The position numbers and the translations under genes are program-made. A stretch of 64,000 bases of DNA from Deltaproteobacteria bacterium (GTDB taxonomy: Bacteria > Bdellovibrionota > UBA2394): NCBI GenBank assembly GCA_017302715.1, contig JAFLCD010000007.1, positions 62,001 to 126,000 on the forward strand, in the 5' to 3' direction. This document shows positions 1 to 64,000 of this stretch, piece by piece. Every line of letters begins with the position of its first letter. Position 1 is the first letter of the stretch. The notes under the pieces were generated by a model. It saw nothing but the letters and a program-made list of their open reading frames with translations, had not been told where the DNA came from and did not search any database.

Positions 1-22
1 CAGGCTTGACGTCTTTGAAAAA

Positions 23-769
23 TTAAAGCAAATGAGAGCCAAGAAGATCTTCAATCGAATATTTTTTTGGCTCTAATTTGCTTTTTATACTTAAAATTTC
101 TAAAACTCCAAAAAGATAGGTTTCTCTTCCAAAAATTTTTGTCTCTAAGAAAATTTCGGCGCCTTGACCTTGAATTGAAATCCTATGCATGGCGTGACCA
201 TCCAGAAATTTCTCCGGAATCTTCCAATCTTGCGACTGAATTTTAGGATCGCGAATGCTTTTGATGTTTTCTTTAGAACTCTTCAGTAAATCTGCAAATT
301 TTTGAGCCGTAGCCGGCACTGTCGTCTTTGAACTCTGATGACTCTCTTCAATTGAAATAGTCGAATTTTTAAAAAGCCCAGGCTTTTTGTTAAGCAGCCA
401 AAGTAATTTAATAATGGGCAAAGAAAGATTGGGAGCTTCAATATAAGGAAAATAAATGGGAGAAGATAAATTTACGGTCTGCCCACTTGAAGCCTGAATA
501 AAAGGTATTTTATTTACATCGCAAAATTTTAAAGCTTCGTCGAGTTGACGGCCTGATCCCAGATGCAAAAAAAGTGAATGTTTTAATGGAAGGTCTTTTA
601 ACGTTTTAATAGATGAAGAGTTTTTAACCGGCAAAGATCCGTCAAATGAAATGGGATGAAGTTTTAATTGATATTCTTTTTGAGCAAAATCTTCGACTTT
701 TTCTGCAAAAACTTTTGCTAAGTTTCCGCTTCCTACGATGACGAGATAATTTGCTTCGGCCATCTTCAT
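23..769 (-). CDS. DapB-like dihydrodipicolinate reductase family protein
   Basis: The 248-residue product looks like a 4-hydroxy-tetrahydrodipicolinate reductase, the NAD(P)H-dependent second step of the diaminopimelate/lysine branch. Near the N-terminus (residues about 9-18) it has a Rossmann loop, VIVGSGNLAK. A segment IPFIQASSGQTV fits the DapB substrate-loop region. Around residues 140-155 the motif EESHQSSKTTVPATA lines up with the family's E-x-H-H-R-H-K-x-x-A-P-S-G-T-A, keeping the first His, the Lys and the Pro. The classical GXGXXG and the second His of the signature are not kept, so it is a divergent member and the substrate could differ. Length is normal for DapB. It diverges from the PAP2 gene to its right. 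Its ATG lies 18 bases before an alternative upstream start of that gene. Confidence 0.6.
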   Translation of the reverse strand: MKMAEANYLVIVGSGNLAKVFAEKVEDFAQKEYQLKLHPISFDGSLPVKNSSSIKTLKDLPLKHSLFLHLGSGRQLDEALKFCDVNKIPFIQASSGQTVNLSSPIYFPYIEAPNLSLPIIKLLWLLNKKPGLFKNSTISIEESHQSSKTTVPATAQKFADLLKSSKENIKSIRDPKIQSQDWKIPEKFLDGHAMHRISIQGQGAEIFLETKIFGRETYLFGVLEILSIKSKLEPKKYSIEDLLGSHLL

Positions 770-789
770 TTTGTAGCATAAAGCCTCTT

Positions 790-1626
790 ATGCGAGCACT
801 TATTATCCGAGTATTTATTCTCTCTATTTTTTGTTTCACCACACAACCCTCTCTTTACGCAGAAGTGAAAGAGCTCAGATACGACCCTTGGATAAGCGGT
901 CCCATCACGATTGGCTCTGCATTGACCTTTGGAACTTTTGTATTTTTTGAAGATGATATCGCCTCAAAAAAGTGTCGATGGTGCGATCGAAGAGCTGATG
1001 GCTCAAGTACACTCAATGGATTCGATTCTTCCATTCAAAAGAAACTTGTTTGGACGAACAAAAAATCTGCCGGACATCTCAGTCATCTCTCAGGCTTTGT
1101 CATTCTTCCTCTTTTTTCGGCAGGAAGTTTTTGGCTTATCTCAGGCCACGAAAGTCGCTGGAAAAACTTTTGGATAGATCTAGGAATTGTGGCCGAAGCC
1201 GCAGTCACCGCAAGTTTAGTCGGACAAATAGTTCAGTTTGCAGTCGCTCGAGAAAGGCCTGACTCACACGACTTAAGCAAAGCTCAAAGTGCTGCACTTC
1301 CCGCTTCAAAAAATACTTCTTTTTATTCGGGGCACACGACCTTTGCATTTGCCGTCGCAACCTCCACAGCAACGGTGGCAACTTTAAGAAATTATCCTGT
1401 TGCGCCGTATCTTTGGGCTGGTGGAATGGCGCTCGCAGGTACAACGGCTTATTTTCGAATCGCAGCAAATCGTCATTATATGACAGATGTTTTAGCTGGA
1501 GCTGTGATGGGATCGGCCATCGGATTTAGCATGCCTTATTTTTTACATCGAAAAGACAAACCTTTTTCCTGGACGTTTGCACCTACGAGCGATGGATGGA
1601 TGACCATGGCCCAATGGAAATGGTGA
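790..1626 (+). CDS. PAP2-family membrane-associated phosphatase
   Basis: A 278-residue secreted or membrane phosphatase of the PAP2/haloperoxidase superfamily, which dephosphorylates lipid phosphates or related substrates on the periplasmic side. All three signature motifs are present: ARERP near residue 153, SGH near 180-182, and R-x5-H-x3-D within RIAANRHYMTD near 223-233; the two His are the catalytic nucleophile and acid. The ATG at 790 is preferred over one at 751 because it gives a clean Sec signal peptide (MRALIIRVF...SLYA, cleavage before EVK) and avoids overlapping the divergent gene. There are several hydrophobic segments after residue 100. It stands alone as a transcription unit. 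Confidence 0.85.
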   Translation: MRALIIRVFILSIFCFTTQPSLYAEVKELRYDPWISGPITIGSALTFGTFVFFEDDIASKKCRWCDRRADGSSTLNGFDSSIQKKLVWTNKKSAGHLSHLSGFVILPLFSAGSFWLISGHESRWKNFWIDLGIVAEAAVTASLVGQIVQFAVARERPDSHDLSKAQSAALPASKNTSFYSGHTTFAFAVATSTATVATLRNYPVAPYLWAGGMALAGTTAYFRIAANRHYMTDVLAGAVMGSAIGFSMPYFLHRKDKPFSWTFAPTSDGWMTMAQWKW

Positions 1627-1892
1627 GTAGGCATCTGCTCGTTTTTTCTTAAATTGAAGAAATTTTTACTGGGAAGTCTTAATTATCGCACAGCATAAAG
1701 ATTTATCAAAAGTAATTCGTGAATTCGCTTTTTTTGTGCCTACAGAAAATTATTCTTGAGTCTTTTGAGCGCTGCTCGGCGGTATAATGAAGTTAAGAGG
1801 GAGGTGTACCGACAAACAAATTTAAATCGACAATTGTACGCGATGAAACTTCGAAGATTTTTCAACGGGTTACAGACAAGAGGGGGTCTAAG

Positions 1893-3407
1893 ATGTCGAG
1901 TAAACAGATAACAAAATCCGATTATGCAGCGGGGGTTCAATGCGAGAAGCGCTTGTATCTTCTTCATTCCGAACCCGATCTAGCTGCCGCACCAAGCGAT
2001 GATTTACAAATGCGTTTTGAGCAGGGCCAAGAAATTGGAAAACTTGCGCGAAGCAGATTTCCAAATGGCGTTCTCGTAGGCGCCTCGGGAAGTGCATTGA
2101 ATCATGCCATTTTAACAACAACCAAATTGATCGAAGAACTAAAAACTGAAGCCATTTTTGAAGCAGCCGTAAAATTTGAAAATTACGCGGCTCGCATAGA
2201 TATTCTCAAAAATAACTTCGATGGAACTTGGGACCTTATTGAAGTGAAATCGACGACTGAAGTAAAACCAGAACATTTAGAAGACGTAGCCTTTCAACTT
2301 TGGGTTTTAAAAAACTCCAATGTGAAAATTAAAAATGTTTTCTTAAGCCATATTAATAATCAGGTGGTTTTTCCAAATATCGAAGATATTTTTACAGATC
2401 ATGATTTCACCGAGGAAGCTCATGCAAAGCTTTCTCAGATCGAAATGAAAGCGAGATCTCTACTTTCGGTGGTTGAAAAAGAAAATGCACCTGAGGTCGC
2501 AATTGGAAGACATTGTGCGAATCCATACGGTTGCGAATTTAAGAGTGAATGTTGGGCGGCTGTGCCTAAGGGCTCAGTGCTTGAACTTTATAATTATCGC
2601 AAACGTAAACCGACGAAATTTGAACTTTTTCATCAAGGACCACAACTGATAGAAAATTTAAGAAACGAAGTCGAGCTTACGAGGTTTCAACAAATTCAAT
2701 TTATGGCAAGTCAGTCGGACGATCCCATTATCGATCATTTGGGACTGACAGAATTTTTAGGGAAAGTTCGCTACCCTATTTACTATTTTGATTTTGAAAC
2801 CATCGCACCTGCTATTCCGATTCTGAATGGAATGCGTCCTTATCAAAGAATTCCCGTTCAGTTTTCATGTCATGTTCAAAAAAGTCCGCACGGAGAACTT
2901 GAACACCATGAATTCTTAGCGTCAGGAAAAGAAGGAAGCGATCCAAGACGTGAGTGTTTAGAAGAAATGAAAAAAGTTTTTACAAGCTCTGGCACCATCA
3001 TCGCCTACCATGACGATTTTGAACGAAGTCTCATTCGAGAGCTCTCGGCCTACTTTGTGGAAGATTCAGATTTTCTGAATGCACTGGAACAAGACTTCTG
3101 GGATCTCGAAGATGCTTTTCATAATCATTTTTATCATCGAGATTTTGGAGGATCCGTGAGCATTAAAAAAGTTTTGCCGTATTTTTCTCCAGAGATGAAA
3201 TATGACAAACTCGAAATCAAAAACGGAGGACAAGCTCAAGCAGCGCTCATGAAACTTTTGAGCTATGGTGTTTCAGATCTCCAGCGAGAGAAGTTGCGAA
3301 GAGATCTTCTTACCTATTGTGCTCAAGATTCTATGGCTATGGTCGTGATCCATCATAAATTATTAGAGATAATTGAGAAGGGAAATCTTCGAATCATGAG
3401 AACTTAA
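1893..3407 (+). CDS. DUF2779-type protein with nuclease-like and RNase H-like domains
   Basis: A 504-residue cytosolic protein. The N-terminal half resembles PD-(D/E)XK nucleases of the Cas4/AddB type. It has a Cys in GVQCEKRLYL (about residue 17), D-I-L and E-V-K catalytic-type residues in WDLIEVKSTTE (about residues 113-123), then a cluster of Cys in HCANPYGCEFKSECW (about 209-223) suited to a 4Fe-4S cluster. The C-terminal half begins with YYFDFETIAP (about 296), the D-x-E start of a DnaQ/RNase H-like exonuclease fold, and ends with a late Asp in YCAQDSMAM. This two-domain order is that of DUF2779 proteins. A role in DNA repair or mobile-element processing is inferred. The start is supported by a purine-rich GAGGGGG ribosome site. 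It ends exactly where the convergent hydrolase ends. Confidence 0.75.
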   Translation: MSSKQITKSDYAAGVQCEKRLYLLHSEPDLAAAPSDDLQMRFEQGQEIGKLARSRFPNGVLVGASGSALNHAILTTTKLIEELKTEAIFEAAVKFENYAARIDILKNNFDGTWDLIEVKSTTEVKPEHLEDVAFQLWVLKNSNVKIKNVFLSHINNQVVFPNIEDIFTDHDFTEEAHAKLSQIEMKARSLLSVVEKENAPEVAIGRHCANPYGCEFKSECWAAVPKGSVLELYNYRKRKPTKFELFHQGPQLIENLRNEVELTRFQQIQFMASQSDDPIIDHLGLTEFLGKVRYPIYYFDFETIAPAIPILNGMRPYQRIPVQFSCHVQKSPHGELEHHEFLASGKEGSDPRRECLEEMKKVFTSSGTIIAYHDDFERSLIRELSAYFVEDSDFLNALEQDFWDLEDAFHNHFYHRDFGGSVSIKKVLPYFSPEMKYDKLEIKNGGQAQAALMKLLSYGVSDLQREKLRRDLLTYCAQDSMAMVVIHHKLLEIIEKGNLRIMRT

Positions 3408-4196
3408 TTATAGAAGTTCTGAGAGAAAACTTTTCAAGATCGAATTAAATTCATCGGGATTTTCTAAGTTACTGAGATGACCAACGCCTGGGATAATTTT
3501 TAAGATTCCATCTGGAATTTGAGAAATCATTTTTTGTGAATCAGATGGCGGAGTGAGTTTATCTTCTTCGCCTACGATCACTAAAGTTGGCACGTGAATG
3601 GCCTTTAATGCCAATGTAGTATCTGTGCGAGCTGCTAAAGCTAAGAGACTTGCGCAAATAGAATCAGCTGAATTGGATTCGATCATTTTTTTAACGAATT
3701 GAAGTATTTTGGGGCTCGTCTTTTTTGCGACAGCATTTTTTGAAAATGAATCTGCGAACTCAGAAACCCGTGATTTGCGAATTTTTTTTATACTATCGAA
3801 TCTTTTAATTTTTCCATCGTTTGTGTCGGCCGTCGATTTTGTATCGCAGAGAACTAGACCAGCAACCCGTGTCGCATATTTTTCAAAAAAACGAAGAGCA
3901 ATGTAGCCTCCCATAGAGAGCCCACACAGAATGGCTTTTTTAAATTTAAGATGATCCATTAAATCCGCAAGATCGTCAGCGAAAAGATCGATCGAAGATC
4001 CAATGGGACTAAGCTTCGTTCGTCCATGACATCGGACATCGTAAGCGACTGCTCGTCTTTCAGTTTTTAAAAGATCGAGCTGCTTTAGCCACATCTCATG
4101 ATTAAATGGAAAGCCGTGAATAAAAATAATCGGAATTTTTGAATTCAAATTCGTCGGTAAATTCTGGATAAAATGAGTTCGCGACTTCTCCACCAT
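3408..4196 (-). CDS. alpha/beta hydrolase
   Basis: A 262-residue single-domain alpha/beta hydrolase, with no signal peptide. The oxyanion-hole HG occurs in IPIIFIHGFPFNHEMW. The nucleophile elbow is G-L-S-M-G-G (about residue 92). The acid is in VIVGEEDKLTPP and the catalytic His in PGVGHLSNLENPDEF near the C-terminus. This pattern is shared with 3-oxoadipate enol-lactonases, esterases and haloperoxidase-like enzymes, so the substrate cannot be told. The gene is convergent with the DUF2779 gene. The stop codons abut, and a 7-bp hairpin (AGAACTT/AAGTTCT, 3399-3420) spans both. Confidence 0.85.
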   Translation of the reverse strand: MVEKSRTHFIQNLPTNLNSKIPIIFIHGFPFNHEMWLKQLDLLKTERRAVAYDVRCHGRTKLSPIGSSIDLFADDLADLMDHLKFKKAILCGLSMGGYIALRFFEKYATRVAGLVLCDTKSTADTNDGKIKRFDSIKKIRKSRVSEFADSFSKNAVAKKTSPKILQFVKKMIESNSADSICASLLALAARTDTTLALKAIHVPTLVIVGEEDKLTPPSDSQKMISQIPDGILKIIPGVGHLSNLENPDEFNSILKSFLSELL

Positions 4197-4331
4197 TTTA
4201 GAATTTTACCCTCATTTTTAAATTCTAGCCCCTTTCTTTAGGCCTTATTCGCCGAATTTTTGACAAATTTCATAGTGATCTGTCAACGACACTAAGCCTT
4301 TATCACACCCTTTTCATGTAGTTATCTCTTC

Positions 4332-5249
4332 ATGAAGAAAATTCAATTCAGCACCCTTTTTGTTCTTTTTACTCTTAGCTCAATGTTTTTGAGCGGAGCT
4401 TTTGCGGCCACCGCATGCGCTGCGATCACAAGAGAAATTTCGGGATATGGATTTAATACGAAATTTAAATTATTCAATCGCCTTAGCCAAAGCTTTCCTA
4501 TTTTCTCCGGCGCCAACTGGCTCAGAGAAAATAGATTAGCCGCTAATGATTCAACGCATTTTGCAAAAGATGTCTTAGATAGTCGCGGAATGAACCTTGA
4601 AATTGCTCAAGGCACTTTAGACTCCATTACAGAAACAGATCGCCCACTTATTATTGCTGCCAATCACGGAAGCGGATTTTTTGAAGCTCTTGCTATTTTA
4701 AAACTCGCTCTTAGCAAAAGAAGCGGCGTTAAAATTTTAGGAATTGGCCGAGGACCCGTAACCGGCATCGATGAATATTTATTTAAAATTCAGAATCCTG
4801 ATGAGCCCAAGAGAAAATCGGCACATCGAGCAGCGCTCAAAGCCATGATTCAGCATATGCATGACGGTGGCGCTCTGATTATTTTTCCTTCGGGAAGTAT
4901 CGCTGCCAATCTACAAGCAGACGGCAGATATACGGAACCTGAATTTAAAGATACTTTTGTCAGCCTCGCTCGCAAAACAGGGGCTGATATTTTGCCTATT
5001 TTTATTGAAACAAAAAATTCAAAATTCTTTTATCGATTTAGAGATTATTACTACAGGCATTACGAAAGCTTTGGAGCAAAAGCGCTCGGTTCATTTTACA
5101 ATTTTCTACTCGTTAGAGAATTTGCAACGAAGAAAAATCAAACCTACCAAGTTAAAATCGGAGAACTAATTCACGCCGATAGCTTTGAAGGAAAATCAAA
5201 TTCAGATATCGCCGCCGAAATTCAACAAGTCATTTACGGAATGAGATAA
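4332..5249 (+). CDS. PlsC-like lysophospholipid acyltransferase
   Basis: A 305-residue acyltransferase of the glycerolipid (PlsC/hemolysin-like) superfamily. Motif I is A-N-H-G-S-G-F-F-E (about residues 105-113), keeping the catalytic His but with Glu where the family usually has Asp. Motif III is I-F-P-S-G-S (about 184-189), a variant of F-P-E-G-T. A proximal block G-R-G-P-V fits motif II. The N-terminus is a hydrophobic stretch MKKIQF...GAFAATAC that could be a signal peptide or anchor. The products of such enzymes are phosphatidate-like or ornithine lipids; which applies here is unknown. The gene overlaps the convergent unknown gene by 16 bases. Confidence 0.75.
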   Translation: MKKIQFSTLFVLFTLSSMFLSGAFAATACAAITREISGYGFNTKFKLFNRLSQSFPIFSGANWLRENRLAANDSTHFAKDVLDSRGMNLEIAQGTLDSITETDRPLIIAANHGSGFFEALAILKLALSKRSGVKILGIGRGPVTGIDEYLFKIQNPDEPKRKSAHRAALKAMIQHMHDGGALIIFPSGSIAANLQADGRYTEPEFKDTFVSLARKTGADILPIFIETKNSKFFYRFRDYYYRHYESFGAKALGSFYNFLLVREFATKKNQTYQVKIGELIHADSFEGKSNSDIAAEIQQVIYGMR

Positions 5250-5974
5250 TTATTCTGAGCGATCGCGCTTAAAATAATTCCGCAGCCGGCGCCAAACACG
5301 CCTCCTGAATATCTCGTCGCCACTTGAATGGGTTTTGGAACTCCATACATGATCGATGGAAATATTTTCTTCAATGCGCTCTCGAATTTTCGATTGAGCA
5401 AAGAACCAACCAGCAGACTAGTTGACATAATAATGGGGGCGGGTTGCGCAGTCAGCATATACATCCAAAACTGCGGATGATAAGTCGCCAACGTAATTGC
5501 TCCCGCCCCAATTCCCAGTCCCCGAAAAAATTGAGCTGAGCTTGAAGCTCTCGCTTGAACCTGTCTCATCGATTGAATGACTCCTGGCTTAAGCTCCTTA
5601 AACTTTTCTTCCACTTGAATGGATTCATGAACACCTTCATGAATCAAAGAATGAGATTCTAAAATTTCTATCTGTCTTAAGATTTCAGATTCATTGAGCA
5701 AAAAATTTCTTTTTTCATAACTGAGACGTGGGCGTCTTTCGCTGATTTCGGAATAATCATTTATTTTTTTTACATAAAAAGCGTAGTCGTAATTTCTGCC
5801 ATCTTTTTTCAAACTATTTTTAAATGGATTTTTAGAAAGTAAAAAATCCTTTTCAATACCTTGAGTCTTTAAACTTAAAATATACTGATCTTCTTCTGTT
5901 CGGCTAAGCCAGGCTTCTGCAAAAGCATTTTGAAATGAAACAAAACTTAAAACGAAAAATCCTAAAAACTTCAT
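5234..5974 (-). CDS. Exported protein of unknown function, Fur-box operon
   Basis: A 246-residue protein that I do not recognise. It has a Sec signal peptide (MKFLGFFVLSFVSFQNAFA) and a charged, probably helical central part. The C-terminal third has two glycine-rich hydrophobic segments, GLGIGAGAITLATY and GGVFGAGCGIILSAIA, likely membrane-spanning. It is the second gene of a two-gene operon: its ATG shares one base with the upstream stop codon (TGATG), so the pair is likely translationally coupled. The unit has a Fur box ahead of it, so expression in low iron is expected. No heme, TonB or siderophore motif is visible. Confidence 0.6.
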   Translation of the reverse strand: MKFLGFFVLSFVSFQNAFAEAWLSRTEEDQYILSLKTQGIEKDFLLSKNPFKNSLKKDGRNYDYAFYVKKINDYSEISERRPRLSYEKRNFLLNESEILRQIEILESHSLIHEGVHESIQVEEKFKELKPGVIQSMRQVQARASSSAQFFRGLGIGAGAITLATYHPQFWMYMLTAQPAPIIMSTSLLVGSLLNRKFESALKKIFPSIMYGVPKPIQVATRYSGGVFGAGCGIILSAIAQNNYLIP

Positions 5975-7227
5975 CAGTTGCCTTTACCGAATCTCAAAAC
6001 CTTAAGGCATGAAGAAAATCTAGATTGTGGAAGTAGATCTTGAAAAACTTTCGCTTCAGAATTTGAAGCGTCTAGTGTTTGAATTTCAGCATTATCTGAA
6101 AGCGGCCATCTCATAGACCATTCCAAGACTCCTGTATTTTTTGTAATCGTAGGAATCTTTCTAGATGGTAAATAAAACGACCAGACATCTGAAATCTCAG
6201 GAAATCGAATCCAAATTCCTTTAGGCATCAAAGATTGAAATTCTTCTCCATTCGTAGATTTTTTAAATTTATCAATTTCTTTAGATGAATAATCCACAGA
6301 ATAAATAAAATTTATTTCTTCAAAGTTTTTTGTATTTCTGCGAATTTGAAAAAGCGGCCCACCTTCAGGAAATTTTTCTCTAGTAGCAACAACCTTTCGA
6401 ATGAAATCAGATCTTAAATTCATTTCGATTTCTGAAAGCGTCTCAAGACTTCGCTCAGACAGTTTGCTGACGTACTCTCGTCTTGCACTATCCCCAATGC
6501 TCAGTCTTACTAAAACTTTTAAAATCTCTTCTCTCAGGCGAAAAGATTTTTTGATAATAGGCGCATCTGCCTGCTGAAGTGCTTGAGTAAAAATAGATTG
6601 GGTCGCATCAAAAAGTACCGAAGAAATTAATTCTCTAGAAATCTGTTCATGCGAAGCTTCCCGATTCAAAATCAGCATTCGTTCAATCGCCGAAAGAAAA
6701 AGCCAGCGTTCTAAGCTCGTTCGAAGTTGATTGCCGAGAATAATATGATGAATAGTTATAAAAATTTCTGAAACTTTTCTGCGCCAATGGAGCTCAGTTG
6801 AATCTAAAGAAGTTTGATTTAAAATTTTTTGGAATCGACGCAAATATTTTATCTTTTTTAAATAAAGAGAGAGCTGGCTTTTCTCAACCACCGCTCCTAC
6901 CAAAAGCCCTCCACTTGCTCCGATCACTGAGCTTAAAATCAACCAGTCGTGGGTGAAAACTCGATACTCATTGAGAAGCCCTCCACTGAATAAACTCAAA
7001 ATAAGTCCGCCCGATAGATAACTCAGCACTTTTTTTGTGCTGGTAGGTTGATCAATTTCAGAAATTTCTCTCAACCCGAGATCCACTTGCGTAAGTTCTT
7101 TAAGATTTTTCATCTCTTCGCTCTCGTTTCGCGAAGATGGAGATTTAGAAAAGACGATGCTTACAAAGAGAAAACTTAAAATAAAACTGAGAAAAATTTT
7201 TTTCAATCCCACTCGCCCATTCATCAC
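5974..7227 (-). CDS. Membrane protein of unknown function, first gene of Fur-box operon
   Basis: A 417-residue protein without a recognised family. It begins with an N-terminal signal/anchor (KKIFLSFILSFLFVSIVFS). Two hydrophobic segments follow around residues 65-105 (LSYLSGGLILSLFSGGLL and LILSSVIGASGGLLVGAVV), then a long, soluble, mostly helical and charged region. The start codon lies 8 bases downstream of a near-perfect Fur box. It is coupled to the next gene by a TGATG junction. Together with its partner it may form an inner-membrane assembly made under iron limitation; that role is inference from the regulator site only. Confidence 0.6.
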   Translation of the reverse strand: MMNGRVGLKKIFLSFILSFLFVSIVFSKSPSSRNESEEMKNLKELTQVDLGLREISEIDQPTSTKKVLSYLSGGLILSLFSGGLLNEYRVFTHDWLILSSVIGASGGLLVGAVVEKSQLSLYLKKIKYLRRFQKILNQTSLDSTELHWRRKVSEIFITIHHIILGNQLRTSLERWLFLSAIERMLILNREASHEQISRELISSVLFDATQSIFTQALQQADAPIIKKSFRLREEILKVLVRLSIGDSARREYVSKLSERSLETLSEIEMNLRSDFIRKVVATREKFPEGGPLFQIRRNTKNFEEINFIYSVDYSSKEIDKFKKSTNGEEFQSLMPKGIWIRFPEISDVWSFYLPSRKIPTITKNTGVLEWSMRWPLSDNAEIQTLDASNSEAKVFQDLLPQSRFSSCLKVLRFGKGN

Positions 7228-7234
7228 TTCTTAT

Positions 7235-7249
7235 TGAGAATGATTATCA
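7235..7249 (-). promoter_or_regulatory. Fur box upstream of unknown membrane-protein operon
   Basis: TGAGAATGATTATCA matches the 15-base Fur core TGATAATnATTATCA at all specified positions but one. It sits 8 bases upstream of the start codon of the 417-residue membrane protein on the minus strand, where repressor binding would block transcription or its first steps. The divergent gene starts at 7359, so it is less likely to be the target. Confidence 0.75.
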
Positions 7250-7358
7250 ATAAAGAATTTTGAAATCAATCAGAATACGGTCAAGGCCAATATTCGCTTA
7301 AACCACTTTTAAGTCATTTAAAGCTCTAATTGGCACAAAAATTGCACAATTTGAGTCT

Positions 7359-8315
7359 ATGGGAATTAGTAACTTACTTCTAACTTTTAGTCTGATTTCT
7401 CAACCCCCACCCACTCCTGCAGTGGACTGCCTTCCTTCGCCAAAAACAGAGGCGAATGATATTCTTAAGGCCGCTGAAGTAGAAGAAATCAACTGGCAGT
7501 CTTCGTTTGAAGCCGCGCAAGCGGATGCTATAAAAACTAAACGCGATCTATTTGTACTTTTTACGAGTGAAGGAAATTGGTGCACCGGCTGCGTTCGTTT
7601 AGAAAAATATGTATTTCCAAATAAAGAATTTATTCAAGGTACAAACTCTGATTTTACATTTGTAAAATTTGTTTTTCCAAAAAATCCTGTAACAGAAAAG
7701 ATAGCCAGAGAAGCAGATTCTAAATTACAAGAAGCTTATCGTTTTCAGGGAAAATTTGACCTTTCGTCATTTCCAAAAATGATACTGTTCACTTCTGATG
7801 GCCGAGCCTATAGCCGCCCCTCTTTAGGCAATACTGAAAGCGCAGAAAATTTTCTTAAGGAGATTATAAAAGATAAAGATAATAAAAATAGCGTTTTTGA
7901 AAAATTAGAAAAAATAAAAGCAAATCCAAATAAAATAGAGCGCCAGAAAGATCTTCATGAATTTATTTCTGATATGGAAATTAAAGGAATTGCTTTCAAC
8001 TATCAAAACGAAATGAAAGAACTCGCGAGCGATTCACCTTACGCCGACATCTATAAATATCATCTCGCAATGTATGCAGCCAAAGAAAGCTTCGGGCATT
8101 TAGACAGCCAAAAAGCCTTAGATTATTTAAATCAAATTCCAAATACAGAGCGCCTACCTTTAGACTATCAACGTAATATCTTGGTTCTTAAGCGATACGC
8201 TTTTGGAAATTTAAAAAAGCCGGATGAAGTTAATCGAGTGATTGCGCTGACCGCAGCGGTCGATGCAAAAATAAATAATCGCACGCTCGAAGGCAAACTA
8301 GGCGAGCAAAAATAA
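7359..8315 (+). CDS. Secreted thioredoxin-fold protein
   Basis: A 318-residue protein with a short N-terminal hydrophobic segment and a thioredoxin-like domain around residues 45-155. The redox motif is W-C-T-G-C (about 74-78), preceded by FVLFTSEGN. A cis-Pro type segment SSFPKMILFTSDGR follows, as in DsbD-gamma/thioredoxin_7 proteins. The C-terminal half is helical and might hold TPR-like repeats. A periplasmic disulfide or protein-repair role is likely. The 3' end overlaps the convergent uppP gene by 18 bases. Confidence 0.7.
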   Translation: MGISNLLLTFSLISQPPPTPAVDCLPSPKTEANDILKAAEVEEINWQSSFEAAQADAIKTKRDLFVLFTSEGNWCTGCVRLEKYVFPNKEFIQGTNSDFTFVKFVFPKNPVTEKIAREADSKLQEAYRFQGKFDLSSFPKMILFTSDGRAYSRPSLGNTESAENFLKEIIKDKDNKNSVFEKLEKIKANPNKIERQKDLHEFISDMEIKGIAFNYQNEMKELASDSPYADIYKYHLAMYAAKESFGHLDSQKALDYLNQIPNTERLPLDYQRNILVLKRYAFGNLKKPDEVNRVIALTAAVDAKINNRTLEGKLGEQK

Positions 8316-9101
8316 AAACACTAAGCCCACTAAAATTCGATACCAACCAAAAGCTTCTAACGAATGTGAACTTAAAAATTTTAGAAAAGCTCGAATCACA
8401 ATCAACGCAGTGACAAACGAAAAAATCAACCCGACCCATAAAATCCCGATATTCATTTCATCCACCGACAAGTTGGATCTCGATTTATAAAGGTCGTAAA
8501 CGGATGCACCAATAATAGTTGGAATCGCAAGCAAAAATGAAAATTCAGCAGCTGTTTTATTGGTTAATCCAATAAATCGTCCGCCTAAAATGGTGGCCAT
8601 CGATCTTGAAGTGCCCGGCCAGAGTGAAAAGCATTGAGCGATACCAATCATCAGCGCATCTTTTTTTGTCATTTGATCAAAAGATTTTTCACTCGTAGCT
8701 TTTTTTGAAAATCTTTCGACTAGAATCATAACGATCCCACCCACGATCAAAGCGCAAGCTACCGGAAAAATTCCAAACAAATGAGCTTTTACATGCTTAC
8801 TTACCAAAACTCCCAAAATAGCCGCCGGCAGAAATGCGAAAAGAATTAGATAAAATAAATGCATCGACTGAGCTTCGCATCGCTTCAATCCACCGCAGGT
8901 CTTGGCGAGTAAATTTCGATATTCCCAAATCACGGCAAAGATAGCGCCTGATTGAATGATCACCTCAAAAGCTTTCACAGATTCAGAATCGCCCAAGCCT
9001 AATAGATGACTTGTTAGAATAAGATGGCCTGTCGATGAGATAGGCAAAAATTCAGTCAGGCCCTCTACAATTCCTAAAATCGCCGCATCAAAAAAATCCA
9101 T
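8298..9101 (-). CDS. uppP: Undecaprenyl-diphosphate phosphatase UppP
   Basis: This 267-residue integral membrane enzyme recycles undecaprenyl pyrophosphate to the monophosphate carrier used for peptidoglycan and O-antigen synthesis. The first family motif is unmistakable: GIVEGLTEFLPISSTGHLIL (residues about 10-29), including the catalytic Glu. The second is SLWPGTSRSMATIL (about 154-167), including the essential Arg. Around eight hydrophobic segments and the normal length agree with the BacA/UppP family. It lies alone on the minus strand. Confidence 0.97.
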   Translation of the reverse strand: MDFFDAAILGIVEGLTEFLPISSTGHLILTSHLLGLGDSESVKAFEVIIQSGAIFAVIWEYRNLLAKTCGGLKRCEAQSMHLFYLILFAFLPAAILGVLVSKHVKAHLFGIFPVACALIVGGIVMILVERFSKKATSEKSFDQMTKKDALMIGIAQCFSLWPGTSRSMATILGGRFIGLTNKTAAEFSFLLAIPTIIGASVYDLYKSRSNLSVDEMNIGILWVGLIFSFVTALIVIRAFLKFLSSHSLEAFGWYRILVGLVFLFLLA

Positions 9102-9152
9102 GAATTAAGTTTAACGATACTCACGAGCGCGACCAAGAAATTTCAGTTTTGA

Positions 9153-12100
9153 TTATCGATCGTTGTGATAAAGTCGGGCGGCTCCCTGAGCAGTTCCGCT
9201 CGCGTTGTTGTGCAAGCGCTCGCCGATGAGCAGATCGGGTTTGCTGTCGCCATCGTAGTCGCCATAAGAGTAAGAATAATTAAATCCAAGACTTCCCGTA
9301 AGAGTTTGAATGAGAGAGCCGTCATCTCCACTCCAAATGCGCACGGATGAAGTTACGCCTGCATAATTCGTGGCAGCGAAATCATTGGTTCCATCTCCGT
9401 CTACATCTCCTGCAAGAAAAACTCCTAAGCCAAGAAAATCCGAAGCCGTTGTTCCAATGATGGAATAAATAACGCTTCCCGTATCTCCATTATAAACAGA
9501 GACGGCGCCGGCATCCGTCGTCGCTCCATCATCATGCCGAGAAACTCCCACGACAAAATCTGCATGAGAATCGCCCGTGATGTCACCGATACCCGCAACT
9601 GAGCTTCCAAAGCCATCTTCAGAAGCTGCGCCTGTAAGAGAATGAAGAGGAGCTCCGTCCAACCCACTGTAAACAAATGCTCGTCCAAAATTTCCTGTGC
9701 TGCCGTCGGATGGTTGCCCAATAATAAAATCAGGATTTCCATCTAAATTTACATCCCCCGCACCTGCAACCGAGTAACCGAGATATCCCTGATCGACCGC
9801 ACCCGAAATGGTGTACATCACCGATCCATCAAATCCGCTAAAAACATAAGCGCGTCCTCGATCTGAACCTGGAGATCCCGCGTCGTGATAGGGGGCGCCG
9901 ATAATCACATCGGAGTAATTGTCGAGATTTGCGTCTCCCACTCTGCCAAGTGAAGCTCCGAACTGAGCGCCCGCTTCATCGCCAACAAGAACATCAAGCT
10001 GACCAGCGTCTGCGCCGCTAAAAATAATGACTCGACCTGTTCCACCATAGAGAGGCTCGCCGATCATAAAATCAGGAGTTCCATCGTGGTCAAAATCGCC
10101 CGCAGCTGAAATGACTTGTCCCAAATTTTCATTATCTATAGCTCCGTTGATCACAAATATTACAGAAGCATTTACTCCGCTATAGACCGTCGCTCGTCCT
10201 CTCGCGGTGCCAGCTCCATCTAAATCTGGACTACCTATAATATAGTCATCTCTTCCATCAGAATCGATATCGCCAATGAAAGTGACGGCCGTTCCTAAAT
10301 GTTCGAAGTCTTGAGTTCCTTCGATGAGTCGAGTTTGTCTGAAATAACCTTTTGTATAAGTGTAGTTCGTGCTCGATGAGGTTCCGTTATTTCCGTAGAT
10401 GTCTTGAAAACTTGAAGTATTAAAAGAGAGAACAAATGTTTGCTGATCAGCGCATGTCCCCAGCAACGTGATGGTGATGACTGTACCGGATGCTGAATCG
10501 ACGGTGACCGATGTGCCCGTACAAGTTCCGCCAATTCCAAAATCAGAAACATCAACAGAAGCGGGATCCACGGCTTGATCGAGAGTAATGGTAACTGTGG
10601 GAAGCGTCACTCGCGCCGAAGTGTCGGGACTTACCGAAACAAGACTTGGGCCAGAGCTGTCTATTGTATAGGTGCGGGAGACTGCGCTGCCCGATCCAGC
10701 ATTCAGTGCGGTGTCGGTGACATTGCTTGGATCTAAGCTAACTGTAAAAGTTTGAGTGTCGGCGCAAGTTCCGGTCAGTCCAAGTGTGATCACTCCAGCA
10801 ACAACAGAATCTACTGTTACGGATTTTCCAGTACACGTTCCACTTAAAGAAAAATCTCCAGCAGTGACAGATCCCGCAAGTAAATCACTACTCATTGTGA
10901 TTGTCGCCGTCGCAGGAAGCGATCCCACCGTTGAAGTCGCGGGTGTAAATGTTGAAATCGTTGGCGCGGTATTGTCTATAGTAATGGCGCTGCTTGCCGC
11001 TGATACGACTGAATTATTTGAATAAGCATCCGTGACGGCCGAAGCATTCACTTGCGCAGTCACCGTTCCAGTTCCCGTACAGTTTGATAAATTAATTGTC
11101 GGCGTTTGAGAAGAACCGTTCGTAATGCTCACCGTTCCACAAGTCGCTGTTCCTGAAGCCGTATTCACCGTAATTTCAGAATTCAACAAAGTTCCAGAAA
11201 CCGTTTCGTTGTACGTCACATCGATCGTCACATCGGCTGCTGCAGAATTAATGGGACCTGTCGATGAAGGAGCTGCAAGACTCGGAATCGGTCCTGCTGA
11301 GTCTATCGTGTAAGTTCGACTTTCTGCACCACCTGTTCCCGCATTCAGTGCGGTGTCGGTGACATTGCTTGGATCTAAGCTAACTGTAAAAGTTTGGGTG
11401 TCGGCGCAAGTTCCAGTGAGTCCCAGTGTGATCACTCCAGCAACAACAGAATCTACTGTTACGGATTTGCCGGTACAGGTTCCGCTTAAAGAAAAATCCG
11501 TGTCGACCACTGAACTTCCAAGCAAATCACTACTCATCGTGATTGTCGCCGTCGCGGGAAGTGAACCCACCGTTGAAGTCGCTGGTGTAAAAGTTGAAAT
11601 CGTCGGTGAAGTATTATCGATATCAATGGCCGTACTTGCCGAGGAAACTAAAGAATTATTTGAATAAATATCTGTCACCGCAGAAACATTCACTTGCACC
11701 GTGACCGTTCCTGTTCCCGTGCAGTTTGAAATATTAATGGTGGGAGTCTGCGAAGATCCGCTCGTGATACTGACCGTTCCACAAGTCGCAGTACCGGATG
11801 CCGTGTTCACTGTGATCTCTGAATTCAAAAGCGTGCCCGAAATTGTTTCGTTGTAAGTGACACCAATCGTCACGGCTGCCGCTGCAGAATTAATCGGCCC
11901 GGTTGTCGAAGGTGCAGCCAATGTTGGAACAGGACCCGCCGCATCTATTGTATAGGTGCGTGAAACTGAGCCACCCGAACCTGCGTTCAGTGCGGTGTCG
12001 GTAACATTGCTTGGATCAAAACTGAGAATGAATGTTTGAGTGTCAGCACAAGTTCCTGTGAGCCCGAGAGTGATCACTCCCGTTACAACTGAATTGACGG

Positions 12101-15100
12101 TGACTGACGTTCCCGTACACGTTCCGCCTATCGAAAAATCTCCAGACGCAACGGAGCCTGCAAGTAAATCGCTACTCATCGTGATCGTCGCCGTCGCGGG
12201 AAGTGTTCCCACCGTTGAAGTCGCGGGCGTGAATGTCGAAATCGTTGGCGCGGTATTGTCTATTGTAATAGCACTGCTTGCCGAAGAAGCGACGGATGCA
12301 TTTCCAACGACATCTGTTACAGCGGATGAATTCACCTGCGCCGTAACGGTTCCTGTTCCCGTGCAATCAGATAAATTAATCGTCGGCGTTTGACCTGAGC
12401 CACTCGTGATGCTGACGGTTCCGCAAGTCGCCGTTCCCGATGCGGTATTTACCGTGATCTCTGTATTGTCGAGAGTTCCAGAAATGGTTTCATTGTAAGT
12501 CACACCGATCGTAACGGCAGCCGCAGCAGAATTAATCGGCCCCGTGGTCGAAGGTGCCGCCAGTGTAGGTATTGGACTTGCAGAATCAATCGTATAAGTA
12601 CGACTCACCGACGATCCTGATCCAGCGTTTAAAGCCGCGTCCATCACACTGACGGGATCAAAACTAATCGTAAAAGTTTGAGTGTCAGCACAAGTTCCAA
12701 TCAATCCAAGCGTGATCACGCCTGAAGAAACAGAATTCACAGTCACCGATTTTGAAGTACAGGTTCCACTCAAAGAAAAATCTGAAATCGAAACCGAGCT
12801 CACGAGTAAATCGCTACTCATCGTGATCGTCGCCGTCGCGGGAAGTGCCGCGAAAGTTGCCGATGCGGCCGTGAAAGATGAAATAGTGGGAGCTGTATTA
12901 TCGACATTAATAATGGCGCTCGCAGATGAAACAATATTTCCGTTTCCTACCGCATCAGTGACAGCCGACGCATTCACTTGTGCTGTCACCGTTCCGGTGC
13001 CCGTGCAGTTTGAAATATTAATGGTTGGTGTTTGCGAAGATCCGCTCGTGATGCTGATTGTTCCGCAAGCGGCCGTTCCAGATGTAGCCGCCACAGTAAC
13101 TTCAGAATTTAATAAAGTTCCCGCAACTGTTTCGCTATAACTTACGCCGATCGTAAATGCTGAAGCTGTCGAGTTGAGCGGACCTGTCGTCGATGGAACG
13201 CCCAAGGTGACGACCGGTCCAGCGCCGTCGATCGTGTAAGTTCGCGTGACCACCGATCCCGTCGCAGGATTGCCAGAAGTGTCGGTGATATTGGTTGGAT
13301 CCAAACTGATGATAAAAGTATCTCCATCGGCACAGGTCGCCGAAAGTCCTAGCGTAATGATTCCGTTCAAAATCGAATTCACGGTGACCACTTTGCTCGT
13401 ACAAGTTCCACTCAAGGAAAAATCTCCTGCAGTGACAGAGCCGGCGAGCAAATCGCTGCTGGTGACGATTGTTGCAGAAGATGAAATCGCTTGAACCGTT
13501 GCGGTTGCCGGCGTGAAAGTTGAAACAGTCGGAGGAGTATTATCGACAGAAATAACGGAGCTCGCAGATGAAGCGACAGAATTATTTCCGACAGCATCTA
13601 CAACAGCTGCCGCATTGATCGTCGCTGTCACGGTTCCGGTTCCTGTGCAATTTGAAATATTAATCGTCGGTGTTTGAGAAGAACCGCTCGTGATGCTGAC
13701 CGTTCCACAGGTCGCTGTTCCAGAAACCGTGTTCACCGTTACTTCTGAATTGGATAAAGTTCCCGAAATAGTTTCGTTATAAGTGACTCCGATCGTCACC
13801 GCCGAAGCAGAAGAGTTCACCGGTCCTGTCGTTGAAGGTGCCGCCAGTGTAGGAATGGGACCCGAAGAGTCGACCACATACGTACGACTGACAGAACCAC
13901 CGGTGCCGACGTTGCCGGCGTCGTCGGTGACGTTAGCTGGATCAAAACTAATCGTGAAAGTTTGCCCGTTTGCACAAGTACCACCGACGCCCAGTGTGAT
14001 CACTCCCATCGAAACTGAAAGCACACTCACCGCTTTTCCCGTGCACGTTCCACTGAGCGAAAAATCTCCAGAGGTTACAGAGCCCGCGAGCAAATCGCTA
14101 CTCAACGTAATCGTCGCTGTCGCAGGAAGTGCAGACAAAGTTGCAGATGCTGGAGTGAAACTCGAAAGTGTGGGTGAAGTATTATCCACGGTAATGCTCG
14201 CACTTGCGGCCGAAACAGTACTCGCGTTTCCGTAAACGTCGGTGACGGCGGCGGCATTGATAGTGGCTGTGACCGTTCCGGAGCCGGTACAATTTGAAAG
14301 ATTAATAATCGGCGTTTGCGAAGATCCACTGGTAATCGTCACCGTTGCGCAAGTAGCTGTTCCAGTTGCGGTCGTAACTGTCACCTCTGAACTCGAGAGC
14401 GTTCCTGAGATAGCTTCGCTGTAACTTACGCCAATCGTCACTGCAGGATTTGAAGAGCTGACTGGGCCTGTCGTAGAAGGAGCCGCCAGAGTGGGCGTTG
14501 GTCCGATCGAATCGATAGTGTAAGTGCGACTGACGGTGGCTCCTGTTCCAACATTCGTCGATGAATCTGTCACAGCGGCTGGATCAAAACTGACAGTAAA
14601 AGTTTGAGTGTCGGCACAAGTTGCGGTGAGGCCAAGTGTGATCACTCCTGTCACAACAGAATTCACGGTCACAGATTGTCCGGTGCACGTTCCGCCTAAA
14701 GAAAAATCACTCGCATCGACGGTCGAGCCAAGCAAATCACTACTCATCGTCAAGGTGGCTGTTGACGGCAAAGTGGCTACGATCGAACTTGCCGGAGTAA
14801 AACTTGAAACAGTCGGAGATGTTAAATCGCAGGATTCAGTTGTGAAAGTATAAGTGCTTCCAGAAAACGGGGCGCCATTTTTAAATTCAATCGCAGAAGT
14901 TAAACAAATATTGTACGTCGTATCGCACGTGAGAGTTTCTGCAGGATCCAAGCTGATTTGTCGGCCGGTGGTGCTGACGGTGGTATCGATTCGATTCGCA
15001 ATATTACAAGCCGTCGGTCTGTACGATGCAGCAAGACTCGCTGCATGAAGAGTCGAAGAGCTTCCCGAACCGTGTGTGATGTAAGCACTTGAATTATTAA

Positions 15101-15308
15101 TTGAACTGACAAGAAGCGCTGAATTAAAATTAATAACTAAATTTTCATTGAGGCCTACAGAATTTCCAACACTGTTACCTTGAAAACTTCCGGTACCCAC
15201 CGAAGCAATATCAGCAGAGTCAACGGTATTATAAGCACACGAACTTAAATGCGCCAAAAAAAGTGGAAGCAAAGCCGTTAATATTCTTGATGAAAAACTT
15301 CCACGCAT
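9153..15308 (-). CDS. Giant lipoprotein with alternating Ig-like modules and a seven-blade FG-GAP propeller
   Basis: About 2051 residues. The ATG at 15308 is chosen because it directly starts a lipoprotein signal (RILTALLPLFLAHLSSC); a TTG 57 bases upstream keeps the frame but hides the signal. After a ~140-residue head there are eight A modules (start PTxSxFTPA, then LPATATITMSSDLL, two Cys in SGTCTG and GTCAD) interleaved with six B modules (PTLAAPSTTGP, then YNETISGT, two Cys in TATC and SNCTG). The C-terminal ~390 residues carry seven FG-GAP/integrin-alpha repeats with calcium-type loops such as GDIDSDGRDDYIIG. The protein is probably displayed at the outer-membrane surface as an adhesin or prey/host contact protein; that function is inferred. 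A Cys-rich secreted protein is encoded just upstream. Confidence 0.85.
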   Translation of the reverse strand: MRGSFSSRILTALLPLFLAHLSSCAYNTVDSADIASVGTGSFQGNSVGNSVGLNENLVINFNSALLVSSINNSSAYITHGSGSSSTLHAASLAASYRPTACNIANRIDTTVSTTGRQISLDPAETLTCDTTYNICLTSAIEFKNGAPFSGSTYTFTTESCDLTSPTVSSFTPASSIVATLPSTATLTMSSDLLGSTVDASDFSLGGTCTGQSVTVNSVVTGVITLGLTATCADTQTFTVSFDPAAVTDSSTNVGTGATVSRTYTIDSIGPTPTLAAPSTTGPVSSSNPAVTIGVSYSEAISGTLSSSEVTVTTATGTATCATVTITSGSSQTPIINLSNCTGSGTVTATINAAAVTDVYGNASTVSAASASITVDNTSPTLSSFTPASATLSALPATATITLSSDLLAGSVTSGDFSLSGTCTGKAVSVLSVSMGVITLGVGGTCANGQTFTISFDPANVTDDAGNVGTGGSVSRTYVVDSSGPIPTLAAPSTTGPVNSSASAVTIGVTYNETISGTLSNSEVTVNTVSGTATCGTVSITSGSSQTPTINISNCTGTGTVTATINAAAVVDAVGNNSVASSASSVISVDNTPPTVSTFTPATATVQAISSSATIVTSSDLLAGSVTAGDFSLSGTCTSKVVTVNSILNGIITLGLSATCADGDTFIISLDPTNITDTSGNPATGSVVTRTYTIDGAGPVVTLGVPSTTGPLNSTASAFTIGVSYSETVAGTLLNSEVTVAATSGTAACGTISITSGSSQTPTINISNCTGTGTVTAQVNASAVTDAVGNGNIVSSASAIINVDNTAPTISSFTAASATFAALPATATITMSSDLLVSSVSISDFSLSGTCTSKSVTVNSVSSGVITLGLIGTCADTQTFTISFDPVSVMDAALNAGSGSSVSRTYTIDSASPIPTLAAPSTTGPINSAAAAVTIGVTYNETISGTLDNTEITVNTASGTATCGTVSITSGSGQTPTINLSDCTGTGTVTAQVNSSAVTDVVGNASVASSASSAITIDNTAPTISTFTPATSTVGTLPATATITMSSDLLAGSVASGDFSIGGTCTGTSVTVNSVVTGVITLGLTGTCADTQTFILSFDPSNVTDTALNAGSGGSVSRTYTIDAAGPVPTLAAPSTTGPINSAAAAVTIGVTYNETISGTLLNSEITVNTASGTATCGTVSITSGSSQTPTINISNCTGTGTVTVQVNVSAVTDIYSNNSLVSSASTAIDIDNTSPTISTFTPATSTVGSLPATATITMSSDLLGSSVVDTDFSLSGTCTGKSVTVDSVVAGVITLGLTGTCADTQTFTVSLDPSNVTDTALNAGTGGAESRTYTIDSAGPIPSLAAPSSTGPINSAAADVTIDVTYNETVSGTLLNSEITVNTASGTATCGTVSITNGSSQTPTINLSNCTGTGTVTAQVNASAVTDAYSNNSVVSAASSAITIDNTAPTISTFTPATSTVGSLPATATITMSSDLLAGSVTAGDFSLSGTCTGKSVTVDSVVAGVITLGLTGTCADTQTFTVSLDPSNVTDTALNAGSGSAVSRTYTIDSSGPSLVSVSPDTSARVTLPTVTITLDQAVDPASVDVSDFGIGGTCTGTSVTVDSASGTVITITLLGTCADQQTFVLSFNTSSFQDIYGNNGTSSSTNYTYTKGYFRQTRLIEGTQDFEHLGTAVTFIGDIDSDGRDDYIIGSPDLDGAGTARGRATVYSGVNASVIFVINGAIDNENLGQVISAAGDFDHDGTPDFMIGEPLYGGTGRVIIFSGADAGQLDVLVGDEAGAQFGASLGRVGDANLDNYSDVIIGAPYHDAGSPGSDRGRAYVFSGFDGSVMYTISGAVDQGYLGYSVAGAGDVNLDGNPDFIIGQPSDGSTGNFGRAFVYSGLDGAPLHSLTGAASEDGFGSSVAGIGDITGDSHADFVVGVSRHDDGATTDAGAVSVYNGDTGSVIYSIIGTTASDFLGLGVFLAGDVDGDGTNDFAATNYAGVTSSVRIWSGDDGSLIQTLTGSLGFNYSYSYGDYDGDSKPDLLIGERLHNNASGTAQGAARLYHNDR
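10345..14830 (-). repeat. Intragenic tandem A-B module array
   Basis: This part of the giant lipoprotein gene is a tandem array with a period of about 640 bases (one A plus one B module, about 214 codons). Units near the 3' end are almost identical at DNA level: 10699-10754 and 11341-11396 share 56 identical bases. The 5' units are more diverged. Such a gradient points to recent unit duplication at the C-terminal side of the array. Long antisense reading frames across it arise from the repeats. Confidence 0.85.
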
Positions 15309-15431
15309 TCCTCTTATTTTCTCAAGATTTTGACTCGGGGGCGGCACCCCACGAGTCTGCGGCAAAGAAGTTTCTTAGCTGCGTGGCACTAATAATTTAT
15401 GAACGTCTAAGACGCTTCACAGAAAATTTTG

Positions 15432-15920
15432 TTAAGGGCAGTTATTTCGAACGCATTGATTGAACTGAGCAGAAATATTGGATTCGTTTGATGCCCAATT
15501 CGCCGTCGCCTGTTGAATGCACATTCCCTGACGCTGAGGATCGTTGGGAAAATTTTGTTTGCACTCGTTCGTTTTATCCCTGAGCTGTTTATCGTTAAAA
15601 TCTTTGGCAGGTGCATAAGTGGCATAGCAGTCTCGCGCTGCCGCCGTGCGCTGAGCGTCATCACAGTGCTCAACAAGGCAAGCATCAATTGCAAAATCTC
15701 TATCGGCTCCTGTAAATCCATTGGCACAAGCGAGGCAATAAGAGGTGGGTTGATCGCGAGTATCATCGAAACATTGATACCAAGTGTATCCGCAGTTGTA
15801 AGAAGATGATTGCAATCTCTGCTCGGCCACACATCCACCATCTTCGCCCGGAGGATTTGAATACGTGGGGCCACTATCGCTTAAAAGAAAAATCGCCGAA
15901 GTAAAAATGAGTGAAAGCAT
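15432..15920 (-). CDS. Secreted cysteine-rich protein, unknown
   Basis: A 162-residue protein with an N-terminal signal (MLSLIFTSAIFLLSDSG) and 14 Cys in the mature part, many spaced as CxxC or C-x6-8-C (NCGYTWYQC, YCLACANGF, DACLVEHC). The even number and the export signal suggest a disulfide-stabilised periplasmic or extracellular domain. I do not recognise the family. It lies upstream of and co-oriented with the giant lipoprotein gene, about 120 bases from its chosen start, so it may be co-expressed. Its upstream sequence has a purine-rich GGAGA ribosome site. Confidence 0.6.
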   Translation of the reverse strand: MLSLIFTSAIFLLSDSGPTYSNPPGEDGGCVAEQRLQSSSYNCGYTWYQCFDDTRDQPTSYCLACANGFTGADRDFAIDACLVEHCDDAQRTAAARDCYATYAPAKDFNDKQLRDKTNECKQNFPNDPQRQGMCIQQATANWASNESNISAQFNQCVRNNCP

Positions 15921-16076
15921 GCAATCTCCTTCTGCCCCTTTTCTTGCAATCTTTGTGCCATTTAATTTTTAGTTTAAAATGAGATTTGACGAGGTTTTAA
16001 GCTACTCTCTCATTTTAAATGCGACTTTTTAGGGTCTTCATTGCGCAAAAAATAAAAATCCGATATCTCAGCCCCC

Positions 16077-17045
16077 ATGATTTCACTTTTACTTTCATTA
16101 AGTCTGACTTTAACCGCAGAACCAAAACCTCAAACTCCGATTCAAATGGGAGTCGTTAAACAACTTACTTTAAAAGGAATTATCGAACGAAGCCCTGTCG
16201 GTCGATATGAAAGAAAAGATTTTTCACCTGGAGTAAAATCTTTTAGAAACGAACCTCGATGCGTGACCACTGACCTTGAGCAATTATTTTTGCTTCAAGA
16301 ACCACCCCAAAAAGTAATCATCCCCTCGGCTCAAAAAGTTCTTAAAGATAAATTTCCCAATGAAAAAACTCGAGACCTCTCACTCTCTATTGCTGATTTA
16401 GAAAATCAACTTATTCAAGACACCTCCGTTCAGCTTCAAATGTTTCGAGATGCACGAGATCCGTCAGTCGAGAATCGAGAGATCTGCGTGATCTCTGCAG
16501 AGTTTGAATCTCCGAATGCCGTTTCAATCGGTGTGGGATTTATGGTTTTTGATCCTCAATTATTTTTTCAAATTATTCGTCACGACGCTGCTAATGGCTG
16601 GTCATTGCGTGCGGTAGTTGCGCATGAATTTGCACATCAGCTTCAAAGTTGGACTCAAGATCCAACGAATTTTAAAATCAGCAAAGAAAATCGAAGTATC
16701 GTTCGAGACAAAGAACTTCAAGCCGATTGCGTCGCTTCAGGAATTTTAAGTCGAATGCGTGATCGAGAACTCGTTGCGACAAAAATAACAGAACCTAATT
16801 TTGAATCTGCTTTAGTAAATGCTTTTGCTTCTCTTGGTGATTTTGAAATTAAATCTCTCGAAACTCATCACGGAACAGCTTGGGAAAGAGCGTTGATGGT
16901 GAGCGTGGGCCTTCAATCTAATGAAGATCTTTTGAGAAAAGGCGACCCATCCTCCACCGCACTTCTTAATTCCTGTCGAGTTTATATCGACAAGATGAAC
17001 AAAAAATACGGTGAAGAAATTTGGCCTATGGGTTCAAGACTCTAA
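16077..17045 (+). CDS. Putative secreted zinc metallopeptidase-like protein
   Basis: A 322-residue protein with a short signal peptide (MISLLLSLSLTLTA). The motif VVAHEFAHQLQ (about residues 180-190) contains HExxH. A downstream ELQADC (about 218-223) has the acid residue and the helix context typical of gluzincin-type neutral metallopeptidases (compare DUF/YpfJ-like E-x-x-A-D). Two conserved Cys, in PRCVTTD and REICVIS, may pair. The substrate is unknown. It converges with the Fur-controlled DUF6607-like gene, with one base between them. Confidence 0.6.
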   Translation: MISLLLSLSLTLTAEPKPQTPIQMGVVKQLTLKGIIERSPVGRYERKDFSPGVKSFRNEPRCVTTDLEQLFLLQEPPQKVIIPSAQKVLKDKFPNEKTRDLSLSIADLENQLIQDTSVQLQMFRDARDPSVENREICVISAEFESPNAVSIGVGFMVFDPQLFFQIIRHDAANGWSLRAVVAHEFAHQLQSWTQDPTNFKISKENRSIVRDKELQADCVASGILSRMRDRELVATKITEPNFESALVNAFASLGDFEIKSLETHHGTAWERALMVSVGLQSNEDLLRKGDPSSTALLNSCRVYIDKMNKKYGEEIWPMGSRL

Positions 17046-17046
17046 C

Positions 17047-18108
17047 TTACTGATTAACGATCTTGCGAACTTCATCAGCGATTTCAGCTTTGAACTTCGC
17101 GTCGATTTGTTTGTCTTTCGAAGCTGTCACATATTTTTCTTCGAGACCTTTTTTGTATTGAACCATTTGTCGTCCAGGATGAACGATGAAAGGTCCGCCA
17201 TTCAGTGACAACCAAAGTGGAGCACCGTGTGGTTCAGAGATTTGCTTTCCTTCGTTTAACAACCCATCCCAAACTTGCTGAGTGATATCCCAAAACCCTT
17301 TTCGCTCGGCGATAAAAGAATCGATCACATTGCAATCGTCATTTTTCAAACGAGTATACCAGTTGCGACCTTTTTCTTTGACGAAGGCCACACGAGTACC
17401 ATCCTCTTTCTCAATTACTTTTTCGTTGTTCTGAGTATCGAGCCATGCGTTGGGATAAACGGTGACTTCATGAATACGATTCAAAGCTTGATAATCACTT
17501 CGCTTCATATCTCGATATTCTCGACCAGCGATCGGAGAATAATTCGCGCAAGTCCAGGTTGGATATTCTCGAGTGTGATCCCAAGCAGCCGTGCAACTAT
17601 ATCGAGGGCTATCATCGAGTGCCATCATTTCACGAGTCCACTTGCCTTTTGAATTTTCAACAGCCGTTGCATCCCAGCGACCTTGACCGACGAAGGAATA
17701 AGTTTTTGCGGCTTCGTACTTCCAACGCTCGCTATGATGTTTCATTACAAAATCCAACTGACCATCTTTGTTTGTTAAAAAGATAATATGCTGGAGGTGA
17801 ATTGTGTTTGGAGAATCCACTCGTGCATAAATTTTTTCTTTTACAGTGAGCTGATATTTATCTGGAGTAACCGCCGGATCGATCATCGAATACATCTTAA
17901 AAAACTTCTGAAAATCTGAATTAATCGAAGAATGATATTCGCGAGGATCGAGTTTATAGGTTGGGTCTATCGCTTCGACTTCATGATAATTGTAGTCGAC
18001 CATATAACAGCCGGTAGATCCGAGAATCGCCTGACGATCTTTTTCTAATGTGTCAGCGTGAACAGCACCCCACAAAAGAACAGTAAAAATAGACAAACTA
18101 GCTTTCAT
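17047..18108 (-). CDS. DUF6607-like secreted protein, Fur-controlled
   Basis: A 353-residue protein with a Sec signal (MKASLSIFTVLLWGAVHA). The mature part has the pattern I associate with DUF6607: DRQAILGSTGCYMVDYNYHE at the N-terminus, a HLQHIIFL strand, then HHSERWKYEAAKTYSFVGQGRW, RYSCTAAWDH and REYRDMKRSDYQALNR. In other genomes such genes often sit next to TonB-dependent receptors. Here a perfect Fur core lies 52 bases upstream, which supports an iron- or heme-uptake role for the family. No catalytic motif is known to me. The family assignment is from memory of the pattern. Confidence 0.65.
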   Translation of the reverse strand: MKASLSIFTVLLWGAVHADTLEKDRQAILGSTGCYMVDYNYHEVEAIDPTYKLDPREYHSSINSDFQKFFKMYSMIDPAVTPDKYQLTVKEKIYARVDSPNTIHLQHIIFLTNKDGQLDFVMKHHSERWKYEAAKTYSFVGQGRWDATAVENSKGKWTREMMALDDSPRYSCTAAWDHTREYPTWTCANYSPIAGREYRDMKRSDYQALNRIHEVTVYPNAWLDTQNNEKVIEKEDGTRVAFVKEKGRNWYTRLKNDDCNVIDSFIAERKGFWDITQQVWDGLLNEGKQISEPHGAPLWLSLNGGPFIVHPGRQMVQYKKGLEEKYVTASKDKQIDAKFKAEIADEVRKIVNQ

Positions 18109-18159
18109 TGAATTTCCTTTTCTACGCGCCTTTATGCATTCTTTAGGCGCTTTGTTTAT

Positions 18160-18174
18160 TGATAATCATTATCA
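18160..18174 (-). promoter_or_regulatory. Perfect Fur box
   Basis: TGATAATCATTATCA is a perfect match to the Fur core and extends outward as ATTGATAATC/ATTATCAATA. It lies 52 bases upstream of the DUF6607-like gene on the minus strand, a usual repressor distance. No other gene start is close on its right. Confidence 0.9.
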
Positions 18175-18226
18175 ATACGAAATTCAAAAGCCAGTCAAGG
18201 CGGATGCGGCATATTCGTTCATCTAG

Positions 18227-18442
18227 TTAAGACTTAAAAATATTTTGAATGGTATTCATTGTGTGAACGGTTTCTATATGTCCCCACACTCCAAAGACCC
18301 TAAGAAGCCAGACGACTAAACAAATGATAACAACAATATTAAGGATTTTTTTTACTCTTCCTTCCATAGGAATATAGGTATTGATTAACCAGAGTAAAAC
18401 CCCAACGATCGCAATAGTGATAATAATCGTTAAAATAGGCAT
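18227..18442 (-). CDS. Thivi_2564-type small membrane protein
   Basis: A 71-residue protein with two membrane helices, residues about 2-24 (PILTIIITIAIVGVLLWLI) and 33-50 (ILNIVVIICLVVWLLRVFG), joined by NTYIPMEGRVK. This two-helix arrangement with the IPMEGRVKKILN loop is that of the Thivi_2564 family, whose function is unknown but which is often found with stress genes. Here it lies just downstream of a CsbD gene in the same direction, which fits a general-stress unit. Confidence 0.75.
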   Translation of the reverse strand: MPILTIIITIAIVGVLLWLINTYIPMEGRVKKILNIVVIICLVVWLLRVFGVWGHIETVHTMNTIQNIFKS

Positions 18443-18470
18443 ATAATTTCTTTCTATAATTTAAAAATGA

Positions 18471-18719
18471 TTAGACAGCTCGTTTTTTTGAATTTGAATT
18501 TGAATTTTCAGTATTTTCGTTTTGATGCGAAAAATGCCATTCATTAATTTGTTTTTCGGCTTCGCCTTTAGCAACGCCATATCTCTCTTGAATTTTTCCT
18601 AAGAGTTGATCTTTTTTTCCTGCAATTTCAGTAATTTCAGAATCGGTTAATTGACCCCATTTTTCTTTAACCTTACCTTTTAATTGTTTCCAATTTCCTT
18701 CTATTTCACTCCAGTTCAT
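18471..18719 (-). CDS. CsbD-family stress protein
   Basis: An 82-residue CsbD-like protein. The start MNWSEIEGNWKQLKGKVKE matches the family exactly. An AAAGGAGA ribosome site lies seven bases before the ATG at 18719, so an ATG 18 bases upstream is rejected. The body KWGQLTDSEITEIAGKKDQLLG and YGVAKGEAEKQINEW is also typical. Members are small, hydrophilic, stress-induced proteins of unclear mechanism. The extra C-terminus is Asn/Ser/Lys-rich. Neighbours are the Thivi_2564-like gene and a Gre-like gene. Confidence 0.92.
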   Translation of the reverse strand: MNWSEIEGNWKQLKGKVKEKWGQLTDSEITEIAGKKDQLLGKIQERYGVAKGEAEKQINEWHFSHQNENTENSNSNSKKRAV

Positions 18720-18832
18720 AAAAATCTCCTTTTTCATTCAGAAGAGTAACTGATTTTTGACTGACACGAACCAGACTAAAGTTTGACAATGCTCGCGCAA
18801 TTTTAACTTTTTATTTAGCGACTGACTTTGGA

Positions 18833-19315
18833 CTAACGAATCGAGCGAACAATATAATTCACCGTTCGAGATTTCAATTTCACTTCAATCGTGTCGCCTA
18901 TGGTCTTTGAAAGAATCATCGCGCCCATGGGGCTATCCGGCGATAAAGTAAGCACTTCTTTTTCTTCGCTCTGAATTTTCATTCCGCCCCTTAAAGGCAG
19001 AATAAAAAAGCTTTGGCATTCGCCGTCTTCATTTTCTAAATCGACAAGAGCTGAGATTTGAATTTCTGAAGAATCGCTAAATACTAAAAGTGGAAGAGAT
19101 CTTAAAATCGAAATGCTTTCTTGAAGTTCAAAACCACGCTTGGCCTGACCATTGGCAAGATAACCTTGCTCGATTCCTCGGGTGTCATATTTGTGTTCTG
19201 CTTTTGCTTCGCCCTCGGTCGAAGCTTTTCTGGCGTCTGAAGATGCATGGACGAGTGATTGTAAATCTCTTTCGAGATTCTCAATCACTTTCGCCATGAG
19301 ATTAGCTTTATTCAA
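18833..19315 (-). CDS. GreA/GreB-like domain protein
   Basis: A 160-residue protein whose N-terminal half is a short helical hairpin (residues 1-75) and whose C-terminal half resembles the GreA/GreB C-terminal FKBP-like domain, with the segment LTLSPDSPMGAMILSKTIGDTIEV (written here in part as PDSPMGAMIL and GDTIEV). The N-terminal hairpin carries acidic residues but is shorter than in true GreA. It could act on RNA polymerase as Rnk/GreA-like regulators do. The start near 19315 is plausible; another ATG follows seven codons later. Confidence 0.65.
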   Translation of the reverse strand: MNKANLMAKVIENLERDLQSLVHASSDARKASTEGEAKAEHKYDTRGIEQGYLANGQAKRGFELQESISILRSLPLLVFSDSSEIQISALVDLENEDGECQSFFILPLRGGMKIQSEEKEVLTLSPDSPMGAMILSKTIGDTIEVKLKSRTVNYIVRSIR

Positions 19316-19330
19316 TACAAGAAAGAATAC

Positions 19331-19588
19331 TTAAGCTTTGCCGCCCATTCCACCCATAAATGTTTTTACCATTTTGGGGAATTTAGAGCGAACAGATGGA
19401 ATCAAAAGTGGAACCACAAAAATCAACCCTTTAACGATGAGTTGTTTTTCTGTGGTGCTCAAATTTTGATACCATTTGATAGCTTTGCCAATAGGTTTTG
19501 GTGTGTGAAAGCCGCCTTTAGAAGCTAATTTTTTTGCTTTAGAAGCAGCTGATGATTTCATTCTAGTTCCAGAAGTTTTTTTAGTCAT
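19331..19588 (-). CDS. Small basic protein with one membrane segment, unknown
   Basis: An 85-residue protein. The first 35 residues are very rich in Lys, Ser and Ala (KTSGTRMKSSAASKAKKLAS), followed by a hydrophobic segment LIVKGLIFVVPLLIPSV (about 49-65) and a glycine-rich tail. No family is recognised. It is 15 bases upstream of the Gre-like gene on the same strand, which suggests co-transcription. Confidence 0.5.
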   Translation of the reverse strand: MTKKTSGTRMKSSAASKAKKLASKGGFHTPKPIGKAIKWYQNLSTTEKQLIVKGLIFVVPLLIPSVRSKFPKMVKTFMGGMGGKA

Positions 19589-19630
19589 AAGATAAAGTTT
19601 AAGACGTGCTTTAGTAAACTGAATCTGACT

Positions 19631-20758
19631 TTAGAAAGCACCGCTGAAAGCATTTGGAATATTTCCAAAAGGCATTATTCCTAGAAAGTTTTCATCATGG
19701 GCGTCGTCTCGAATACGAAAGCGAAGTGAGAACTCGAATGAAGAGTTTGCAGCACTTAGGCCACTATTAAAAGAAGTATTAAAATGATCTATAGAATATC
19801 CAACAAGGCGCGCTTCAGCTCCTATAAAATCCTTCACTTCACTCTTTTCTCTAAAATTTTTTATAAAATCGAATTGAACTTCTCGAGTATTTATTAAATC
19901 ACGTAAATATCCGCTTAAAATGATGGGCATTTGATCGACATCACGCGGACTTTGAAATTTAACTCCCGGCAGCACTACCTTACCTGCCGACTGAATGAAG
20001 TCACGAGGGTGAAAATTTGAAAATATATTTAAAGTGTGCGGATCAAAAATAGTTTCTTGTAATAAATCTTCGTAGGCACGTCTTTCAGAATCGAAGTTTC
20101 TCATTTTTTTTAATCGATGAGTTAAAATCACATTAAATACCCGCCGATCTCCCGCCTGCAGATCTAAGAAATGCTTTCTAATTTTTTTAGCAAAAAACTC
20201 TCTCACTTCTTTAGCAAGGCCGCCGTCGGCTCCTTTCACTTCAGCAATATCTCCAGGCTCCATGAGTTCAAGTACTGGTTTTAAGGCTGCGGCAGAAAGA
20301 TTTGTATCGATCGATCTTCCTTCAAAGTCTTGAGACTGAGGTAGCGTCGCTCTAAAATTGATGTGCGCCTCGCCTTTTGAATTTTGAAATTCACTCACAG
20401 TCGTTAAGCTGGAGGGAAATTGATATTGCTCAGCCTGCTGCAACAAGCGACTTAATCCTTTTTTGGGCTTATGATTTTTTGGAAGAAAAAATTGATAGAG
20501 AATGGGTTCATCGGCATAGGTCTCTAAATGTGCGACTTGCTGTAAAGTTTGCTGAGAATCTGACCCAATAATATTTCCAAGCTTCGTCGTCTTTACTTGC
20601 GGAAGACCTTCGACCATTCCAGTATTCAGACCCAAAATTCGGATAGTCTCCGCGCACATCCAGCGATTGAATGTGGAATGCTCGTGAGCTTCAGTGCCAA
20701 AAATAGTCGTTAAGAAGACAAAGCAAATAGAAATGAAAATAGCAGCCAACTTGCTCAT
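19631..20758 (-). CDS. Exported protein of unknown function
   Basis: A 375-residue protein with a clear Sec signal peptide (LAAIFISICFVFLTTIFGTEA) and a soluble mature region. No motif of a known enzyme is evident. It has conserved-looking segments HSTFNRWMCAETIRILGL after the signal and FEFSLRFRIRDDAHDENFLG near the end. It is followed by a small basic protein on the same strand 42 bases later. A periplasmic role is all that can be said. Confidence 0.6.
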   Translation of the reverse strand: MSKLAAIFISICFVFLTTIFGTEAHEHSTFNRWMCAETIRILGLNTGMVEGLPQVKTTKLGNIIGSDSQQTLQQVAHLETYADEPILYQFFLPKNHKPKKGLSRLLQQAEQYQFPSSLTTVSEFQNSKGEAHINFRATLPQSQDFEGRSIDTNLSAAALKPVLELMEPGDIAEVKGADGGLAKEVREFFAKKIRKHFLDLQAGDRRVFNVILTHRLKKMRNFDSERRAYEDLLQETIFDPHTLNIFSNFHPRDFIQSAGKVVLPGVKFQSPRDVDQMPIILSGYLRDLINTREVQFDFIKNFREKSEVKDFIGAEARLVGYSIDHFNTSFNSGLSAANSSFEFSLRFRIRDDAHDENFLGIMPFGNIPNAFSGAF

Positions 20759-20798
20759 ATCTATTTATTAGCAAGTTTTATGCCAATTTTTAGGGGTT

Positions 20799-21608
20799 TT
20801 AAGCTGCGCGACTTATTGGTCTCTCATTTGAACTTACAAAAGGACGTCGGTTATTCATCGTGGCTCCTGCTCCGCCACCAAAGTAACCCGCTAAACCACC
20901 TAATAAAAACGTAAGAAACATCGTCCATCCCATAGCCGAGATGGCATTGCCGCTGACTTCAGTTGCTTCAGCGACAGCACGATTAAAATTTGTTAGCAAG
21001 TCAGCGATTCTTTGATCTGCCTGAGCCGGTGTTAATCCAGCCTCTCGTGCTAAATAATTTTTTGCTGCTTGCTCATTTCCATTCGCTAAACGAGTAGCGA
21101 CACCCTTAATCACGACACTTACATCATCTTTCAAATTTAAGTTGCCGATCGCATTTTCTATCGCCGCAGTCACCGCTGGTTGATCTAAAAGCGAAGTGCT
21201 AGCAACTCCTGCGGCACCAACTGTGTATCCAACGATTTTTCCTGCAAACATCAAACTAGTGCCTGCTCCAAAAACCATGACTGCGAAAAACAAAGACGTT
21301 ACGACAAGACCTTGCATCGCAGCTGCGCGAGATTCGATGAACGGGGCCAATCGAGCTGCAAAAAAAGCTCCGCAAAATACAGCAATCAACGTCGAAATAA
21401 TCATCCAAATTCCAGTTCCAATAGACAGACCGATCAGCCCATCCTGTGTGATTCCTTTTAATGTCAGCCCTCCGATTCCAAGGCCCAGAGCAATAAGTAT
21501 CGCGTAGATAAATCCGGCGATAAAAAATCCGCCTAGAATAGATTTCCAATTTAAAAGTGTAGTCGGTTGAGTTGAATTTAGTTCTGTTCGGTAATTTGGT
21601 GTTGCCAT
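20799..21608 (-). CDS. Membrane protein with glycine-rich transmembrane segments
   Basis: A 269-residue protein. The ATG at 21608 is chosen because AAAGGAG precedes it at good spacing. Four hydrophobic segments are visible (ILGGFFIAGFIYAILIALGL, LSIGTGIWMIISTLIAVFCG, VVTSLFFAVMVFGAGTSLM, and a C-terminal TMFLTFLLGGLAGYFGGGAG). A ~90-residue soluble loop between the third and fourth contains LTPAQADQRIADLL, a repeat-like helix. It resembles hypothetical membrane proteins next to stress genes in proteobacteria. The TTGTAC palindrome lies 113 bases upstream and could serve this gene as well as the divergent regulator gene. Confidence 0.6.
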   Translation of the reverse strand: MATPNYRTELNSTQPTTLLNWKSILGGFFIAGFIYAILIALGLGIGGLTLKGITQDGLIGLSIGTGIWMIISTLIAVFCGAFFAARLAPFIESRAAAMQGLVVTSLFFAVMVFGAGTSLMFAGKIVGYTVGAAGVASTSLLDQPAVTAAIENAIGNLNLKDDVSVVIKGVATRLANGNEQAAKNYLAREAGLTPAQADQRIADLLTNFNRAVAEATEVSGNAISAMGWTMFLTFLLGGLAGYFGGGAGATMNNRRPFVSSNERPISRAA

Positions 21609-21720
21609 AAAAGTCTCCTTTGTGACGACACTACCCACCATTGAATAAGACACAGCTAACTTTAGTTTGCATTCTAGCAATTTAGAATGAAAACGATTTC
21701 GGATGGGCTCGTTTAACAGC

Positions 21721-21736
21721 TTGTACTTTGGTACAA
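21721..21736. promoter_or_regulatory. TTGTAC-N4-GTACAA palindrome, copy 1
   Basis: TTGTACTTTGGTACAA is a perfect 6-4-6 palindrome in the intergenic region between the membrane protein and the receiver gene, 41 bases before the latter's ATG. The same half-sites recur at 26025 and, with one change, at 27787. The 16-base spacing is like that of FNR/CRP-family sites (TTGAT-N4-ATCAA), so a related regulator with other specificity is a reasonable guess. Confidence 0.6.
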
Positions 21737-21777
21737 ATTACTAAATTCTCTAACTCCAATAAAAATAAATTGAAAAA

Positions 21778-22197
21778 ATGGGACAGCTATTAAGAAATCG
21801 AAAAATTCTTATTATTGATGATGCCCCCGACGTTCAAACAATTCTTCGCTCCTTTCTAGAACAAGAAGGAGCGATCGTTGAAGTGGCGACTAACGGCTCT
21901 GCAGCCATTCAAAATATTACGGAGCAGCCTTACGATCTGGCTCTACTCGATTTAAATTTGCCGGAGATGTCAGGATATGAAATCGCGCAGCAGATGCGAC
22001 ATCAAGGTTTTAAATCCTTAATTTATGCTTTCACTGCTCATGACTTGAACTATCTTTCTAAAGAAAAATTAAAAACATCTGGTTTTTCAGGTTATCTATC
22101 TAAAGATTTTATCGATCTTCCCCTATCCGAACTTCCTAAAGCTATTTCAGAGATTTTTTTGTCCCCCATTCAAAATGACTTACAATCTGAGAGGTAG
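21778..22197 (+). CDS. Single-domain response regulator (receiver)
   Basis: A 139-residue stand-alone receiver domain. The acidic pair is DD in KILIIDDAPDVQ (residues 14-15). The phospho-acceptor is D58 in LALLDLNLPEM. The switch Thr is in YAFTAHD, and the conserved Lys in YLSKDF. There is no output domain, as in CheY/Spo0F-type relays. It overlaps the convergent histidine kinase gene by 18 bases, and a kinase-regulator pairing is possible. A TTGTAC palindrome lies in its promoter region. Confidence 0.9.
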   Translation: MGQLLRNRKILIIDDAPDVQTILRSFLEQEGAIVEVATNGSAAIQNITEQPYDLALLDLNLPEMSGYEIAQQMRHQGFKSLIYAFTAHDLNYLSKEKLKTSGFSGYLSKDFIDLPLSELPKAISEIFLSPIQNDLQSER

Positions 22198-24078
22198 AAG
22201 AACATGAAACTGCGAACCTTTATTTAATTGTGATTCTACCCAAATTCTTCCACCGTGCTTTTCAACAATGTCTTTAGAAATTTTGAGACCCAATCCAAAT
22301 CCCGGAGTTGAAGAATGACGAACATTCTCAGCGCGACTAAAGGTTTGAAATAAATTTTTTAATCCGTTCTCTGGAATTCCTACTCCCTGATCTGAGATTA
22401 CGATGTGGGCCATTTCATCCTCAATAGACGAACAAACTTCGATCACTCCCCCATCCATTTTTGAGTATTTGATTGCATTCGAAATCAAATTTGTAAAAAC
22501 CTGATCTAATCGTCCCGCATCCCAATTTCCTATGATTTCAATTTCCGAAAGAATATGTTGCAACTTCAGTTTTGGCCGAGAGAGAAGTTGCTCAGCAAAA
22601 GATAAGCAAACTCCCTTCAATAATTTATTGAGGTGAGTTGGTTTATGTTCGAACTGTATTTGCTCAGAGCGATGTATACTTACTTGCATAAAGTCCTTGC
22701 TCACTCGCAAGATCCGCTGAGCCTGCTGATAAATTTGATCTAACGTTTGCTCTGGAGGAATATCGGCTCCATAACCTTCTCCCTTAAACCGATTCTTTAA
22801 CATCTCGACACTGACAACAATCGAATTGATGGGACTGCGAAGTTCATGCGACACAAATCCCATAATTTCTTCGCGCTGCTGTTCGTTCTTTTCGCGAAGT
22901 TCAACAATTTTATTTTCGGCTATTCGCTTTTCAGTAACATCCTCACCAAGAACAGTTACTCCTGCGATGTCTCCTTTCAGATCACAAAAAACTGCATTCT
23001 TCCACTGAAAAAGACGATTCTCATTTTCGCGATTTTTTAACACGCACTCGTAAACCTCAGAGACTTCGTTTTCTATAAGAGTTTTCGAAAATATTTCAAA
23101 AATAAAATCATGATCTCTCGGCGAGATAAAATCGTTGAACCAATCTTTTCCAAGTACTTCTTCCTGAGCTTTTCCAATGAACTTTAAAAAAGCTGTATTT
23201 GCAAAAGTTATCCGTCCACGAACATCTAGGCCTACAGCGACTAGATTTACACTCTCCAGAAGCTCCCGATATCTTAGTTCTGAATCTTTGATCGCTTCTT
23301 CTGTTTCTTTTTGTTTCGTAATATCCCGACGGATAGCTAGAAAGTTTTTAACTTTTCCATAAGAATCCAAAACAGGCGTTATCACGGTACTCACCCAATA
23401 AATACTTCCGTCTTTAGCGCGATTTCGTATTTCGCCCGACCAAATTTTTCCATGACTGATTGTCGCCCACATCTCTTTGAAAAATATTTTCGGATGAAAA
23501 TTTGAATTAATAATTCGATGATCTTGCCCGATGAGTTCTTCACGAGGATATTTAGAAATAGCTACAAACTGATCATTTACGTAAGTGATTCTTCCGCGCC
23601 GATCCGTTTCGGCAACGATATCGAATGTATCGAGCGCCTTCATTTGTGCTTCTAACTTACCTTTTAATTCAGAGAGCTCGACTTCTCTCTGCTTTCGCTC
23701 TGTAATATCTTGCAAAATCACAAGCACACCCGTCATTTCAGATGGCTGACCTCCGAGGCGATGAGCATGGCCCTCAAACCAACGAGTCTCTGAAAAATCA
23801 GAAATCTCAAATTCTTGAATTTGATAGGCTCGTCCGTTCAAAATCTTTTCAAAAAAGACCTGTAAGTTTTCGCCAAGCGCGCCCAGCTTTTCCGTTGCGA
23901 TTTCTTGACGAGTAAAATCTTCAATTTTACATGCTTTTAAAGCCGAATCATTGGCATAGAAACATCGACCATCTTTATTAAGGCCAAAAATAAGATGAGG
24001 AGAATTACCGAAAACATTTTCAAAATAATGAACGTCTTCAACATCTTTTAAGGAATTTGTATCGGAGAGAATACTCAA
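22180..24078 (-). CDS. Cytosolic histidine kinase with three PAS domains
   Basis: A 632-residue sensor kinase with no membrane segment. PAS 1 spans residues about 20-130 (SPHLIFGLNKDGRCFYAND), PAS 2 about 147-265 (AETDRRGRITYVNDQF, with a PAC segment ending in AIRRDITKQK), and PAS 3 about 270-390 (AVGLDVRGRITFANTAF). HisKA follows, with the H-box GFVSHELRSPIN (His near 411). The HATPase domain has N-box NLISNAIKYS, G1 DQGVGIP and G2 GFGLGLKISKDI. The signal is probably cytosolic or membrane-soluble (redox, oxygen or light class). It faces a receiver gene and is divergent from a LuxR-type regulator 102 bases away, either of which might be its partner. Confidence 0.95.
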   Translation of the reverse strand: MSILSDTNSLKDVEDVHYFENVFGNSPHLIFGLNKDGRCFYANDSALKACKIEDFTRQEIATEKLGALGENLQVFFEKILNGRAYQIQEFEISDFSETRWFEGHAHRLGGQPSEMTGVLVILQDITERKQREVELSELKGKLEAQMKALDTFDIVAETDRRGRITYVNDQFVAISKYPREELIGQDHRIINSNFHPKIFFKEMWATISHGKIWSGEIRNRAKDGSIYWVSTVITPVLDSYGKVKNFLAIRRDITKQKETEEAIKDSELRYRELLESVNLVAVGLDVRGRITFANTAFLKFIGKAQEEVLGKDWFNDFISPRDHDFIFEIFSKTLIENEVSEVYECVLKNRENENRLFQWKNAVFCDLKGDIAGVTVLGEDVTEKRIAENKIVELREKNEQQREEIMGFVSHELRSPINSIVVSVEMLKNRFKGEGYGADIPPEQTLDQIYQQAQRILRVSKDFMQVSIHRSEQIQFEHKPTHLNKLLKGVCLSFAEQLLSRPKLKLQHILSEIEIIGNWDAGRLDQVFTNLISNAIKYSKMDGGVIEVCSSIEDEMAHIVISDQGVGIPENGLKNLFQTFSRAENVRHSSTPGFGLGLKISKDIVEKHGGRIWVESQLNKGSQFHVLLPLRL

Positions 24079-24180
24079 TTTTATTCCTCAACTCTAAAGT
24101 CAACCGATTTAAAAACCCAAACTCGCCCGCCATTGACAGCAAAGACTTTTCATTGAGAGATCAAAAAATAGATGGCATGA

Positions 24181-24810
24181 ATGACCATGAGCGATTCTCT
24201 TTATCTCTCGGGGCGAAAATTAATAGGAAAAGTGCTTCTTGTCGAGGACGACCTTCAGTTTGGGGGCTGGCTTCAAGCTCATCTAAATAAAATAGGTTTA
24301 AATTGCCATTGGAAAACGAACTTAACAGAAGCTCTTCAAAGTTTTGAAAATGAATTGTTTCATGCAGTTATCACGGATATTTTTCTCACTTCCGGAAATC
24401 TTCGTACCGAGGGCTTAGAAATTGTTAAAGCCATCAGAACATCTGGTACTCCTTGTATTATTATGAGTTCGGCCGCCGATCTTCGAATTGCAAAAGAGGC
24501 CATCAATCAGGGCGCATCTTATTTATTAGAGAAGCCATTTGAAATGAATGAACTTTTCAAAGCCTTAGAAAATATGTGGGAGGAACCCAAGGGACTTCAG
24601 GCTATTTTAGAACGCTTCCTGGATATTCACAAACTTACCCCCAAAGAGAAGGAAGTTGCACGATTGGTTGTAAAAGGTCTGGCTAATAAAGAAATTGCAG
24701 CCGTCGAAGCTATTACAGATCGGACGATCAAGGCCCATCTGACAAGCATCTTTCAAAAGTGTAAAGTAACAACACGAACAGAACTCTTTAACGCGATCTT
24801 TCCTACTTAG
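24181..24810 (+). CDS. Response regulator with LuxR-type HTH
   Basis: A 209-residue two-domain regulator. The receiver domain (residues 16-130) has the acidic pair in LLVEDDLQFG, the phospho-acceptor D66 in VITDIFLTS and the conserved Lys in LLEKPFEM. A NarL/LuxR-type helix-turn-helix follows (about 145-205), with LTPKEKEVARLVVKGLANKEI and the recognition-helix RTIKAHLTSIFQK (the first of these shortened here to LTPKEKEVARL and GLANKEI). It is divergent from the three-PAS kinase, its most likely partner. A second in-frame ATG lies two codons downstream. Confidence 0.93.
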   Translation: MTMSDSLYLSGRKLIGKVLLVEDDLQFGGWLQAHLNKIGLNCHWKTNLTEALQSFENELFHAVITDIFLTSGNLRTEGLEIVKAIRTSGTPCIIMSSAADLRIAKEAINQGASYLLEKPFEMNELFKALENMWEEPKGLQAILERFLDIHKLTPKEKEVARLVVKGLANKEIAAVEAITDRTIKAHLTSIFQKCKVTTRTELFNAIFPT

Positions 24811-24811
24811 T

Positions 24812-25975
24812 TTAGAGAGTTTGTTTGAGCATCGATTTATAAGTCTTCAATTCTTTTTTTACTTCTTCAGGCATATGTATGCCACTTGAACCCGTGTATG
24901 AATCAAGTGTTGTACTTTCAAGCTCTGCATAGCATTTTTCTGCAACTGGAGAACTTGGAAAACGTTTTATACATTCTTTTAAATATAAATCAGCGAGCGA
25001 AAAGAAATAAGATTGAGAAAGATGAATATCACAAACAGCCAACCAATAAAAAAGTTCCGGCGTTAACTCAGCCTGTTTATGCGTATTGATGAACTGATAA
25101 ATCAATCCCGATACGTACAAAAAGAGAACATACGACCCAGGCTTAAATTGCGCTTGAGCGGTCAAAAGAGGGGGAATCACATTCGAAGCAAAATTTCCTA
25201 AATCTTTAGCAGATACACTTGGATTTTTTTGAGGTGTGATTTTATTTAAAGCACTGACCCATCCGCTCACCTCGCTTTTCAAAGCGGCCTTCCACTTTTT
25301 ATTATGAAGATCATTTTTGAAACTCTCGACTGCCAATTTGGGTGACTGTTTCGCTCGAATATAAATCGCTAGTTTGCGCTTCAACGCCGTCTCAAGATAA
25401 GAAAATTCGTCATGCTTGGGATGGTAGTTAGAAATTGCCTTATCGTAATACTGAAGCGCTTCATCGTAATGCCTAAGAGCAAATAGAAACTCTGCTTTTT
25501 CAAAGTCATTTCCTTTAATTTCATTAGCTCTAAATTTCCACATGGAGTTATTTTCGGCAGGCACTTGCGCATGACATGAACTACATCCATCCATAGTCGC
25601 GTTTAACATCTTACGAGCGTATTCTTTGCGGCCTTGAATAAATAAATCTTGAACTTTTGCGAGATGACTCTGAAGAAGTTCAGCCGAAACTTGAAATGTC
25701 GCAGTATTTAGACGCTGACTATGCGAAAGACGTTTCGTTTGAGAGGATAAGTCGAAAAGATATTTCTCAATTTTTTCTGAATTTCTTGGATCTGAAAATT
25801 TTTGAGATGAAACCATATAAGGTTGTAACGACATCAATCCACCCAAGAAATCGTACATGACCAAGGGAACACTAGAAGATTCATTTTTCTTCGTCTGAGC
25901 AAAGTTGCCCTCACTCGAATTTAAGATCAAAAAAATGAAAGAAAAGATACCGAGTAGACTAAATTCCTTTTTCAT
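24812..25975 (-). CDS. Periplasmic mono-heme protein with TPR-like helices
   Basis: A 387-residue exported protein with a signal peptide (KKEFSLLGIFSFIFLILNSSEG). One c-type heme site, C-S-S-C-H, is present near residue 132, in DGCSSCHAQ. The C-terminal two thirds look like helical repeats (EKAEFLFALRHYDEALQYYDKAI, here in two parts: EKAEFLFALRHYDEAL and QYYDKAI). It could be a cytochrome-linked scaffold of a respiratory or sensing complex. I choose the ATG at 25975 (MKKEF), with GGGA upstream. A TTGTAC palindrome is 50 bases ahead of that start. The convergent LuxR-type gene ends one base away. Confidence 0.65.
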   Translation of the reverse strand: MKKEFSLLGIFSFIFLILNSSEGNFAQTKKNESSSVPLVMYDFLGGLMSLQPYMVSSQKFSDPRNSEKIEKYLFDLSSQTKRLSHSQRLNTATFQVSAELLQSHLAKVQDLFIQGRKEYARKMLNATMDGCSSCHAQVPAENNSMWKFRANEIKGNDFEKAEFLFALRHYDEALQYYDKAISNYHPKHDEFSYLETALKRKLAIYIRAKQSPKLAVESFKNDLHNKKWKAALKSEVSGWVSALNKITPQKNPSVSAKDLGNFASNVIPPLLTAQAQFKPGSYVLFLYVSGLIYQFINTHKQAELTPELFYWLAVCDIHLSQSYFFSLADLYLKECIKRFPSSPVAEKCYAELESTTLDSYTGSSGIHMPEEVKKELKTYKSMLKQTL

Positions 25976-26024
25976 CGAAAATCCCATATTTATTCACTCT
26001 ACTTTAAACTGACCTTCGCCACCC

Positions 26025-26040
26025 TTGTACTTGTGTACAA
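26025..26040. promoter_or_regulatory. TTGTAC-N4-GTACAA palindrome, copy 2
   Basis: TTGTACTTGTGTACAA is a perfect 6-4-6 palindrome in the 100-base divergent promoter region between the mono-heme protein gene (minus) and the small secreted protein/MBL-like pair (plus, ATG 37 bases to the right). It has identical half-sites to copy 1. Confidence 0.6.
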
Positions 26041-26076
26041 AGCACACCGTCTTAGACACCTGTTAAAAATTGTTTC

Positions 26077-26388
26077 ATGCATAATTTATTATTGTTTTTA
26101 GTAATGACTGGCGCATCTGCTGAACCTTCTATTTTAGAACTAGGAGGGACTCCCGGCGTTAAATTTTTTGGAGTCTGTGTTTCGGATGAAAGCGGAGAGC
26201 AAAAAGAAATTTCAGGAGTTACTCCTTCTAAAATTTATTTGGATATAAATATTCGAAAATGTTCCATTGAAAAGAAAGATCCCCACGGTGTTCTTAAAAT
26301 TCGGTTATTTCATAGTGACCGCCTGGTGACAGATAAAATTTTAAAAACGCCTTCATCTGGGATCGAACTCGTCCTCCCTTTCTTCTAA
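26077..26388 (+). CDS. Small exported protein, unknown
   Basis: A 103-residue protein with a short signal peptide (MHNLLLFLVMTGASA). The mature part is beta-rich with two Cys (FFGVCVSD, IRKCSIEK) that could pair. It starts 37 bases after a TTGTAC palindrome and ends 13 bases before the MBL-like gene, so the two are probably one operon. No family is recognised. Confidence 0.5.
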   Translation: MHNLLLFLVMTGASAEPSILELGGTPGVKFFGVCVSDESGEQKEISGVTPSKIYLDINIRKCSIEKKDPHGVLKIRLFHSDRLVTDKILKTPSSGIELVLPFF

Positions 26389-26401
26389 ATAGCGTGCATC
26401 C

Positions 26402-27805
26402 ATGACTGTATCCGTAACATTTATGGGAGGCGTGAGAACAACAACAGGTTCTCGATACCTCCTTCGCGCAGGAAATGAAAAAATTCTTATCGACTGTGGT
26501 CTATTTGAAGGTCTTAAAGAACTTCGCACGAAAAATTGGGAGCCCTTTCCTATGGCTCCATCCAAATTAACAGCGGTAGTGCTCACCCATTCCCAGCTCG
26601 AAAATGCGGGCTATCTTCCCAAGTTGATTCAAGAAGGTTTTGAAGGAAAAGTTTATTGTAGTGAAGCTACCAAGGAACTTTGTTCCATCATTTTAAAACA
26701 TAATGCCTGCACGATGAACGAAAGCTTAACCGACGCTATTCGATTTAAGTCTTCAAAACATCCACACCCTCGACCTCTTTACACGAGCGAAGATGTTGAT
26801 CAATCACTGGACCATTTTTCAGGCAAAGCTTGGGAAGAAAGTTTTAAAATTGGAAATGAGTTTGAAGTATGTCTTCACTATGCCGGACATATTTTAGGAG
26901 CTTCTCTCGTTCTTGTGAAAGTAAGAGGACTCCACATTCTCTTTTCGGCGAATCTTGGCAGACTCTATGATCCACTTCTTTTAGCACCCTCCTCAATTTC
27001 ACAAGTAGATTATTTAATTTTAGAATCGACTTACGGAAATCAACTTCATCCTCACTTAGAGCCCGAAAAAGAAATAGCTGATTCGATTAAAAATACTCTT
27101 ACAAGAAAAGGTGTTGTTATTATTTCTGCATCAACTACCTGCCGTCTTCAGCTTCTTCTTTATTCGTTATATGAGCTAAAAAAGCGTCAACAGATTTTCA
27201 ACGTTCCTATTTATGTAGACACTTGCTTCAAGACACTCGGCTATGAAATATTTCAAAAATACGAAAATGACTTTAGACTACCTCTAAAGCAAATTAAAGA
27301 AGCCATCGATAGCGCTCACTACATTCAATCGGCTCAAGAATCAGAACGTCTTCGAAATAAATCTGAGCCTATGATTATCATTTCAGGAAACGAAATGGCG
27401 ACAAAAGGTCGAATTTTGAACCATCTAAAAACTTTTGGAACAGATGCCAAAAATTTAATTCTCTTTACTGGATTTCCCACTGCAGGAACTCGTGGCGCTC
27501 AGCTTCTTTCAGAAAGCAAATCTATTAAAATTCACGGAGCGTATTGGCCTATTCGAGCTGAAGTTAAACAAATTAAAAGTCTTTCGTTTCATGCCGATTA
27601 TTCTGAAATTATAGAATGGCTTCGAAGTTGCCGAATGCAGCCCCAAAAAACATTTATTACACACGGAGAGCCCCAGGCCTCCGCGAGCTTGCGAGAAAAA
27701 ATAGAGAACGAGTTTCATTGGAAATGTGTTGAGCCCAGATTGGGTGAAACCATTTTTTTAGATCGCGACAATTTTCAAACCCATCCTTGCACCCAAGTAC
27801 AATAG
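26402..27805 (+). CDS. MBL-fold/beta-CASP protein with degenerate metal site
   Basis: A 467-residue protein with the full MBL-beta-CASP-RMMBL architecture of ribonuclease J/CPSF73-like nucleases. The fold markers are intact: GLFEGLKELRTKNW, LHYAGHILGASL, ILESTYGN, ISGNEMATKGRIL, FTGFPTAGTRG, SFHADYSEI and ITHGEP. However the zinc motif H-x-H-x-D-H is T-H-S-Q-L-E-N here: only the first His is left, Asp is Glu, and the last His is Asn. The motif 4 Asp (usually FSGDLG) is Asn in FSANLG. Zinc-dependent hydrolysis is therefore unlikely; RNA binding or regulation is more likely. It follows the small exported gene and precedes a CBS protein. Confidence 0.85.
   Translation: MTVSVTFMGGVRTTTGSRYLLRAGNEKILIDCGLFEGLKELRTKNWEPFPMAPSKLTAVVLTHSQLENAGYLPKLIQEGFEGKVYCSEATKELCSIILKHNACTMNESLTDAIRFKSSKHPHPRPLYTSEDVDQSLDHFSGKAWEESFKIGNEFEVCLHYAGHILGASLVLVKVRGLHILFSANLGRLYDPLLLAPSSISQVDYLILESTYGNQLHPHLEPEKEIADSIKNTLTRKGVVIISASTTCRLQLLLYSLYELKKRQQIFNVPIYVDTCFKTLGYEIFQKYENDFRLPLKQIKEAIDSAHYIQSAQESERLRNKSEPMIIISGNEMATKGRILNHLKTFGTDAKNLILFTGFPTAGTRGAQLLSESKSIKIHGAYWPIRAEVKQIKSLSFHADYSEIIEWLRSCRMQPQKTFITHGEPQASASLREKIENEFHWKCVEPRLGETIFLDRDNFQTHPCTQVQ
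27787..27802. promoter_or_regulatory. TTGTAC-type palindrome, copy 3 (one mismatch)
   Basis: TTGCACCCAAGTACAA matches TTGTAC-N4-GTACAA with one change. It overlaps the last codons of the MBL-like gene and lies 92 bases ahead of the CBS gene. Because it is partly coding, it could be chance, but its position in the same cluster argues for an operator of the CBS gene. Confidence 0.4.
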
Positions 27806-27894
27806 CTTTCAGCTTTTTTAGAGCTTAATTTTCTTTTGGAAGAACTGAAAAAGTTAAATTCAACTGAATCGAACTATTTGAAAGGAACACTTCT

Positions 27895-28398
27895 ATGGCA
27901 TTTACAGTTTTAAAAAATCAAAATTCTAATCATGATTTTATAATTGAAGACTTAAAGCTCAAATGGAAGGTTAAACATCTGATGAGTTCAGAAGTTCTGA
28001 CATTTCATTTTGATGATCGTCTAAATTTAGTAGACCCAGCTTTGGATTGGCGAAAGTTTCGACATCTTCCAGTTGTCGATGATCAAGGGCATTTAAAGGG
28101 AATGGTTTGCCATCGAGATTTGATGAATGAATTCGCATCAGCGACGATGAGTCCACAAAAGCATATGAAATATGCGACTTTAGAAAATGTGCCCGTTAAA
28201 GATGTTATGGTTTGGAGCGTTGTAACTGTTCGACCCAATGATTCACTCGAAGACGCAGCTCAAAAAATGTACCAAAATAAATATGGCTGCTTGCCTGTCG
28301 TCGACGGCGATAAAAAACTTCTTGGCATCTTAACCGAAGCTGATTTTGTAAAACTTGTTTATCTCGGCGAAGACGCTTTATCTTTTACGGATGAGTAA
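27895..28398 (+). CDS. CBS-domain pair protein
   Basis: A 167-residue protein consisting mainly of two CBS domains (about 27-85 and 100-160). Typical segments are VKHLMSSEVLTF, RHLPVVDDQGHLKGMV, VKDVMVWSVVTVRPNDS and GCLPVVDGDKKLLGILTEADF. Such Bateman pairs bind adenine nucleotides and report energy state. As a stand-alone protein next to a degenerate MBL/beta-CASP protein and two-component genes, it fits a stress or respiration module. Expression may be controlled by the palindrome 92 bases upstream. Confidence 0.9.
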   Translation: MAFTVLKNQNSNHDFIIEDLKLKWKVKHLMSSEVLTFHFDDRLNLVDPALDWRKFRHLPVVDDQGHLKGMVCHRDLMNEFASATMSPQKHMKYATLENVPVKDVMVWSVVTVRPNDSLEDAAQKMYQNKYGCLPVVDGDKKLLGILTEADFVKLVYLGEDALSFTDE

Positions 28399-28403
28399 AA
28401 ATT

Positions 28404-28494
28404 CCCTCAAGGCACAAGTCTTTCATCAGCAGACTCCGTACGAGAGATATGGGGTCTGCCGCTTTGAGGGGTAAATGCGACATCGGTGTCGCAT
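28404..28494. ncRNA. Structured non-coding element (nested stem plus hairpin)
   Basis: Downstream of the CBS gene the sequence can fold as follows. An outer stem CCCTCAA (28404) pairs with TTGAGGG (28464). It encloses a 9-bp stem GCAGACTCC (28429)/GGGGTCTGC (28451) with a 13-base loop. A separate perfect 8-bp hairpin, ATGCGACA-TCGG-TGTCGCAT (28475-28494), follows. No T-run follows either hairpin, so it is not a usual rho-independent terminator. It may be a small RNA, a leader of the next gene (which starts at 28613), or a processed 3' UTR. I do not match it to a known riboswitch. Confidence 0.45.
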
Positions 28495-28612
28495 ACTAGC
28501 CTCTCCATTGACTAAAATATAAATCATTTCAAATAATTAGAGCTTATCCTGTTGGGTATATATCTTGCTCTTTAAGGGATGTGGATCAAACTTATTTCAT
28601 TTATAGCTTAAG

Positions 28613-29806
28613 ATGCCTGCGATGAAACCTGTTGCCATCATCACGTTCTCTCTCGCCATCCTGGTGAGCTCTTCACAAGAAGAAGTATTCGCCAGAGGGC
28701 AAAAGAATCCCAGTGTCATAAAAAAAATCGCGCGCACTTGCGGCAGAATACTTCGAGATTTATCGATCTCACTTAAAGAAGCTCATTTGCTTTCTATTAC
28801 TCCACGTCTGAGCTTGCAGCTAGCGGGTCCACGCGATGAGAAAATATTTAAAAAAGCTATGAAAGCTGGTGCTTTCATGGTCGATGTTCCACAACATCCT
28901 TGGATAAACGAATATAATCTTTCGCGCATCTTATGGTCCGATATTCGCCAAGGCCGCAGTCGCGCATTTAAAATTTTTGACCGCACCAATGAAGCAAAAC
29001 TTGTAGGGCTCGGATCTATTTTTACTTCAATCGATGAGCCTGATATCGGCGTCGTTGAAATTCTCATCAACAAACCTTTTCGAAGCCAGGGGTTTGCAAA
29101 AGAAGCGCTCGACGAAATGATCCGATATGCGTTCGAAGATCTCGAGCTTGAAAAACTTCAATTTTATACACTTAGTGACGATAGAGGCTCTCTTCAACTT
29201 TTTGAAAACCTCGAATTCGTTGAAGCTGTACCAATGGATAGACGTCGATCATCGTCAACAATCACGCTTGAACTTACGCGTTCACGTTGGAAGCACATTC
29301 AGGAGGAGCACGGCATTCGATTCGAAAGTTTTCCGATGCTCGACACCTATCGAGGCGAGCAATTTAATGAATTCAAAGCTCGCTACTTCGCCAATCGAAG
29401 TGCTTACAAACTGAGTTTTAAAGATGGAAAAATATTTCGGGCCGACGGCAGTCTTTTTGATACGACGGCCGGCGTAGGCCAGTCGTCTTATTATTATATG
29501 GATGCCAAAGGCGATCTCTATGCGCTTCCTCAGCATAACGAAACTTTAGATCATCATAGCTCGCTCACCGGCGGCCTTCGAATTACATGCGTCGGCTATA
29601 TCAAAGTGGTCAACGGTGAGCTCCTGGGAATTGATAACGACAGCGGCCACTATCGCCCGCAAGACAAACAACTTTTACACGTTAAACGCGTACTCGAAGA
29701 ACAAGGAATCAAAACGAAAGGTAAATTATTTTACTTCGGCAGAGATGAAACACTTCGACCGCAAGTACGTTCGAGATTCGCCATTTCTATTTCGGTTAGG
29801 AATTAA
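28613..29806 (+). CDS. GNAT-domain protein with a signal-like N-terminus
   Basis: A 397-residue protein. Residues about 55-215 form a GNAT acetyltransferase domain: motif A is VVEILINKPFRSQGFAKEAL (the acetyl-CoA-binding R-x-x-G-x-A) and DDRGSLQLFENLEF follows. The N-terminus MKPVAIITFSLAILVSSSQEEVFA looks like a signal peptide, which is odd for an acetyl-CoA enzyme. The C-terminal ~180 residues (from SRWKHIQEEH, including SAYKLSFKDGKIFRADG and GKLFYFGRDET) form a second domain I do not recognise. Acceptor and compartment are unknown. It might be cytosolic with a misleading N-terminus. Confidence 0.7.
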   Translation: MPAMKPVAIITFSLAILVSSSQEEVFARGQKNPSVIKKIARTCGRILRDLSISLKEAHLLSITPRLSLQLAGPRDEKIFKKAMKAGAFMVDVPQHPWINEYNLSRILWSDIRQGRSRAFKIFDRTNEAKLVGLGSIFTSIDEPDIGVVEILINKPFRSQGFAKEALDEMIRYAFEDLELEKLQFYTLSDDRGSLQLFENLEFVEAVPMDRRRSSSTITLELTRSRWKHIQEEHGIRFESFPMLDTYRGEQFNEFKARYFANRSAYKLSFKDGKIFRADGSLFDTTAGVGQSSYYYMDAKGDLYALPQHNETLDHHSSLTGGLRITCVGYIKVVNGELLGIDNDSGHYRPQDKQLLHVKRVLEEQGIKTKGKLFYFGRDETLRPQVRSRFAISISVRN

Positions 29807-29951
29807 TTGCGAAGACAGAGATCTAGAGTGGCTCGAAGGATTTCAAAAACAATCAGACAAGCACATCGCGAAAACTTTCTGAACTTATCAAAGAAAAAAA
29901 TAGTCAGCGAAGTTAAAGCGAATTTTTAGAAATAATTTAGACGATCTAACT

Positions 29952-30272
29952 TTAGAACTTCTTACAGGTTGAATTCCCCCATTTATCGGGCCAGGTATAA
30001 GTCCCTGCTGGACAACCTTTCGAAGTATCGTAGTACTCTTGATTTCCATTGAATGATTTACAAATCGAATTTCCCCAATTGTCTACCCAAGGATAACTGC
30101 CAGTAGGACATCCATCAGCATTTCCCTGAATGGTTGTAGTGTTACCATTTTCAAAACTCTTACAGGTTGAATTGCCCCATTCGTCAATCCACTGATAACT
30201 GCCCACTGGGCAGGCGAAAAGTCCAAATTCCAAAATTGCATAAATAAAAACTACCAAAAATAATAGGCGCAT
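29952..30272 (-). CDS. Small secreted protein of three Trp/Cys repeats
   Basis: A 106-residue protein with a signal peptide (MRLLFLVVFIYAILEFGLFA) followed by three copies of a 20-residue unit, with the pattern CPxGxYxW and WGNSxCKxF (starting near residues 21, 55 and 87). The two Cys of each copy probably form a disulfide. Linkers rich in Asn/Thr join the copies. The unit is not one I can name. It could be a carbohydrate- or surface-binding micro-repeat. It is followed (upstream on the same strand) by another Cys-rich small secreted gene. Confidence 0.6.
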   Translation of the reverse strand: MRLLFLVVFIYAILEFGLFACPVGSYQWIDEWGNSTCKSFENGNTTTIQGNADGCPTGSYPWVDNWGNSICKSFNGNQEYYDTSKGCPAGTYTWPDKWGNSTCKKF

Positions 30273-30305
30273 TTATTCCTCCCTGAGGATCGATAGTAAC
30301 TCACT

Positions 30306-30575
30306 TCACTGGCAACCACAGGTCGGCGAAAGAGTTCCATCACAGCATTGAAGTGCTCCCCCACTGCAACCACAGACACCGGAATGGTGACTACAACAAC
30401 CTTGATTGCCATTTCTAGCGACACGATCAATATTCTCGGCTGCCTCTTCATTCAGTGATTCATAAATACTTAACACAGCAACTTCGTTCTGCTGTTGAGT
30501 TATAGTTCTTGCACAATCGATGAGTTCGCTCGACAAACCCATAAACGAATAGAACACAAACGATATTAAGTTCAT
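30306..30575 (-). CDS. Small secreted Cys-rich protein
   Basis: An 89-residue protein with a weak N-terminal hydrophobic segment (MNLISFVFYSFMGLSS) and a C-terminal 30-residue cysteine knot-like end, GCCSHHSGVCGC plus LQCCDGTLSPTCGC, with eight closely spaced Cys and two His. The ending CCDGTLSPTCGC is one I recall in assorted small proteobacterial secreted proteins. Metal binding or disulfide stabilisation is possible. It lies 33 bases upstream of the three-repeat protein, in the same direction. Confidence 0.55.
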   Translation of the reverse strand: MNLISFVFYSFMGLSSELIDCARTITQQQNEVAVLSIYESLNEEAAENIDRVARNGNQGCCSHHSGVCGCSGGALQCCDGTLSPTCGCQ

Positions 30576-31104
30576 TGGATAAATCTCCTTAAAGATATTT
30601 TGTTAGTGCTATTTTTCGGGGATTGATCCCGCATATATAATTTTACCCAGCCCTTCATTCGCTGGGCAGTGCGTCAAATGTTTGGCATAAAATTAATTGT
30701 CTTTAACGACTAAAAGTTCTGGAATCTGAACAATGTTTTTTAAATAGAAAAATCCAACAAAAGCCGTTTCGAAAATTTTGAATAGGCCTCTTCATAGCTG
30801 ATTTCTTGAGCAACAATTAATCCATCTTGACGTTCATTAGTGGTTGGATCGACGTGATATCTTTTCTTGTTGCGAGAATCCAACGGGTCAAATGTGCTTA
30901 GGACGGCGAAAATGTTTTTACAAATCACGAAGTGTCCTCGAAAAAGATAAATGGCGAGCTCGTGAAATTTAAAATCATGGCTCAGCTCACAGTTCGTGAT
31001 GGCAAAATTATTCGATGCGATGAACTAACTCGAATACTCGAAGGTGATCAACAGGATCGTGATTTGGGATCGAGGCATTAACCCGAGAATCTGCAACCAA
31101 TAAT
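30576..31104. other. Gene-poor stretch with possible short reading frames
   Basis: No convincing gene occupies this ~530-base interval. A 62-codon GTG frame on the minus strand (30740-30928) and a 34-codon ATG frame on the plus strand (30977-31081) are open but lack good ribosome sites and recognisable content. They may be remnants of decayed genes at the left flank of the accessory region. Confidence 0.5.
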
Positions 31105-32091
31105 TCAATCAACTTTTTTGGTATTCAAGAGAGTTGAAGTAGAGAGCCTATCGAGCACTGTCAACGGCCTTGTCTCGAAGTGAAATAATCCAGCAGCTCT
31201 ATTCCTTGCCTCGGCATCTGGATTAATGATCGTAAGGTGAGGATTATTTTTCTTTGACTGCGTCGAAACCGCATTCATCAAAATCGAGGCAAGTTCAGCA
31301 TCGTAGGTGTGAAGCGCACTTCCCCAAACAATGAGATGCTCACACTTTTCTACCCAACAGATCGCTTGATGATGAACTGCACGCAAAGCATTTCCGACAT
31401 GGGTTGTCTTATCGATATCCAGAACCATCTCAACTGGCAAAACTATCGATCCAGCCTCAGAACAAATGCCATGAACGTAAAGAATTTGGGTAGAAAATGG
31501 ATATTTGGTTTCGATCGATTCAATCGTCGAATCCCAATTTGTCGTAATGATTCCAATTTTTTTATTTTTTAATTCGTTTAAATATTTAATTACTTCAACA
31601 GGCAATTCCTTCAACGAGAAACTTGCCTGCTGTTCGTGATAGCGACGTTCAAGATCTTTTCGACCCTCTAGAAACCCCTTCAAGCCCTTCTCTAATTCTT
31701 CTCTCAGTTCAGGTTTTAAACCAGGGTCTCCGAGGCGTGCTCGATACGTTTTTGTTACGTAGCCAAGATTTGCGAGAAAAAATTCCTCATTGATAAACTT
31801 AATATATGGATCACTACGCTCTCTGACTTCCTTAAAAATTCCTTTGCTCGTCTCAACTGTGAATACACCACGAGCAAACTCGGCCTTCGTGTCGTTCACT
31901 GGTTTCCATGTGTCGCCTTTGATCGCACCATTTCCCACCAACAAAACTATTCCCGGCTTAAATTCTTGAACGTCTTTTAACGAGCCCCGAATAAATGGAT
32001 TTATGTTCATCAATATAGATGTTGAACCATATCCGTCAGAGAGGCGCACGCACTGTTCTAGTTCGTTCCAGTTCGATCCGTCGTAGCACAT
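31105..32091 (-). CDS. SIR2-like domain protein (putative NADase defence effector)
   Basis: A 328-residue protein with the sirtuin-like Rossmann signature. The G-x-G motif is LLVGNGAIKG (residues 51-60, G53/G55). NAD-site motif T-T-N-W-D is near residue 184. The H-G of LYVHGICS is near 207. VWGSALHTYDAELA and HLTIINPD are late. The D-x-E/H of true deacetylases is not evident, so it fits SIR2-like NAD hydrolases used in phage defence. A start within the sequence, M28 (32010), is possible. It is orphan here: no STING, Argonaute or DSR partner is visible beside it. It lies just left of an integrative element with a Gabija-like system. Confidence 0.75.
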   Translation of the reverse strand: MCYDGSNWNELEQCVRLSDGYGSTSILMNINPFIRGSLKDVQEFKPGIVLLVGNGAIKGDTWKPVNDTKAEFARGVFTVETSKGIFKEVRERSDPYIKFINEEFFLANLGYVTKTYRARLGDPGLKPELREELEKGLKGFLEGRKDLERRYHEQQASFSLKELPVEVIKYLNELKNKKIGIITTNWDSTIESIETKYPFSTQILYVHGICSEAGSIVLPVEMVLDIDKTTHVGNALRAVHHQAICWVEKCEHLIVWGSALHTYDAELASILMNAVSTQSKKNNPHLTIINPDAEARNRAAGLFHFETRPLTVLDRLSTSTLLNTKKVD

Positions 32092-32310
32092 CGAAGATTT
32101 TTGAATTTATCGAAATCCGCTTAAACCGCGATAAACACAGAAAGAATTGGTTGCGGGAATTGGTTCAAATCCAATCCCAAACAACTTGGTTTTTCGAGGA
32201 TTTTTTGTCACAGCGAGGCCGCAGCGACCGAAACAAAGGCGCGTATCGTAATATACGTAACTGAAGTTGAGAGAGCGAGAACGACGCTGTGGCGGAAAAG
32301 CCGAAGAAAA

Positions 32311-32352
32311 TTGCGGGGATTGGATTTGAACCAATGACCTTCGGGTTATGAG
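32311..32352 (-). repeat. Left attachment repeat (tRNA-fMet 3' half)
   Basis: A 42-base exact copy of the right repeat. On the minus strand it reads as anticodon loop, anticodon 3' stem, variable region, T-arm and acceptor 3' strand of an initiator tRNA. It has no CCA and no matching 5' half to its right, so it is an attachment-site remnant, not a working tRNA. Confidence 0.8.
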
Positions 32353-32472
32353 TCTGAGATTAGCGTTTTTGCAACTCGCTGAATTTATTCAAAAACATTA
32401 ATAATATCATTGGCCTACACTGCTTTTAGATTGCGGATTTATGAGGGCTATTTCGGTGGTTTTCGGACCCTG

Positions 32473-32490
32473 GTGGACCCTTTGTGGACC
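32473..32490 (+). repeat. GTGGACC box pair, left end
   Basis: Two GTGGACC boxes start at 32473 and 32484, exactly 11 bases apart, about 120 bases inside the left repeat. The right end of the element has the same pair with the same 11-base spacing and orientation. They are candidate arm-type integrase binding sites. Confidence 0.5.
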
Positions 32491-32555
32491 TTTTTCAGCT
32501 CGTTTTTCTCCTATCAAATCAGGCATTTTCGAAGAGACTTAGGCATATTGTTTAA

Positions 32556-32573
32556 ATTACACTTTAGTGTAAT
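32556..32573. promoter_or_regulatory. Palindromic operator of toxin-antitoxin pair
   Basis: ATTACACT-TT-AGTGTAAT is an 18-base perfect palindrome 13 bases upstream of the toxin start. Type II antitoxins usually bind such sites to repress their own operon. Confidence 0.55.
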
Positions 32574-32586
32574 ATGGAGGTGAAGA

Positions 32587-32907
32587 TTGAAAGATATACG
32601 AAGGTACAAGACCGACAGTGGTCGAATACCTTTTGATGAATGGATCTCTGAAATTGATGATACTTCGCAAGCTCGCATCGACGCTTACATACAAAGAGTG
32701 GCACTCGGAGCAGCGAAGAAGAATACGAAGCCAGTTGGCAGCGGAGTTTTCGAGATCAAACTCGATTTCGGTCCAGGGTACAGAGTGTATTTTGGCGAAG
32801 TCGGCAGAACAATGATTCTGCTTTTGATTGGCGGCGATAAAGGCACTCAATCAAAAGATATCGAAAAGGCAAAAGAATACTGGAGAGACTACAATGCCGA
32901 GGACTGA
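32587..32907 (+). CDS. HigB/RelE-like addiction-module toxin
   Basis: A 106-residue toxin of the phage-derived Gp49/HigB-type RelE superfamily, which cleave mRNA at the ribosome. It has the family N-terminus (RRYKTDSGRIPFDEWISEI), a core KLDFGPGYRVYFGEVG with the catalytic-type Arg/Tyr, and the C-terminal GGDKGTQSKDIEKAKEYW. The start is TTG, chosen because GGAGG lies at good spacing and no ATG is in frame. The antitoxin gene overlaps its end by 14 bases. An 18-base palindrome precedes it. Confidence 0.85.
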   Translation: MKDIRRYKTDSGRIPFDEWISEIDDTSQARIDAYIQRVALGAAKKNTKPVGSGVFEIKLDFGPGYRVYFGEVGRTMILLLIGGDKGTQSKDIEKAKEYWRDYNAED

Positions 32908-33187
32908 AAGCTACAACGAAGAAGTTAGTAAAAAATTAAGAAACGCAAAATACGCACAAACCTTTATCGAAGCTTTGATGGAAGGCGATGAAGGTCTTAG
33001 TGCAGAAGATGCCCTTCGTCACACTATTCAAATCATGGGCATTAAAGAATTTTCTAAATTAGCGAAAATTGAAATGCCTCGAGTGGTTGAATTTACGAAG
33101 AAGAAACGGAATTTTAAGCCAGAGACGATTGATTTGTTACTGAAGCCCTTTCGCATGAGAACGAGAATGGTGCTGGAGAGGGCGTAA
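32894..33187 (+). CDS. HigA-like antitoxin
   Basis: A 97-residue cognate antitoxin of the putative addiction-module antidote family (HTH type). It starts at the ATG at 32894, inside the toxin's end. Residues ESYNEEVSKKLRNAKYAQTF and EGLSAEDALRHTIQIMGIKEF (the latter shown shortened: AEDALRHTIQIMG) are typical. A related but solitary antitoxin lies at 48898. It likely binds the upstream palindrome and neutralises the toxin. Confidence 0.8.
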   Translation: MPRTESYNEEVSKKLRNAKYAQTFIEALMEGDEGLSAEDALRHTIQIMGIKEFSKLAKIEMPRVVEFTKKKRNFKPETIDLLLKPFRMRTRMVLERA

Positions 33188-33205
33188 TTAGCTGACGTTG
33201 CGCAT

Positions 33206-35125
33206 TCATTCGTCAAGCAGTCCCATTTCACAAAGAAATCTAGACGGCTTCTTTTGCCATCCAAAATATTTTTTTGCGTAACTCAAAGATAAAGTATCTT
33301 GAGTTCTGGTAATTGCAACAAAACAGTTTCGCCTCTCTTCCTGCATTTCTTTACTTCCGTCACCTTCCTTTACACTTTGAAAGGACGGAATTTGATCTTC
33401 AACCATCCCGATCAGATATACATGGCTAAATTCCATTCCCTTTGAACTATGAATTGTCAAACAACGAACGGCGTTCTCAGGAATTGCAGGTGTCTTTGGA
33501 GTTAAGTCTAGCTCTTGAAGAAACGCATGGAGCGTAAGATCATCCAATCCAATTTTGTTTTCAATTTCCTGTTGAAGTTTTTTCCATAAGGAAGCCTCTT
33601 CCACGTAGCTAGAAAAAACTTCTTCCTTTGCGCCGCCGCTAGCTTTTTCTATCTGATCAGCCCACTTAAAAGCTTCCTCAATAAAAAATATAAACTGGTT
33701 GTGATCCAATAACGGCTTTCGCACGACATCTAGAAATTTTTTTGTAATTTCCTCAATCGAATTCTCTTTCGAAGAAATTTCAAACCATGCTCGCAAATAG
33801 TCATCTCCATTTACGACAGCTTGGGAAATAATCTTATCTGCTGGAATGTCCACGCCTTCCAATTTAAAAAAGGCTCGACATAGTCTGCGAAGTTGAATTT
33901 TATCTGATCTTGAGCTGGCGAGACGAAGCATTGAGTCGAGCCATTGTAATGGACCCGATTCGAAATCACTTTTCCTCAAAACTACGTGCGCTGGAATTTG
34001 TTTTTTGTTTAATTCAACAGCAGCAGCTTCTAACAGTTTCGACGTTCGCGACAATACGGCACATTCCGAATACTCCGAAGATCCTCGATTTTTGATATCT
34101 TGCACTAGCCATGAAATTTCATCCTCGAACGATTCGAATTTTTTTAGTGAGACATCCCCTGATGACAGCTCAGTTTTCATTGCCACGAGAGGCTTCTTCC
34201 CAACTGCTCGATCTCGATTGTTTTGAATTAGACTATTTGCCAACTCTATAACTTTTGGTGGACAGCGATAGTTGGCCGGCAGTTGAATAACCTCCATCTT
34301 ATAATCTTTAATTAATTCTTCAAGCCTCTGTGGATTCGCTCCATTCCATTCATAAATTATCTGATCATCATCAGCGACCACGAATAGATTTGGAAGCCTG
34401 TCATTAATTAGATATTTTAAAACCTTATATTGAGAAAAATTAGTATCTTGAAATTCATCTACGCAAACATAAGGATAAACAGTTTGAATCTGTTTGCAAA
34501 CCTGAGTCTTTTCTCTTAGTAATTTTTCCGTAAAAAATATTATTGTTGGAAAATCGACTTTATTCTCTTTTAACAGTCTCTCTGTGTAACCTGAATATAG
34601 GCGACGTACTTTTTCTTCGATCTCCGGCTTATTAACCCACTTAAATATTTCGGAATCACTCACTGAATTTGCAATTAATCGATCAACAACTTTTAAAAGC
34701 CCGATCTGTTTATCACTGATATCGTTTTCATCAATTCGAATCGATTTAATAACATCATTGAAAAGCTGCTCTCTATCCAGGTCTTGCGTTACAATTTGAA
34801 AGTCTGGCTTTAATCCAATAAATCCCCCATATTGCCTTAAAATTTCTGTGCAGAAAGAATGAAACGTACACAGATTGGCTCTTTTATTGCCTATTGATCC
34901 GAGCACTTTATCAATCCGCTCTCTCATTTCTGTTGCAGCTTTATTAGTGAAGGTAAGGCCAAGTATTCTAAAATTGTCTTGAGGTGTTTCGCTTATAATT
35001 TTAGCGACTCTGAGGGTTAAGACTTTTGTCTTCCCTGATCCTGGTCCAGCCAACACAAGTAAAGAACCCTCTCCCCAATTTACTGCATACTTTTGGTTTT
35101 CATTTAAACCGCTTAAATCAATCAT
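33206..35125 (-). CDS. gajB: Gabija-type UvrD-like helicase GajB
   Basis: A 639-residue superfamily-1A helicase with all core motifs. Q-motif: LNENQKYAV. Motif I (Walker A): AGPGSGKT. Motif II: VCVDEFQDT. Motif III: ADDDQIIYEWNGA. Motif IV region: LPANYRCPP. Motif V: LTIHSSKGMEF. Motif VI: VAITRTQDTL. It is longer than the best-known GajB (about 500 residues). It is directly preceded by an OLD-family nuclease gene, the defining Gabija pair. The ATG at 35125 has GGAG at good spacing and overlaps the gajA stop by 8 bases, so the two are coupled. Confidence 0.85.
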   Translation of the reverse strand: MIDLSGLNENQKYAVNWGEGSLLVLAGPGSGKTKVLTLRVAKIISETPQDNFRILGLTFTNKAATEMRERIDKVLGSIGNKRANLCTFHSFCTEILRQYGGFIGLKPDFQIVTQDLDREQLFNDVIKSIRIDENDISDKQIGLLKVVDRLIANSVSDSEIFKWVNKPEIEEKVRRLYSGYTERLLKENKVDFPTIIFFTEKLLREKTQVCKQIQTVYPYVCVDEFQDTNFSQYKVLKYLINDRLPNLFVVADDDQIIYEWNGANPQRLEELIKDYKMEVIQLPANYRCPPKVIELANSLIQNNRDRAVGKKPLVAMKTELSSGDVSLKKFESFEDEISWLVQDIKNRGSSEYSECAVLSRTSKLLEAAAVELNKKQIPAHVVLRKSDFESGPLQWLDSMLRLASSRSDKIQLRRLCRAFFKLEGVDIPADKIISQAVVNGDDYLRAWFEISSKENSIEEITKKFLDVVRKPLLDHNQFIFFIEEAFKWADQIEKASGGAKEEVFSSYVEEASLWKKLQQEIENKIGLDDLTLHAFLQELDLTPKTPAIPENAVRCLTIHSSKGMEFSHVYLIGMVEDQIPSFQSVKEGDGSKEMQEERRNCFVAITRTQDTLSLSYAKKYFGWQKKPSRFLCEMGLLDE

Positions 35126-36839
35126 GGTTGTCTCCGGAAATTTTGAAAGCAGATTGCAAACATTTTGCAATTAACTCTGGGACAGCAGACTGACCAGTAG
35201 TCTCAATCCGTGTCATTACATCTAATGCGGCACCTGGTTTTGAATATTTACCTAGCGCACTGATAACTTGCTTCCAGTAACCTGGATCAGTGGCCTTCAA
35301 AGTGATGCTCGATTTTTTTTGTTCTGAAATAAAAGGTATATAAATCGTGCCAAAACCTTGGTCGCACAAATATTCTTCAATCGTATGAAATTCGTGCTGA
35401 AAAATTAAATCTGTTTCCTTTTGGCCATCTAAATATTTCTGAGCCTTCTGTTTATCGGCCGCACCTTGATTCGTATCGCCATCAAGAAATGTTACCCATT
35501 TTATACCAAGATTTTTTGCAGCCTTTAGATAAGTTTCTAAGCCTGCCCCGTTTTGATAAGTAATGATTCGAATGCCCCAACGATCTAAATCGATATTCAA
35601 TATTTTGGCGCTTTCTCTTAGAATTACGTCCTCGGTTTCACCTTCGGCAATAACCCAGCAATTAGAGAAAATCAACTCGCCGCGACTGCGCCTAACATGA
35701 AAATCAAATTTTCTTTTCTCTTCAGCATCAAAAAGATCTTCAGGAATTGAACCAACTTTAACCTCATTATCTTTTCGGTATAGCCTTCGAATCGAGTGAA
35801 GTGGGACTTCGGAAATAAGGTCCCCAGAATGAGTAGATATAATTTTTTGTCCTTCAAGGGTATCTAATGTTTTCCATAAAGTTCTAATGGCACATGGATG
35901 AAGATGAGCTTCGGGTTCTTCCAATGCTAAAATTGGATAAGTATTTTTATAGTCTGCTTCAAGCAGCCTTGATTTAAGAAAGGCATCAAAGAGTAGCAGT
36001 ACTGCGATGCTTTGAGTGCCTTCGCCATGCCGTCCAATCGGTAGTTTTGCTCCAGTGGATGAGCGAATATTAACTTGAGCCTTACTTAATAAATCAAAAA
36101 CCTTTCCTGAAACTGCTTCAATCGTAATTGCTTTTGCTCCACCAACTCGCAATAAACTGCTCATTTTGGATAGATGCCGAACTACATGTTCAAATGACTC
36201 GTGAGCATTTACAACTTGTTCATTAAGCGATGACAAAGCTTGTTCGATTTCAGTCTTTGTCTCGGCTGACATATTTTCACTCCTAATGAAAGGACTCCAA
36301 AATGACGCATGCTTTGAAAATTCACGGCCAGCATCTCTCAGCGCAGAAAGATAAAAAATTGGAAACAAATGCTGAATTAAAGATAGGGCATTTGGATTTG
36401 CCGCCTTGCCAGTCATCGTGTTTCCTGAAAAATCTAGAAATGCCCAAGATTGAACGAATTCCTTTGTCGTTTGATCAAAGCCACTTGTAATACGAAGTTT
36501 AATTTCTCGCTTATCATCATCGCGAAGACTGATGACATCCGCTGCAGCCCTCACAAATTCGGCAGGCCAAGCATCCATGTTAGACTCGACAAAATAAAGA
36601 ATTATGGAAATCGGTGGAGCAGTCGAAGGATCTTTTAATTCGCTTTCAAAATGAAAATCATACTCTTCAAAGGTATGACCTTTCCTGTTCTTAATCCTCT
36701 CAAGGCAATTTCGTAATGCATGTAATATCGACGTCTTTCCAGTATTATTTTCACCGACGAGGACAGTTTCTTTGGCTAAATCCAAATCCAAAGATTTAAT
36801 GCCCCTGTAATTCTTAATTTCAATTCTGGATAACTGCAT
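35118..36839 (-). CDS. gajA: Gabija-type OLD nuclease GajA (ATPase-TOPRIM)
   Basis: A 573-residue protein. An N-terminal ABC-type ATPase has Walker A GENNTGKTS (residues 29-37), a signature-like GRHGEGTQS and Walker B ILALEEPEAHLHP (near 295-310). A C-terminal TOPRIM domain has AEGETEDVIL (near 398) and FLDGDTN (near 450). ATPase plus TOPRIM is the OLD architecture, and the size agrees with characterised GajA (close to 580). In Gabija, GajA is the sensing endonuclease that assembles with GajB. It lies one base after a small HTH gene and is coupled to gajB. The gene order HTH-gajA-gajB suggests local control. Confidence 0.88.
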   Translation of the reverse strand: MQLSRIEIKNYRGIKSLDLDLAKETVLVGENNTGKTSILHALRNCLERIKNRKGHTFEEYDFHFESELKDPSTAPPISIILYFVESNMDAWPAEFVRAAADVISLRDDDKREIKLRITSGFDQTTKEFVQSWAFLDFSGNTMTGKAANPNALSLIQHLFPIFYLSALRDAGREFSKHASFWSPFIRSENMSAETKTEIEQALSSLNEQVVNAHESFEHVVRHLSKMSSLLRVGGAKAITIEAVSGKVFDLLSKAQVNIRSSTGAKLPIGRHGEGTQSIAVLLLFDAFLKSRLLEADYKNTYPILALEEPEAHLHPCAIRTLWKTLDTLEGQKIISTHSGDLISEVPLHSIRRLYRKDNEVKVGSIPEDLFDAEEKRKFDFHVRRSRGELIFSNCWVIAEGETEDVILRESAKILNIDLDRWGIRIITYQNGAGLETYLKAAKNLGIKWVTFLDGDTNQGAADKQKAQKYLDGQKETDLIFQHEFHTIEEYLCDQGFGTIYIPFISEQKKSSITLKATDPGYWKQVISALGKYSKPGAALDVMTRIETTGQSAVPELIAKCLQSAFKISGDNHD

Positions 36840-36840
36840 A

Positions 36841-37071
36841 CTATCTATTTCGCGGACCTAGTTTTTGTTTAAAGATTTTTAGATCGTCTGCTGCTTTTCC
36901 GGATTTCACCCACATATCAACTTCAGATACTTTAAATCGCCAAAGCTTTCCGATTCGGTGCGATGGAATAGATTCTTCTTCAAGACGTCGGTAAATTGTC
37001 TCTTTGGAAACTCCTAAGTGTTTAGAAATTTCCTCAACTCCAAGCCAATTCTCAGTTTTCGGTTTAGTCAT
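36841..37071 (-). CDS. HTH/excisionase-like regulator of the Gabija operon
   Basis: A 76-residue helix-turn-helix protein of the excisionase (MerR-like) type. WLGVEEISKHLGVSKETIYR forms the HTH and HRIGKLWRFKVSEVDMWV the wing. A stop codon one base before the gajA ATG puts it in the same operon. It may regulate gajA/gajB or act as excisionase for the element. A different HTH protein lies next to the integrase, so regulation is the more likely role here. A GGAG site lies about ten bases before the ATG. Confidence 0.75.
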   Translation of the reverse strand: MTKPKTENWLGVEEISKHLGVSKETIYRRLEEESIPSHRIGKLWRFKVSEVDMWVKSGKAADDLKIFKQKLGPRNR

Positions 37072-37441
37072 AAATTAAAACTCCAATAGAGATTTTGAAA
37101 TGACAATCAATGACAAGTAAAGACAATTAATTACCTGCCAAAGTGTCTTATAAGAAAATGATCAAGAATCATGGCATTTCGACTCGTCGAAATTTGAAAT
37201 TCGAGTTGTCGAAACTCGAATGTTTTCGGCTCATCAAATTTAATATTTCACTGAACGATACGAAATTTCACGAATTGATACGGCCCGCACAATTAATTGT
37301 ATTGATTTGTGAAATTTTAATTTCTTCAATTACTTCAGAAAATTAATTTCATTTTTGCGTGTACCCGATCACTTGGCATGCTTTTGGCTAAGTACCCTCC
37401 TGGTGTTGTGAACAGAAACAAATAAACTAGGAGTAATAGTT
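37072..37441. other. Repeat-rich divergent intergenic region
   Basis: A 370-base region between the defence operon (left) and the mobility genes (right). It has three tandem 10-base repeats, TGACAATCAA/TGACAAGTAA/AGACAATTAA (37101-37130); a hairpin ATTTCGA-CTCG-TCGAAAT (37176-37193); a second, ATTCGAGTT-GTCGA-AACTCGAAT (37199-37221); the palindrome ACAATTAATTGT (37290-37301); and an outer inverted repeat AAATTTCAC (37263)/GTGAAATTT (37309). Divergent promoters, a replication origin or an oriT could lie here. There are no genes. Confidence 0.6.
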
Positions 37442-38953
37442 GTGAATCAAAACAGTAGTCCTCAGCAACAGATCTCAATTGGTCAGGCGTTAGGCATTGC
37501 CGGCTTAGCGGGTACGATCTTTATAGCGACGAAAGCCGCAGAGCGATTTCATATGGGCATTCAAGATGCCATTATTGCAATCACGATAAGTGTCGGCGTG
37601 ATTGGCGCTGCCAGCATGGGAGCGATGATGATTTTTAAGCGAAAGCCCAAGAAGGCGAAATCATCGGGAGCGGAAATAGTTCTCGCGAAAGCGATTCATC
37701 AGGAATGGTGGAAAGCCGATCAAGCTTTACCGATTGGAATGCAAGACTTTCGTCACATCCTTGTGACGGGTACAACCGGCTCTGGGAAATCAACCTTTAT
37801 CCGGCGCTTTATTGAGCAGATTCTCAGCAAGAAAAAGAATTTTCTCTATATCGACTTTAAAGGTGAGAGGGACGATCTCGATCAGATTGGAAAAATTTGT
37901 AAGGAGCAAGGTGGTTCCGATCCACTTCAGGTGTTCGACATTTCGAATTCGGAGAAGTGCATAACCTTCAATCCACTTACCGTCTTTGAGAGCGTTGAAG
38001 AAACAGTAGGCTTTATTTCTTCCGTATTCTTCGACGAAAATTCGAATGAATACTATCAATCCGAAGCAGAACGATTCCTTCGGCACTCGATCAACCTTTT
38101 AGATGCAGCCAGTGAAACCCGCACCTTCGAGAGCATTCAGAAAATTTATTACGAATCGACGGCTAGATCCTCGTTATTGAAAGCTTCCAAAAAATCTGCA
38201 GGCCTTATTGTGGCGGACTATGAAACCTTCTTTACTAAAGAGTTCGAAGCTCTCTCGCCGAGAGATAGATCAGAGCGGTACTCGGGCCTCATGTCGATCC
38301 TGGCCGCGTTTAACTCAAACGAATTAAAGCGCATCTTTAGTCCAGAAGGTGAAAGCGAGCTAAAACTTGCAAACATCTTTGAAGCGAAGAGAAATCTGAT
38401 CATTCGTGTACCCGGGGAAGTCTTCGGAGATCTCTCGGCGAGAATCGTAAAAGCCTTTATCAAAATTATTCCAGTGCTGCTGGTAAAGCGTCGCGAAGAG
38501 CGGAATCGAAACGAATACTGCCTACTTTTCGACGAAGGCTGCTCTTACATGGACGAAACAATGATCGAAATTCTAAAGAAAGCTGGATCGGCCAATGTGA
38601 AGATGCTGATCACCCGAATGTGTGATGCTGACTTTCAAGCAAAGGATCCATCCTTTCTTGGCAGAATGCTTTCATCATTCAACTTGTTCGTTTGCTTTCA
38701 AACGATGGACCCAGACACTCGGGATACGCTCGCAAGAATATCCATGACAATTCAAGATACGAAAGCAACGTCTCGGTGGAGTCAGGGTGCCGATACAGGA
38801 GAAGCGTCGGTTCGAGATGTTCAGCGCTTTCGAATTCATCCGTCAGATTTCGGAACTCTCAAAACCGGCGAATGCTTTATGATTGCTCCGACTCTTAATC
38901 TTTATCAGAAAGTGCGCGTTCTTCCTCCTGAAAGTACGAGGGTGACCGCATGA
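37442..38953 (+). CDS. VirD4/TraD-like DNA-transfer coupling ATPase
   Basis: A 503-residue protein with two N-terminal membrane helices (about 13-30 and 38-58) and a cytosolic FtsK/VirD4-type motor: Walker A LVTGTTGSGKSTF (near 103-115), FLYIDFKGERDD, and Walker B LLFDEGCSYMD (near 360). The late segment NLFVCFQTMDPDTRDTLARI is like TraD/TraG coupling proteins. It would link transferred DNA to a type IV secretion channel supplied by another element, since no channel genes are near. The start is GTG with an AGGAG site. It overlaps the next gene by 4 bases (ATGA). Confidence 0.8.
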   Translation: MNQNSSPQQQISIGQALGIAGLAGTIFIATKAAERFHMGIQDAIIAITISVGVIGAASMGAMMIFKRKPKKAKSSGAEIVLAKAIHQEWWKADQALPIGMQDFRHILVTGTTGSGKSTFIRRFIEQILSKKKNFLYIDFKGERDDLDQIGKICKEQGGSDPLQVFDISNSEKCITFNPLTVFESVEETVGFISSVFFDENSNEYYQSEAERFLRHSINLLDAASETRTFESIQKIYYESTARSSLLKASKKSAGLIVADYETFFTKEFEALSPRDRSERYSGLMSILAAFNSNELKRIFSPEGESELKLANIFEAKRNLIIRVPGEVFGDLSARIVKAFIKIIPVLLVKRREERNRNEYCLLFDEGCSYMDETMIEILKKAGSANVKMLITRMCDADFQAKDPSFLGRMLSSFNLFVCFQTMDPDTRDTLARISMTIQDTKATSRWSQGADTGEASVRDVQRFRIHPSDFGTLKTGECFMIAPTLNLYQKVRVLPPESTRVTA

Positions 38954-39720
38954 GTTACGCTACGGACATTCTCGATTATCTTTCGAGATGGAAGCTTGCA
39001 GACACGGTAAATCTTGCAGCTGGTGCATTCCCGAATAAAGTGATCAACCAGAATACTTATTCGGTGACGCTGAAGCGTTTACGCAGAGACAAACTTATCG
39101 CAAGTCATCGACTCGGGGATCTTACGGTACATTTCGATCATGCGATCAGAAATCGCTCCAACTATGTCGCCCGCATACCGAAGACAGAACGACGAAGTTT
39201 CTTATCTCGGTCTGGCATAGACCATCATTTGAAAATTCAAAGACTCTCTAACCAGCTTGAAAAACTTTTAATAGGTTTTAAATTCTCTCCAAATCCAAAT
39301 GACAAAACGCTTTCAACGACCGATGGGAGGGTCGGGGAAAGCGGACGAAAGTTTATTCCAGATCTAATTGCGGAGCCTACTGACCAGCTAGATCGATTGA
39401 TATTTGTAGAAGTAGAGCGAACTTTAAAGGCAGATCGCAGATACTTTGAAAAATGGGAAGCCTATGAAACCGATCAAAACCTCTTTGCTTGTTTGTATGT
39501 TGTTTACGACCGGGTCATAGAATTGCAACTCAAAGAAAAACTAAGGCGTTACTTTTCGGGAGCGAGATTCGGATCGAGTAGTTTCGCCATTGGTATTCTG
39601 CAGGCTGACAAAATCGAGGAAGATAAAAGTCGCGCAGTTGTGACTCGTTTTGAAAAATCAAAGGAGAGTGAAGTGACGCTCTATGATTTCTTTCCACGGC
39701 ATTTAATAAGTACCGGATAA
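38950..39720 (+). CDS. Replic_Relax-like (replication/relaxation) protein
   Basis: A 256-residue protein. The N-terminal winged-helix region (ADTVNLAAGAFPNKVINQNT, LKRLRRDKLIASHRLG) is followed by a nuclease-like central part with PDLIAEPTDQLDRLIFVEVERTL (here shortened: PDLIAEP, FVEVERTL), which resembles the Replic_Relax family described for plasmid replication and DNA relaxation. With the coupling ATPase overlapping it by 4 bases it probably takes part in DNA processing for transfer, maybe in place of a standard relaxase. The family assignment is from pattern only. Confidence 0.6.
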   Translation: MSYATDILDYLSRWKLADTVNLAAGAFPNKVINQNTYSVTLKRLRRDKLIASHRLGDLTVHFDHAIRNRSNYVARIPKTERRSFLSRSGIDHHLKIQRLSNQLEKLLIGFKFSPNPNDKTLSTTDGRVGESGRKFIPDLIAEPTDQLDRLIFVEVERTLKADRRYFEKWEAYETDQNLFACLYVVYDRVIELQLKEKLRRYFSGARFGSSSFAIGILQADKIEEDKSRAVVTRFEKSKESEVTLYDFFPRHLISTG

Positions 39721-39769
39721 TGCGCCCACGATGTGCCGGAGTGATTTTAAAATATGAATGTTAATCGAC

Positions 39770-39853
39770 GCTTCCGAACTGACTCCCCTCTCTCAACCAA
39801 CACACTAAAGGTTGTTTGCCCTAAAGGGACGAGACGGGAGTCAGTTCGGAAGC
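39770..39853. repeat. Large nested inverted repeat (candidate oriT or regulatory RNA)
   Basis: An 18-base perfect inverted repeat, GCTTCCGAACTGACTCCC (39770-39787) and its complement (39836-39853). The 48-base inside has two small hairpins: CAACC...GGTTG (39794-39815) and CCC-TAAA-GGG (39819-39828). It forms a three- or four-way junction in single-stranded DNA or RNA. It lies between the Replic_Relax and HTH genes, where transfer origins are often found. No T-run follows, so a terminator is less likely. Confidence 0.6.
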
Positions 39854-39893
39854 TGGTATGAGATTTAATTGAAAGTAATAGGAAGTAGGAGTT

Positions 39894-40127
39894 ATGAATG
39901 AAGATGCACTGATTGATGATAATCAGAAGTTCTTTGAAAATTTGCCGGATTTGATAAGAGCCGAAAACCTCGCCAGTCTAATGGGATTGTCTGTGAAGAC
40001 GATTTACGATTGGCGATATCGAGCGCGAATAAGAAGAGTGCCTGCAGAATTGTTTTTAAAATTCCGCGGCAAGCTTTTTGTTCGCACCAAAGTTCTAAAA
40101 CAGTGGATGGCCTCTGAATGCTCTTAA
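39894..40127 (+). CDS. Small HTH protein, probable excisionase
   Basis: A 77-residue protein with an excisionase-type HTH: ENLASLMGLSVKTIYDWRYR and the wing KLFVRTKVLKQWM. It has an AGGAG ribosome site and is 18 bases before the integrase gene. Its position suggests it helps the integrase excise the element. The two HTH proteins of the element share the fold but not close sequence. Confidence 0.75.
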   Translation: MNEDALIDDNQKFFENLPDLIRAENLASLMGLSVKTIYDWRYRARIRRVPAELFLKFRGKLFVRTKVLKQWMASECS

Positions 40128-40145
40128 GGGAGCAGAGAGGAATCT

Positions 40146-41294
40146 ATGAGTATCAAGAAAATCATAACAAGCATCGGACCGCGCTGGGAAGTTCGCTACC
40201 GAATTGGTGGCCGCGACTCTAAACGGGTAAAGCGATTGTTTGAAACTCGGCGCGACGCCGAAAGTCATTATGATGATTGGCGTAAACGCAAACGAGATTT
40301 GAAACTTTCGGGAAGTACGATTCGAGACTTTGAAGAAACGACCTTTGAACAAGAGGCCAAGCATTGGCTCCTTGTCCAAGCGAAGACTTTTAGTCCGGGT
40401 CATCTGAAACGAGTGGAAAGAATTCTTTTAGAGTTATTTCCGCGTTACGGAAGACTTTCTCCTCAAAAGTTTCATCCAGGCTTTTTGTCGACAATTCAGA
40501 TGGAGCAACTCGCGCTTAAGCTTGCACATGCAACTGTGAATCGAAAGCTTGAAGTGATTCGGGCCGTTCTGAATTTTTCTGCAAAACAGCGGCGCATTCC
40601 GTATAGTCCAACTCTTGGGTACACGAAGCTTCGTGAGGTGAGAGAAGATGTTTCGTTTTGGGAACGAAAAGATGCAGAAACCTTTTTAGCTTTTGTGAGT
40701 GAGAAGTATCCTGCAGGTTCTACGAAGCGATGGATCTACGTTGTTTATCTTTTGGCTTTAAACTCTGGCCTAAGAGCCGGAGAAATTTGGGGCCTCAAGT
40801 ATGAGGACATCAAACAAGATGGAGAGGTTTTACACATTCAACGTCAGTTTGATCGGGTACATCGTGACTTCAGAACGACGAAAGGAAAAACATCCCGACT
40901 TGTTCCATGTAACGAGAATCTTTTTCAAGAGCTGATGGCGCTAAAGCGAACCGAAGACCAACCCGAAACCATTTTCTCTGATCGAGATAATGGAAATCCA
41001 ATAGATCACGATAATTTTCGCAAACGGAATTTTGAAATGGATCTAGCGGAATGGGGAGGAAAGAAAATTCGCTTTCATGATCTTCGCCATACAGCTGCGA
41101 CTTTGATGATCGCCGATAACTTGGACATTAAAACCGTTCAAGAAATCTGCGGACACAAAGATATCAAAACGACCCTGAACTACTGTCACCTTCTCGGTGA
41201 AAAGATCAAACAAGCTGCCCGAACGTTTTCTATAAAACCTTCAGTGGCGGCACCGACCACTAAACCAATTCTTCGACTTATTAAAAACGGCTAA
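40146..41294 (+). CDS. Tyrosine recombinase (integrase)
   Basis: A 382-residue phage-type integrase. An N-terminal arm/SAM-like region (residues 1-165) is followed by the catalytic domain with the R-K-H-R-H-Y set: Arg in LNSGLRAGEIW (near 212), His-x-x-Arg in FHDLRHTAAT (near 317-320), His in CGHKDIKTT and the nucleophile Tyr in LNYCHL. It lies 141 bases before the right attachment repeat, the usual place for the integrase of a tRNA-targeted element. A GAGGA ribosome site precedes it. Confidence 0.92.
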   Translation: MSIKKIITSIGPRWEVRYRIGGRDSKRVKRLFETRRDAESHYDDWRKRKRDLKLSGSTIRDFEETTFEQEAKHWLLVQAKTFSPGHLKRVERILLELFPRYGRLSPQKFHPGFLSTIQMEQLALKLAHATVNRKLEVIRAVLNFSAKQRRIPYSPTLGYTKLREVREDVSFWERKDAETFLAFVSEKYPAGSTKRWIYVVYLLALNSGLRAGEIWGLKYEDIKQDGEVLHIQRQFDRVHRDFRTTKGKTSRLVPCNENLFQELMALKRTEDQPETIFSDRDNGNPIDHDNFRKRNFEMDLAEWGGKKIRFHDLRHTAATLMIADNLDIKTVQEICGHKDIKTTLNYCHLLGEKIKQAARTFSIKPSVAAPTTKPILRLIKNG

Positions 41295-41366
41295 CTCAGA
41301 TTCCCTTAAGTCTTTGTTCAATTCTTTCTGATGATTTCGGGATTTTCTGGAATTATTCGGAGTGGT

Positions 41367-41384
41367 GTGGACCTTTTGTGGACC
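41367..41384 (+). repeat. GTGGACC box pair, right end
   Basis: GTGGACC at 41367 and again at 41378, 11 bases apart, about 50 bases inside the right repeat. They match the left-end pair in sequence, orientation and spacing. Probably integrase arm sites. Confidence 0.5.
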
Positions 41385-41398
41385 CTTCAGAGTTCCCA

Positions 41399-41428
41399 CA
41401 AAAAAGAAAAGGCCCCGTAGGGGCCTTA
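41399..41428 (-). terminator. Rho-independent terminator after tRNA-like gene
   Basis: Reading on the minus strand: AAGGCCCC-TAC-GGGGCCTT, a perfect 8-bp stem, followed by TTCTTTTTT. It starts 5 bases after the end of the tRNA-like sequence, just as for a natural tRNA transcription unit. Confidence 0.85.
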
Positions 41429-41432
41429 AAAT

Positions 41433-41507
41433 TGGTTGCGGGGATTGGATTTGAACCAATGACCTTCGGGTTATGAGCCCGAGAACCCGACGTGTTCAAC
41501 GTCCGCA
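41433..41507 (-). tRNA. Initiator tRNA-Met(CAT)-like, possibly degenerate
   Basis: The 3' half is intact: anticodon arm TCGGG-CTCATAA-CCCGA, T-arm ATTGG-TTCAAAT-CCAAT, acceptor CCCCGCA, discriminator A, and CCA. This is the initiator form, since it reads like the well-known fMet 3' half. The 5' half is unusual: TGCGGAC pairs with CCCCGCA only at five of seven positions, and the D-arm is GAAC-ACGTCGG-GTTC. It is therefore either a divergent tRNA or a tRNA whose 5' half was replaced by integration. It is followed by a terminator. The anticodon CAT would be at the usual place. Confidence 0.5.
41436..41477 (-). repeat. Right attachment repeat
   Basis: The second 42-base copy; it extends outward into CCA and a terminator on the left and a tRNA-like 5' half on the right. 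This is the integrase-proximal junction. Confidence 0.8.
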
Positions 41508-41670
41508 ACCTAAACTAGGATTGAAAGTAATCGAAATCCTGGGAATGTCAAAAGCTTATCACGAGCTGTTTAAAGGCAAAAAGAAGGCGAATTTAAAAAT
41601 CAATCGGGACGATCCATGTTCGAGTTGAGTGTGATTGAGTGATATTAAATTCGATTAAATTATACTTGAT

Positions 41671-41712
41671 GTGGCACATCCGTGGCACATCGCCGGGCTT
41701 TTTGTGGCACAT
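41671..41712 (+). repeat. Three phased GTGGCACAT boxes
   Basis: GTGGCACAT starts at 41671, 41682 and 41704, i.e. 11 and 22 bases apart, on one face of the helix. They lie 160-200 bases outside the right repeat. Similar in kind but not in sequence to the GTGGACC boxes, they may be arm sites of another integrase and thus the scar of a second element that targeted the same tRNA. Confidence 0.45.
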
Positions 41713-41763
41713 TTTAGAGCCCGAAGGGGTAGCAATTTCTGGCAGATGTTGAAGAACTAGTTT

Positions 41764-42084
41764 CTACAAAATATGATATTTGGCAAAAGTATCCAACGCG
41801 AGATCTGTCAAAATTTGCTTTAAAAGTTTTTGCCTATAGTGGGCGTTTTCTGACATCGGGATTTCGCGTTCTTCAATAGTAAAATCCCAAACATTTTTAC
41901 ATTTTTTTGTCGTTCGAAGTTTTTTCCGCACTTTAGCTTTTTGTTCTTTGATGCAGTCCTTACAGCGAGAATCTCTTCTACGTCCCTTGGAATAATAGCA
42001 TCCCAAAGCCTTTATTTTAGAACAAAGGCGACATTTTTTCTGAGCCTCACTTGGGATAAAATTAACTCGAAGGTTTTCCATCAC
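41764..42084 (-). CDS. Small zinc-ribbon-like protein
   Basis: A 106-residue protein with two CxxC pairs: CRLCSKIKALGCYY near the N-terminus and SRCKDCIKEQKAKVRKK 18 residues later, typical of a four-Cys zinc finger followed by basic residues. Similar fingers precede HNH-type phage nucleases, but no HNH is visible here. Nucleic-acid binding is likely. It is in an accessory patch with no neighbours on the minus strand. Confidence 0.5.
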   Translation of the reverse strand: MMENLRVNFIPSEAQKKCRLCSKIKALGCYYSKGRRRDSRCKDCIKEQKAKVRKKLRTTKKCKNVWDFTIEEREIPMSENAHYRQKLLKQILTDLALDTFAKYHIL

Positions 42085-42347
42085 TTTCTTTTATCCTTCA
42101 AACAGAATGAGGTGGGTAGCTGAACTTCAGAAGAAATCCACTCACTCTTTAAATGAAAATTCACTCTTCATAATTGACTGGCACCTCACTCCAAGTTTAT
42201 TTTCACTTCTGGCTCAGGGATGCCTGCCGCTTGCGGCCTCAAAGGCTTTGGTGAAATCCCGTCTTATATATAGTCATGATTTCCATTGTGGACATGGCAG
42301 TAATGCAAGCGACTGATGGATATGTCCGTAACAATTGGAGGTCCTTC

Positions 42348-42896
42348 ATGAAACTTACTTCAACTCATTCTTCTGAACTTTTTAAGACTCAAGCACAACG
42401 TTTGCGAGAATTCCTGAAACGTTCAAATGTCAATTTTTCTCATTCACAATGCTTGGAGGCGATTGCTCATCTCCATGGTTTTCAAGATTGGAACACGGCG
42501 TCCGCAAAAGCAAAATCAGAAAGAAAACTCTATATTGTCTGCTGCGAATTTTCGAAAATTGGCGATACCAAGATTGGATTCTTCCAATATCTCATTCGAG
42601 CGCAATCAACCGATGACGTCGTGAACATTTGCAGAAAAGAGTTTCAAAAGTTTTTAGAAAAAGGCGATGCCTTTGATAAGGGCACAGATATTTATCTAAC
42701 GGATATAGTTGAAGTGATCGACGTGAATGAAGGGGCTCTTGTCAATTGGATGGCGGTTGATACCGAAAATGATTCTCGATCAACGATGGGCCATATACTT
42801 CCGTTTGGAGACTCTGGCAGTAAACTGAAAGTTTATCAGTGTCATGACGAAGGCGCGAAAGACGACGAGCATTCTCCGTTTGTCACGCTTTCCTAA
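42348..42896 (+). CDS. Glyoxalase-superfamily-associated protein
   Basis: A 182-residue protein. The ATG at 42348 is strongly supported by GGAGG six bases upstream. The N-terminal ~55 residues (QAQRLREFLKRSNVNFSHSQ, EAIAHLHGFQDWNTASA) match the helical start that is common in proteins annotated as glyoxalase-superfamily. The remaining part has a beta-rich domain I do not place (RKLYIVCCEFSKIGDTKIGF). Function is unknown. Confidence 0.55.
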   Translation: MKLTSTHSSELFKTQAQRLREFLKRSNVNFSHSQCLEAIAHLHGFQDWNTASAKAKSERKLYIVCCEFSKIGDTKIGFFQYLIRAQSTDDVVNICRKEFQKFLEKGDAFDKGTDIYLTDIVEVIDVNEGALVNWMAVDTENDSRSTMGHILPFGDSGSKLKVYQCHDEGAKDDEHSPFVTLS

Positions 42897-42955
42897 AAGT
42901 CATTTTTGCATAGCCAAAATTTCATCTTAAAGTCGAAGAAAGAAGGTTAATACTT

Positions 42956-43579
42956 ATGGACTTAATACCAATCGAAAGTGACGTCGAAGCCTCTGAAGTA
43001 CCGACGATTTTTACATCCCTAGACCTCGAACTGAATCAGCCCTCGGGGAAAATTATCCAAATCGGAGCGGCCATCGGCCATCTAATGACTGGAGAAATCA
43101 TCGAAAAACTTTCATGCTTTATTAAAATCGACGAAGCCCTCGATGAACGAATCATTAAACTTACAGGAATCACTGAGTCTGATCTTGCCTCGGGCGTTAG
43201 CCTCGAAGAAGGTTATGTCCAACTCTCTGCGATACATCTCAAGCACAAAGCTTTTATGAATCCTATTGTTTGGGGTGGGGGTGACTCGATTGCCGTCCGT
43301 CGTGAACTTGAAGAAAAGGATCAAGATTTTTTCAAGGAACGTGCATTTTGTTTTGGACGCCGCTGGATTGATATCAAAACCATTTATCAAATGTATCGAT
43401 TCGCGAATGGCCTTAAGATGCAATCAGGACTTTCGAAATCGCTTGGACGATTGGGACTTCAATTTAAAGGGAAAAAACATAATGCTCTTGATGATGCGAC
43501 GAATACTTTCTTTTTGGCTTCCAAACTTATTGAACGGCTGAAAAATCAGGGGGATGCCAGTGATGGAGGGGCTCCATAG
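42956..43579 (+). CDS. DEDDh 3'-5' exonuclease-like protein
   Basis: A 207-residue protein. D-x-E is in FTSLDLELNQ (near residues 23-25), and a typical LTGITESDLASG follows. The last motif is H-x-x-x-x-D in KKHNALDDATNT, as in DnaQ/RNase T-type DEDDh nucleases. It lacks a polymerase or other domain. Possible roles are DNA repair or degradation of phage or RNA ends. It stands between the glyoxalase-like gene and the AbiE operon on the same strand. Confidence 0.8.
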   Translation: MDLIPIESDVEASEVPTIFTSLDLELNQPSGKIIQIGAAIGHLMTGEIIEKLSCFIKIDEALDERIIKLTGITESDLASGVSLEEGYVQLSAIHLKHKAFMNPIVWGGGDSIAVRRELEEKDQDFFKERAFCFGRRWIDIKTIYQMYRFANGLKMQSGLSKSLGRLGLQFKGKKHNALDDATNTFFLASKLIERLKNQGDASDGGAP

Positions 43580-43652
43580 AGGCAGATTCTTAAGATAGTG
43601 AAAATTGTTAGATTTATTGTAAATTTTATACACAAAACAATAATATATACTG

Positions 43653-43712
43653 TGTTTTGATACATATATTTGTAATAATGAGGAAAATATGTTATATTTT
43701 AGTATCAAAACA
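43653..43712. promoter_or_regulatory. Inverted-repeat operator of the AbiE operon
   Basis: TGTTTTGATAC (43653-43663) and its exact complement GTATCAAAACA (43702-43712), with a third half-site GGTTTTGATGA at about 43726, lie in the AT-rich region 35-95 bases upstream of the abiEi ATG. Known AbiEi antitoxins bind such inverted repeats to repress their own operon. Confidence 0.65.
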
Positions 43713-43746
43713 AAGCTTATAAATAGGTTTTGATGAGGTTATTTTT

Positions 43747-44604
43747 ATGGAATTTATTACTCGATCACTATCCCCGCAAGAAAGCCGTATTGTTCTGCAT
43801 TTAACAGAGCGAGGCTCTCGAACTATTGAACGCCAGAATATTATTGATCTCCTTAAAGTCGCTCCTCAAGCGGCCGATCACATCATTCGTTCCCTTCGCC
43901 GAAAAGGTTGGTTGGAAAGAGCCAGTTGGGGAAAATATCTACTCATTCCCCCGGAGCAAGGACCAGATGCTCTTGGTGAGCACAATCTTCTGGCACTGGC
44001 GAGTCGCATCTCCAATCCCTATTATATCGGCTATGGGACGGCAGCGACTCATTATGGATTTACTACGCAACATAGAAATGTCATTTGGCTGATCACCCCC
44101 GTACGCCTTCGAGATCGTCACTTGAACGACACAGAAGTTCACATCGTAAACCTCGTTTCGAAAAAATTCTTCGGCTTCCAGAGTGTGGATATATTTGGAT
44201 ATCCAGTAATGATGTCGGATCGAGAAAAAACAGTAATTGATTGTGCTGATCACCCCGAAAGAGCTGGAGGCCCTGGAGAAGTCGCTATGATTTTGGCTAC
44301 TGCAAGTCATCGCCTCGACTGGGAAAAGACAAAAAATTATCTCGATCAAATTGACTCAACACCTCTTATCCGTCGGTTCGGCTGGCTTATTGATCATGTC
44401 GGAGCAGAAATGCCATCAGAAATTCGCGAGCATTTGCTTAAAAAAGCTAGTCGAGGTCCCAGAACGATTTTTGGAAATAAGAAAATACTTCGGCAAGCGT
44501 TCGCAGAAGACGATACATGGCGCATCAGTCTTCATATTTCAAAAGAAGAACTTCACGGAAGTGCAAAAATGGCGCGGCGACAACCAATGAAGCGAGGAAC
44601 CTAA
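43747..44604 (+). CDS. abiEi: AbiEi-type antitoxin
   Basis: A 285-residue type IV antitoxin. The N-terminal winged helix (NIIDLLKVAPQAADHIIRSL, RRKGWLERASWGKYLL) would bind the upstream inverted repeats. The C-terminal antitoxin domain has YYIGYGTAATHYGFTTQ and the typical end segment EKTVIDCADHPERAGG. It is followed two bases later by the AbiEii toxin gene. AbiE aborts phage infection through the toxin's nucleotidyltransferase; the antitoxin counteracts it without direct binding in characterised cases. Confidence 0.9.
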   Translation: MEFITRSLSPQESRIVLHLTERGSRTIERQNIIDLLKVAPQAADHIIRSLRRKGWLERASWGKYLLIPPEQGPDALGEHNLLALASRISNPYYIGYGTAATHYGFTTQHRNVIWLITPVRLRDRHLNDTEVHIVNLVSKKFFGFQSVDIFGYPVMMSDREKTVIDCADHPERAGGPGEVAMILATASHRLDWEKTKNYLDQIDSTPLIRRFGWLIDHVGAEMPSEIREHLLKKASRGPRTIFGNKKILRQAFAEDDTWRISLHISKEELHGSAKMARRQPMKRGT

Positions 44605-44606
44605 TT

Positions 44607-45524
44607 ATGCTCACCCAACCTCAAGTTCAAAGATACGCAGCAGAATCCGGCCTTCGAGATTTGATGATCGTAGAAAAGGAAGTCGTTTTAACTTATCTCC
44701 TTCAGCTTCTAGCGGAATCTCACATATTGAAAAAACTTGCTTTCAAAGGCGGAACTTGTCTGCGCAAAATGATTTTGGGAAGTCATGGTCGATTTTCAAC
44801 GGACCTTGATTTTACTTCTCTGGAAGAACATGAACATGAAGACATCCTCCTTGATATGATGAAAGGCTTTGAAAAACCTTTTCATGGTATTCAATTCCAA
44901 ATTCCAGACAATTCTTACTACGAAACTCAAGACGGCTTATCCTGGGGAGTAAATCCTACTTACTCTCACTCATGGAACGCGAGCGGGGCGAGTGAAATCA
45001 AATTACAAATCAGCCGGCGAGAGCCACCAACTTTACCCACTGAAAAAAGAAGACAGTGTGAGCAAAGTTATTTTGAGTTTCTCCCATTTGTTCCATCAGA
45101 AATAGTCTGCCTCGCGCTGCCCGAAATGATCGCGGAAAAGATTCGCGCCTGTTATCAACGTAATAAAGCTCGTGACATCTACGACTTGAGCATTTTTTCA
45201 GCTCGCCCCTTGAATCACGCGCTTATTCGACGGCTTGTGGTACTTAAACTATGGCAAGCGCGGGATCATTTTAATCCTCAACAACTCATGAAAAAATTTG
45301 AAGATGGATCATCCTTCGATTGGAATGATCTAGCTCAGCTTGTCCGACGAACACAGACCATTGACGGTCAGAAAATTGCAAAGGATTGTCTGAACGGACT
45401 GCGCTTTCTAGCAGAATTTACTGACGATGAACGTGTTTTAGCCAATGATCCCCACCAACGAGAACGGGTTTTATGGAAAAAGCTATGCACGAATCTTCCT
45501 GCGGTAACCATGACTCCAATTTAG
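44607..45524 (+). CDS. abiEii: AbiEii-type nucleotidyltransferase toxin
   Basis: A 305-residue toxin of the AbiEii/AbiGii family. The ATG at 44607 gives the family start (LTQPQVQRYAAESGLRDLMI) and a 2-base gap after abiEi. The catalytic G-G-T...D-x-D is present: FKGGTCLRKMI (near residues 49-60) and TDLDFTSLEEH (near 72-82). The further segment EKIRACYQRNKARDIYDL is typical. The likely action is transfer of nucleotides to a tRNA or similar acceptor that stops growth. Confidence 0.9.
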   Translation: MLTQPQVQRYAAESGLRDLMIVEKEVVLTYLLQLLAESHILKKLAFKGGTCLRKMILGSHGRFSTDLDFTSLEEHEHEDILLDMMKGFEKPFHGIQFQIPDNSYYETQDGLSWGVNPTYSHSWNASGASEIKLQISRREPPTLPTEKRRQCEQSYFEFLPFVPSEIVCLALPEMIAEKIRACYQRNKARDIYDLSIFSARPLNHALIRRLVVLKLWQARDHFNPQQLMKKFEDGSSFDWNDLAQLVRRTQTIDGQKIAKDCLNGLRFLAEFTDDERVLANDPHQRERVLWKKLCTNLPAVTMTPI

Positions 45525-45586
45525 GTGATTGTTCCATTAATTGATGAGCAAATGGAATGGCAAGTATTTAAAAAACACGGTGTAGG

Positions 45587-46435
45587 ATGCGAATGATCGA
45601 AATACTTAGAGAAACAACATTTAAAGTCCCCAAGATGGATTGTCCCTCGGAAGAACAGATCATCCGGATAACACTCGAAGGAAATCCGTCGATAAAACAG
45701 ATTTCTTTTGATTTGAATAACCGCACGGTAAAAGTCGTGCACGCTAATTCTTCGACGGAAGTGCTGGCTCATTTGCAGCCACTGAGATTCGACGCCTATG
45801 AGTTGGATACTCGGTTAGTGAATGAAATCTCTCCGACTTCTGACGATCGATCTCAGCGCCGGACTCTTCTCATCCTTCTTTTAATAAACGGCATGATGTT
45901 TTTGATCGAGATATTCTCAGGCCTTCTCGCCGATTCGATGGGCCTGATTTCAGACTCCCTCGATATGCTCGCCGACACTCTTGTTTACTCGATTAGCTTG
46001 TACGCCGTAGGAAGAGCTGTTGCCCTCAAAAGACGTGCGGCATCCCTCAGTGGTTGGTTTCAAATGCTCTTGGCTGCGGCAGCTGTCGTTGAAGTTGTTC
46101 GGCGATTTATTTATGGAAGTGAACCACAATCAGGATTCATGATCGGGATTTCAGCGTTAGCCCTTGCCGCTAATCTCTTTTGCCTATGGCTCATTGCGAA
46201 GCACCGACATGGGGAGGTTCATATGAAGGCAAGTTGGATTTTTTCGACGAATGATGTTCTGGCGAATATCGGTGTAATTCTTGCGGGATTGATTGTGACA
46301 TTTACCGGCTCCCGCTATCCCGATCTGGTGGTTGGCTCTGTCATTTCGATTCTCGTCTTTCGAGGAGCCTTAAGCATTTTACGTCTTGCGCGACCGCCCA
46401 AAGAGGTTCTGGAAAACACAGAGAAGTCACCTTAA
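45587..46435 (+). CDS. HMA-CDF fusion cation transporter
   Basis: A 282-residue protein. The N-terminal ~75 residues form a ferredoxin-like heavy-metal-associated domain (TFKVPKMDCPSEEQIIRI), but the second Cys of the usual C-x-x-C is Glu, leaving a single Cys. After that come about six membrane segments of a cation-diffusion-facilitator, with LLADSMGLISDSLDMLADTL (metal site DxxxD) and the second site STNDVLANIG. It would export a divalent cation. A close relative without HMA is encoded at 49187-49810. It opens the metal island. Confidence 0.8.
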   Translation: MRMIEILRETTFKVPKMDCPSEEQIIRITLEGNPSIKQISFDLNNRTVKVVHANSSTEVLAHLQPLRFDAYELDTRLVNEISPTSDDRSQRRTLLILLLINGMMFLIEIFSGLLADSMGLISDSLDMLADTLVYSISLYAVGRAVALKRRAASLSGWFQMLLAAAAVVEVVRRFIYGSEPQSGFMIGISALALAANLFCLWLIAKHRHGEVHMKASWIFSTNDVLANIGVILAGLIVTFTGSRYPDLVVGSVISILVFRGALSILRLARPPKEVLENTEKSP

Positions 46436-46482
46436 GAAATTGGTGTCTTTTCACGATCAGTGGAGGCTGGTAAAATTGTTTT

Positions 46483-46638
46483 ATGCAGGAGTTGCCTTTA
46501 AATAATTCGCCAGTTTTTCGTCGCTCAAAGATGGTCACCGTTTTTCTGCTAGTTCTAATTTGTTTTAATACACCTGGGTGTGGTCACTGCATGAAGGAAG
46601 AAGCAAAGACCCATGCAACTTCTGAGATAAATAAATAA
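46483..46638 (+). CDS. Short putative lipoprotein with C-G-H-C
   Basis: A 51-codon frame. From the internal Met17, MVTVFLLVLICFNTPGCGHC reads as a signal with the Cys in GCGHC as possible lipid or metal site; the tail is Lys/Glu-rich. No close ribosome site is seen for the first ATG (GGAGG lies too far upstream), so a start at Met17 is possible. It follows the HMA-CDF gene in the same direction. The C-G-H-C could bind a metal. Low certainty. Confidence 0.4.
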   Translation: MQELPLNNSPVFRRSKMVTVFLLVLICFNTPGCGHCMKEEAKTHATSEINK

Positions 46639-46749
46639 TATGTGCTGTTTTGATCCGCACCAAACTTGGACGGTCATGCATACGGTTTTCACCTTAGGTT
46701 CCGTAATCTGTCTTTTACAATTTCGTAGAAATCTAACGCGACAGTATTC

Positions 46750-48651
46750 TCACTCTGCTTCCGCGACTTGGACTGCTTTTTTCGGCGAACGACTTCCCCA
46801 TACCCAAAGCGCTGCACAGCCCACAAGAGTTGCGCCCTGAGCCAGCACCGTTTCGATGGTTGGAAAAACTCCAAACAAAGGAAGCTGTAATGGAAATGAA
46901 AAAATCGTAGCCGAAATCATTCCTGTTTCTTGAAGAGAATGAAAACCTTTTCCAACTAAAATCACAGAAAGAATTCCCATAATCACAGAAGATGCGCTGA
47001 ATAATTGTCTGATGGGCAAGCGAACGCTGTATTTAAGCAAAAGCCATCCAAGAAAAATAACAGCGGCAAGTGCAAAGATTACACCAGCAGTCATCGCCGC
47101 TTTCGTGTCTCCTCCGCCTTCAATCCAAATAGCCCTCAAGAATAGAACAGTTTCAAAAGCTTCCCGAAACACGGCAATGAAAGCTAAAGTAAATAAACCC
47201 CAACGACTTCCTCCTTCAAGGGCTTGACGAACCCGCCCATCAATAAAGGATGTCCATCGAGAAATTTCTGTCCGACTATGTAACCAAAATCCCATATAAA
47301 GGAGAACTGTTACCGCCAGAAGCGAGGCAATTCCTTCGGTATATTCTCTCTGTGCGCCGCTGATACCAATCAACCAGCCCGAAAAAAACCAACACACGAT
47401 TCCTAGTAAAATTCCGACAATCCAACCTGAATGAACGGATCGAGCAGCTCTTTGTGCTCCAACCGCGCGAATGACACCCAGAATCGCCAAGATGATAAGC
47501 AGAGCTTCGAAACCTTCACGAAAAAGAATTCCACTCGACATCGAAAATGTCAGCCAAGGTGAACTTTCTTCACGCGATAATACCGCATCAACCTCGTTAA
47601 TAGTTTCTTTAGCGCTGATGATGGTTGCTTCGACATTTTCAAAACTTGTCTGGGAGGCAATAGCTGATCGAACTTCAGCCATTCTCTTTTCAATGGTCCC
47701 CAATAAATTCTGATCCCTGGAACGGAGCTTGGGTTCAATAAGTTCGATTCCCTCAAGATACGCCGAGATCGCGAGCGACTTTGCGCTTTCGAATTCTTTG
47801 TCTTTGTAAGCTTGAAGAGAATTATCGAGTTGAACTCTCGCAAATTTCAGGCCTCCAGTTCCAGAACCATCGTCCTCGTGAAGTCGGAGAGCGATAAGAC
47901 TGGCCTTTTTTTCGTCATCATCCTTACCATTCATCTTAGAAAGTAATTCCAAATCAGACGAAGTGGAGACTTCAGCTAAACTCAAAGTGGGTGGCGAAGA
48001 ATTTTTCTTTTGTTCTTCATGGCGCAGCGACAACAAATAAAAAGAGAGATTCCAAATGTCTTCTTCGCTTAGTGCTGGGAATGGAGCCATTCCCGTTCCT
48101 GGGATTCCCACCTTAATGACATTGAAAGCTTTAAAGGCTGAAACGCTTTGCATGAGTTCATCATCATGAAAATTTGCGGGCTTTGGATTTAGGGCGACCG
48201 CAGCTGGTCCATCCCCATGACCCGTTACTCCATGGCAACTTGTGCAGTTCGCTACAAATAAGTTTTTTCCCTTCGTCAAGCTTGGCCAAACTTTAGGAGT
48301 TGTAGGTAAATGCGTTATCGAAACAACGTCTTTTTTAATGCTCAAGGCGAGGGCAGCGACTTCACCCGCAGAAGCCTTGTTCAATATTTTTTGTTTAAGC
48401 TTCAGAATGTTTGCCGGGACGGATGGATCTTTTTGAAAAGAGAGCGCCGATGAAATCTCAACAACAAGATTCACGAACTCTACTTGTTCTTGGTATTCTC
48501 CCTCATTCGTCACTTTGCCATTTTGTACTGCGCCTCCGTAATCGGAAGCTAGGTAGTCAAGCAAATGAACCAACGCTCTCGGAGATTTTTCTACAGACGG
48601 ACTAGACGCCGAAATTACGGCACTGAAAAAAACTAAAAAAAACCCTGTCAC
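46750..48651 (-). CDS. Cytochrome c-FTR1 iron permease
   Basis: A 633-residue protein in which a periplasmic part with a c-type heme site (NCTSCHGVTGHGDGPA, near residues 135-150) precedes a membrane FTR1 permease. The permease has REGFEALLII (near 381) and FREAFETVLF (near 501), the two R-E-x-x-E iron-binding motifs. It would oxidise and import ferrous iron. The GTG start at 48651 is preferred, since GAAAGGG precedes it and it begins a signal peptide (TGFFLVFFSAVISASS); upstream codons run through the Fur box. The unit is Fur-controlled. Confidence 0.88.
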   Translation of the reverse strand: MTGFFLVFFSAVISASSPSVEKSPRALVHLLDYLASDYGGAVQNGKVTNEGEYQEQVEFVNLVVEISSALSFQKDPSVPANILKLKQKILNKASAGEVAALALSIKKDVVSITHLPTTPKVWPSLTKGKNLFVANCTSCHGVTGHGDGPAAVALNPKPANFHDDELMQSVSAFKAFNVIKVGIPGTGMAPFPALSEEDIWNLSFYLLSLRHEEQKKNSSPPTLSLAEVSTSSDLELLSKMNGKDDDEKKASLIALRLHEDDGSGTGGLKFARVQLDNSLQAYKDKEFESAKSLAISAYLEGIELIEPKLRSRDQNLLGTIEKRMAEVRSAIASQTSFENVEATIISAKETINEVDAVLSREESSPWLTFSMSSGILFREGFEALLIILAILGVIRAVGAQRAARSVHSGWIVGILLGIVCWFFSGWLIGISGAQREYTEGIASLLAVTVLLYMGFWLHSRTEISRWTSFIDGRVRQALEGGSRWGLFTLAFIAVFREAFETVLFLRAIWIEGGGDTKAAMTAGVIFALAAVIFLGWLLLKYSVRLPIRQLFSASSVIMGILSVILVGKGFHSLQETGMISATIFSFPLQLPLFGVFPTIETVLAQGATLVGCAALWVWGSRSPKKAVQVAEAE

Positions 48652-48689
48652 ATTTGCCCTTTCAATTAAATACTTCGGGAAAGAGGTAT

Positions 48690-48704
48690 TGATAATCGTT
48701 ATCA
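48690..48704 (-). promoter_or_regulatory. Fur box upstream of iron permease
   Basis: TGATAATCGTTATCA differs from the Fur core at one position. It lies 39 bases upstream of the GTG chosen as start of the FTR1 gene. The function of that gene (iron uptake) supports the site. Confidence 0.85.
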
Positions 48705-48763
48705 TTAGCAAGGAAGATAATCAATTGTCCATATAAGTGACCTTTATTAAGGGACTGGAATAT

Positions 48764-48783
48764 AATTATCAAAAGTGATAATT
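48764..48783. promoter_or_regulatory. Palindrome before decayed toxin-antitoxin locus
   Basis: AATTATC-AAAAGT-GATAATT is a perfect 7-bp inverted repeat 13 bases ahead of the toxin remnant. In an intact HigBA operon the antitoxin would bind such a site. Confidence 0.45.
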
Positions 48784-48795
48784 TATGAGTAAGAC

Positions 48796-48872
48796 GTGGG
48801 CGAAGGAGTTGAGCGCAAGGTTGAATACCTGGCATTAGCCGATGGTTCGCAGAATGGTTGGACAGCCTATAA
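48796..48872 (+). pseudogene. HigB/RelE-like toxin remnant
   Basis: The first frame reads VEYLALADGS, then a change of frame continues as RWFAEWLDSL and a stop. Together they give the start of a RelE/HigB toxin (compare its intact homologue at 32587: IPFDEWI). The rest of the toxin is missing, and the antitoxin ATG lies 26 bases further. A frameshift and deletion have removed the toxin. Confidence 0.65.
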
Positions 48873-48897
48873 GAAGCAAAGGCTCTTTGGAGGACTT

Positions 48898-49209
48898 ATG
48901 AGACGAACAAGAAGTTACGATGAAGAATTGAGCAAAGAATTACGAGATCCAGAATATGCTTATGAATTTATTCTCGGCCTGATGGAGGGGGAAGGCGCTC
49001 TTACTCTTGAGGATGCTCTTCGTCGAACCATTGAAGTAATGGGCGTAAAAGAATTCTGCGCTCTTGCAAAATCTAAAAGAGTTTCGTTTCATGAATCGAA
49101 TGTTGTCGATTTTCTCAAAGGCAAACGTAATCCAAAAGCCGACACGCTTAATAGTTATTTAAAACCTTGGAAGCTCAAGGCAAAACTTACACTTTCTTCT
49201 GCTGCTTAA
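48898..49209 (+). CDS. Solitary HigA-like antitoxin
   Basis: A 103-residue antitoxin homologous to that at 32894: RTRSYDEELSKELRDPEYAY, LTLEDALRRTIEVMGVKEF. The ATG at 48898 has GGAGG upstream (TTTGGAGGACTT). Only a remnant of its toxin precedes it, so it may be an orphan that cross-protects against related toxins or regulates the palindrome ahead of it. It overlaps the convergent CDF gene by 23 bases. Confidence 0.75.
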   Translation: MRRTRSYDEELSKELRDPEYAYEFILGLMEGEGALTLEDALRRTIEVMGVKEFCALAKSKRVSFHESNVVDFLKGKRNPKADTLNSYLKPWKLKAKLTLSSAA

Positions 49210-49810
49210 GCATCTTATAGGATTCAAGAAGAATCGGTCGCGCTGAGTTTAGAAATAAAACAGCAATGATAAATCCAATGACGACGTCGGGCCATTTTGT
49301 TCCTGTCATATAAACGAGAAAAGCTGCGAAAATAACACCAACGTTTGAGATAATATCGTTTCTCGAACAAATCCAGGTTGAGCGCATATTAAGATCATCG
49401 CTTCGATGTCTCATCAATAAAAGTAAGCAAGATAGATTCGCAACTAAGGCGAGCAGTCCAATAGCTCCCATTTTCTCTGCTTCAGGGAGAACATCTACAA
49501 AGATTTTGTTCACGGTTTCTATCAAAACTGTCACTCCCAAAAGACCGATGATGATACCTTTAGAAAGCGCAGCACTCGCACGCCACCGACCACTTTTGTG
49601 CAAAACATAGAGGCTAAAAGCGTAGACAAGAGCATCGCCAAACATATCGAGTGAATCAGCTAAGAGAGCGCTCGAGTTAGCTATCCACCCAGTACTGAAT
49701 TCAACAATGAACATCGCTACATTGATGATCATCACTATTTTGAGCACTTGGCTTTGTTTGCCCCTTAAGGCGGCGAGTTCTTCACCTTTATTTTCACAAC
49801 AGCTATCCAT
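49187..49810 (-). CDS. CDF-family cation efflux transporter
   Basis: A 207-residue short CDF transporter with about six membrane helices and no C-terminal cytosolic domain. Metal-site motif 1 is SALLADSLDMFGDALVYAF and motif 2 ICSRNDIISNVGV. The N-terminus MDSCCENKGEE has a Cys pair. It resembles the membrane part of the HMA-CDF fusion at 45587. It lies 8 bases downstream of the CzcD-like gene on the same strand, in the czc operon. Divalent metal export by H+ antiport is expected. Confidence 0.85.
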   Translation of the reverse strand: MDSCCENKGEELAALRGKQSQVLKIVMIINVAMFIVEFSTGWIANSSALLADSLDMFGDALVYAFSLYVLHKSGRWRASAALSKGIIIGLLGVTVLIETVNKIFVDVLPEAEKMGAIGLLALVANLSCLLLLMRHRSDDLNMRSTWICSRNDIISNVGVIFAAFLVYMTGTKWPDVVIGFIIAVLFLNSARPILLESYKMLKQQKKV

Positions 49811-49818
49811 TCAAAATC

Positions 49819-50757
49819 TCAAACATGATCTTCAGGTTCCAGTTCGCACGGATGATTTGAATCTCCGAATTCAATTTGAATCGTCGAATGGTGAATATGA
49901 AATTTTTCTTCAATCTCATGAGCGACCGTATTCAAAAAATGATCCCCAGGAGATCCTTTCGGCATCACGAGATGAGCGGTGAGCGCAGTCTCTGTCGTGC
50001 TCATGGGCCAAATATGAAGATCATGAACTTTTGAAACGCCATTTAGTTTTTCTAAGAATGAAAAAACTTCTTTGGTTTCAATTCCTATCGGAACTGCATC
50101 AAGAGCAAGGCCTAGAGATTCTTTTAGCAAACTCCAAGTGCCGACAACGATAACTAGTGCGATGATGAGACTCACGAGAGGATCAATCCACTGCCACCCC
50201 GTCCAAAGAATGCCAAACCCGGCCAGAACGACTCCGACTGAAACTAAAGCGTCTGCGAACATATGAAGAAAAGCCGAGCGAATATTGAGATCCCCTTTTC
50301 TTCCTTTAAAAAATAGGAATGCTGTAAACGCATTGATTCCAATTCCAATGGTGGCAACAACGATCATGGTCATTCCCTCTATGGGATATGGCTCGCGCAA
50401 GCGACCAATTGCTTCCCAAACGATTGCGCCCACCGCGGCTAAAAGAAGAAGAGCATTCGCTAATGCAGTCAGAATGGATGAGCTTCTTAAGCCGTAAGTA
50501 AATCGAGACGAACTTTTTCGAGCGGAAAGCCAAATAGCCGCCCATGATAAAACCAGACCAATGACATCGCCGAAGTTATGACCCGCGTCGGCTAAGAGCG
50601 CGACTGAGTTTGAAAGGAATCCATACGTTGCTTCAACGCCAACAAATCCAAAATTGAGAGAGATGCCGACTAAGAATGCTAAGGAGTATGGGTTTTGATT
50701 CTTCTCTCCGTGATTATGATTCTCAGAGCCAAGATAATGGTGATGATGTCCGCTCAT
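49819..50757 (-). CDS. czcD: CzcD/ZitB-like zinc transporter
   Basis: A 312-residue CDF exporter with a His-rich N-terminus (SGHHHHYLGSENHNHGEKN), six membrane helices and a C-terminal dimerising domain (VHDLHIWPMSTTETALTAHL). The zinc site is H-x-x-x-D in LADAGHNFGDVIGLVL and in FLHMFADALVSVG. It follows czcA by 12 bases, so it belongs to the operon. Zn, Co or Cd export into the periplasm is typical. Confidence 0.93.
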   Translation of the reverse strand: MSGHHHHYLGSENHNHGEKNQNPYSLAFLVGISLNFGFVGVEATYGFLSNSVALLADAGHNFGDVIGLVLSWAAIWLSARKSSSRFTYGLRSSSILTALANALLLLAAVGAIVWEAIGRLREPYPIEGMTMIVVATIGIGINAFTAFLFFKGRKGDLNIRSAFLHMFADALVSVGVVLAGFGILWTGWQWIDPLVSLIIALVIVVGTWSLLKESLGLALDAVPIGIETKEVFSFLEKLNGVSKVHDLHIWPMSTTETALTAHLVMPKGSPGDHFLNTVAHEIEEKFHIHHSTIQIEFGDSNHPCELEPEDHV

Positions 50758-50769
50758 AAATTACTCCAA

Positions 50770-53700
50770 TTAATGGCTCATCGAATTTTCACGGACTTTG
50801 AGTCTCGATTCTAAAATCCGATAAGCAATTGGCACTACCACTAACGTAAGAATAGTCGCGGAAATAATCCCTCCGACAACTACAGCTGCCAGTGGTCTTT
50901 GTACCTCAGCACCCGCACCGGTAGAAAGCATCATTGGCAAAAACCCAAAGGCTGCACCAGCGGCTGTCATCATGACGGGCCTCAAGCGCATTCCGGTTCC
51001 ATGCCGAATGAGATCGTCTCCAGATCGGCCTTCCAACTTTAATTTATTAAAATAACTGACGAGCACAACTCCATTTAAGACGGCAATTCCAGATAAAGCG
51101 ATAAAGCCAACCGCCGCTGAAATACTAAATTCTAATCCATTGAAAATGAGACCTAAAACTCCTCCAACAAGAGCCATCGGAATACAAACTGCAATCATCG
51201 CCGTTTGTAGAATACTTCGGAAGGCGAGGTAAATCATAAGAAGTACCAACGCAAGAGCGAGCGGAACGAGAATTAGTAATCGATCACGAGCCCTTTCTAG
51301 ATTTTTAAAACTTCCACCCCATTCCATATAATATCCAGGTGGTAGCTTCAGTTCAGATTCAATTCTTTGTTTTGCCTCTTCAATAAAACTTTGAGTATCG
51401 CGACCACGAACATTCACGAGAACCGCGGCTCTTTTCTTTGCGCTTTCTCTCCGAATATCTGTGTAAGTCTCTTCAAATTTTATCTCAGCGACTTCATGGA
51501 GTGGAAGTGTGAAGTCTTCGACGATCCCAACGGGGACACTGCGAACGGCATCAATGTCTCCGCGATCTTCTTCGTTAAGTCGCACAATAATTGGAAAACG
51601 TTGTACTCCCTCATAAAGATTTCCAGCTTCTTTACCCCCGAGAGCGGTCTCCACAGTTGAGAGTAAACTTTCTTTTTGAGTTCCTAATTTCGCGAGCTCA
51701 GCGGTTTTAGGAATGATACGCATGACAGGAGCTTGACCCTTGGTTTCTTCTTCAGCATCACCGGCACCAGGAATTGTTTTAATAATCGCAGCTGCTTTCG
51801 ATGCTGCTTCCGAAATGATCTCCATATCTTCGCCAAATATCTTTAGGCCTACATCCGAACGCACGCCTTCTAAAAGTTCATTGAAACGAAGTTGAATCGG
51901 CTGTGAAAAAATAAGTGCCTGTCCTGGAATGAGCGCTTCGAGTCTTTCTTTATAGGCTTCGATTAGTTCTGCTTTCGTGCGTTTCGAGCCGCTCACTTCG
52001 GGCCAATGATCTTTAGATTTTAACATTATATAAGTGTCAGAAATATTGGGTCCCATGGGATCAGTGGCCACTTCGGCCGTTCCAATTCGTGAAAGCACGA
52101 TGTCTGTTTCTGGAAATTCTCGAATGACTTGCTCCGAGAGTCGCTGCATTTCGACCGACTGATCCAAACTCATATTTGTAGGTCGAACAAATTGAACAGC
52201 GATGGATCCTTCATCCAACTGGGGGAGAAAGTTTGCTCCCAAGGTCATAAATCCGACGATTCCGACGACAATGGCGGCAGCTCCACCAACAAGAACCGCT
52301 TTTTTCGCTCGCAGTGCTTTTCCAAGAATCGGATCGTAGATTTTTTTAAACCAACGCATCACCTTTGTTTCATCAGCTGAAATCTTCCCAGGAAGAAACA
52401 TAGCTGCTAGAGCGGGAATCACAGAGAAAGAAAGTACAAAGGCGAATAGCAATGCAAAACAAAAAGTTGCTGCCATTGGGACAAACATTTTACCTTCAAC
52501 GCCCGTAAGGCCAAAGAGTGGAAGAAATACGATAATGATAATCAACTGACCAAATCCAGCGGCCGATCGAATTTCGATCGTGGCTTGAGAAACAGATTCT
52601 TTAATTTCATCTCGTGTCAGAGTTCGACCAAGTTTTAGTCCACGTTGAGAGATATGCCGAACGCAATTATCCATTACGATCACAGCACCATCGATAATAA
52701 TTCCAAAATCGAGCGCGCCCAAGCTCATTAAATTTCCAGACACTTTAAAAAGTTTCATTCCAATAAAAGTTCCAAGCAGCGCTAAAGGAATTGTTGCGGC
52801 AGTGATGAAAGCAACACGAACATTCCCAATCAGAAGAAGCAAAATTAAAACTACTAAGAGCGCGCCAAAGAATAAATTGTGCTCTACGGTTCCGAGGGTG
52901 GAGTCTACAAGAGTAGAGCGATTGTAAATTGTTTCTAAATTGGCCCATTCCGGAAGAGATGATTTAATTTCCTGCATTTTTTCGTTTACGTCCAACGAAA
53001 CAGTCCGACTGTTTTCTCCCAAGAGCATGAGGACAGTTCCGATAATACTCTCTTGGCCGTTGACGAGGGCTGCGCCCGTTCTTAATTCTCGACCTAATCC
53101 CACATCGGCAATGTCATTAAGTTTGATCACTCGTAAGTTTGGCAGCGTTTTGACAACGATGGTTTCGAGCTGTTTTTCAGAAGTAATTAGACCAGGAGCT
53201 TGAATTAAAAGTTGTTCGGCCGTTTGTTGTACATAGCCACCGCCCGTACTTCTATTATTAGATTCGATAGCTTTAACGACATCATCCAAATCGATTCCGA
53301 ATTTAGCCATCGCATCAAGACGAGGTTTTACGTGAAATTGTTTTTCATATCCACCGATGGCATTTACTTCAGAAACACCCTTCACCATCAGTAATCTTGG
53401 CTTGATGGAGTATTCGTTGATGGCTCTTAATTCCATCAGTTGCTTCAAACGTTCTTCTGGATTTTCTGCAGGCTTTTTAGCTTCGAGTGCGTAGAAGTAA
53501 ATTTCTCCAAGACCTGTAGTGATTGGCCCAAGCGTAGGTTCAATTCCCTTTGGTAATTTATCGCGTGCACCTTGAAGTTTTTCTCCAACCAGTTGTCGTG
53601 CGAGATAAATATTAAAGCCTTCTTCAAAAACAATCGTAATCTGAGAGAGTCCAAATCGAGAGATAGATCGAACTTCCAACACTCCAGGAATTCCTCCCAT

Positions 53701-53916
53701 TTCGCTTTCAATCGGGAAGGTTACAAATTTTTCTATTTCTTCAGGCACGAGTCCTTCGACTTGAGAGTTAACGGTCACCTGAACGTTAGTGATGTCTGGA
53801 ACCGCATCGATGGGAAGTTGTCGAAACGCAAAAATTCCTGCCAAAATCAAAATGGCAGCAAAGATGAATGATAAGCCTTGATTCCGAATGGATGCATAAA
53901 TAATTCGATCTATCAT
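50770..53916 (-). CDS. czcA: CzcA-type heavy-metal RND exporter
   Basis: A 1048-residue inner-membrane RND pump of the heavy-metal (HME) subfamily. It starts IIYASIRNQGLSF and has the two large periplasmic loops and twelve membrane segments. The HME motif in the fourth membrane segment is D-F-G-I-I-I-D-G-A-V-I-V-M-D-N (near residue 400), and the segment FITAATIPLALLGTFIG is canonical. It takes periplasmic or cytosolic Co, Zn or Cd to the TolC-like channel. In the operon it lies between the adaptor fragment and czcD. Confidence 0.95.
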   Translation of the reverse strand: MIDRIIYASIRNQGLSFIFAAILILAGIFAFRQLPIDAVPDITNVQVTVNSQVEGLVPEEIEKFVTFPIESEMGGIPGVLEVRSISRFGLSQITIVFEEGFNIYLARQLVGEKLQGARDKLPKGIEPTLGPITTGLGEIYFYALEAKKPAENPEERLKQLMELRAINEYSIKPRLLMVKGVSEVNAIGGYEKQFHVKPRLDAMAKFGIDLDDVVKAIESNNRSTGGGYVQQTAEQLLIQAPGLITSEKQLETIVVKTLPNLRVIKLNDIADVGLGRELRTGAALVNGQESIIGTVLMLLGENSRTVSLDVNEKMQEIKSSLPEWANLETIYNRSTLVDSTLGTVEHNLFFGALLVVLILLLLIGNVRVAFITAATIPLALLGTFIGMKLFKVSGNLMSLGALDFGIIIDGAVIVMDNCVRHISQRGLKLGRTLTRDEIKESVSQATIEIRSAAGFGQLIIIIVFLPLFGLTGVEGKMFVPMAATFCFALLFAFVLSFSVIPALAAMFLPGKISADETKVMRWFKKIYDPILGKALRAKKAVLVGGAAAIVVGIVGFMTLGANFLPQLDEGSIAVQFVRPTNMSLDQSVEMQRLSEQVIREFPETDIVLSRIGTAEVATDPMGPNISDTYIMLKSKDHWPEVSGSKRTKAELIEAYKERLEALIPGQALIFSQPIQLRFNELLEGVRSDVGLKIFGEDMEIISEAASKAAAIIKTIPGAGDAEEETKGQAPVMRIIPKTAELAKLGTQKESLLSTVETALGGKEAGNLYEGVQRFPIIVRLNEEDRGDIDAVRSVPVGIVEDFTLPLHEVAEIKFEETYTDIRRESAKKRAAVLVNVRGRDTQSFIEEAKQRIESELKLPPGYYMEWGGSFKNLERARDRLLILVPLALALVLLMIYLAFRSILQTAMIAVCIPMALVGGVLGLIFNGLEFSISAAVGFIALSGIAVLNGVVLVSYFNKLKLEGRSGDDLIRHGTGMRLRPVMMTAAGAAFGFLPMMLSTGAGAEVQRPLAAVVVGGIISATILTLVVVPIAYRILESRLKVRENSMSH

Positions 53917-53949
53917 AGAACTTCCTTTCGATCACAGCAGGCGAATTTT

Positions 53950-54516
53950 TCAGTGAGCATGGCCTTCGCCTCCCTGACCCGAAGCTTCGAGATGTGCGGT
54001 TCTGATAAAGGGAACTCCTTTTGTCGCAATCAATGCATCAGAGTCGAGTCCTTCGGCGTGAACGAAAACGTGGCCGTTTATTTTTTTTAAGACCTTCACA
54101 GGGATAAGCTGAATCCATTTGCCGTCCTGAATATAAATTCCCATATTCTCTTGAAAACTTACGAGAGCTGACCGAGGAATTTGAAGAAGAGGCTTTGCCC
54201 CTTTTGTTTCAATTACAAATTGAGGGGCTGAAAACTCTATCTTTAAGAATTTGATGGACTCTTCACTGAGTTGAAAAGTTTTTCCTTCATCACGAACAGC
54301 GAGAATGGCTTTTCCAGGACCAAATTTTGGAGAACTTTCTTCATGACCTTCGCCATGTCCATGTTCATCTTTTTCACCTTCATCGTGTTTCTCGCCAGCA
54401 TGCTCTTCTCCATGCTCTTCGGCATGTTTTTCTTCGGAAGCTAGAGGAGTCTTAGTCAGCGAATAAATTAAAATCAAACCACCAAAGGTAAAAATCTTTA
54501 AAAACTTTCTTTCCAT
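53950..54516 (-). CDS. Short Czc-type adaptor protein, His-rich
   Basis: A 188-residue periplasmic protein with a signal peptide (FTFGGLILIYSLTKTPLA) and a 35-residue His/Glu segment (EEHGEEHAGEKHDEGEKD, then HGHGEGHEE). The body reads as the start and end of a CzcB-like membrane-fusion protein: QLSEESIKFLKIEF, then PRSALVSFQENMGIYIQDGK and GLDSDALIATKGVPFI. The central hairpin and lipoyl parts, normally about 200 residues, are missing. It overlaps the CzcC-like gene by 19 bases and precedes czcA. It may chaperone metal to the pump or act as a short adaptor. Confidence 0.7.
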   Translation of the reverse strand: MERKFLKIFTFGGLILIYSLTKTPLASEEKHAEEHGEEHAGEKHDEGEKDEHGHGEGHEESSPKFGPGKAILAVRDEGKTFQLSEESIKFLKIEFSAPQFVIETKGAKPLLQIPRSALVSFQENMGIYIQDGKWIQLIPVKVLKKINGHVFVHAEGLDSDALIATKGVPFIRTAHLEASGQGGEGHAH

Positions 54517-55790
54517 AAAGCCTCCTCAAACATTCGTCCGTCAACTGCGTGAATTTTCCACAATGCATCGGTCGCTTCATGTTCTTCTTCATTTCGTGTT
54601 TTGATGAATTCTTGAATTTGTCGATGGGCTTCAATAAAAAGAGATGTGGATACCAGACCTTGATCAAATAGTTTTTCGACTCGAGAATGTTTTTTCTCAA
54701 GTGCCTTTAGATCGGGAAGAGAACTGATCGCTTCAACGACCGACTGATATTTTTCGAGTAATTGTCTTCTTTCCGAATTTACTTCACGACCAGTGATTTC
54801 GAGATTCTGTTTTGCTAATAATTTTCCTTGTTCTGCATAGGCTCGACCGGCTCGATTTAAATTCCAAAGAGGAAGCGGCAAATTTAAATTCAAACCATAA
54901 CGATAAATATCGTTTGCCCCGTCTCGATCCCAAACAAACGTGGGTCCTATAGTTACATCGGGCCATGAATCTGCTCGAGCGGCTTTGAATTCTGCTTCGG
55001 CGACTTTTAATTCGGCTTGTGCTAATAAAAGTTCAGAGTTTTTATTAATATCTACAGCAATCTCATTGAGTGAAGGCCAATGCGTTTTGAAAGCTGGAAG
55101 ATAATTTTCTTCCTCCTCCGAAAGTTCGGCTCCTATAATGAGTTCCAGTCTTCGCTTTAACTCATCTTTTTCATTTTTAAGATTGTTTCTTCGGAGTTTA
55201 TGATCGCCGAGAGCTAAAGAAAAAATTTCCGATGAGACTTCTTGTTCAGCGCTGAGTCGTCCGCGTCCTTTATAAAGTCCTTGAACTCTACCGAACGCCT
55301 CCACGGCCTCGTTAATAATTTCAAGCTCGTCGTGAATCTGTCGATGTCGATTGAGAGTGTGGATGACTTCAAGAAAGGCAGATTCGCGTGCCTTTTGAAG
55401 ATTCGCTCCGGCTTTCTCTGCTTCGGCTCGAGCGATATGAATTCGGGATGATCGTTTGCCGCCCACTTCAATTTTTTGATTGAGTGAACCTTCAAACGTC
55501 CAAAGTTTATCTCCTAAACTTTTTCCATAAGTAGTCGTCGTGGCAGCTTCTGGATTTGTAAAAGCGGAAGCCTTACTTTCTCCGAAAGAGGATCGCTGAG
55601 ATTCTATACGCGCTCGAATAACTGCGGGATGTCTCTCAAGGGCACAGTTCAAAATATCCTGTGCGGTCTTGACAGTTGCGCAGGCGGTAAGCTGTTCAGA
55701 AGATGCAGACGCGACTTCTGCAGCTGCCTCTGTTGAGGCAATTAATAAGGTTCCAATTAAAATATTTCGAATCACAGAAAAGTCTCCCAA
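54498..55790 (-). CDS. czcC: CzcC-like outer-membrane efflux channel
   Basis: A 430-residue TolC-like protein with signal peptide (IRNILIGTLLIASTEAAAE). Two outer-membrane-efflux repeats each have the coiled-coil start (ALERHPAVIRARIESQRSSF, then LLLAQAELKVAEAEFKAAR). LNLPLPLWNLNRAGRAYAEQ is typical of CzcC/CusC. It would give the trans-envelope exit for CzcA. The stop is inside the adaptor gene's start, so the two are coupled. Confidence 0.88.
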   Translation of the reverse strand: MGDFSVIRNILIGTLLIASTEAAAEVASASSEQLTACATVKTAQDILNCALERHPAVIRARIESQRSSFGESKASAFTNPEAATTTTYGKSLGDKLWTFEGSLNQKIEVGGKRSSRIHIARAEAEKAGANLQKARESAFLEVIHTLNRHRQIHDELEIINEAVEAFGRVQGLYKGRGRLSAEQEVSSEIFSLALGDHKLRRNNLKNEKDELKRRLELIIGAELSEEEENYLPAFKTHWPSLNEIAVDINKNSELLLAQAELKVAEAEFKAARADSWPDVTIGPTFVWDRDGANDIYRYGLNLNLPLPLWNLNRAGRAYAEQGKLLAKQNLEITGREVNSERRQLLEKYQSVVEAISSLPDLKALEKKHSRVEKLFDQGLVSTSLFIEAHRQIQEFIKTRNEEEHEATDALWKIHAVDGRMFEEALWKESF

Positions 55791-55795
55791 ATAAA

Positions 55796-55820
55796 TGTGT
55801 AATCACCAAAAGATTACGCA
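55796..55820. promoter_or_regulatory. 9-bp hairpin before czcC
   Basis: TGTGTAATC (55796) pairs with GATTACGCA (55812) with one G-T pair and a 7-base loop. It lies between the small upstream gene and czcC. It could be an operator or an attenuator; the downstream ATTTATTT on the minus strand is a weak T-tract at best. Confidence 0.35.
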
Positions 55821-55855
55821 TCTTTGTGTCTAAAAACGATAAAGATATCAGTATT

Positions 55856-56200
55856 TTAGGCAATGGGAGGTCTGAATAGGTTCATCTGAATAAGTCGAGA
55901 AAGACTACTAGAATAGCCGATCTTGATCGTGGAATTAATTTGAGCAACATCAACATTCTTCGAACCAAAAATGAGAGCAGCACAACAACCGAGATGGCAT
56001 GCATGCGATGACGAATCATCCGAAGCTAGATCCGAAGCGGCCGCGGCGTTGTCGATAAGTTGAATGCTTGTCGAGGAACTAAAAGATTTAGCAAATTGAT
56101 CCACGCACATATGACTTGCTGAGAAAAAAAGACTCAGAAGTAAAAATGCGCCTAATATTTTTTTATGAACCCCCGACATGAGCATCCATCTTACCAACAT
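55856..56200 (-). CDS. Small exported Cys/His protein (DUF2946/CzcI-like)
   Basis: A 114-residue protein. The N-terminal MLVRWMLMSGVHKKILGAF includes a membrane/signal segment (ILGAFLLLSLFFSASHMC). The mature part has H-A-C-H-L-G-C-C (near residues 73-80), a possible metal site, and a C-terminal LFRPPIA. Such proteins occur ahead of czc/cop operons. The first ATG is taken because GGAG lies 8 bases upstream. It is 65 bases before czcC, likely in the same operon. Confidence 0.55.
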   Translation of the reverse strand: MLVRWMLMSGVHKKILGAFLLLSLFFSASHMCVDQFAKSFSSSTSIQLIDNAAAASDLASDDSSSHACHLGCCAALIFGSKNVDVAQINSTIKIGYSSSLSRLIQMNLFRPPIA

Positions 56201-56324
56201 CTTTTAAACTCCATAAGGCACGTCAAAATTTTAATTTTCGCGTGACGGTTTCAACATCTAAATCCAGGCAAAATCAAAAAAGAGCAATGATCTTCGTCAA
56301 GTTTTAGACGGGCGACATTTTTTG

Positions 56325-57959
56325 TCATCGACTCGGCCCCTTGGGTAACGAGACAACTTCTAAACCTTCATAAAATCCATTGAGAAGAAGTCGATTAAGT
56401 TTTGATTCAGCAATCAAGTAAGCGTGGGCACTCGAAAGACGAGAAGCTTCGAATTCAATGCTCTTTCGAAAGAGTTCAATCACTTGAAGAAGTATTTTCG
56501 AATCATTGAGTGAAATGGCTCCACGCTCTAGAGGTTTCCAGACTACTTGATCGAGGCGACGCTCGACATCTGTCGCGCCTTCATTCGCTCTACGGTAAAT
56601 ATCGATGGCTTCACTTAAATCGGCTGCGACTTCAACGGATTTTCTTTCAAGTCCGGTTTCCATGGCGAGCGTTCGAATTTTCAATTTTTCAATTTCAGCT
56701 CCAGCAATACGAATCGAGCTTGAATATCCAGCGCCAAAGAATTCACCGGAGTTTGGATCAAGAAAGCCAAACTGCTTTTGACCGGTCTCAACTCCTGCCG
56801 CTTCCTGCATAAAATAGAGAGTGCCCAATTCTAACGAGCGCGCCTTTGCCGTCTCTACAAATTCGTGAGCGCTTGGACTTCGATTTACTGTCAGAAGGTC
56901 TGGAAGTTGGATCGAGGCAATATCAATTTTTTGATAAACCGGAGAAAGAGCAACTGCTTCTGCAAGAGCTGCTAATTCTTTTTCAATAAGACTCGCCAGT
57001 TGTCTGCGGTCTTGTTGAATGCTTCGAATAGAAAGTTTGAAGTCTGTGGTTGAGCCAGGTTGCAAAGCTCCACGATCTTCAAGCTTCTTGATACTCGCTT
57101 GAATAGTTTCCAGCTTATTAATCTGTTGGTCTAAAAATAGAAGCATTGCTTGGTCGCGATGAATTACATAATAGAATCCTTCGACGGTGTTCATTTCATT
57201 TGCAAGCAATGCCGCAAAAGAAAGAATTTCAGCCTGGTAAAGTTCTCGCGATTTACTCCAATCATTCCAACTTGTGGGAAAAATAAATGGAAGTAAGTCA
57301 CCCACTGAACTGATGAGACCAAGTGGACCTTCGGTAACAACGGATACAACATCTCTCATATTCAAATGAGGGAGTAGATTTCCACGCGCTTCAGAAATTT
57401 TTTCTTTGGCTTGAAATACACTGATAGCCTCTTCGGCCGATTTATAATTTCGAATTCTGGCACGCCCTACTAATTCTTTAAGTGTAAATGGCTGGCCTTT
57501 AGTGTGGTTCAGTTCTGAACTCAGAGGTCCGCGGTCGCGCATTAGATTGTAAGAAACACCTTGATCGTAAAGCTCGAGTGTCAAATTCTGATCCGACCAG
57601 CAAAGACGAATAGCAGGATTGTCCCTTGTTGCGCATGAATCTGAAATTTTTAATTTCAAACCTTCCTCGTTTCTAGAAACAAAGTCGATCCATACAGTGG
57701 AATCAGAATCTTCCTTAAATCTAAGAGCAATCACTTCCGGTTTTATATCTGGAGAGCTTGTAAAAACTTGAAATCGAATTCGATAATATTCATCGCCCTT
57801 ACGAAGCCCAAAATTGACGGCTGAAATTTCTGTGGATTCATTTCCAACTATTTTTGCTCCTCGATAAAAGACGGGAAGGTTCAGAAACCGATCTTTCAAA
57901 CACCCTGACAAGAAAAACCCTGTCACCAAGATAAAAAATATCGATCGAAAATGTTGCAT
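56325..57959 (-). CDS. TolC-like outer-membrane lipoprotein with extra N-terminal domain
   Basis: A 544-residue protein with a lipobox (FFLSGCLKD). Residues about 25-150 make a beta-rich domain not found in TolC. A TolC/OEP-like helical part follows (EEAISVFQAKEKISEARGNL, ILSFAALLANEMNTVEGFYY, and LERKSVEVAADLSEAIDIYR). With a lipoprotein of unknown type just upstream it may be a second exit channel or a regulatory relative of CzcC. Three Cys in the beta domain may bind metal or pair. Confidence 0.65.
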   Translation of the reverse strand: MQHFRSIFFILVTGFFLSGCLKDRFLNLPVFYRGAKIVGNESTEISAVNFGLRKGDEYYRIRFQVFTSSPDIKPEVIALRFKEDSDSTVWIDFVSRNEEGLKLKISDSCATRDNPAIRLCWSDQNLTLELYDQGVSYNLMRDRGPLSSELNHTKGQPFTLKELVGRARIRNYKSAEEAISVFQAKEKISEARGNLLPHLNMRDVVSVVTEGPLGLISSVGDLLPFIFPTSWNDWSKSRELYQAEILSFAALLANEMNTVEGFYYVIHRDQAMLLFLDQQINKLETIQASIKKLEDRGALQPGSTTDFKLSIRSIQQDRRQLASLIEKELAALAEAVALSPVYQKIDIASIQLPDLLTVNRSPSAHEFVETAKARSLELGTLYFMQEAAGVETGQKQFGFLDPNSGEFFGAGYSSSIRIAGAEIEKLKIRTLAMETGLERKSVEVAADLSEAIDIYRRANEGATDVERRLDQVVWKPLERGAISLNDSKILLQVIELFRKSIEFEASRLSSAHAYLIAESKLNRLLLNGFYEGLEVVSLPKGPSR

Positions 57960-57961
57960 GA

Positions 57962-58642
57962 CTACGGTCCCTTCCTATCCAAAGAAAATTGGATTACATC
58001 GGGGGTGTTTCGACTACGTTCTTCGATATGAATTTGTGAAATTTTGGTGTTGACCCCGGCTAGAACACTCTTGACGACTTGTGAGCTCGACGACGCGGGA
58101 GTTTCGTTATTCGGATCGACGTTTAGATCTCCCATAAATACAGCAAAGGAGAATGGACATCCCTCTGTCGATAAATACATCCGACCCGTCTCAAGATCAG
58201 GTCTTACTGTTTGAAAGTGGCAGCTGTAACGATTCAAGGAATCGGTCGGATCCCAAAACGAAACCTCGATCGTTATAAAAAGATTTGTAAGATCATTTGT
58301 AACTTCTTCAACGGTCCTCACGCGATTAGGTTTATAAAATGGGAGGCTTGGGGTTAGAACAAATCGACTTTCATAGCCCTTATTATCGGGTCCTTGATAA
58401 GTCCCTTTGAGGGCATGATAAACTTGTTGCCGACGTTGGAGATCGGATTCCATTTCCGATACTCGTTTTTCGCGATTGGTATTTTCTGCCTCAACCGCCA
58501 TCTTTGCAGACTCTTCACCTTCAATTTGAGCTCGCTCTCGCAGGCGATTGTTATCGCTGCCGCAGCCCCATATAATCGTCGCGACGAATAAGACTCCGGC
58601 CAAGTTTTTAAACCCGGATATTTTGCTTATTAATTTTTTCAT
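57962..58642 (-). CDS. Lipoprotein of unknown function
   Basis: A 226-residue lipoprotein. The ATG at 58642 is selected by GGAGGG just upstream; an earlier ATG at 58678 is rejected. A lipobox (VATIIWGCGSDNN) is followed by a ~45-residue charged coiled coil (EESAKMAVEAENTNREKRVS) and a beta-rich domain with two Cys (SCHFQTVRPD, EGCPFSFAV). It ends 2 bases before the TolC-like gene and must be its partner in transcription. No family is recognised. Confidence 0.6.
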   Translation of the reverse strand: MKKLISKISGFKNLAGVLFVATIIWGCGSDNNRLRERAQIEGEESAKMAVEAENTNREKRVSEMESDLQRRQQVYHALKGTYQGPDNKGYESRFVLTPSLPFYKPNRVRTVEEVTNDLTNLFITIEVSFWDPTDSLNRYSCHFQTVRPDLETGRMYLSTEGCPFSFAVFMGDLNVDPNNETPASSSSQVVKSVLAGVNTKISQIHIEERSRNTPDVIQFSLDRKGP

Positions 58643-58722
58643 TTGTCCCTCCAAAGTTCTATATATGCACAACAGCACGGCAAATTTTCATTGCCAATGG
58701 AAACCAATTCCAAATCAGAAAA

Positions 58723-59058
58723 TTAAGCTAATTGAAAACGAGGAGGGCCAATTGGAGGTTGGACGGAGCGCGAATCGATCGATTCATTTTGAAAATCCAA
58801 GATTGGTTTGTCGGTGTTTAAAAAATTGATTGAAGAAATTCCATCCTTAAACAAAATCAAATGACAATGCCCGCAAGAAGAACACATTTCATTCATCGGA
58901 AGGTCATTCAACCCCTTTTCAGAACAGTCTGATGTCTCATTCTTCGAGTACGAAGAATCCAATTCCGACGATTTAGACTCTCCAAACTGTGAGCAAACTC
59001 CCGCCTCAACTTGAGCCGAAATAAGAGTAAATAAAATGGAAATTATAAAGCCCCTCAT
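58723..59058 (-). CDS. Small exported Cys/His protein, DUF2946-like
   Basis: A 111-residue protein with signal peptide (MRGFIISILFTLISAQVEAG). The mature part has MCSSCGHCHLILF (near residues 59-71), a C-x2-C-x2-C-x-H site for soft metals, and a C-terminal PPIGPPRFQLA. The layout is like that of the 55856-56200 protein, so the two may be distant copies. It lies upstream of the lipoprotein/TolC-like pair. Confidence 0.55.
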   Translation of the reverse strand: MRGFIISILFTLISAQVEAGVCSQFGESKSSELDSSYSKNETSDCSEKGLNDLPMNEMCSSCGHCHLILFKDGISSINFLNTDKPILDFQNESIDSRSVQPPIGPPRFQLA

Positions 59059-59292
59059 ACGAACAGTTAATAGACTAACTGCATCAAATTGTGGGGAGCA
59101 AGACTTAGTTGAAATCTCTCAGTTTTTGTGGTGTGTTTTCGATTGCATTTGGCTCGATCGAATAACCTGAACGGAAGAAGAAATAATTAATTTCGCAAGA
59201 CCCGAACTCGCGATAATATCTCTAGTCATTTTCTAACTTTCGTCGAAAGACGTTGCCGATAATGGGGCGCATCCTTGGCTCAAGGAGTCTTT

Positions 59293-59643
59293 ATGTCCCA
59301 TATTTCACGTGAATTAAAAGATTGTATTGATAACTGTACGACCTGCCATGACGTTTGTGCTGAAACGATTCAATATTGCCTTGAAAAAGGCGGGAAACAT
59401 GCTGAAGCAAAGCACATTCGGTTGCTCATCGATTGCGCAGAAATTTGCCAAACGAGTGCCAACTATATGCTTCGAGGATCGGATCTACATCCGGAGACTT
59501 GTCGAACGTGTGCGATCGTCTGCGATCAATGTGCTGAAAGTTGCGAACAAATGACTGGAGATGCGGAGATGAAGTGCTGTGCCGACATTTGCCGCAAGTG
59601 TGCGGATTCTTGCCACCGCATGGAAAGCAAACGAGCGGCCTAG
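59293..59643 (+). CDS. Csp-type four-helix copper-storage protein
   Basis: A 116-residue cytosolic protein starting MSHISRELKDCIDNCTTCHD, at the ATG at 59293 (AAGGAGT at good spacing). About 17 Cys are spaced in helical repeats (CxxC, CxxxC) such as DCAEICQTSANYM, ETCRTCAIVCDQCAESCEQM and CCADICRKCADSCHRM, the pattern of the DUF326/Csp four-helix bundle that stores cuprous ions. No signal peptide is seen, so it acts in the cytosol. A palindrome CTTTCGTCGAAAG lies 44 bases upstream (59237-59249). Confidence 0.93.
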   Translation: MSHISRELKDCIDNCTTCHDVCAETIQYCLEKGGKHAEAKHIRLLIDCAEICQTSANYMLRGSDLHPETCRTCAIVCDQCAESCEQMTGDAEMKCCADICRKCADSCHRMESKRAA

Positions 59644-60344
59644 TTTGTTTTTTCGAAGCGCATCTGTCGAAACAAAAACAGAATAGTTAATAAAGCAGTG
59701 AGACTGCCCATAAGCCAATAGGGCAAATGAAGGCGCGCATGTGCATCCATTGTCTGTAGGAGAATCACAGGGCTTTGTCCTAACAGCATTACCGCAAAGA
59801 TGCCGAGAAAATATTTTTTAGGAGCATAAGCAATTGCCTCTCGTACTGTCAAAAACACAAGACCTGCCGCAAGGCCTGAAAAAATCAATCCGCAAAAAAA
59901 CATACAGAGCGACATGCCGCCCCAGTTCATAAATGTTTGGGTCATGGGCTCCGTTAAAGAAGATAAATAATTTGGCAAGTTACTTAAGGCGGCCAAATCA
60001 GGACAGACCGCAATTTGCAGAAGGCTTATGAGAGTCATTCCCATCAGAAGACGTCCCCACGTCCAAGTTGACCAGAACCCTCGCACCTCTAGACGAGGCT
60101 GCGGCTTGAAATAAAGACTTAGGGCAATCAAAAGGAGTAACCAGACGCAAGAAGTAGCGGTCAAAATTTGATGAGTAACGGCATCTGGCCAAATCCAATG
60201 AAGGAAAGTCAAAATGCAGCCCGCTAAAAGAGACGCAATCACAAAGGATTTGAGTTTCCATTTCCACTGAGGAACTTTTTCTTCCTCTAATGCACCCCGG
60301 ATTGCACTCATCAATTGGTCATTTGTTCTATTTAGATCACCCAT
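59640..60344 (-). CDS. NrsF/DUF1109-like anti-sigma factor
   Basis: A 234-residue protein with six membrane segments. It starts at the ATG at 60344, overlapping the sigma gene's end by 8 bases. The N-terminal cytosolic part (DLNRTNDQLMSAIRGALE) would bind the sigma factor. Two Cys of the sort reported for metal-sensing NrsF are in IAVCPDLAAL and LCMFFCGLIF. It would release sigma on exposure to heavy metal or oxidant. The pair with the ECF factor just upstream is typical. Confidence 0.75.
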   Translation of the reverse strand: MGDLNRTNDQLMSAIRGALEEEKVPQWKWKLKSFVIASLLAGCILTFLHWIWPDAVTHQILTATSCVWLLLLIALSLYFKPQPRLEVRGFWSTWTWGRLLMGMTLISLLQIAVCPDLAALSNLPNYLSSLTEPMTQTFMNWGGMSLCMFFCGLIFSGLAAGLVFLTVREAIAYAPKKYFLGIFAVMLLGQSPVILLQTMDAHARLHLPYWLMGSLTALLTILFLFRQMRFEKTN

Positions 60345-60909
60345 GATTTTTTTTACTTTCACCTTGGTTAAGTTTGGCAAACTCCTTTAGCCGAAGACGC
60401 GCTCGCACGAGAATCTGCCTTACGGCGCTGTCCGATTTGTTTTTCATCTTCGCAATTTCAGAAGACGAAAATCCTTCGATATCGCTTAAGATCAAAATTT
60501 CCCTCGGACCATCTTGTAACTTCTTTAAAGCCTCCTCGAGAAACTGTCGATCTACCCATTGTAAAACGGATTGAGAACTTTCATCGGTCGAAGCGGTCTC
60601 CTCCAAATGATCGGAAACACTTTCATATTTCCATCGAGCCTCTCGCACATGATCTCGAATGGTATTAACCGCAATCGTAAAGGCCCAACTGCCAAAACGC
60701 TGTTCACTATCAAATTTTTTACGCGCCTGATGGATCTTCAGCCATGTAATCTGAAATAGATCTTCCACTGCATTTTGGCGAGCTCCACTCAATCGCCGAA
60801 AAAAGAAAGAGCGCAAACGTTTTTCATATCGAGTGAACAGAGTTTGAAACGAGCGAGCGTCACCGGAGGCATAAGCTTGCATAAGGGCTTCGTCGCTCGA
60901 TTCATCCAT
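60337..60909 (-). CDS. ECF-type RNA polymerase sigma factor
   Basis: A 190-residue group IV sigma factor. Region 2 spans DARSFQTLFTRYEKRLRSFF to VEDLFQITWLKIHQARKKFD, and region 4 is REILILSDIEGFSSSEIAKM with RQILVRARLRLKE. It is followed by the membrane anti-sigma gene (8-base overlap) and preceded, 26 bases away, by a 48-codon Cys-rich peptide gene. In this metal island its regulon may include the copper genes around it. Confidence 0.93.
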   Translation of the reverse strand: MDESSDEALMQAYASGDARSFQTLFTRYEKRLRSFFFRRLSGARQNAVEDLFQITWLKIHQARKKFDSEQRFGSWAFTIAVNTIRDHVREARWKYESVSDHLEETASTDESSQSVLQWVDRQFLEEALKKLQDGPREILILSDIEGFSSSEIAKMKNKSDSAVRQILVRARLRLKEFAKLNQGESKKNHG

Positions 60910-60935
60910 ATCTCAATTAATTCTGATGCTTTCGG

Positions 60936-61082
60936 CTATTTTTTGCAGCAACAATCACAAGCTTTGCCCTCGCAGGTACTTCCACAGCAACAGGATTTAC
61001 CCGTACATGATTTTGTTTCTGCATATGTAGACACTGTGGTGAGTGAAAGCAGCGCTACGAGGGTGTAAAATAATTTCTTCAT
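60936..61082 (-). CDS. 48-residue secreted cysteine-rich peptide
   Basis: The frame has a GGAG ribosome site six bases before the ATG. It begins with a full Sec signal peptide (KKLFYTLVALLSLTTVSTYA). The mature ~27 residues have nine Cys (CTGKSCCCGSTCEGK then ACDCCCKK) and five Lys. It has no aromatic residues, like a metallothionein, but is predicted to be exported. It lies between the 84-residue secreted gene and the ECF sigma gene, so it may be both a target and a sensor part of that regulon. No family is known to me. Confidence 0.75.
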   Translation of the reverse strand: MKKLFYTLVALLSLTTVSTYAETKSCTGKSCCCGSTCEGKACDCCCKK

Positions 61083-61102
61083 TTTAATCTCCTTTATTCA
61101 AG

Positions 61103-61357
61103 TTATCGTTCACGACTGCTTCGGTTAAAGAACCGTTCTTGACGCAATTCATCTTGCCGTTTTTGAGCTAATTCCTGCTGAACTTTTGCCTCCTCTGATC
61201 GTTTCTGATCGAGGGTTGTTTGAACTGCTTGATCAATCTCAGCATGGGTTACGTAGTTTTGAATGGGCTCTCCTGGTTTAACATCGTGAGCGCTAAGAGT
61301 TTGAAAACTACCTCCTGCGATCAAGACTGCCAAAGTTCCCCATAATGTGACTTTCAT
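61103..61357 (-). CDS. Small exported charged protein
   Basis: An 84-residue protein with signal peptide (WGTLAVLIAGGSFQTLSA) and a ~60-residue mature chain very rich in Gln, Glu, Arg and Lys, which is likely a helix or coiled coil (DQAVQTTLDQKRSEEAKVQQ). No family is recognised. It is followed 20 bases later by the Cys-rich peptide gene. Its ribosome site (GGAGA) is next to a large palindrome. Confidence 0.55.
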   Translation of the reverse strand: MKVTLWGTLAVLIAGGSFQTLSAHDVKPGEPIQNYVTHAEIDQAVQTTLDQKRSEEAKVQQELAQKRQDELRQERFFNRSSRER

Positions 61358-61368
61358 AATATCTCCTC

Positions 61369-61402
61369 ACTTATTGACACGCTTTATTGCGTCTCAATAA
61401 GT
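61369..61402. promoter_or_regulatory. 34-base near-perfect palindrome
   Basis: ACTTATTGA-C-ACGC pairs with GCGT-C-TCAATAAGT across a TTTATT loop: 13 pairs with a single C-C mismatch. It ends about 11 bases before the start codon of the 84-residue protein, beside the ribosome site. It could be an operator of a metal-responsive repressor, or a hairpin on the mRNA that hides or spares the ribosome site. Confidence 0.5.
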
Positions 61403-61464
61403 AATACGGAGTGAAGGGGGTAGCTGTGACAAAGCTTTCTAATATCCTCACGTCACATCTGCTT

Positions 61465-61947
61465 TTACTTCTCAAGTTCTGCCAATTTAGCTTTCATTTC
61501 ATTAATTTCTTGCTGTTGGCTAGAAATGATCGCTTGGCATAAATCTTTAATTTCAGGATTTTCTATCGAAGCTTTTTGGCACATCAGGATTGCGCCCCCA
61601 TGATGCGGGATCATCGATTTTAAAAACTGTTTATCTGAAATCGCTGTCTGTTCTCGGATGAGTGTAAAAAAGCCGATCAACGCGACGATTCCCCCGGCGA
61701 TCACAAAGCTATTAAGTTTTTTATTTTGATACGTCGATTTCATAACAAGAATCTCAATCAGAATCATCGGCGCCGTCATTAGACCCGCCATATAAAACTG
61801 GTTGAGGTTGAAATAGACGTTGGAAAACGAATCCACCATGGCATACATAAGGGCATACATGGAGAAAAACGAAAGCACGCTCATCATGAGCAAATGAAGG
61901 TAATGGATATTTCCATGATCTTTGGTGGTATGGCTGCCGTGACTCAT
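61465..61947 (-). CDS. DUF305 membrane protein
   Basis: A 160-residue protein. His-rich N-terminus (SHGSHTTKDHGNIHY), three membrane helices, then a C-terminal DUF305 motif, QFLKSMIPHHGGAILMCQKA (His pair near 120), and a helical tail. Such proteins accompany copper-resistance genes and are thought to bind copper or ferric iron through the His pair. It lies 29 bases after the P-type ATPase gene on the same strand. Confidence 0.85.
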   Translation of the reverse strand: MSHGSHTTKDHGNIHYLHLLMMSVLSFFSMYALMYAMVDSFSNVYFNLNQFYMAGLMTAPMILIEILVMKSTYQNKKLNSFVIAGGIVALIGFFTLIREQTAISDKQFLKSMIPHHGGAILMCQKASIENPEIKDLCQAIISSQQQEINEMKAKLAELEK

Positions 61948-61976
61948 AAAGTTTTCCTTTCTACATAAACTGATTC

Positions 61977-64000
61977 TTAAAGTTTGATATTTTTCAGTCT
62001 CAGGGCGTTGACGACCACCGAGACCGAGCTTAACGCCATAGCGGCACTTGCAACGATAGGACTCAACAAAATTCCAAAGAATGGAAAAAGGATTCCTGCC
62101 GCAATCGGCACCCCAAGGGCGTTGTAGGCAAAAGCGAAGAAAAGATTTTGCCGAATATTTCGCATTGTTCCGCGACTGAGCACGATCGCTTTCGAGATCC
62201 CGCGCAAGTCGCCTTTTACTAAGGTGATGCCTGCACTCTCCATCGCGATATCTGTGCCCGTTCCCATGGCGACACCCACTTGCGCTTGAGAAAGTGCCGG
62301 AGCGTCGTTGATTCCATCTCCGGCCATTGCGACAATTCGGCCTTTATGTTGGAATTTCTTAATGACCTCTGTTTTTTGCTCCGGCAAAACTTCCGCAATG
62401 ACTTCATCGATCTTAAGTTTTTTGGCGACTGCTTCAGCGGTTGTGCGACTATCGCCCGTTAGCATGACAATTCTCACTTTATTTTGATGGATTAGGTCGA
62501 TGGCTTCGGGAGTGGATGCTTTGATTGGATCTGCGACACCTAAGAGGGCGACGGCCTTTCCGTCAACGGCCATAAACATCACAGTCTGACCATCCTTACG
62601 AAGCTCTTCTGACTTTTCTAAAAGCGTTCCAATTTGGACGTTTTCACTTTCTAGAAGTTTCTTATTTCCAATGGCAATTTTTTTTCCGCGCACTGTTCCC
62701 GTGACGCCTTTACCTGTCACGGATTGAAACTGATCGGGCCGCTCGATTTTAATTCCTCGCTCTTTCGCTCCAAGCACTATGGATTGAGAAAGAGGATGCT
62801 CACTTCCTTGCTCAAGACTTCCGGCAAGTTGAAGGAGTTCGTTTTCAGAAATCTCAGCGGTCGCAACAACTGCTACAAGTTTTGGATGCCCTTCCGTTAG
62901 AGTTCCCGTCTTATCGACGACGAGCGTGTCTACCTTTTGAAATGCTTCTAGGGCTTCCGCATTTCTAATCAAGATTCCAGAGCTTGCTCCGCGGCCAATT
63001 CCAACCATGATCGACATCGGAGTTGCAAGTCCGACTGCGCAAGGGCAAGCGATGATAAGCACTGCGACTGCATTCACAATTCCATAGACAAAAGAAGGTT
63101 CCGGGCCAAATGCCCACCAGAGGAAAAAAGTGAGGACAGCAATTCCAACGACAGTTGGAACGAAGTACGCGGCGACAAGATCCGCCAGGCGCTGGATGGG
63201 CGCACGGCTTCTCTGGGCTTCAGCAACCATATGGACAATCTGGGAAAGCAGGGTGTCTTTGCCGACGCGCTTGGCTTCCATCACAAAACTTCCCGTTTGA
63301 TTGACGGTAGCTCCGGTCACTTTAGATCCAACTTCTTTAGAGACCGGAATCGGCTCGCCCGTAATCATCGATTCGTCGACATGACTTCCGCCCTCGATCA
63401 CAACACCATCAACAGGAATTTTTTCGCCAGGACGCACACGAAGTCTGTCGCCGACCTGAACGTCTGAAAGCGGAATATCTTCTTCGCGCCCGTCCGTTCG
63501 AAGAATGCGAGCCGTTTTTGGAGCGAGGCCAAGCAAAGCTTTGATCGCTTGAGAGGTTTGACTGCGCGCGCGCAGTTCAAGCACTTGCCCTAAGAGGACG
63601 AGAACGGTAATGACTGCGGCCGCTTCAAAGTAAACTCCCACGGCTCCGTGGTCGCTTCGATAAGAAGTCGGAAAGAGATTTGGAAATAAAATACCAATAA
63701 TGCTGTAGAGGTAGGCCAGTCCCACACCAATCGCAATGAGGGTGAACATATTGAGATGCCGTGTTCGAAGGGACTGCCAGCCGCGAACGAAAAAAGGCCA
63801 TCCCGCCCAAAGCACAACAGGTGTCGCTAGAGCCAATTGAATCCATTGACCGAGACGGCTTTGAACGAACTCTGCGATGGTGCTGGGAAGAAGATGCTCG
63901 ATCATGACTGTAAGAAGTGGCGCGGTGAGAATAAGGCCGATCCAAAATCGACGTGTCATATCGATAAGTTCGGGATTCTGTTCGGGTGCGGATTCGAGCG
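61977..64000 (-). CDS. copA: Copper-translocating P1B-type ATPase (5' end outside window)
   Basis: The part inside the window has the full transport core: the CPC membrane motif [14 protein letters not shown], the phosphorylation site DKTGT, the actuator motif MITGEPIPV, the GEKIPVDG loop, the N-domain [11 protein letters not shown] and the hinge GDGINDAP. The last membrane helices have [11 protein letters not shown]. An ATG at 63959 starts MTRRFWIGL, but the frame stays open to the window edge with residues typical for this family ahead of it ([12 protein letters not shown]), so the gene continues beyond and the N-terminal metal-binding domains are not seen. It would export copper(I). Confidence 0.93.

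Follow-up and report, generated by a model that had tools for sequence, protein, structure and literature searches.

A small winged-HTH gene and a putative TTGTC operator at the head of a Gabija operon

How defence operons stay quiet until they are needed is largely an open question. It is raised by a Gabija operon in the 64,000-nucleotide stretch of Deltaproteobacteria DNA analysed here (the window), where a gene for a small helix-turn-helix (HTH) protein stands ahead of the two Gabija genes. The operon lies on the minus strand in the order HTH gene (36841-37071, 76 aa), gajA (35118-36839, 573 aa, an ABC ATPase plus Toprim nuclease of the OLD family) and gajB (33206-35125, 639 aa, a UvrD-like helicase). 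The HTH stop is separated from gajA by a 1-base gap and gajA overlaps gajB by 8 bases. GajB starts at the ATG at 35125; a mechanically assigned TTG start would give 654 aa. These gene calls, coordinates and junctions had been given by an earlier sequence-only reading and were all found correct with ORFs and HMMs.

The PADLOC search proposed by that reading matched both Gabija models end to end. GajA aligned to PDLC00094 over aa 1-569 of 573 with 721 bits, and GajB to PDLC00114 over its full length with 859 bits. Pfam assigned AAA_15 and OLD-like_TOPRIM to GajA, and UvrD-helicase and UvrD_C to GajB. Both hallmarks of Gabija are present, the ABC ATPase with Toprim in GajA and a UvrD/Rep-like GajB adjoining gajA. 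Solved GajA structures align to the window protein over residues 1-456, with the Toprim acidic motif (E399 and D453/D455) matched. Judged from sequence, this is an ordinary Gabija pair of a known clade in the usual gene order, and anti-phage activity is predicted. The helicase had been described as longer than the well-studied GajB. This holds with respect to the B. cereus protein, of which the residues run to 494 (PMC10681800), but not as an oddity: GajB of 28 close relatives has a median length of 636 aa (range 623-668), so that the window helicase is not unusually long and unusual GajB length was ruled out.

The HTH gene had been taken as an added Gabija part that defines a variant. GajA loci for comparison were collected by an alignment query of genome contigs (80 loci), and three gajAB-type pairs from plasmids and one locus from the phylum were added. 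A single-sequence GajA query of genome contigs and viral contigs gave no match. In the phylum, such GajA proteins are rare: just 2 of the 369 genomes encode one, and the second is only 30% identical. Phages yielded one match, at 25%. Co-occurrence was assessed wherever 150 bp or more were available upstream of gajA, which held for 79 loci. A profile search revealed a member of the HTH family adjoining gajA at 0 of these 79 other gajAB loci; the sole match at that place, in locus L005, scored a negligible 12.6 bits and falls in a gene annotated as a recombinase. On this basis the HTH protein was rejected as a Gabija component, and the claim of a variant did not survive the neighbourhood survey that had been suggested for it. 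The regulator gene at the head is what distinguishes the window operon from the others, and this HTH was seen ahead of Gabija once only, in the window; no other Gabija locus surveyed has a transcriptional regulator from this family. As a separate observation, gajA at L108, L110, L114, L117, L149, L151, L154, L156 and L157 lies directly behind a gene of about 370-420 aa that resembles a type I restriction-modification (R-M) specificity subunit, a resemblance read only from its size and the start of its sequence.

What kind of protein does the first gene encode? A Pfam search of the 76-aa product gave HTH matches only (HTH_17, E 6e-13) and no WYL domain, and TIGR01764 'excise' was matched as well. 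The nearest named family is MAD1 of the MADS system, itself a small HTH protein that belongs to a defence system, but the window protein reaches 56.8 bits against NCBIfam MADS1 (NF047737), under the cut-off of 80, and no MADS operon was recognised in the window. Its AlphaFold model (pLDDT 77) is a winged helix. The best Foldseek matches of this 76-aa model include the excisionase RdfS (8DGL, the best match), BldC-DNA and RacA, with high probability and weak E-values (0.02-0.08); for BldC the E-value was 0.07, also weak, the probability 1.00 and the TM score by target 0.67-0.78. Most likely, from sequence and predicted fold, the protein is a small winged-HTH regulator that is excisionase/BldC-like, related to MAD1 and devoid of a sensor domain. 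Regulator families that recur at various defence systems, or upstream of them, have been described, namely the WYL proteins BrxR/CapW, and CapK-CapS (PMC9122601, PMC9122588, PMC13373217). These differ from the bare 76-aa winged HTH of the window in their WYL or kinase/STAS parts.

Close matches to the HTH gene occur at 65 places in 54 of the 369 genomes of the phylum, window included. The genes behind 60 of the other places were read and representatives were named by PADLOC and Pfam. A gene recognised, by similarity to these named proteins, as a defence gene was found within the next three genes for 51 of these 60 close relatives, a figure that is descriptive and not predictive because the very loci being scored also supplied the partner labels. 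Scored with the same labels, the distant HTH_17 relatives that served as control had such a gene at 1 of 19 loci; several of them precede ORFs of about 350-390 aa, which is integrase-sized. The partners of the 60 were type I R-M (20), type III R-M (10), DISARM/SNF2 or DUF499-DUF1156 (8) and BREX (4), the remainder being IIG, PD-Lambda-5, Lamassu, IetAS, one PADLOC candidate system and methylases. Plasmids of other phyla carry HTH genes whose products are 38-49% identical to that of the window, with the same placement, directly before R-M, DISARM-type and SNF2-type operons; they differ in that no TTGTC repeats (see below) were seen upstream of them, and no description of their function turned up in the literature searched. 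The HTH gene thus stands as a general leader before many defence operons and is neither Gabija-specific nor stray. A tree of the family, in which the partner system switched 19 times across 30 labelled rows and 1 of 33 inner branches was well supported, was left out as evidence because it is poorly resolved.

A putative operator made up of TTGTC repeats, spaced at a pitch of 10 bp, is present on the minus strand at 37095-37134 (core 37101-37126, TTGTCTTTACTTGTCATTGATTGTCA). It precedes the HTH start codon by 30-55 bp; a repeat search of the window returned three copies with spacings of 10 and 10. An EM motif fitted to 51 regions upstream of HTH relatives, from which the window was left out, gave GTaTTTAaTTGTaTTTGCTTGTCAT with a log-likelihood of 570 versus 93-101 in shuffled sets. 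Conservation was 0.85 bit per motif column versus 0.09 and 0.20 in the flanks. At 37095-37134 of the window this model scored 32.8 and 31.7 bits, which places the site among the top scorers overall; the next best position elsewhere in the 64 kb reached 10.0 bits, and the best of 1.5 million positions in Gabija loci 20.7 bits. A pattern search of the window also matched the operator, with a chance expectation of 0.03. The exact pattern TTGTMNTTNNTTGTCA is present in 111 of the 369 genomes, and lone matches elsewhere are probably due to chance because the reversed control pattern was likewise found in many; 17 pattern matches sit 30-80 bp upstream of HTH matches, at 15 of the 65 loci, which is a tiny share of the searched sequence. 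The conserved operator falls inside 37072-37441, the region that had been flagged for a promoter test, and the proposal that the HTH protein is a regulator is most likely right on these grounds. Between the operator and the neighbouring TraD-like gene, at 37178-37220, two 21-bp near-repeats were noticed, each near-palindromic (TTCGACTCGTCGAA; ATTCGAGTT-GTCGA-AACTCGAAT), possibly an oriT or a second regulatory site.

In 27 relatives the second repeat occupies the position of the -35 hexamer, and a -10-like hexamer follows exactly 17 bp away (TTGTCA, 17 bp, a TCTAAT-like -10). The match to -10 peaks at this spacing, with a mean of 4.5 of 6 versus 1.2-3.0 at other spacings. This placement points to autorepression. 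The motif may partly be the promoter itself. The overlap holds for about half of the relatives; in the others, window included, the start codon is closer and the promoter less clear, and a sigma-70 scan of 36800-37500 gave no convincing site.

Two described regulators bear on the function of such an arrangement. BldC, which controls Streptomyces development, has 68 residues and no sensor domain; it binds head to tail on AATT-based direct repeats spaced by one turn of the helix (PMC5859096). The window protein shares with it the small winged HTH without a sensor domain, the repeats about one helical turn apart and perhaps, from the predicted model, the fold, whereas the repeat itself, TTGTC, is different. 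RptR, a proven repressor, is the very small product of the gene that opens a type I R-M island operon in E. coli; three direct repeats precede its start codon by 31-58 bp, its site consists of TAGCTA palindromes in 9-bp repeats, and it is mainly tied to type I R-M (PMC12255303). It resembles the window protein in its tiny size, in the place of its gene at the head of a defence operon and in the direct repeats upstream, but it differs in fold, as its authors describe, and in site: by eye, no TAGCTA palindromes were found in 37072-37260. No relation between the two proteins appears from a PDB search, which may not have covered the RptR structure 9R2Z: no chain matched the window HTH protein below E 0.25. 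9R2Z was absent from the best 50 Foldseek rows for the model. Gabija is known, and so are leader regulators common to many defence systems (BrxR/CapW, CapK-CapS, RptR). In the open-access literature searched, with most subscription journals outside its scope, this HTH family and its operator were not found described, and literature on mad1 of MADS, regulators in Gabija operons and excisionase-like R-M regulators contained nothing on the family.

We propose that the Gabija pair of the window lies behind a portable cassette of HTH gene and operator, which represses its own promoter by acting head to tail on the TTGTC repeats, and give this reading a probability of about 0.72. The HTH protein would polymerise head to tail along the 10-bp repeats across its own promoter, as BldC does; this is proposed because its predicted fold may resemble that of BldC. 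Once bound it would repress the promoter, so that the protein would limit its own synthesis and Gabija would be kept low. Gabija would be switched on where the repressor is missing, for instance when the island that carries it enters a new cell, or by loss of the repressor during infection. Entry into a repressor-free cell and repressor loss in infection are reasonable guesses at the trigger, and inducible Gabija, as had been suggested earlier, is plausible. DNA binding by the protein, repression over activation and the trigger are all points that we infer.

The HTH protein might instead be an activator that is needed to turn Gabija on. MerR-like proteins are often activators, and repeats at such a distance could recruit polymerase. 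Activation is conceivable for the window copy in particular, because its -35 and -10 boxes are not clear. Still, we consider it unlikely: the operator overlaps the core promoter in relatives, in 27 of which it sits on an otherwise good promoter, and the small leader regulator RptR, which shares this layout, acts as a repressor (PMC12255303).

It could also be argued that the HTH gene is a leftover of a former type I R-M operon, with no present effect on Gabija. Type I R-M is the commonest partner of the family (20 of 60), and several related gajA genes stand directly behind the type I R-M-subunit-like genes recognised by size and sequence start only. Against this, gene and operator are both intact in the window, the gene lies 1 base from gajA and the operator score is among the highest of all, which makes a mere remnant improbable.

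The operon is part of an integrated island of about 9.1 kb (32311-41477), which is bounded by exact 42-bp att repeats at 32311-32352 and 41436-41477. The repeat is the 3' part of the tRNA-Met gene that forms the integration site (41433-41507, minus strand, identified with ARAGORN). All further island genes are on the plus strand. A HigB/HigA-like toxin-antitoxin pair (32587-33187) is convergent cargo: the toxin gene (32587-32907) matches Gp49 at E 7e-7 and TIGR02683 with 103 bits, and the antitoxin, probably starting at the ATG at 32894, was called from its position and from a paralogue of 48% identity that lies outside the island at 48796-49209. On the other side of the operon lie genes for a TraD/VirD4-like coupling ATPase (37442-38953; DUF87/FtsK/T4SS-DNA_transf, SXT_TraD), a replication-relaxation/MobC-like protein (38950-39720; weak NCBIfam MobC, E 0.005), a second HTH_17 protein that is probably an excisionase (39894-40127; HTH_17 at E 4e-5, under the curated cut-off) and, 18 bp further on, a tyrosine integrase (40146-41294; Phage_integrase, E 4e-26). 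At a cut-off of E 1e-40, relatives of the coupling ATPase, 41-49% identical, were found in the same family of genomes only, one of them within a run of transfer genes. In locus L243, from a sister genus, a TraG-like ATPase, the coupling ATPase, a MobC-like protein at the corresponding place (27% identity, E 3e-19) and an integrase 55% identical to that of the window belong to a run of genes ending at tRNA-Met; its transfer genes beyond the two ATPases were identified only by reading. Within 32311-41477 no mating-pair genes were recognised. Because of the shared ATPase, MobC-like protein, integrase and tRNA-Met site, the window island looks, at the sequence level, like a reduced, mobilisable relative of the L243 element that carries defence cargo. 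Just outside it, at 43747-45524, an AbiEi/AbiEii toxin-antitoxin pair was observed.

The presence of an island raises the question whether the HTH protein is its excisionase, a recombination directionality factor merely located beside gajA. The match to RdfS and the TIGR01764 hit would agree with this, as would the location on an integrated element. We regard it as very unlikely, since the close family precedes defence operons while it is several distant relatives that precede integrase-sized ORFs, the island has its separate HTH_17 protein before the integrase, and the operator is placed in the operon promoter and not at the att sites. Finally, a plain Gabija pair with a chance neighbour would fit the 0 of 79 other loci but is hardly credible given the conserved operator and the strong link of the HTH family to defence operons.

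Beyond the window, the proposed autorepressing cassette may have a wider role. Tentatively, and with somewhat less than even confidence, the family could be an undescribed group of bare BldC/excisionase-like autoregulators with tandem TTGTC operators that provides, across the phylum, an exchangeable control cassette to some ten kinds of defence system unrelated to one another, Gabija being one client. If so, genomes with two or three such operons could have them tied into one defence regulon. In genome G130 three HTH-led operons were found (L068, L090 and L097, with type III R-M, BREX and PD-Lambda-5, respectively), each with the repeat motif upstream, and a shared regulon of these three is possible. 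A tiny regulator with a readable operator before many systems offers a direct way to test the silencing of defence operons: the TTGTC operator lends itself to searches, to mutation and to use in front of a reporter, and multi-operon genomes allow cross-control to be tested.

The same HTH family also heads operons with no or generic matches (L057, L079, L084, L094, L103, L104 and L105), which are candidates for new defence systems. At L103-L105 a 1030-aa AAA protein and a mechanosensitive-channel protein are encoded behind the HTH gene, and at L094 a PD-(D/E)XK protein with UvrD. Elsewhere in the window, at 9153-15365 on the minus strand, lies the gene for a protein of 2070 aa in which bacterial Ig-like domains are repeated and an FG-GAP part forms the C-terminus; the local G+C there is near 0.50 versus about 0.40 around it.

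Follow-up and report, generated by a model that had tools for sequence, protein, structure and literature searches.

A gene for a predicted exported, metallothionein-like cysteine peptide under an ECF-type promoter in a Bdellovibrionota genome

Bacterial metallothioneins are few and have been described as cytosolic. In Mycobacterium tuberculosis, the small cysteine-rich copper binder MymT is required for copper resistance, and metallothioneins have been placed in the cytosol by review (PMC7558416). In Caulobacter, the ECF factor SigF with its cysteine-bearing partner NrsF is copper-induced and needed for copper tolerance; DUF2282 and DUF692 genes belong to its regulon (PMC8224329; PMC3511200) and are the bufferin genes (PMC12452194). 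Across 5.4 million open papers, phrasings such as 'periplasmic metallothionein' brought up no case from bacteria. The window analysed here is a 64,000-nt stretch of contig C17 from a Bdellovibrionota genome of 2.39 Mb. A sequence-only reading had picked out of it a metallothionein-like exported peptide tied to an ECF sigma/anti-sigma pair amid copper genes. That general picture holds: the peptide gene goes with an ECF/anti-sigma-like pair, and genes for a CopA, a DUF305/CopM-like protein and a Csp adjoin (Table 1).

Table 1. Features of the window around the Cys peptide gene (positions counted from the first letter of the window)
Feature	Position	Strand	Basis or remark
Csp-type (DUF326) copper storage protein without signal peptide	59290..59643	+	convergent with the unit
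Putative anti-sigma factor, helical membrane protein, ~234 aa	59640..60344	-	invariant CP and CMxxCG-type cysteines; not NrsF
ECF sigma factor	60337..60909	-	Pfam Sigma70_r2 (E 1.5e-15) and r4_2; TIGR02937; alignment A2
Predicted exported Cys-rich (metallothionein-like) peptide	60936..61082	-	48 aa; mature part of 27 aa with 9 Cys
Ribosome-binding site AGGAG of the Cys peptide	61089..61093	-	read from the sequence
84-aa exported, Cys-free, charged helical protein, gene 1 of the unit	61103..61357	-	sequence
5' leader hairpin, downstream of the promoter and ahead of the 84-aa gene's ribosome site	61371..61400	-	-16.1 kcal/mol, z-score -4.7
ECF-type promoter TTGTCACA-N16-CGTATT	61403..61432	-	single exact match to the pattern in the whole genome
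DUF305/CopM-like membrane protein, adjacent copper gene	61465..61947	-	profile match
CopA-type copper P-type ATPase	61977..64000	-	continues beyond the window end; 817 aa in L022

In sequence terms, the peptide gene (MKKLFYTLVALLSLTTVSTYAETKSCTGKSCCCGSTCEGKACDCCCKK, 48 codons) is confirmed as real. Its AGGAG stands 6 nt ahead of the ATG, in keeping with the good ribosome site noted before, and inspection agrees that the signal peptide is clear: a KK n-region is followed by a hydrophobic core (best 10-residue Kyte-Doolittle mean 2.3) and by the cleavage site TYA-E, without a lipobox. This is a predicted Sec signal peptide, and cleavage would split the precursor into MKKLFYTLVALLSLTTVSTYA and the mature part ETKSCTGKSCCCGSTCEGKACDCCCKK. 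The count of nine cysteines in 27 mature residues is likewise correct; CCC occurs twice, and aromatic residues and His are both absent. This cysteine content exceeds chance. In 40 second-order Markov windows simulated with the composition of the real window, the maximum was 5-7 Cys per open stretch of 27 residues, and the remainder of the real window has no more than 7, with the peak within the Csp copper-storage protein. The small size and the Cys content are those of a metallothionein as a kind, for which at least ~15-30% Cys in CxC/CC arrangements is the mark. No curated metallothionein model in Pfam or NCBIfam matched the window peptide or six scanned members of the family described below.

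The peptide gene is the second of four on the minus strand, with gaps of 20 bp before and 26 bp after it. The order is the 84-aa exported protein, the Cys peptide, the ECF sigma factor and the anti-sigma-like membrane protein, whose start overlaps the ECF stop codon. The sigma factor was assigned to the ECF group on having sigma-70 regions 2 and 4 only. A 107-bp gap separates the unit from the CopA and DUF305 genes. The ECF-type promoter lies inside this gap, 45 nt ahead of the gene for the 84-aa protein, and the peptide gene is thus most likely part of a four-gene unit with its own promoter. The sequence-only reading had put the peptide, the sigma/anti-sigma pair and the copper genes into one operon. 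The ECF factor and a multi-helix membrane protein do follow the peptide directly downstream, whereas the copper genes are split off by the promoter-bearing gap and, judging from the sequence, are probably neighbours rather than part of the unit's transcript. Directly after the promoter, the leader contains a hairpin (UUAUUGA.ACGC-loop-GCGU.UCAAUAA) that may stabilise the transcript or control translation; an Rfam scan of the contig's 8-kb end gave no match. The 84-aa protein is unannotated and ends in an FxxRxxR-like sequence. Proteins of 82 and 87 aa that resemble it are encoded behind anti-sigma genes in two other loci (L053 and L054), each with an ECF-type promoter of its own ahead of it.

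Position and topology suggest that the membrane protein acts as the anti-sigma factor. It has six clear relatives in the phylum, all adjoining a similar ECF gene (alignments A1, A2), and a wider set of ~180-aa relatives, which the six-relative set matches at profile level (E 1.7e-13); matches occur in 59 genomes altogether. A Cys within CP/CxQF is invariant, as is a pair in a GxxxCMxxCG-like motif. The label NrsF, which the sequence-only reading had given to this partner, had to be dropped. In a family relative, G004, PF06532 finds genuine NrsF genes; it does not match this protein, and hhalign against the G004 NrsF proteins returned a probability of 0.3%, with a like result for the ~180-aa set. 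An AlphaFold model of the protein (mean pLDDT 83) had no significant fold match in the PDB. When contigs were scanned with the anti-sigma alignment, the matches were limited to the six Bdellovibrionota loci, and neither anti-sigma type had a match in plasmids.

The promoter motif recurs across Bdellovibrionota, ahead of related ECF genes and of exported Cys-rich peptide genes. Among 368 genomes, TTGTCACA-N15/16-CGTATT had 61 matches, compared to 5 for the reversed control pattern. Throughout the loci scanned, sites of the GTCACA-N15/16-CGTA type precede nearly every ECF gene of the group as well as divergent metal genes, and the operon promoter of the window is itself a GTCACA-N15-17-CGTATT-type site beside an ECF/anti-sigma-like pair. 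The genes behind such promoters include those for RND pumps and for HMA-domain, heavy-metal-binding-domain, haem-binding and TolC-type proteins, which gives the circuit the look of a metal response. Copper appears to be the likeliest signal.

An unannotated family of exported Cys-rich peptides, with the pattern CxCxxxCxxxC..CxCxxCxC, was found in 25 genomes. Its members were first met in G001 and G367 and then in G148, G150, G134 and G038; profile A4 was built from six peptides, and searching with it yielded further members. The curated set contains 27 genes in 25 genomes when one weaker gene from G333 is included, and 26 genes in 25 genomes without it. Ten Cys columns are conserved in the alignment of 26 peptides, five of them in all (consensus CxCxxxCxxxC-x(5-9)-CxCxxCxC....C....C), and individual members carry 7-11 Cys. 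The six family peptides scanned matched no model in Pfam or NCBIfam. The family is easily missed owing to length cut-offs and low-complexity sequence. Beyond the phylum, coverage consisted of plasmids, where the family peptides had no match, and one pattern-limited contig scan.

The usual layout in this family is divergent, with the ECF and peptide genes back to back and one promoter site each. In a 300-nt search, GTCACN-N15-17-CGTA was located within 90 nt upstream of the start in 20 of the 27 family-type genes; the same search found it for only 26 of the 315 longer ORFs of those loci, and these were mainly ECF genes, co-transcribed neighbours or ORFs overlapping the peptides. An ECF gene lies within 2.5 kb of the peptide in 19 of 27 cases (20 of 28 counting the window). 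The other 8 of the 28 peptide genes have no ECF neighbour, some of them at contig ends or on short contigs. A look for homologues beside ECF pairs, suggested earlier as a check, was positive in ~20 loci, with a common promoter. Closer peptide pairs show an excess of third-position differences, and dN/dS is 0.02-0.14 in most of those with an estimable dS, the exception being G338/G337 (0.34-0.51). The third-position excess together with the mostly low dN/dS indicates that the peptide frames are under protein-level selection. Metal genes (CopA, RND pump, CDF or haem-binding) occur near the peptide in several relatives. Within the stretch read, recognisable metal genes were present in only 7 of the 28 loci, and copper as the general signal is therefore not established.

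The window peptide itself stands apart from this family in sequence. Searches for a homologue of it found none in its own genome, 58 related genomes or 72,556 plasmids. Its family-profile score is that of its shuffles (299 of 500 score as high), and it does not have the combination of a signal peptide with CxCxxxCxxxC-x(5-9)-CxCxxCxC. Export signal, size, Cys density and control are common to both, whereas alignable sequence is not. Given this likeness in anatomy and control at a shuffle-level score, we class the window gene with the family by kind and by type of circuit; it may have arisen as an independent replacement rather than by descent from the family. The sequence-only reading had named the lack of a transcript or peptide, together with the lack of a conserved frame in relatives, as grounds for giving up the gene. 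On the frame, the result is divided: the exact sequence has no alignable homologue, yet the kind of gene recurs with a shared promoter and ECF factor.

Several other observations concern the surroundings of the unit. Past the window end, an exported His-rich protein is encoded behind GTCACA-N15-CGTAGT (L022:6912-7764, +), with an RND pump gene following it, and is possibly another ECF target. Two small exported proteins containing His and Cys (111 and 114 aa; 55856-56200 and 58723-59058, minus strand) are encoded close to metal-efflux genes. Upstream of the metal genes, 37442-41294 (+) holds a TraD/FtsK-like ATPase gene, another mobility-type gene and a tyrosine-type integrase gene, all named by eye, and the metal region of the window may be a mobile island. 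When the window DNA was compared with plasmids, only CopA-type ATPases were among the best matches. A 2070-aa secreted protein with repeated Ig-like and FG-GAP-like units, also named by eye, is encoded at 9153-15365 (-). Elsewhere in the same genome (G000, contig C12, ~214711; L096), a bufferin-type operon encodes two tandem exported precursors of the EGANxCKG type with an MNIO and a partner protein. Canonical NrsF genes are found near MNIO genes in G004 (L262 and L265, on contigs C47 and C73), which indicates that this genome has both NrsF/bufferin and non-NrsF circuits.

What is established is the anatomy of the gene, the order of the operon, the promoter motif, the recurrence of the arrangement, the purifying selection acting on the family and the lack of an MNIO link. 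With somewhat better than even confidence, we take the peptide for an exported, metallothionein-like buffer of metal, Cu(I) being the likeliest, in an envelope metal-stress response. In this scheme, excess metal in the periplasm would meet the conserved cysteines in the anti-sigma-like membrane protein, setting the ECF sigma factor free to transcribe its own operon from TTGTCACA-N16-CGTATT. Expression of the operon would supply the exported 84-aa protein and the Cys peptide as well as more sigma and anti-sigma. The peptide would exit by Sec and lose its signal peptide, and the nine-Cys tail would chelate metal outside the cytoplasm, with CopA exporting and Csp storing copper inside. As the peptide ties up the metal, the sensor would switch off again. 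What we infer is the identity of the metal, its binding, the export, the role of the membrane protein as sensor and the feedback. In an oxidising periplasm, free thiols may pair into disulphides, in competition with metal binding; the thiols might survive through metal loading while the peptide is exported or shortly afterwards, or through disulphide exchange.

A part in signalling overlaps with buffering, since any buffer in the same compartment also gives feedback. The alternative is that the peptide is a feedback element rather than a bulk carrier, trading metal with the Cys-containing anti-sigma factor and tuning the ECF response. It is compatible with the position of the gene (here with the promoter on one side and the sigma/anti-sigma genes on the other, elsewhere divergent from ECF) and with the invariant cysteines kept in the membrane protein. 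However, related ECF/anti-sigma pairs without an adjacent Cys peptide are common, and the switch therefore does not need the peptide; we consider this reading unlikely. Slightly less probable again is another function, in which the exported peptide would be disulphide-rich and act as redox buffer, thiol scavenger or secreted toxin/defence peptide. Sec export does end in an oxidising compartment, and disulphide-rich toxins in the PDB are weakly similar at profile level (E 0.065), but this is the level expected of Cys composition. The CxC and CCC spacing is typical for metal-thiolate proteins, and a metal-type ECF circuit is not the control that points to a toxin.

That the ORF is non-functional, a chance or decaying frame between two real genes, appears highly improbable. 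The missing alignable homologue of the exact sequence would fit such a frame, but the ribosome site, signal peptide and Cys content occur together between tight gaps, the Cys composition lies beyond the simulation, and the same kind of gene and circuit is present in many relatives. We give the least credence of all to a bufferin-type precursor, in which an MNIO (DUF692) would turn the cysteines into heterocycles before export. Bufferins, functionally the closest model, likewise have a signal peptide, Cys richness, ECF control and a copper theme; the window's genome has one MNIO locus, and many precursors in the bufferin paper sit away from MNIO genes. However, the genome's MNIO belongs to a separate operon on another contig with two precursors of its own, and none of the 28 peptide loci contains an MNIO gene. 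MNIO is wholly absent from 19 of the 25 genomes with family peptides, and from 10 of the 14 more complete ones (>=90% complete, <=5% contaminated). The window's cluster contains no MNIO or DUF2063-type partner, and the window peptide has no Pfam or NCBIfam match to DUF2282 or another family. With no MNIO at the loci and none in 19 of 25 genomes, bufferin-type maturation is not general, and bufferin as the general case was rejected.

Taken as a metal buffer, the peptide would belong to a wider scheme that we propose tentatively, at a little short of even confidence: an undescribed class of envelope metal defence of Bdellovibrionota, in which an ECF factor, restrained by a new Cys-sensing, non-NrsF anti-sigma factor, would directly turn on exported, ribosomally made, enzymatically unmodified thiol metallothioneins that act outside the cytoplasm. 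What the analysis adds is a regulon motif, an anti-sigma-like family without annotation and an easily missed peptide family. About 25 other species of this phylum of predatory bacteria have similar peptides with the same type of switch, which suggests a metal sponge sent out of the cytoplasm. If the peptides bind metal, the survival of free thiols in the periplasm becomes a testable question.

Like NrsF (PF06532), the membrane partner of the window is a multi-pass protein encoded after the ECF gene and has conserved cysteines; it differs in its motif (CP/CxQF ... GxxxCMxxCG) and is missed by PF06532 in both genome and protein scans. Csp1 (TAT_Cys_rich) resembles the peptide as an exported Cys-rich copper binder, copper binding by the peptide being presumed. 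However, Csp1 is a Tat-exported four-helix bundle, and the neighbouring Csp, without a signal peptide, is a protein separate from the Cys peptide. With the bacterial metallothioneins SmtA/BmtA and MymT, the peptide shares small size, Cys richness and predicted metal-thiolate clusters, and its mature part has no aromatics; it differs in its signal peptide, its ECF promoter and the missing Pfam/NCBIfam metallothionein match. The bufferins (Buf1/DUF2282, Buf2) are also exported Cys peptides of copper stress, controlled in Caulobacter by an ECF factor and a Cys-containing membrane anti-sigma factor. The window peptide differs from them in the absence of an MNIO or DUF2063 partner and in its Cys pattern, the NrsF of the bufferin circuit is unrelated at profile level to the membrane partner here, and the bufferin promoter is GTAACC-N16-CGAA compared to GTCACA-N16-CGTATT. 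If the peptides bind metal, a thiol-based periplasmic buffer would be possible without the chemical modification of the bufferins.
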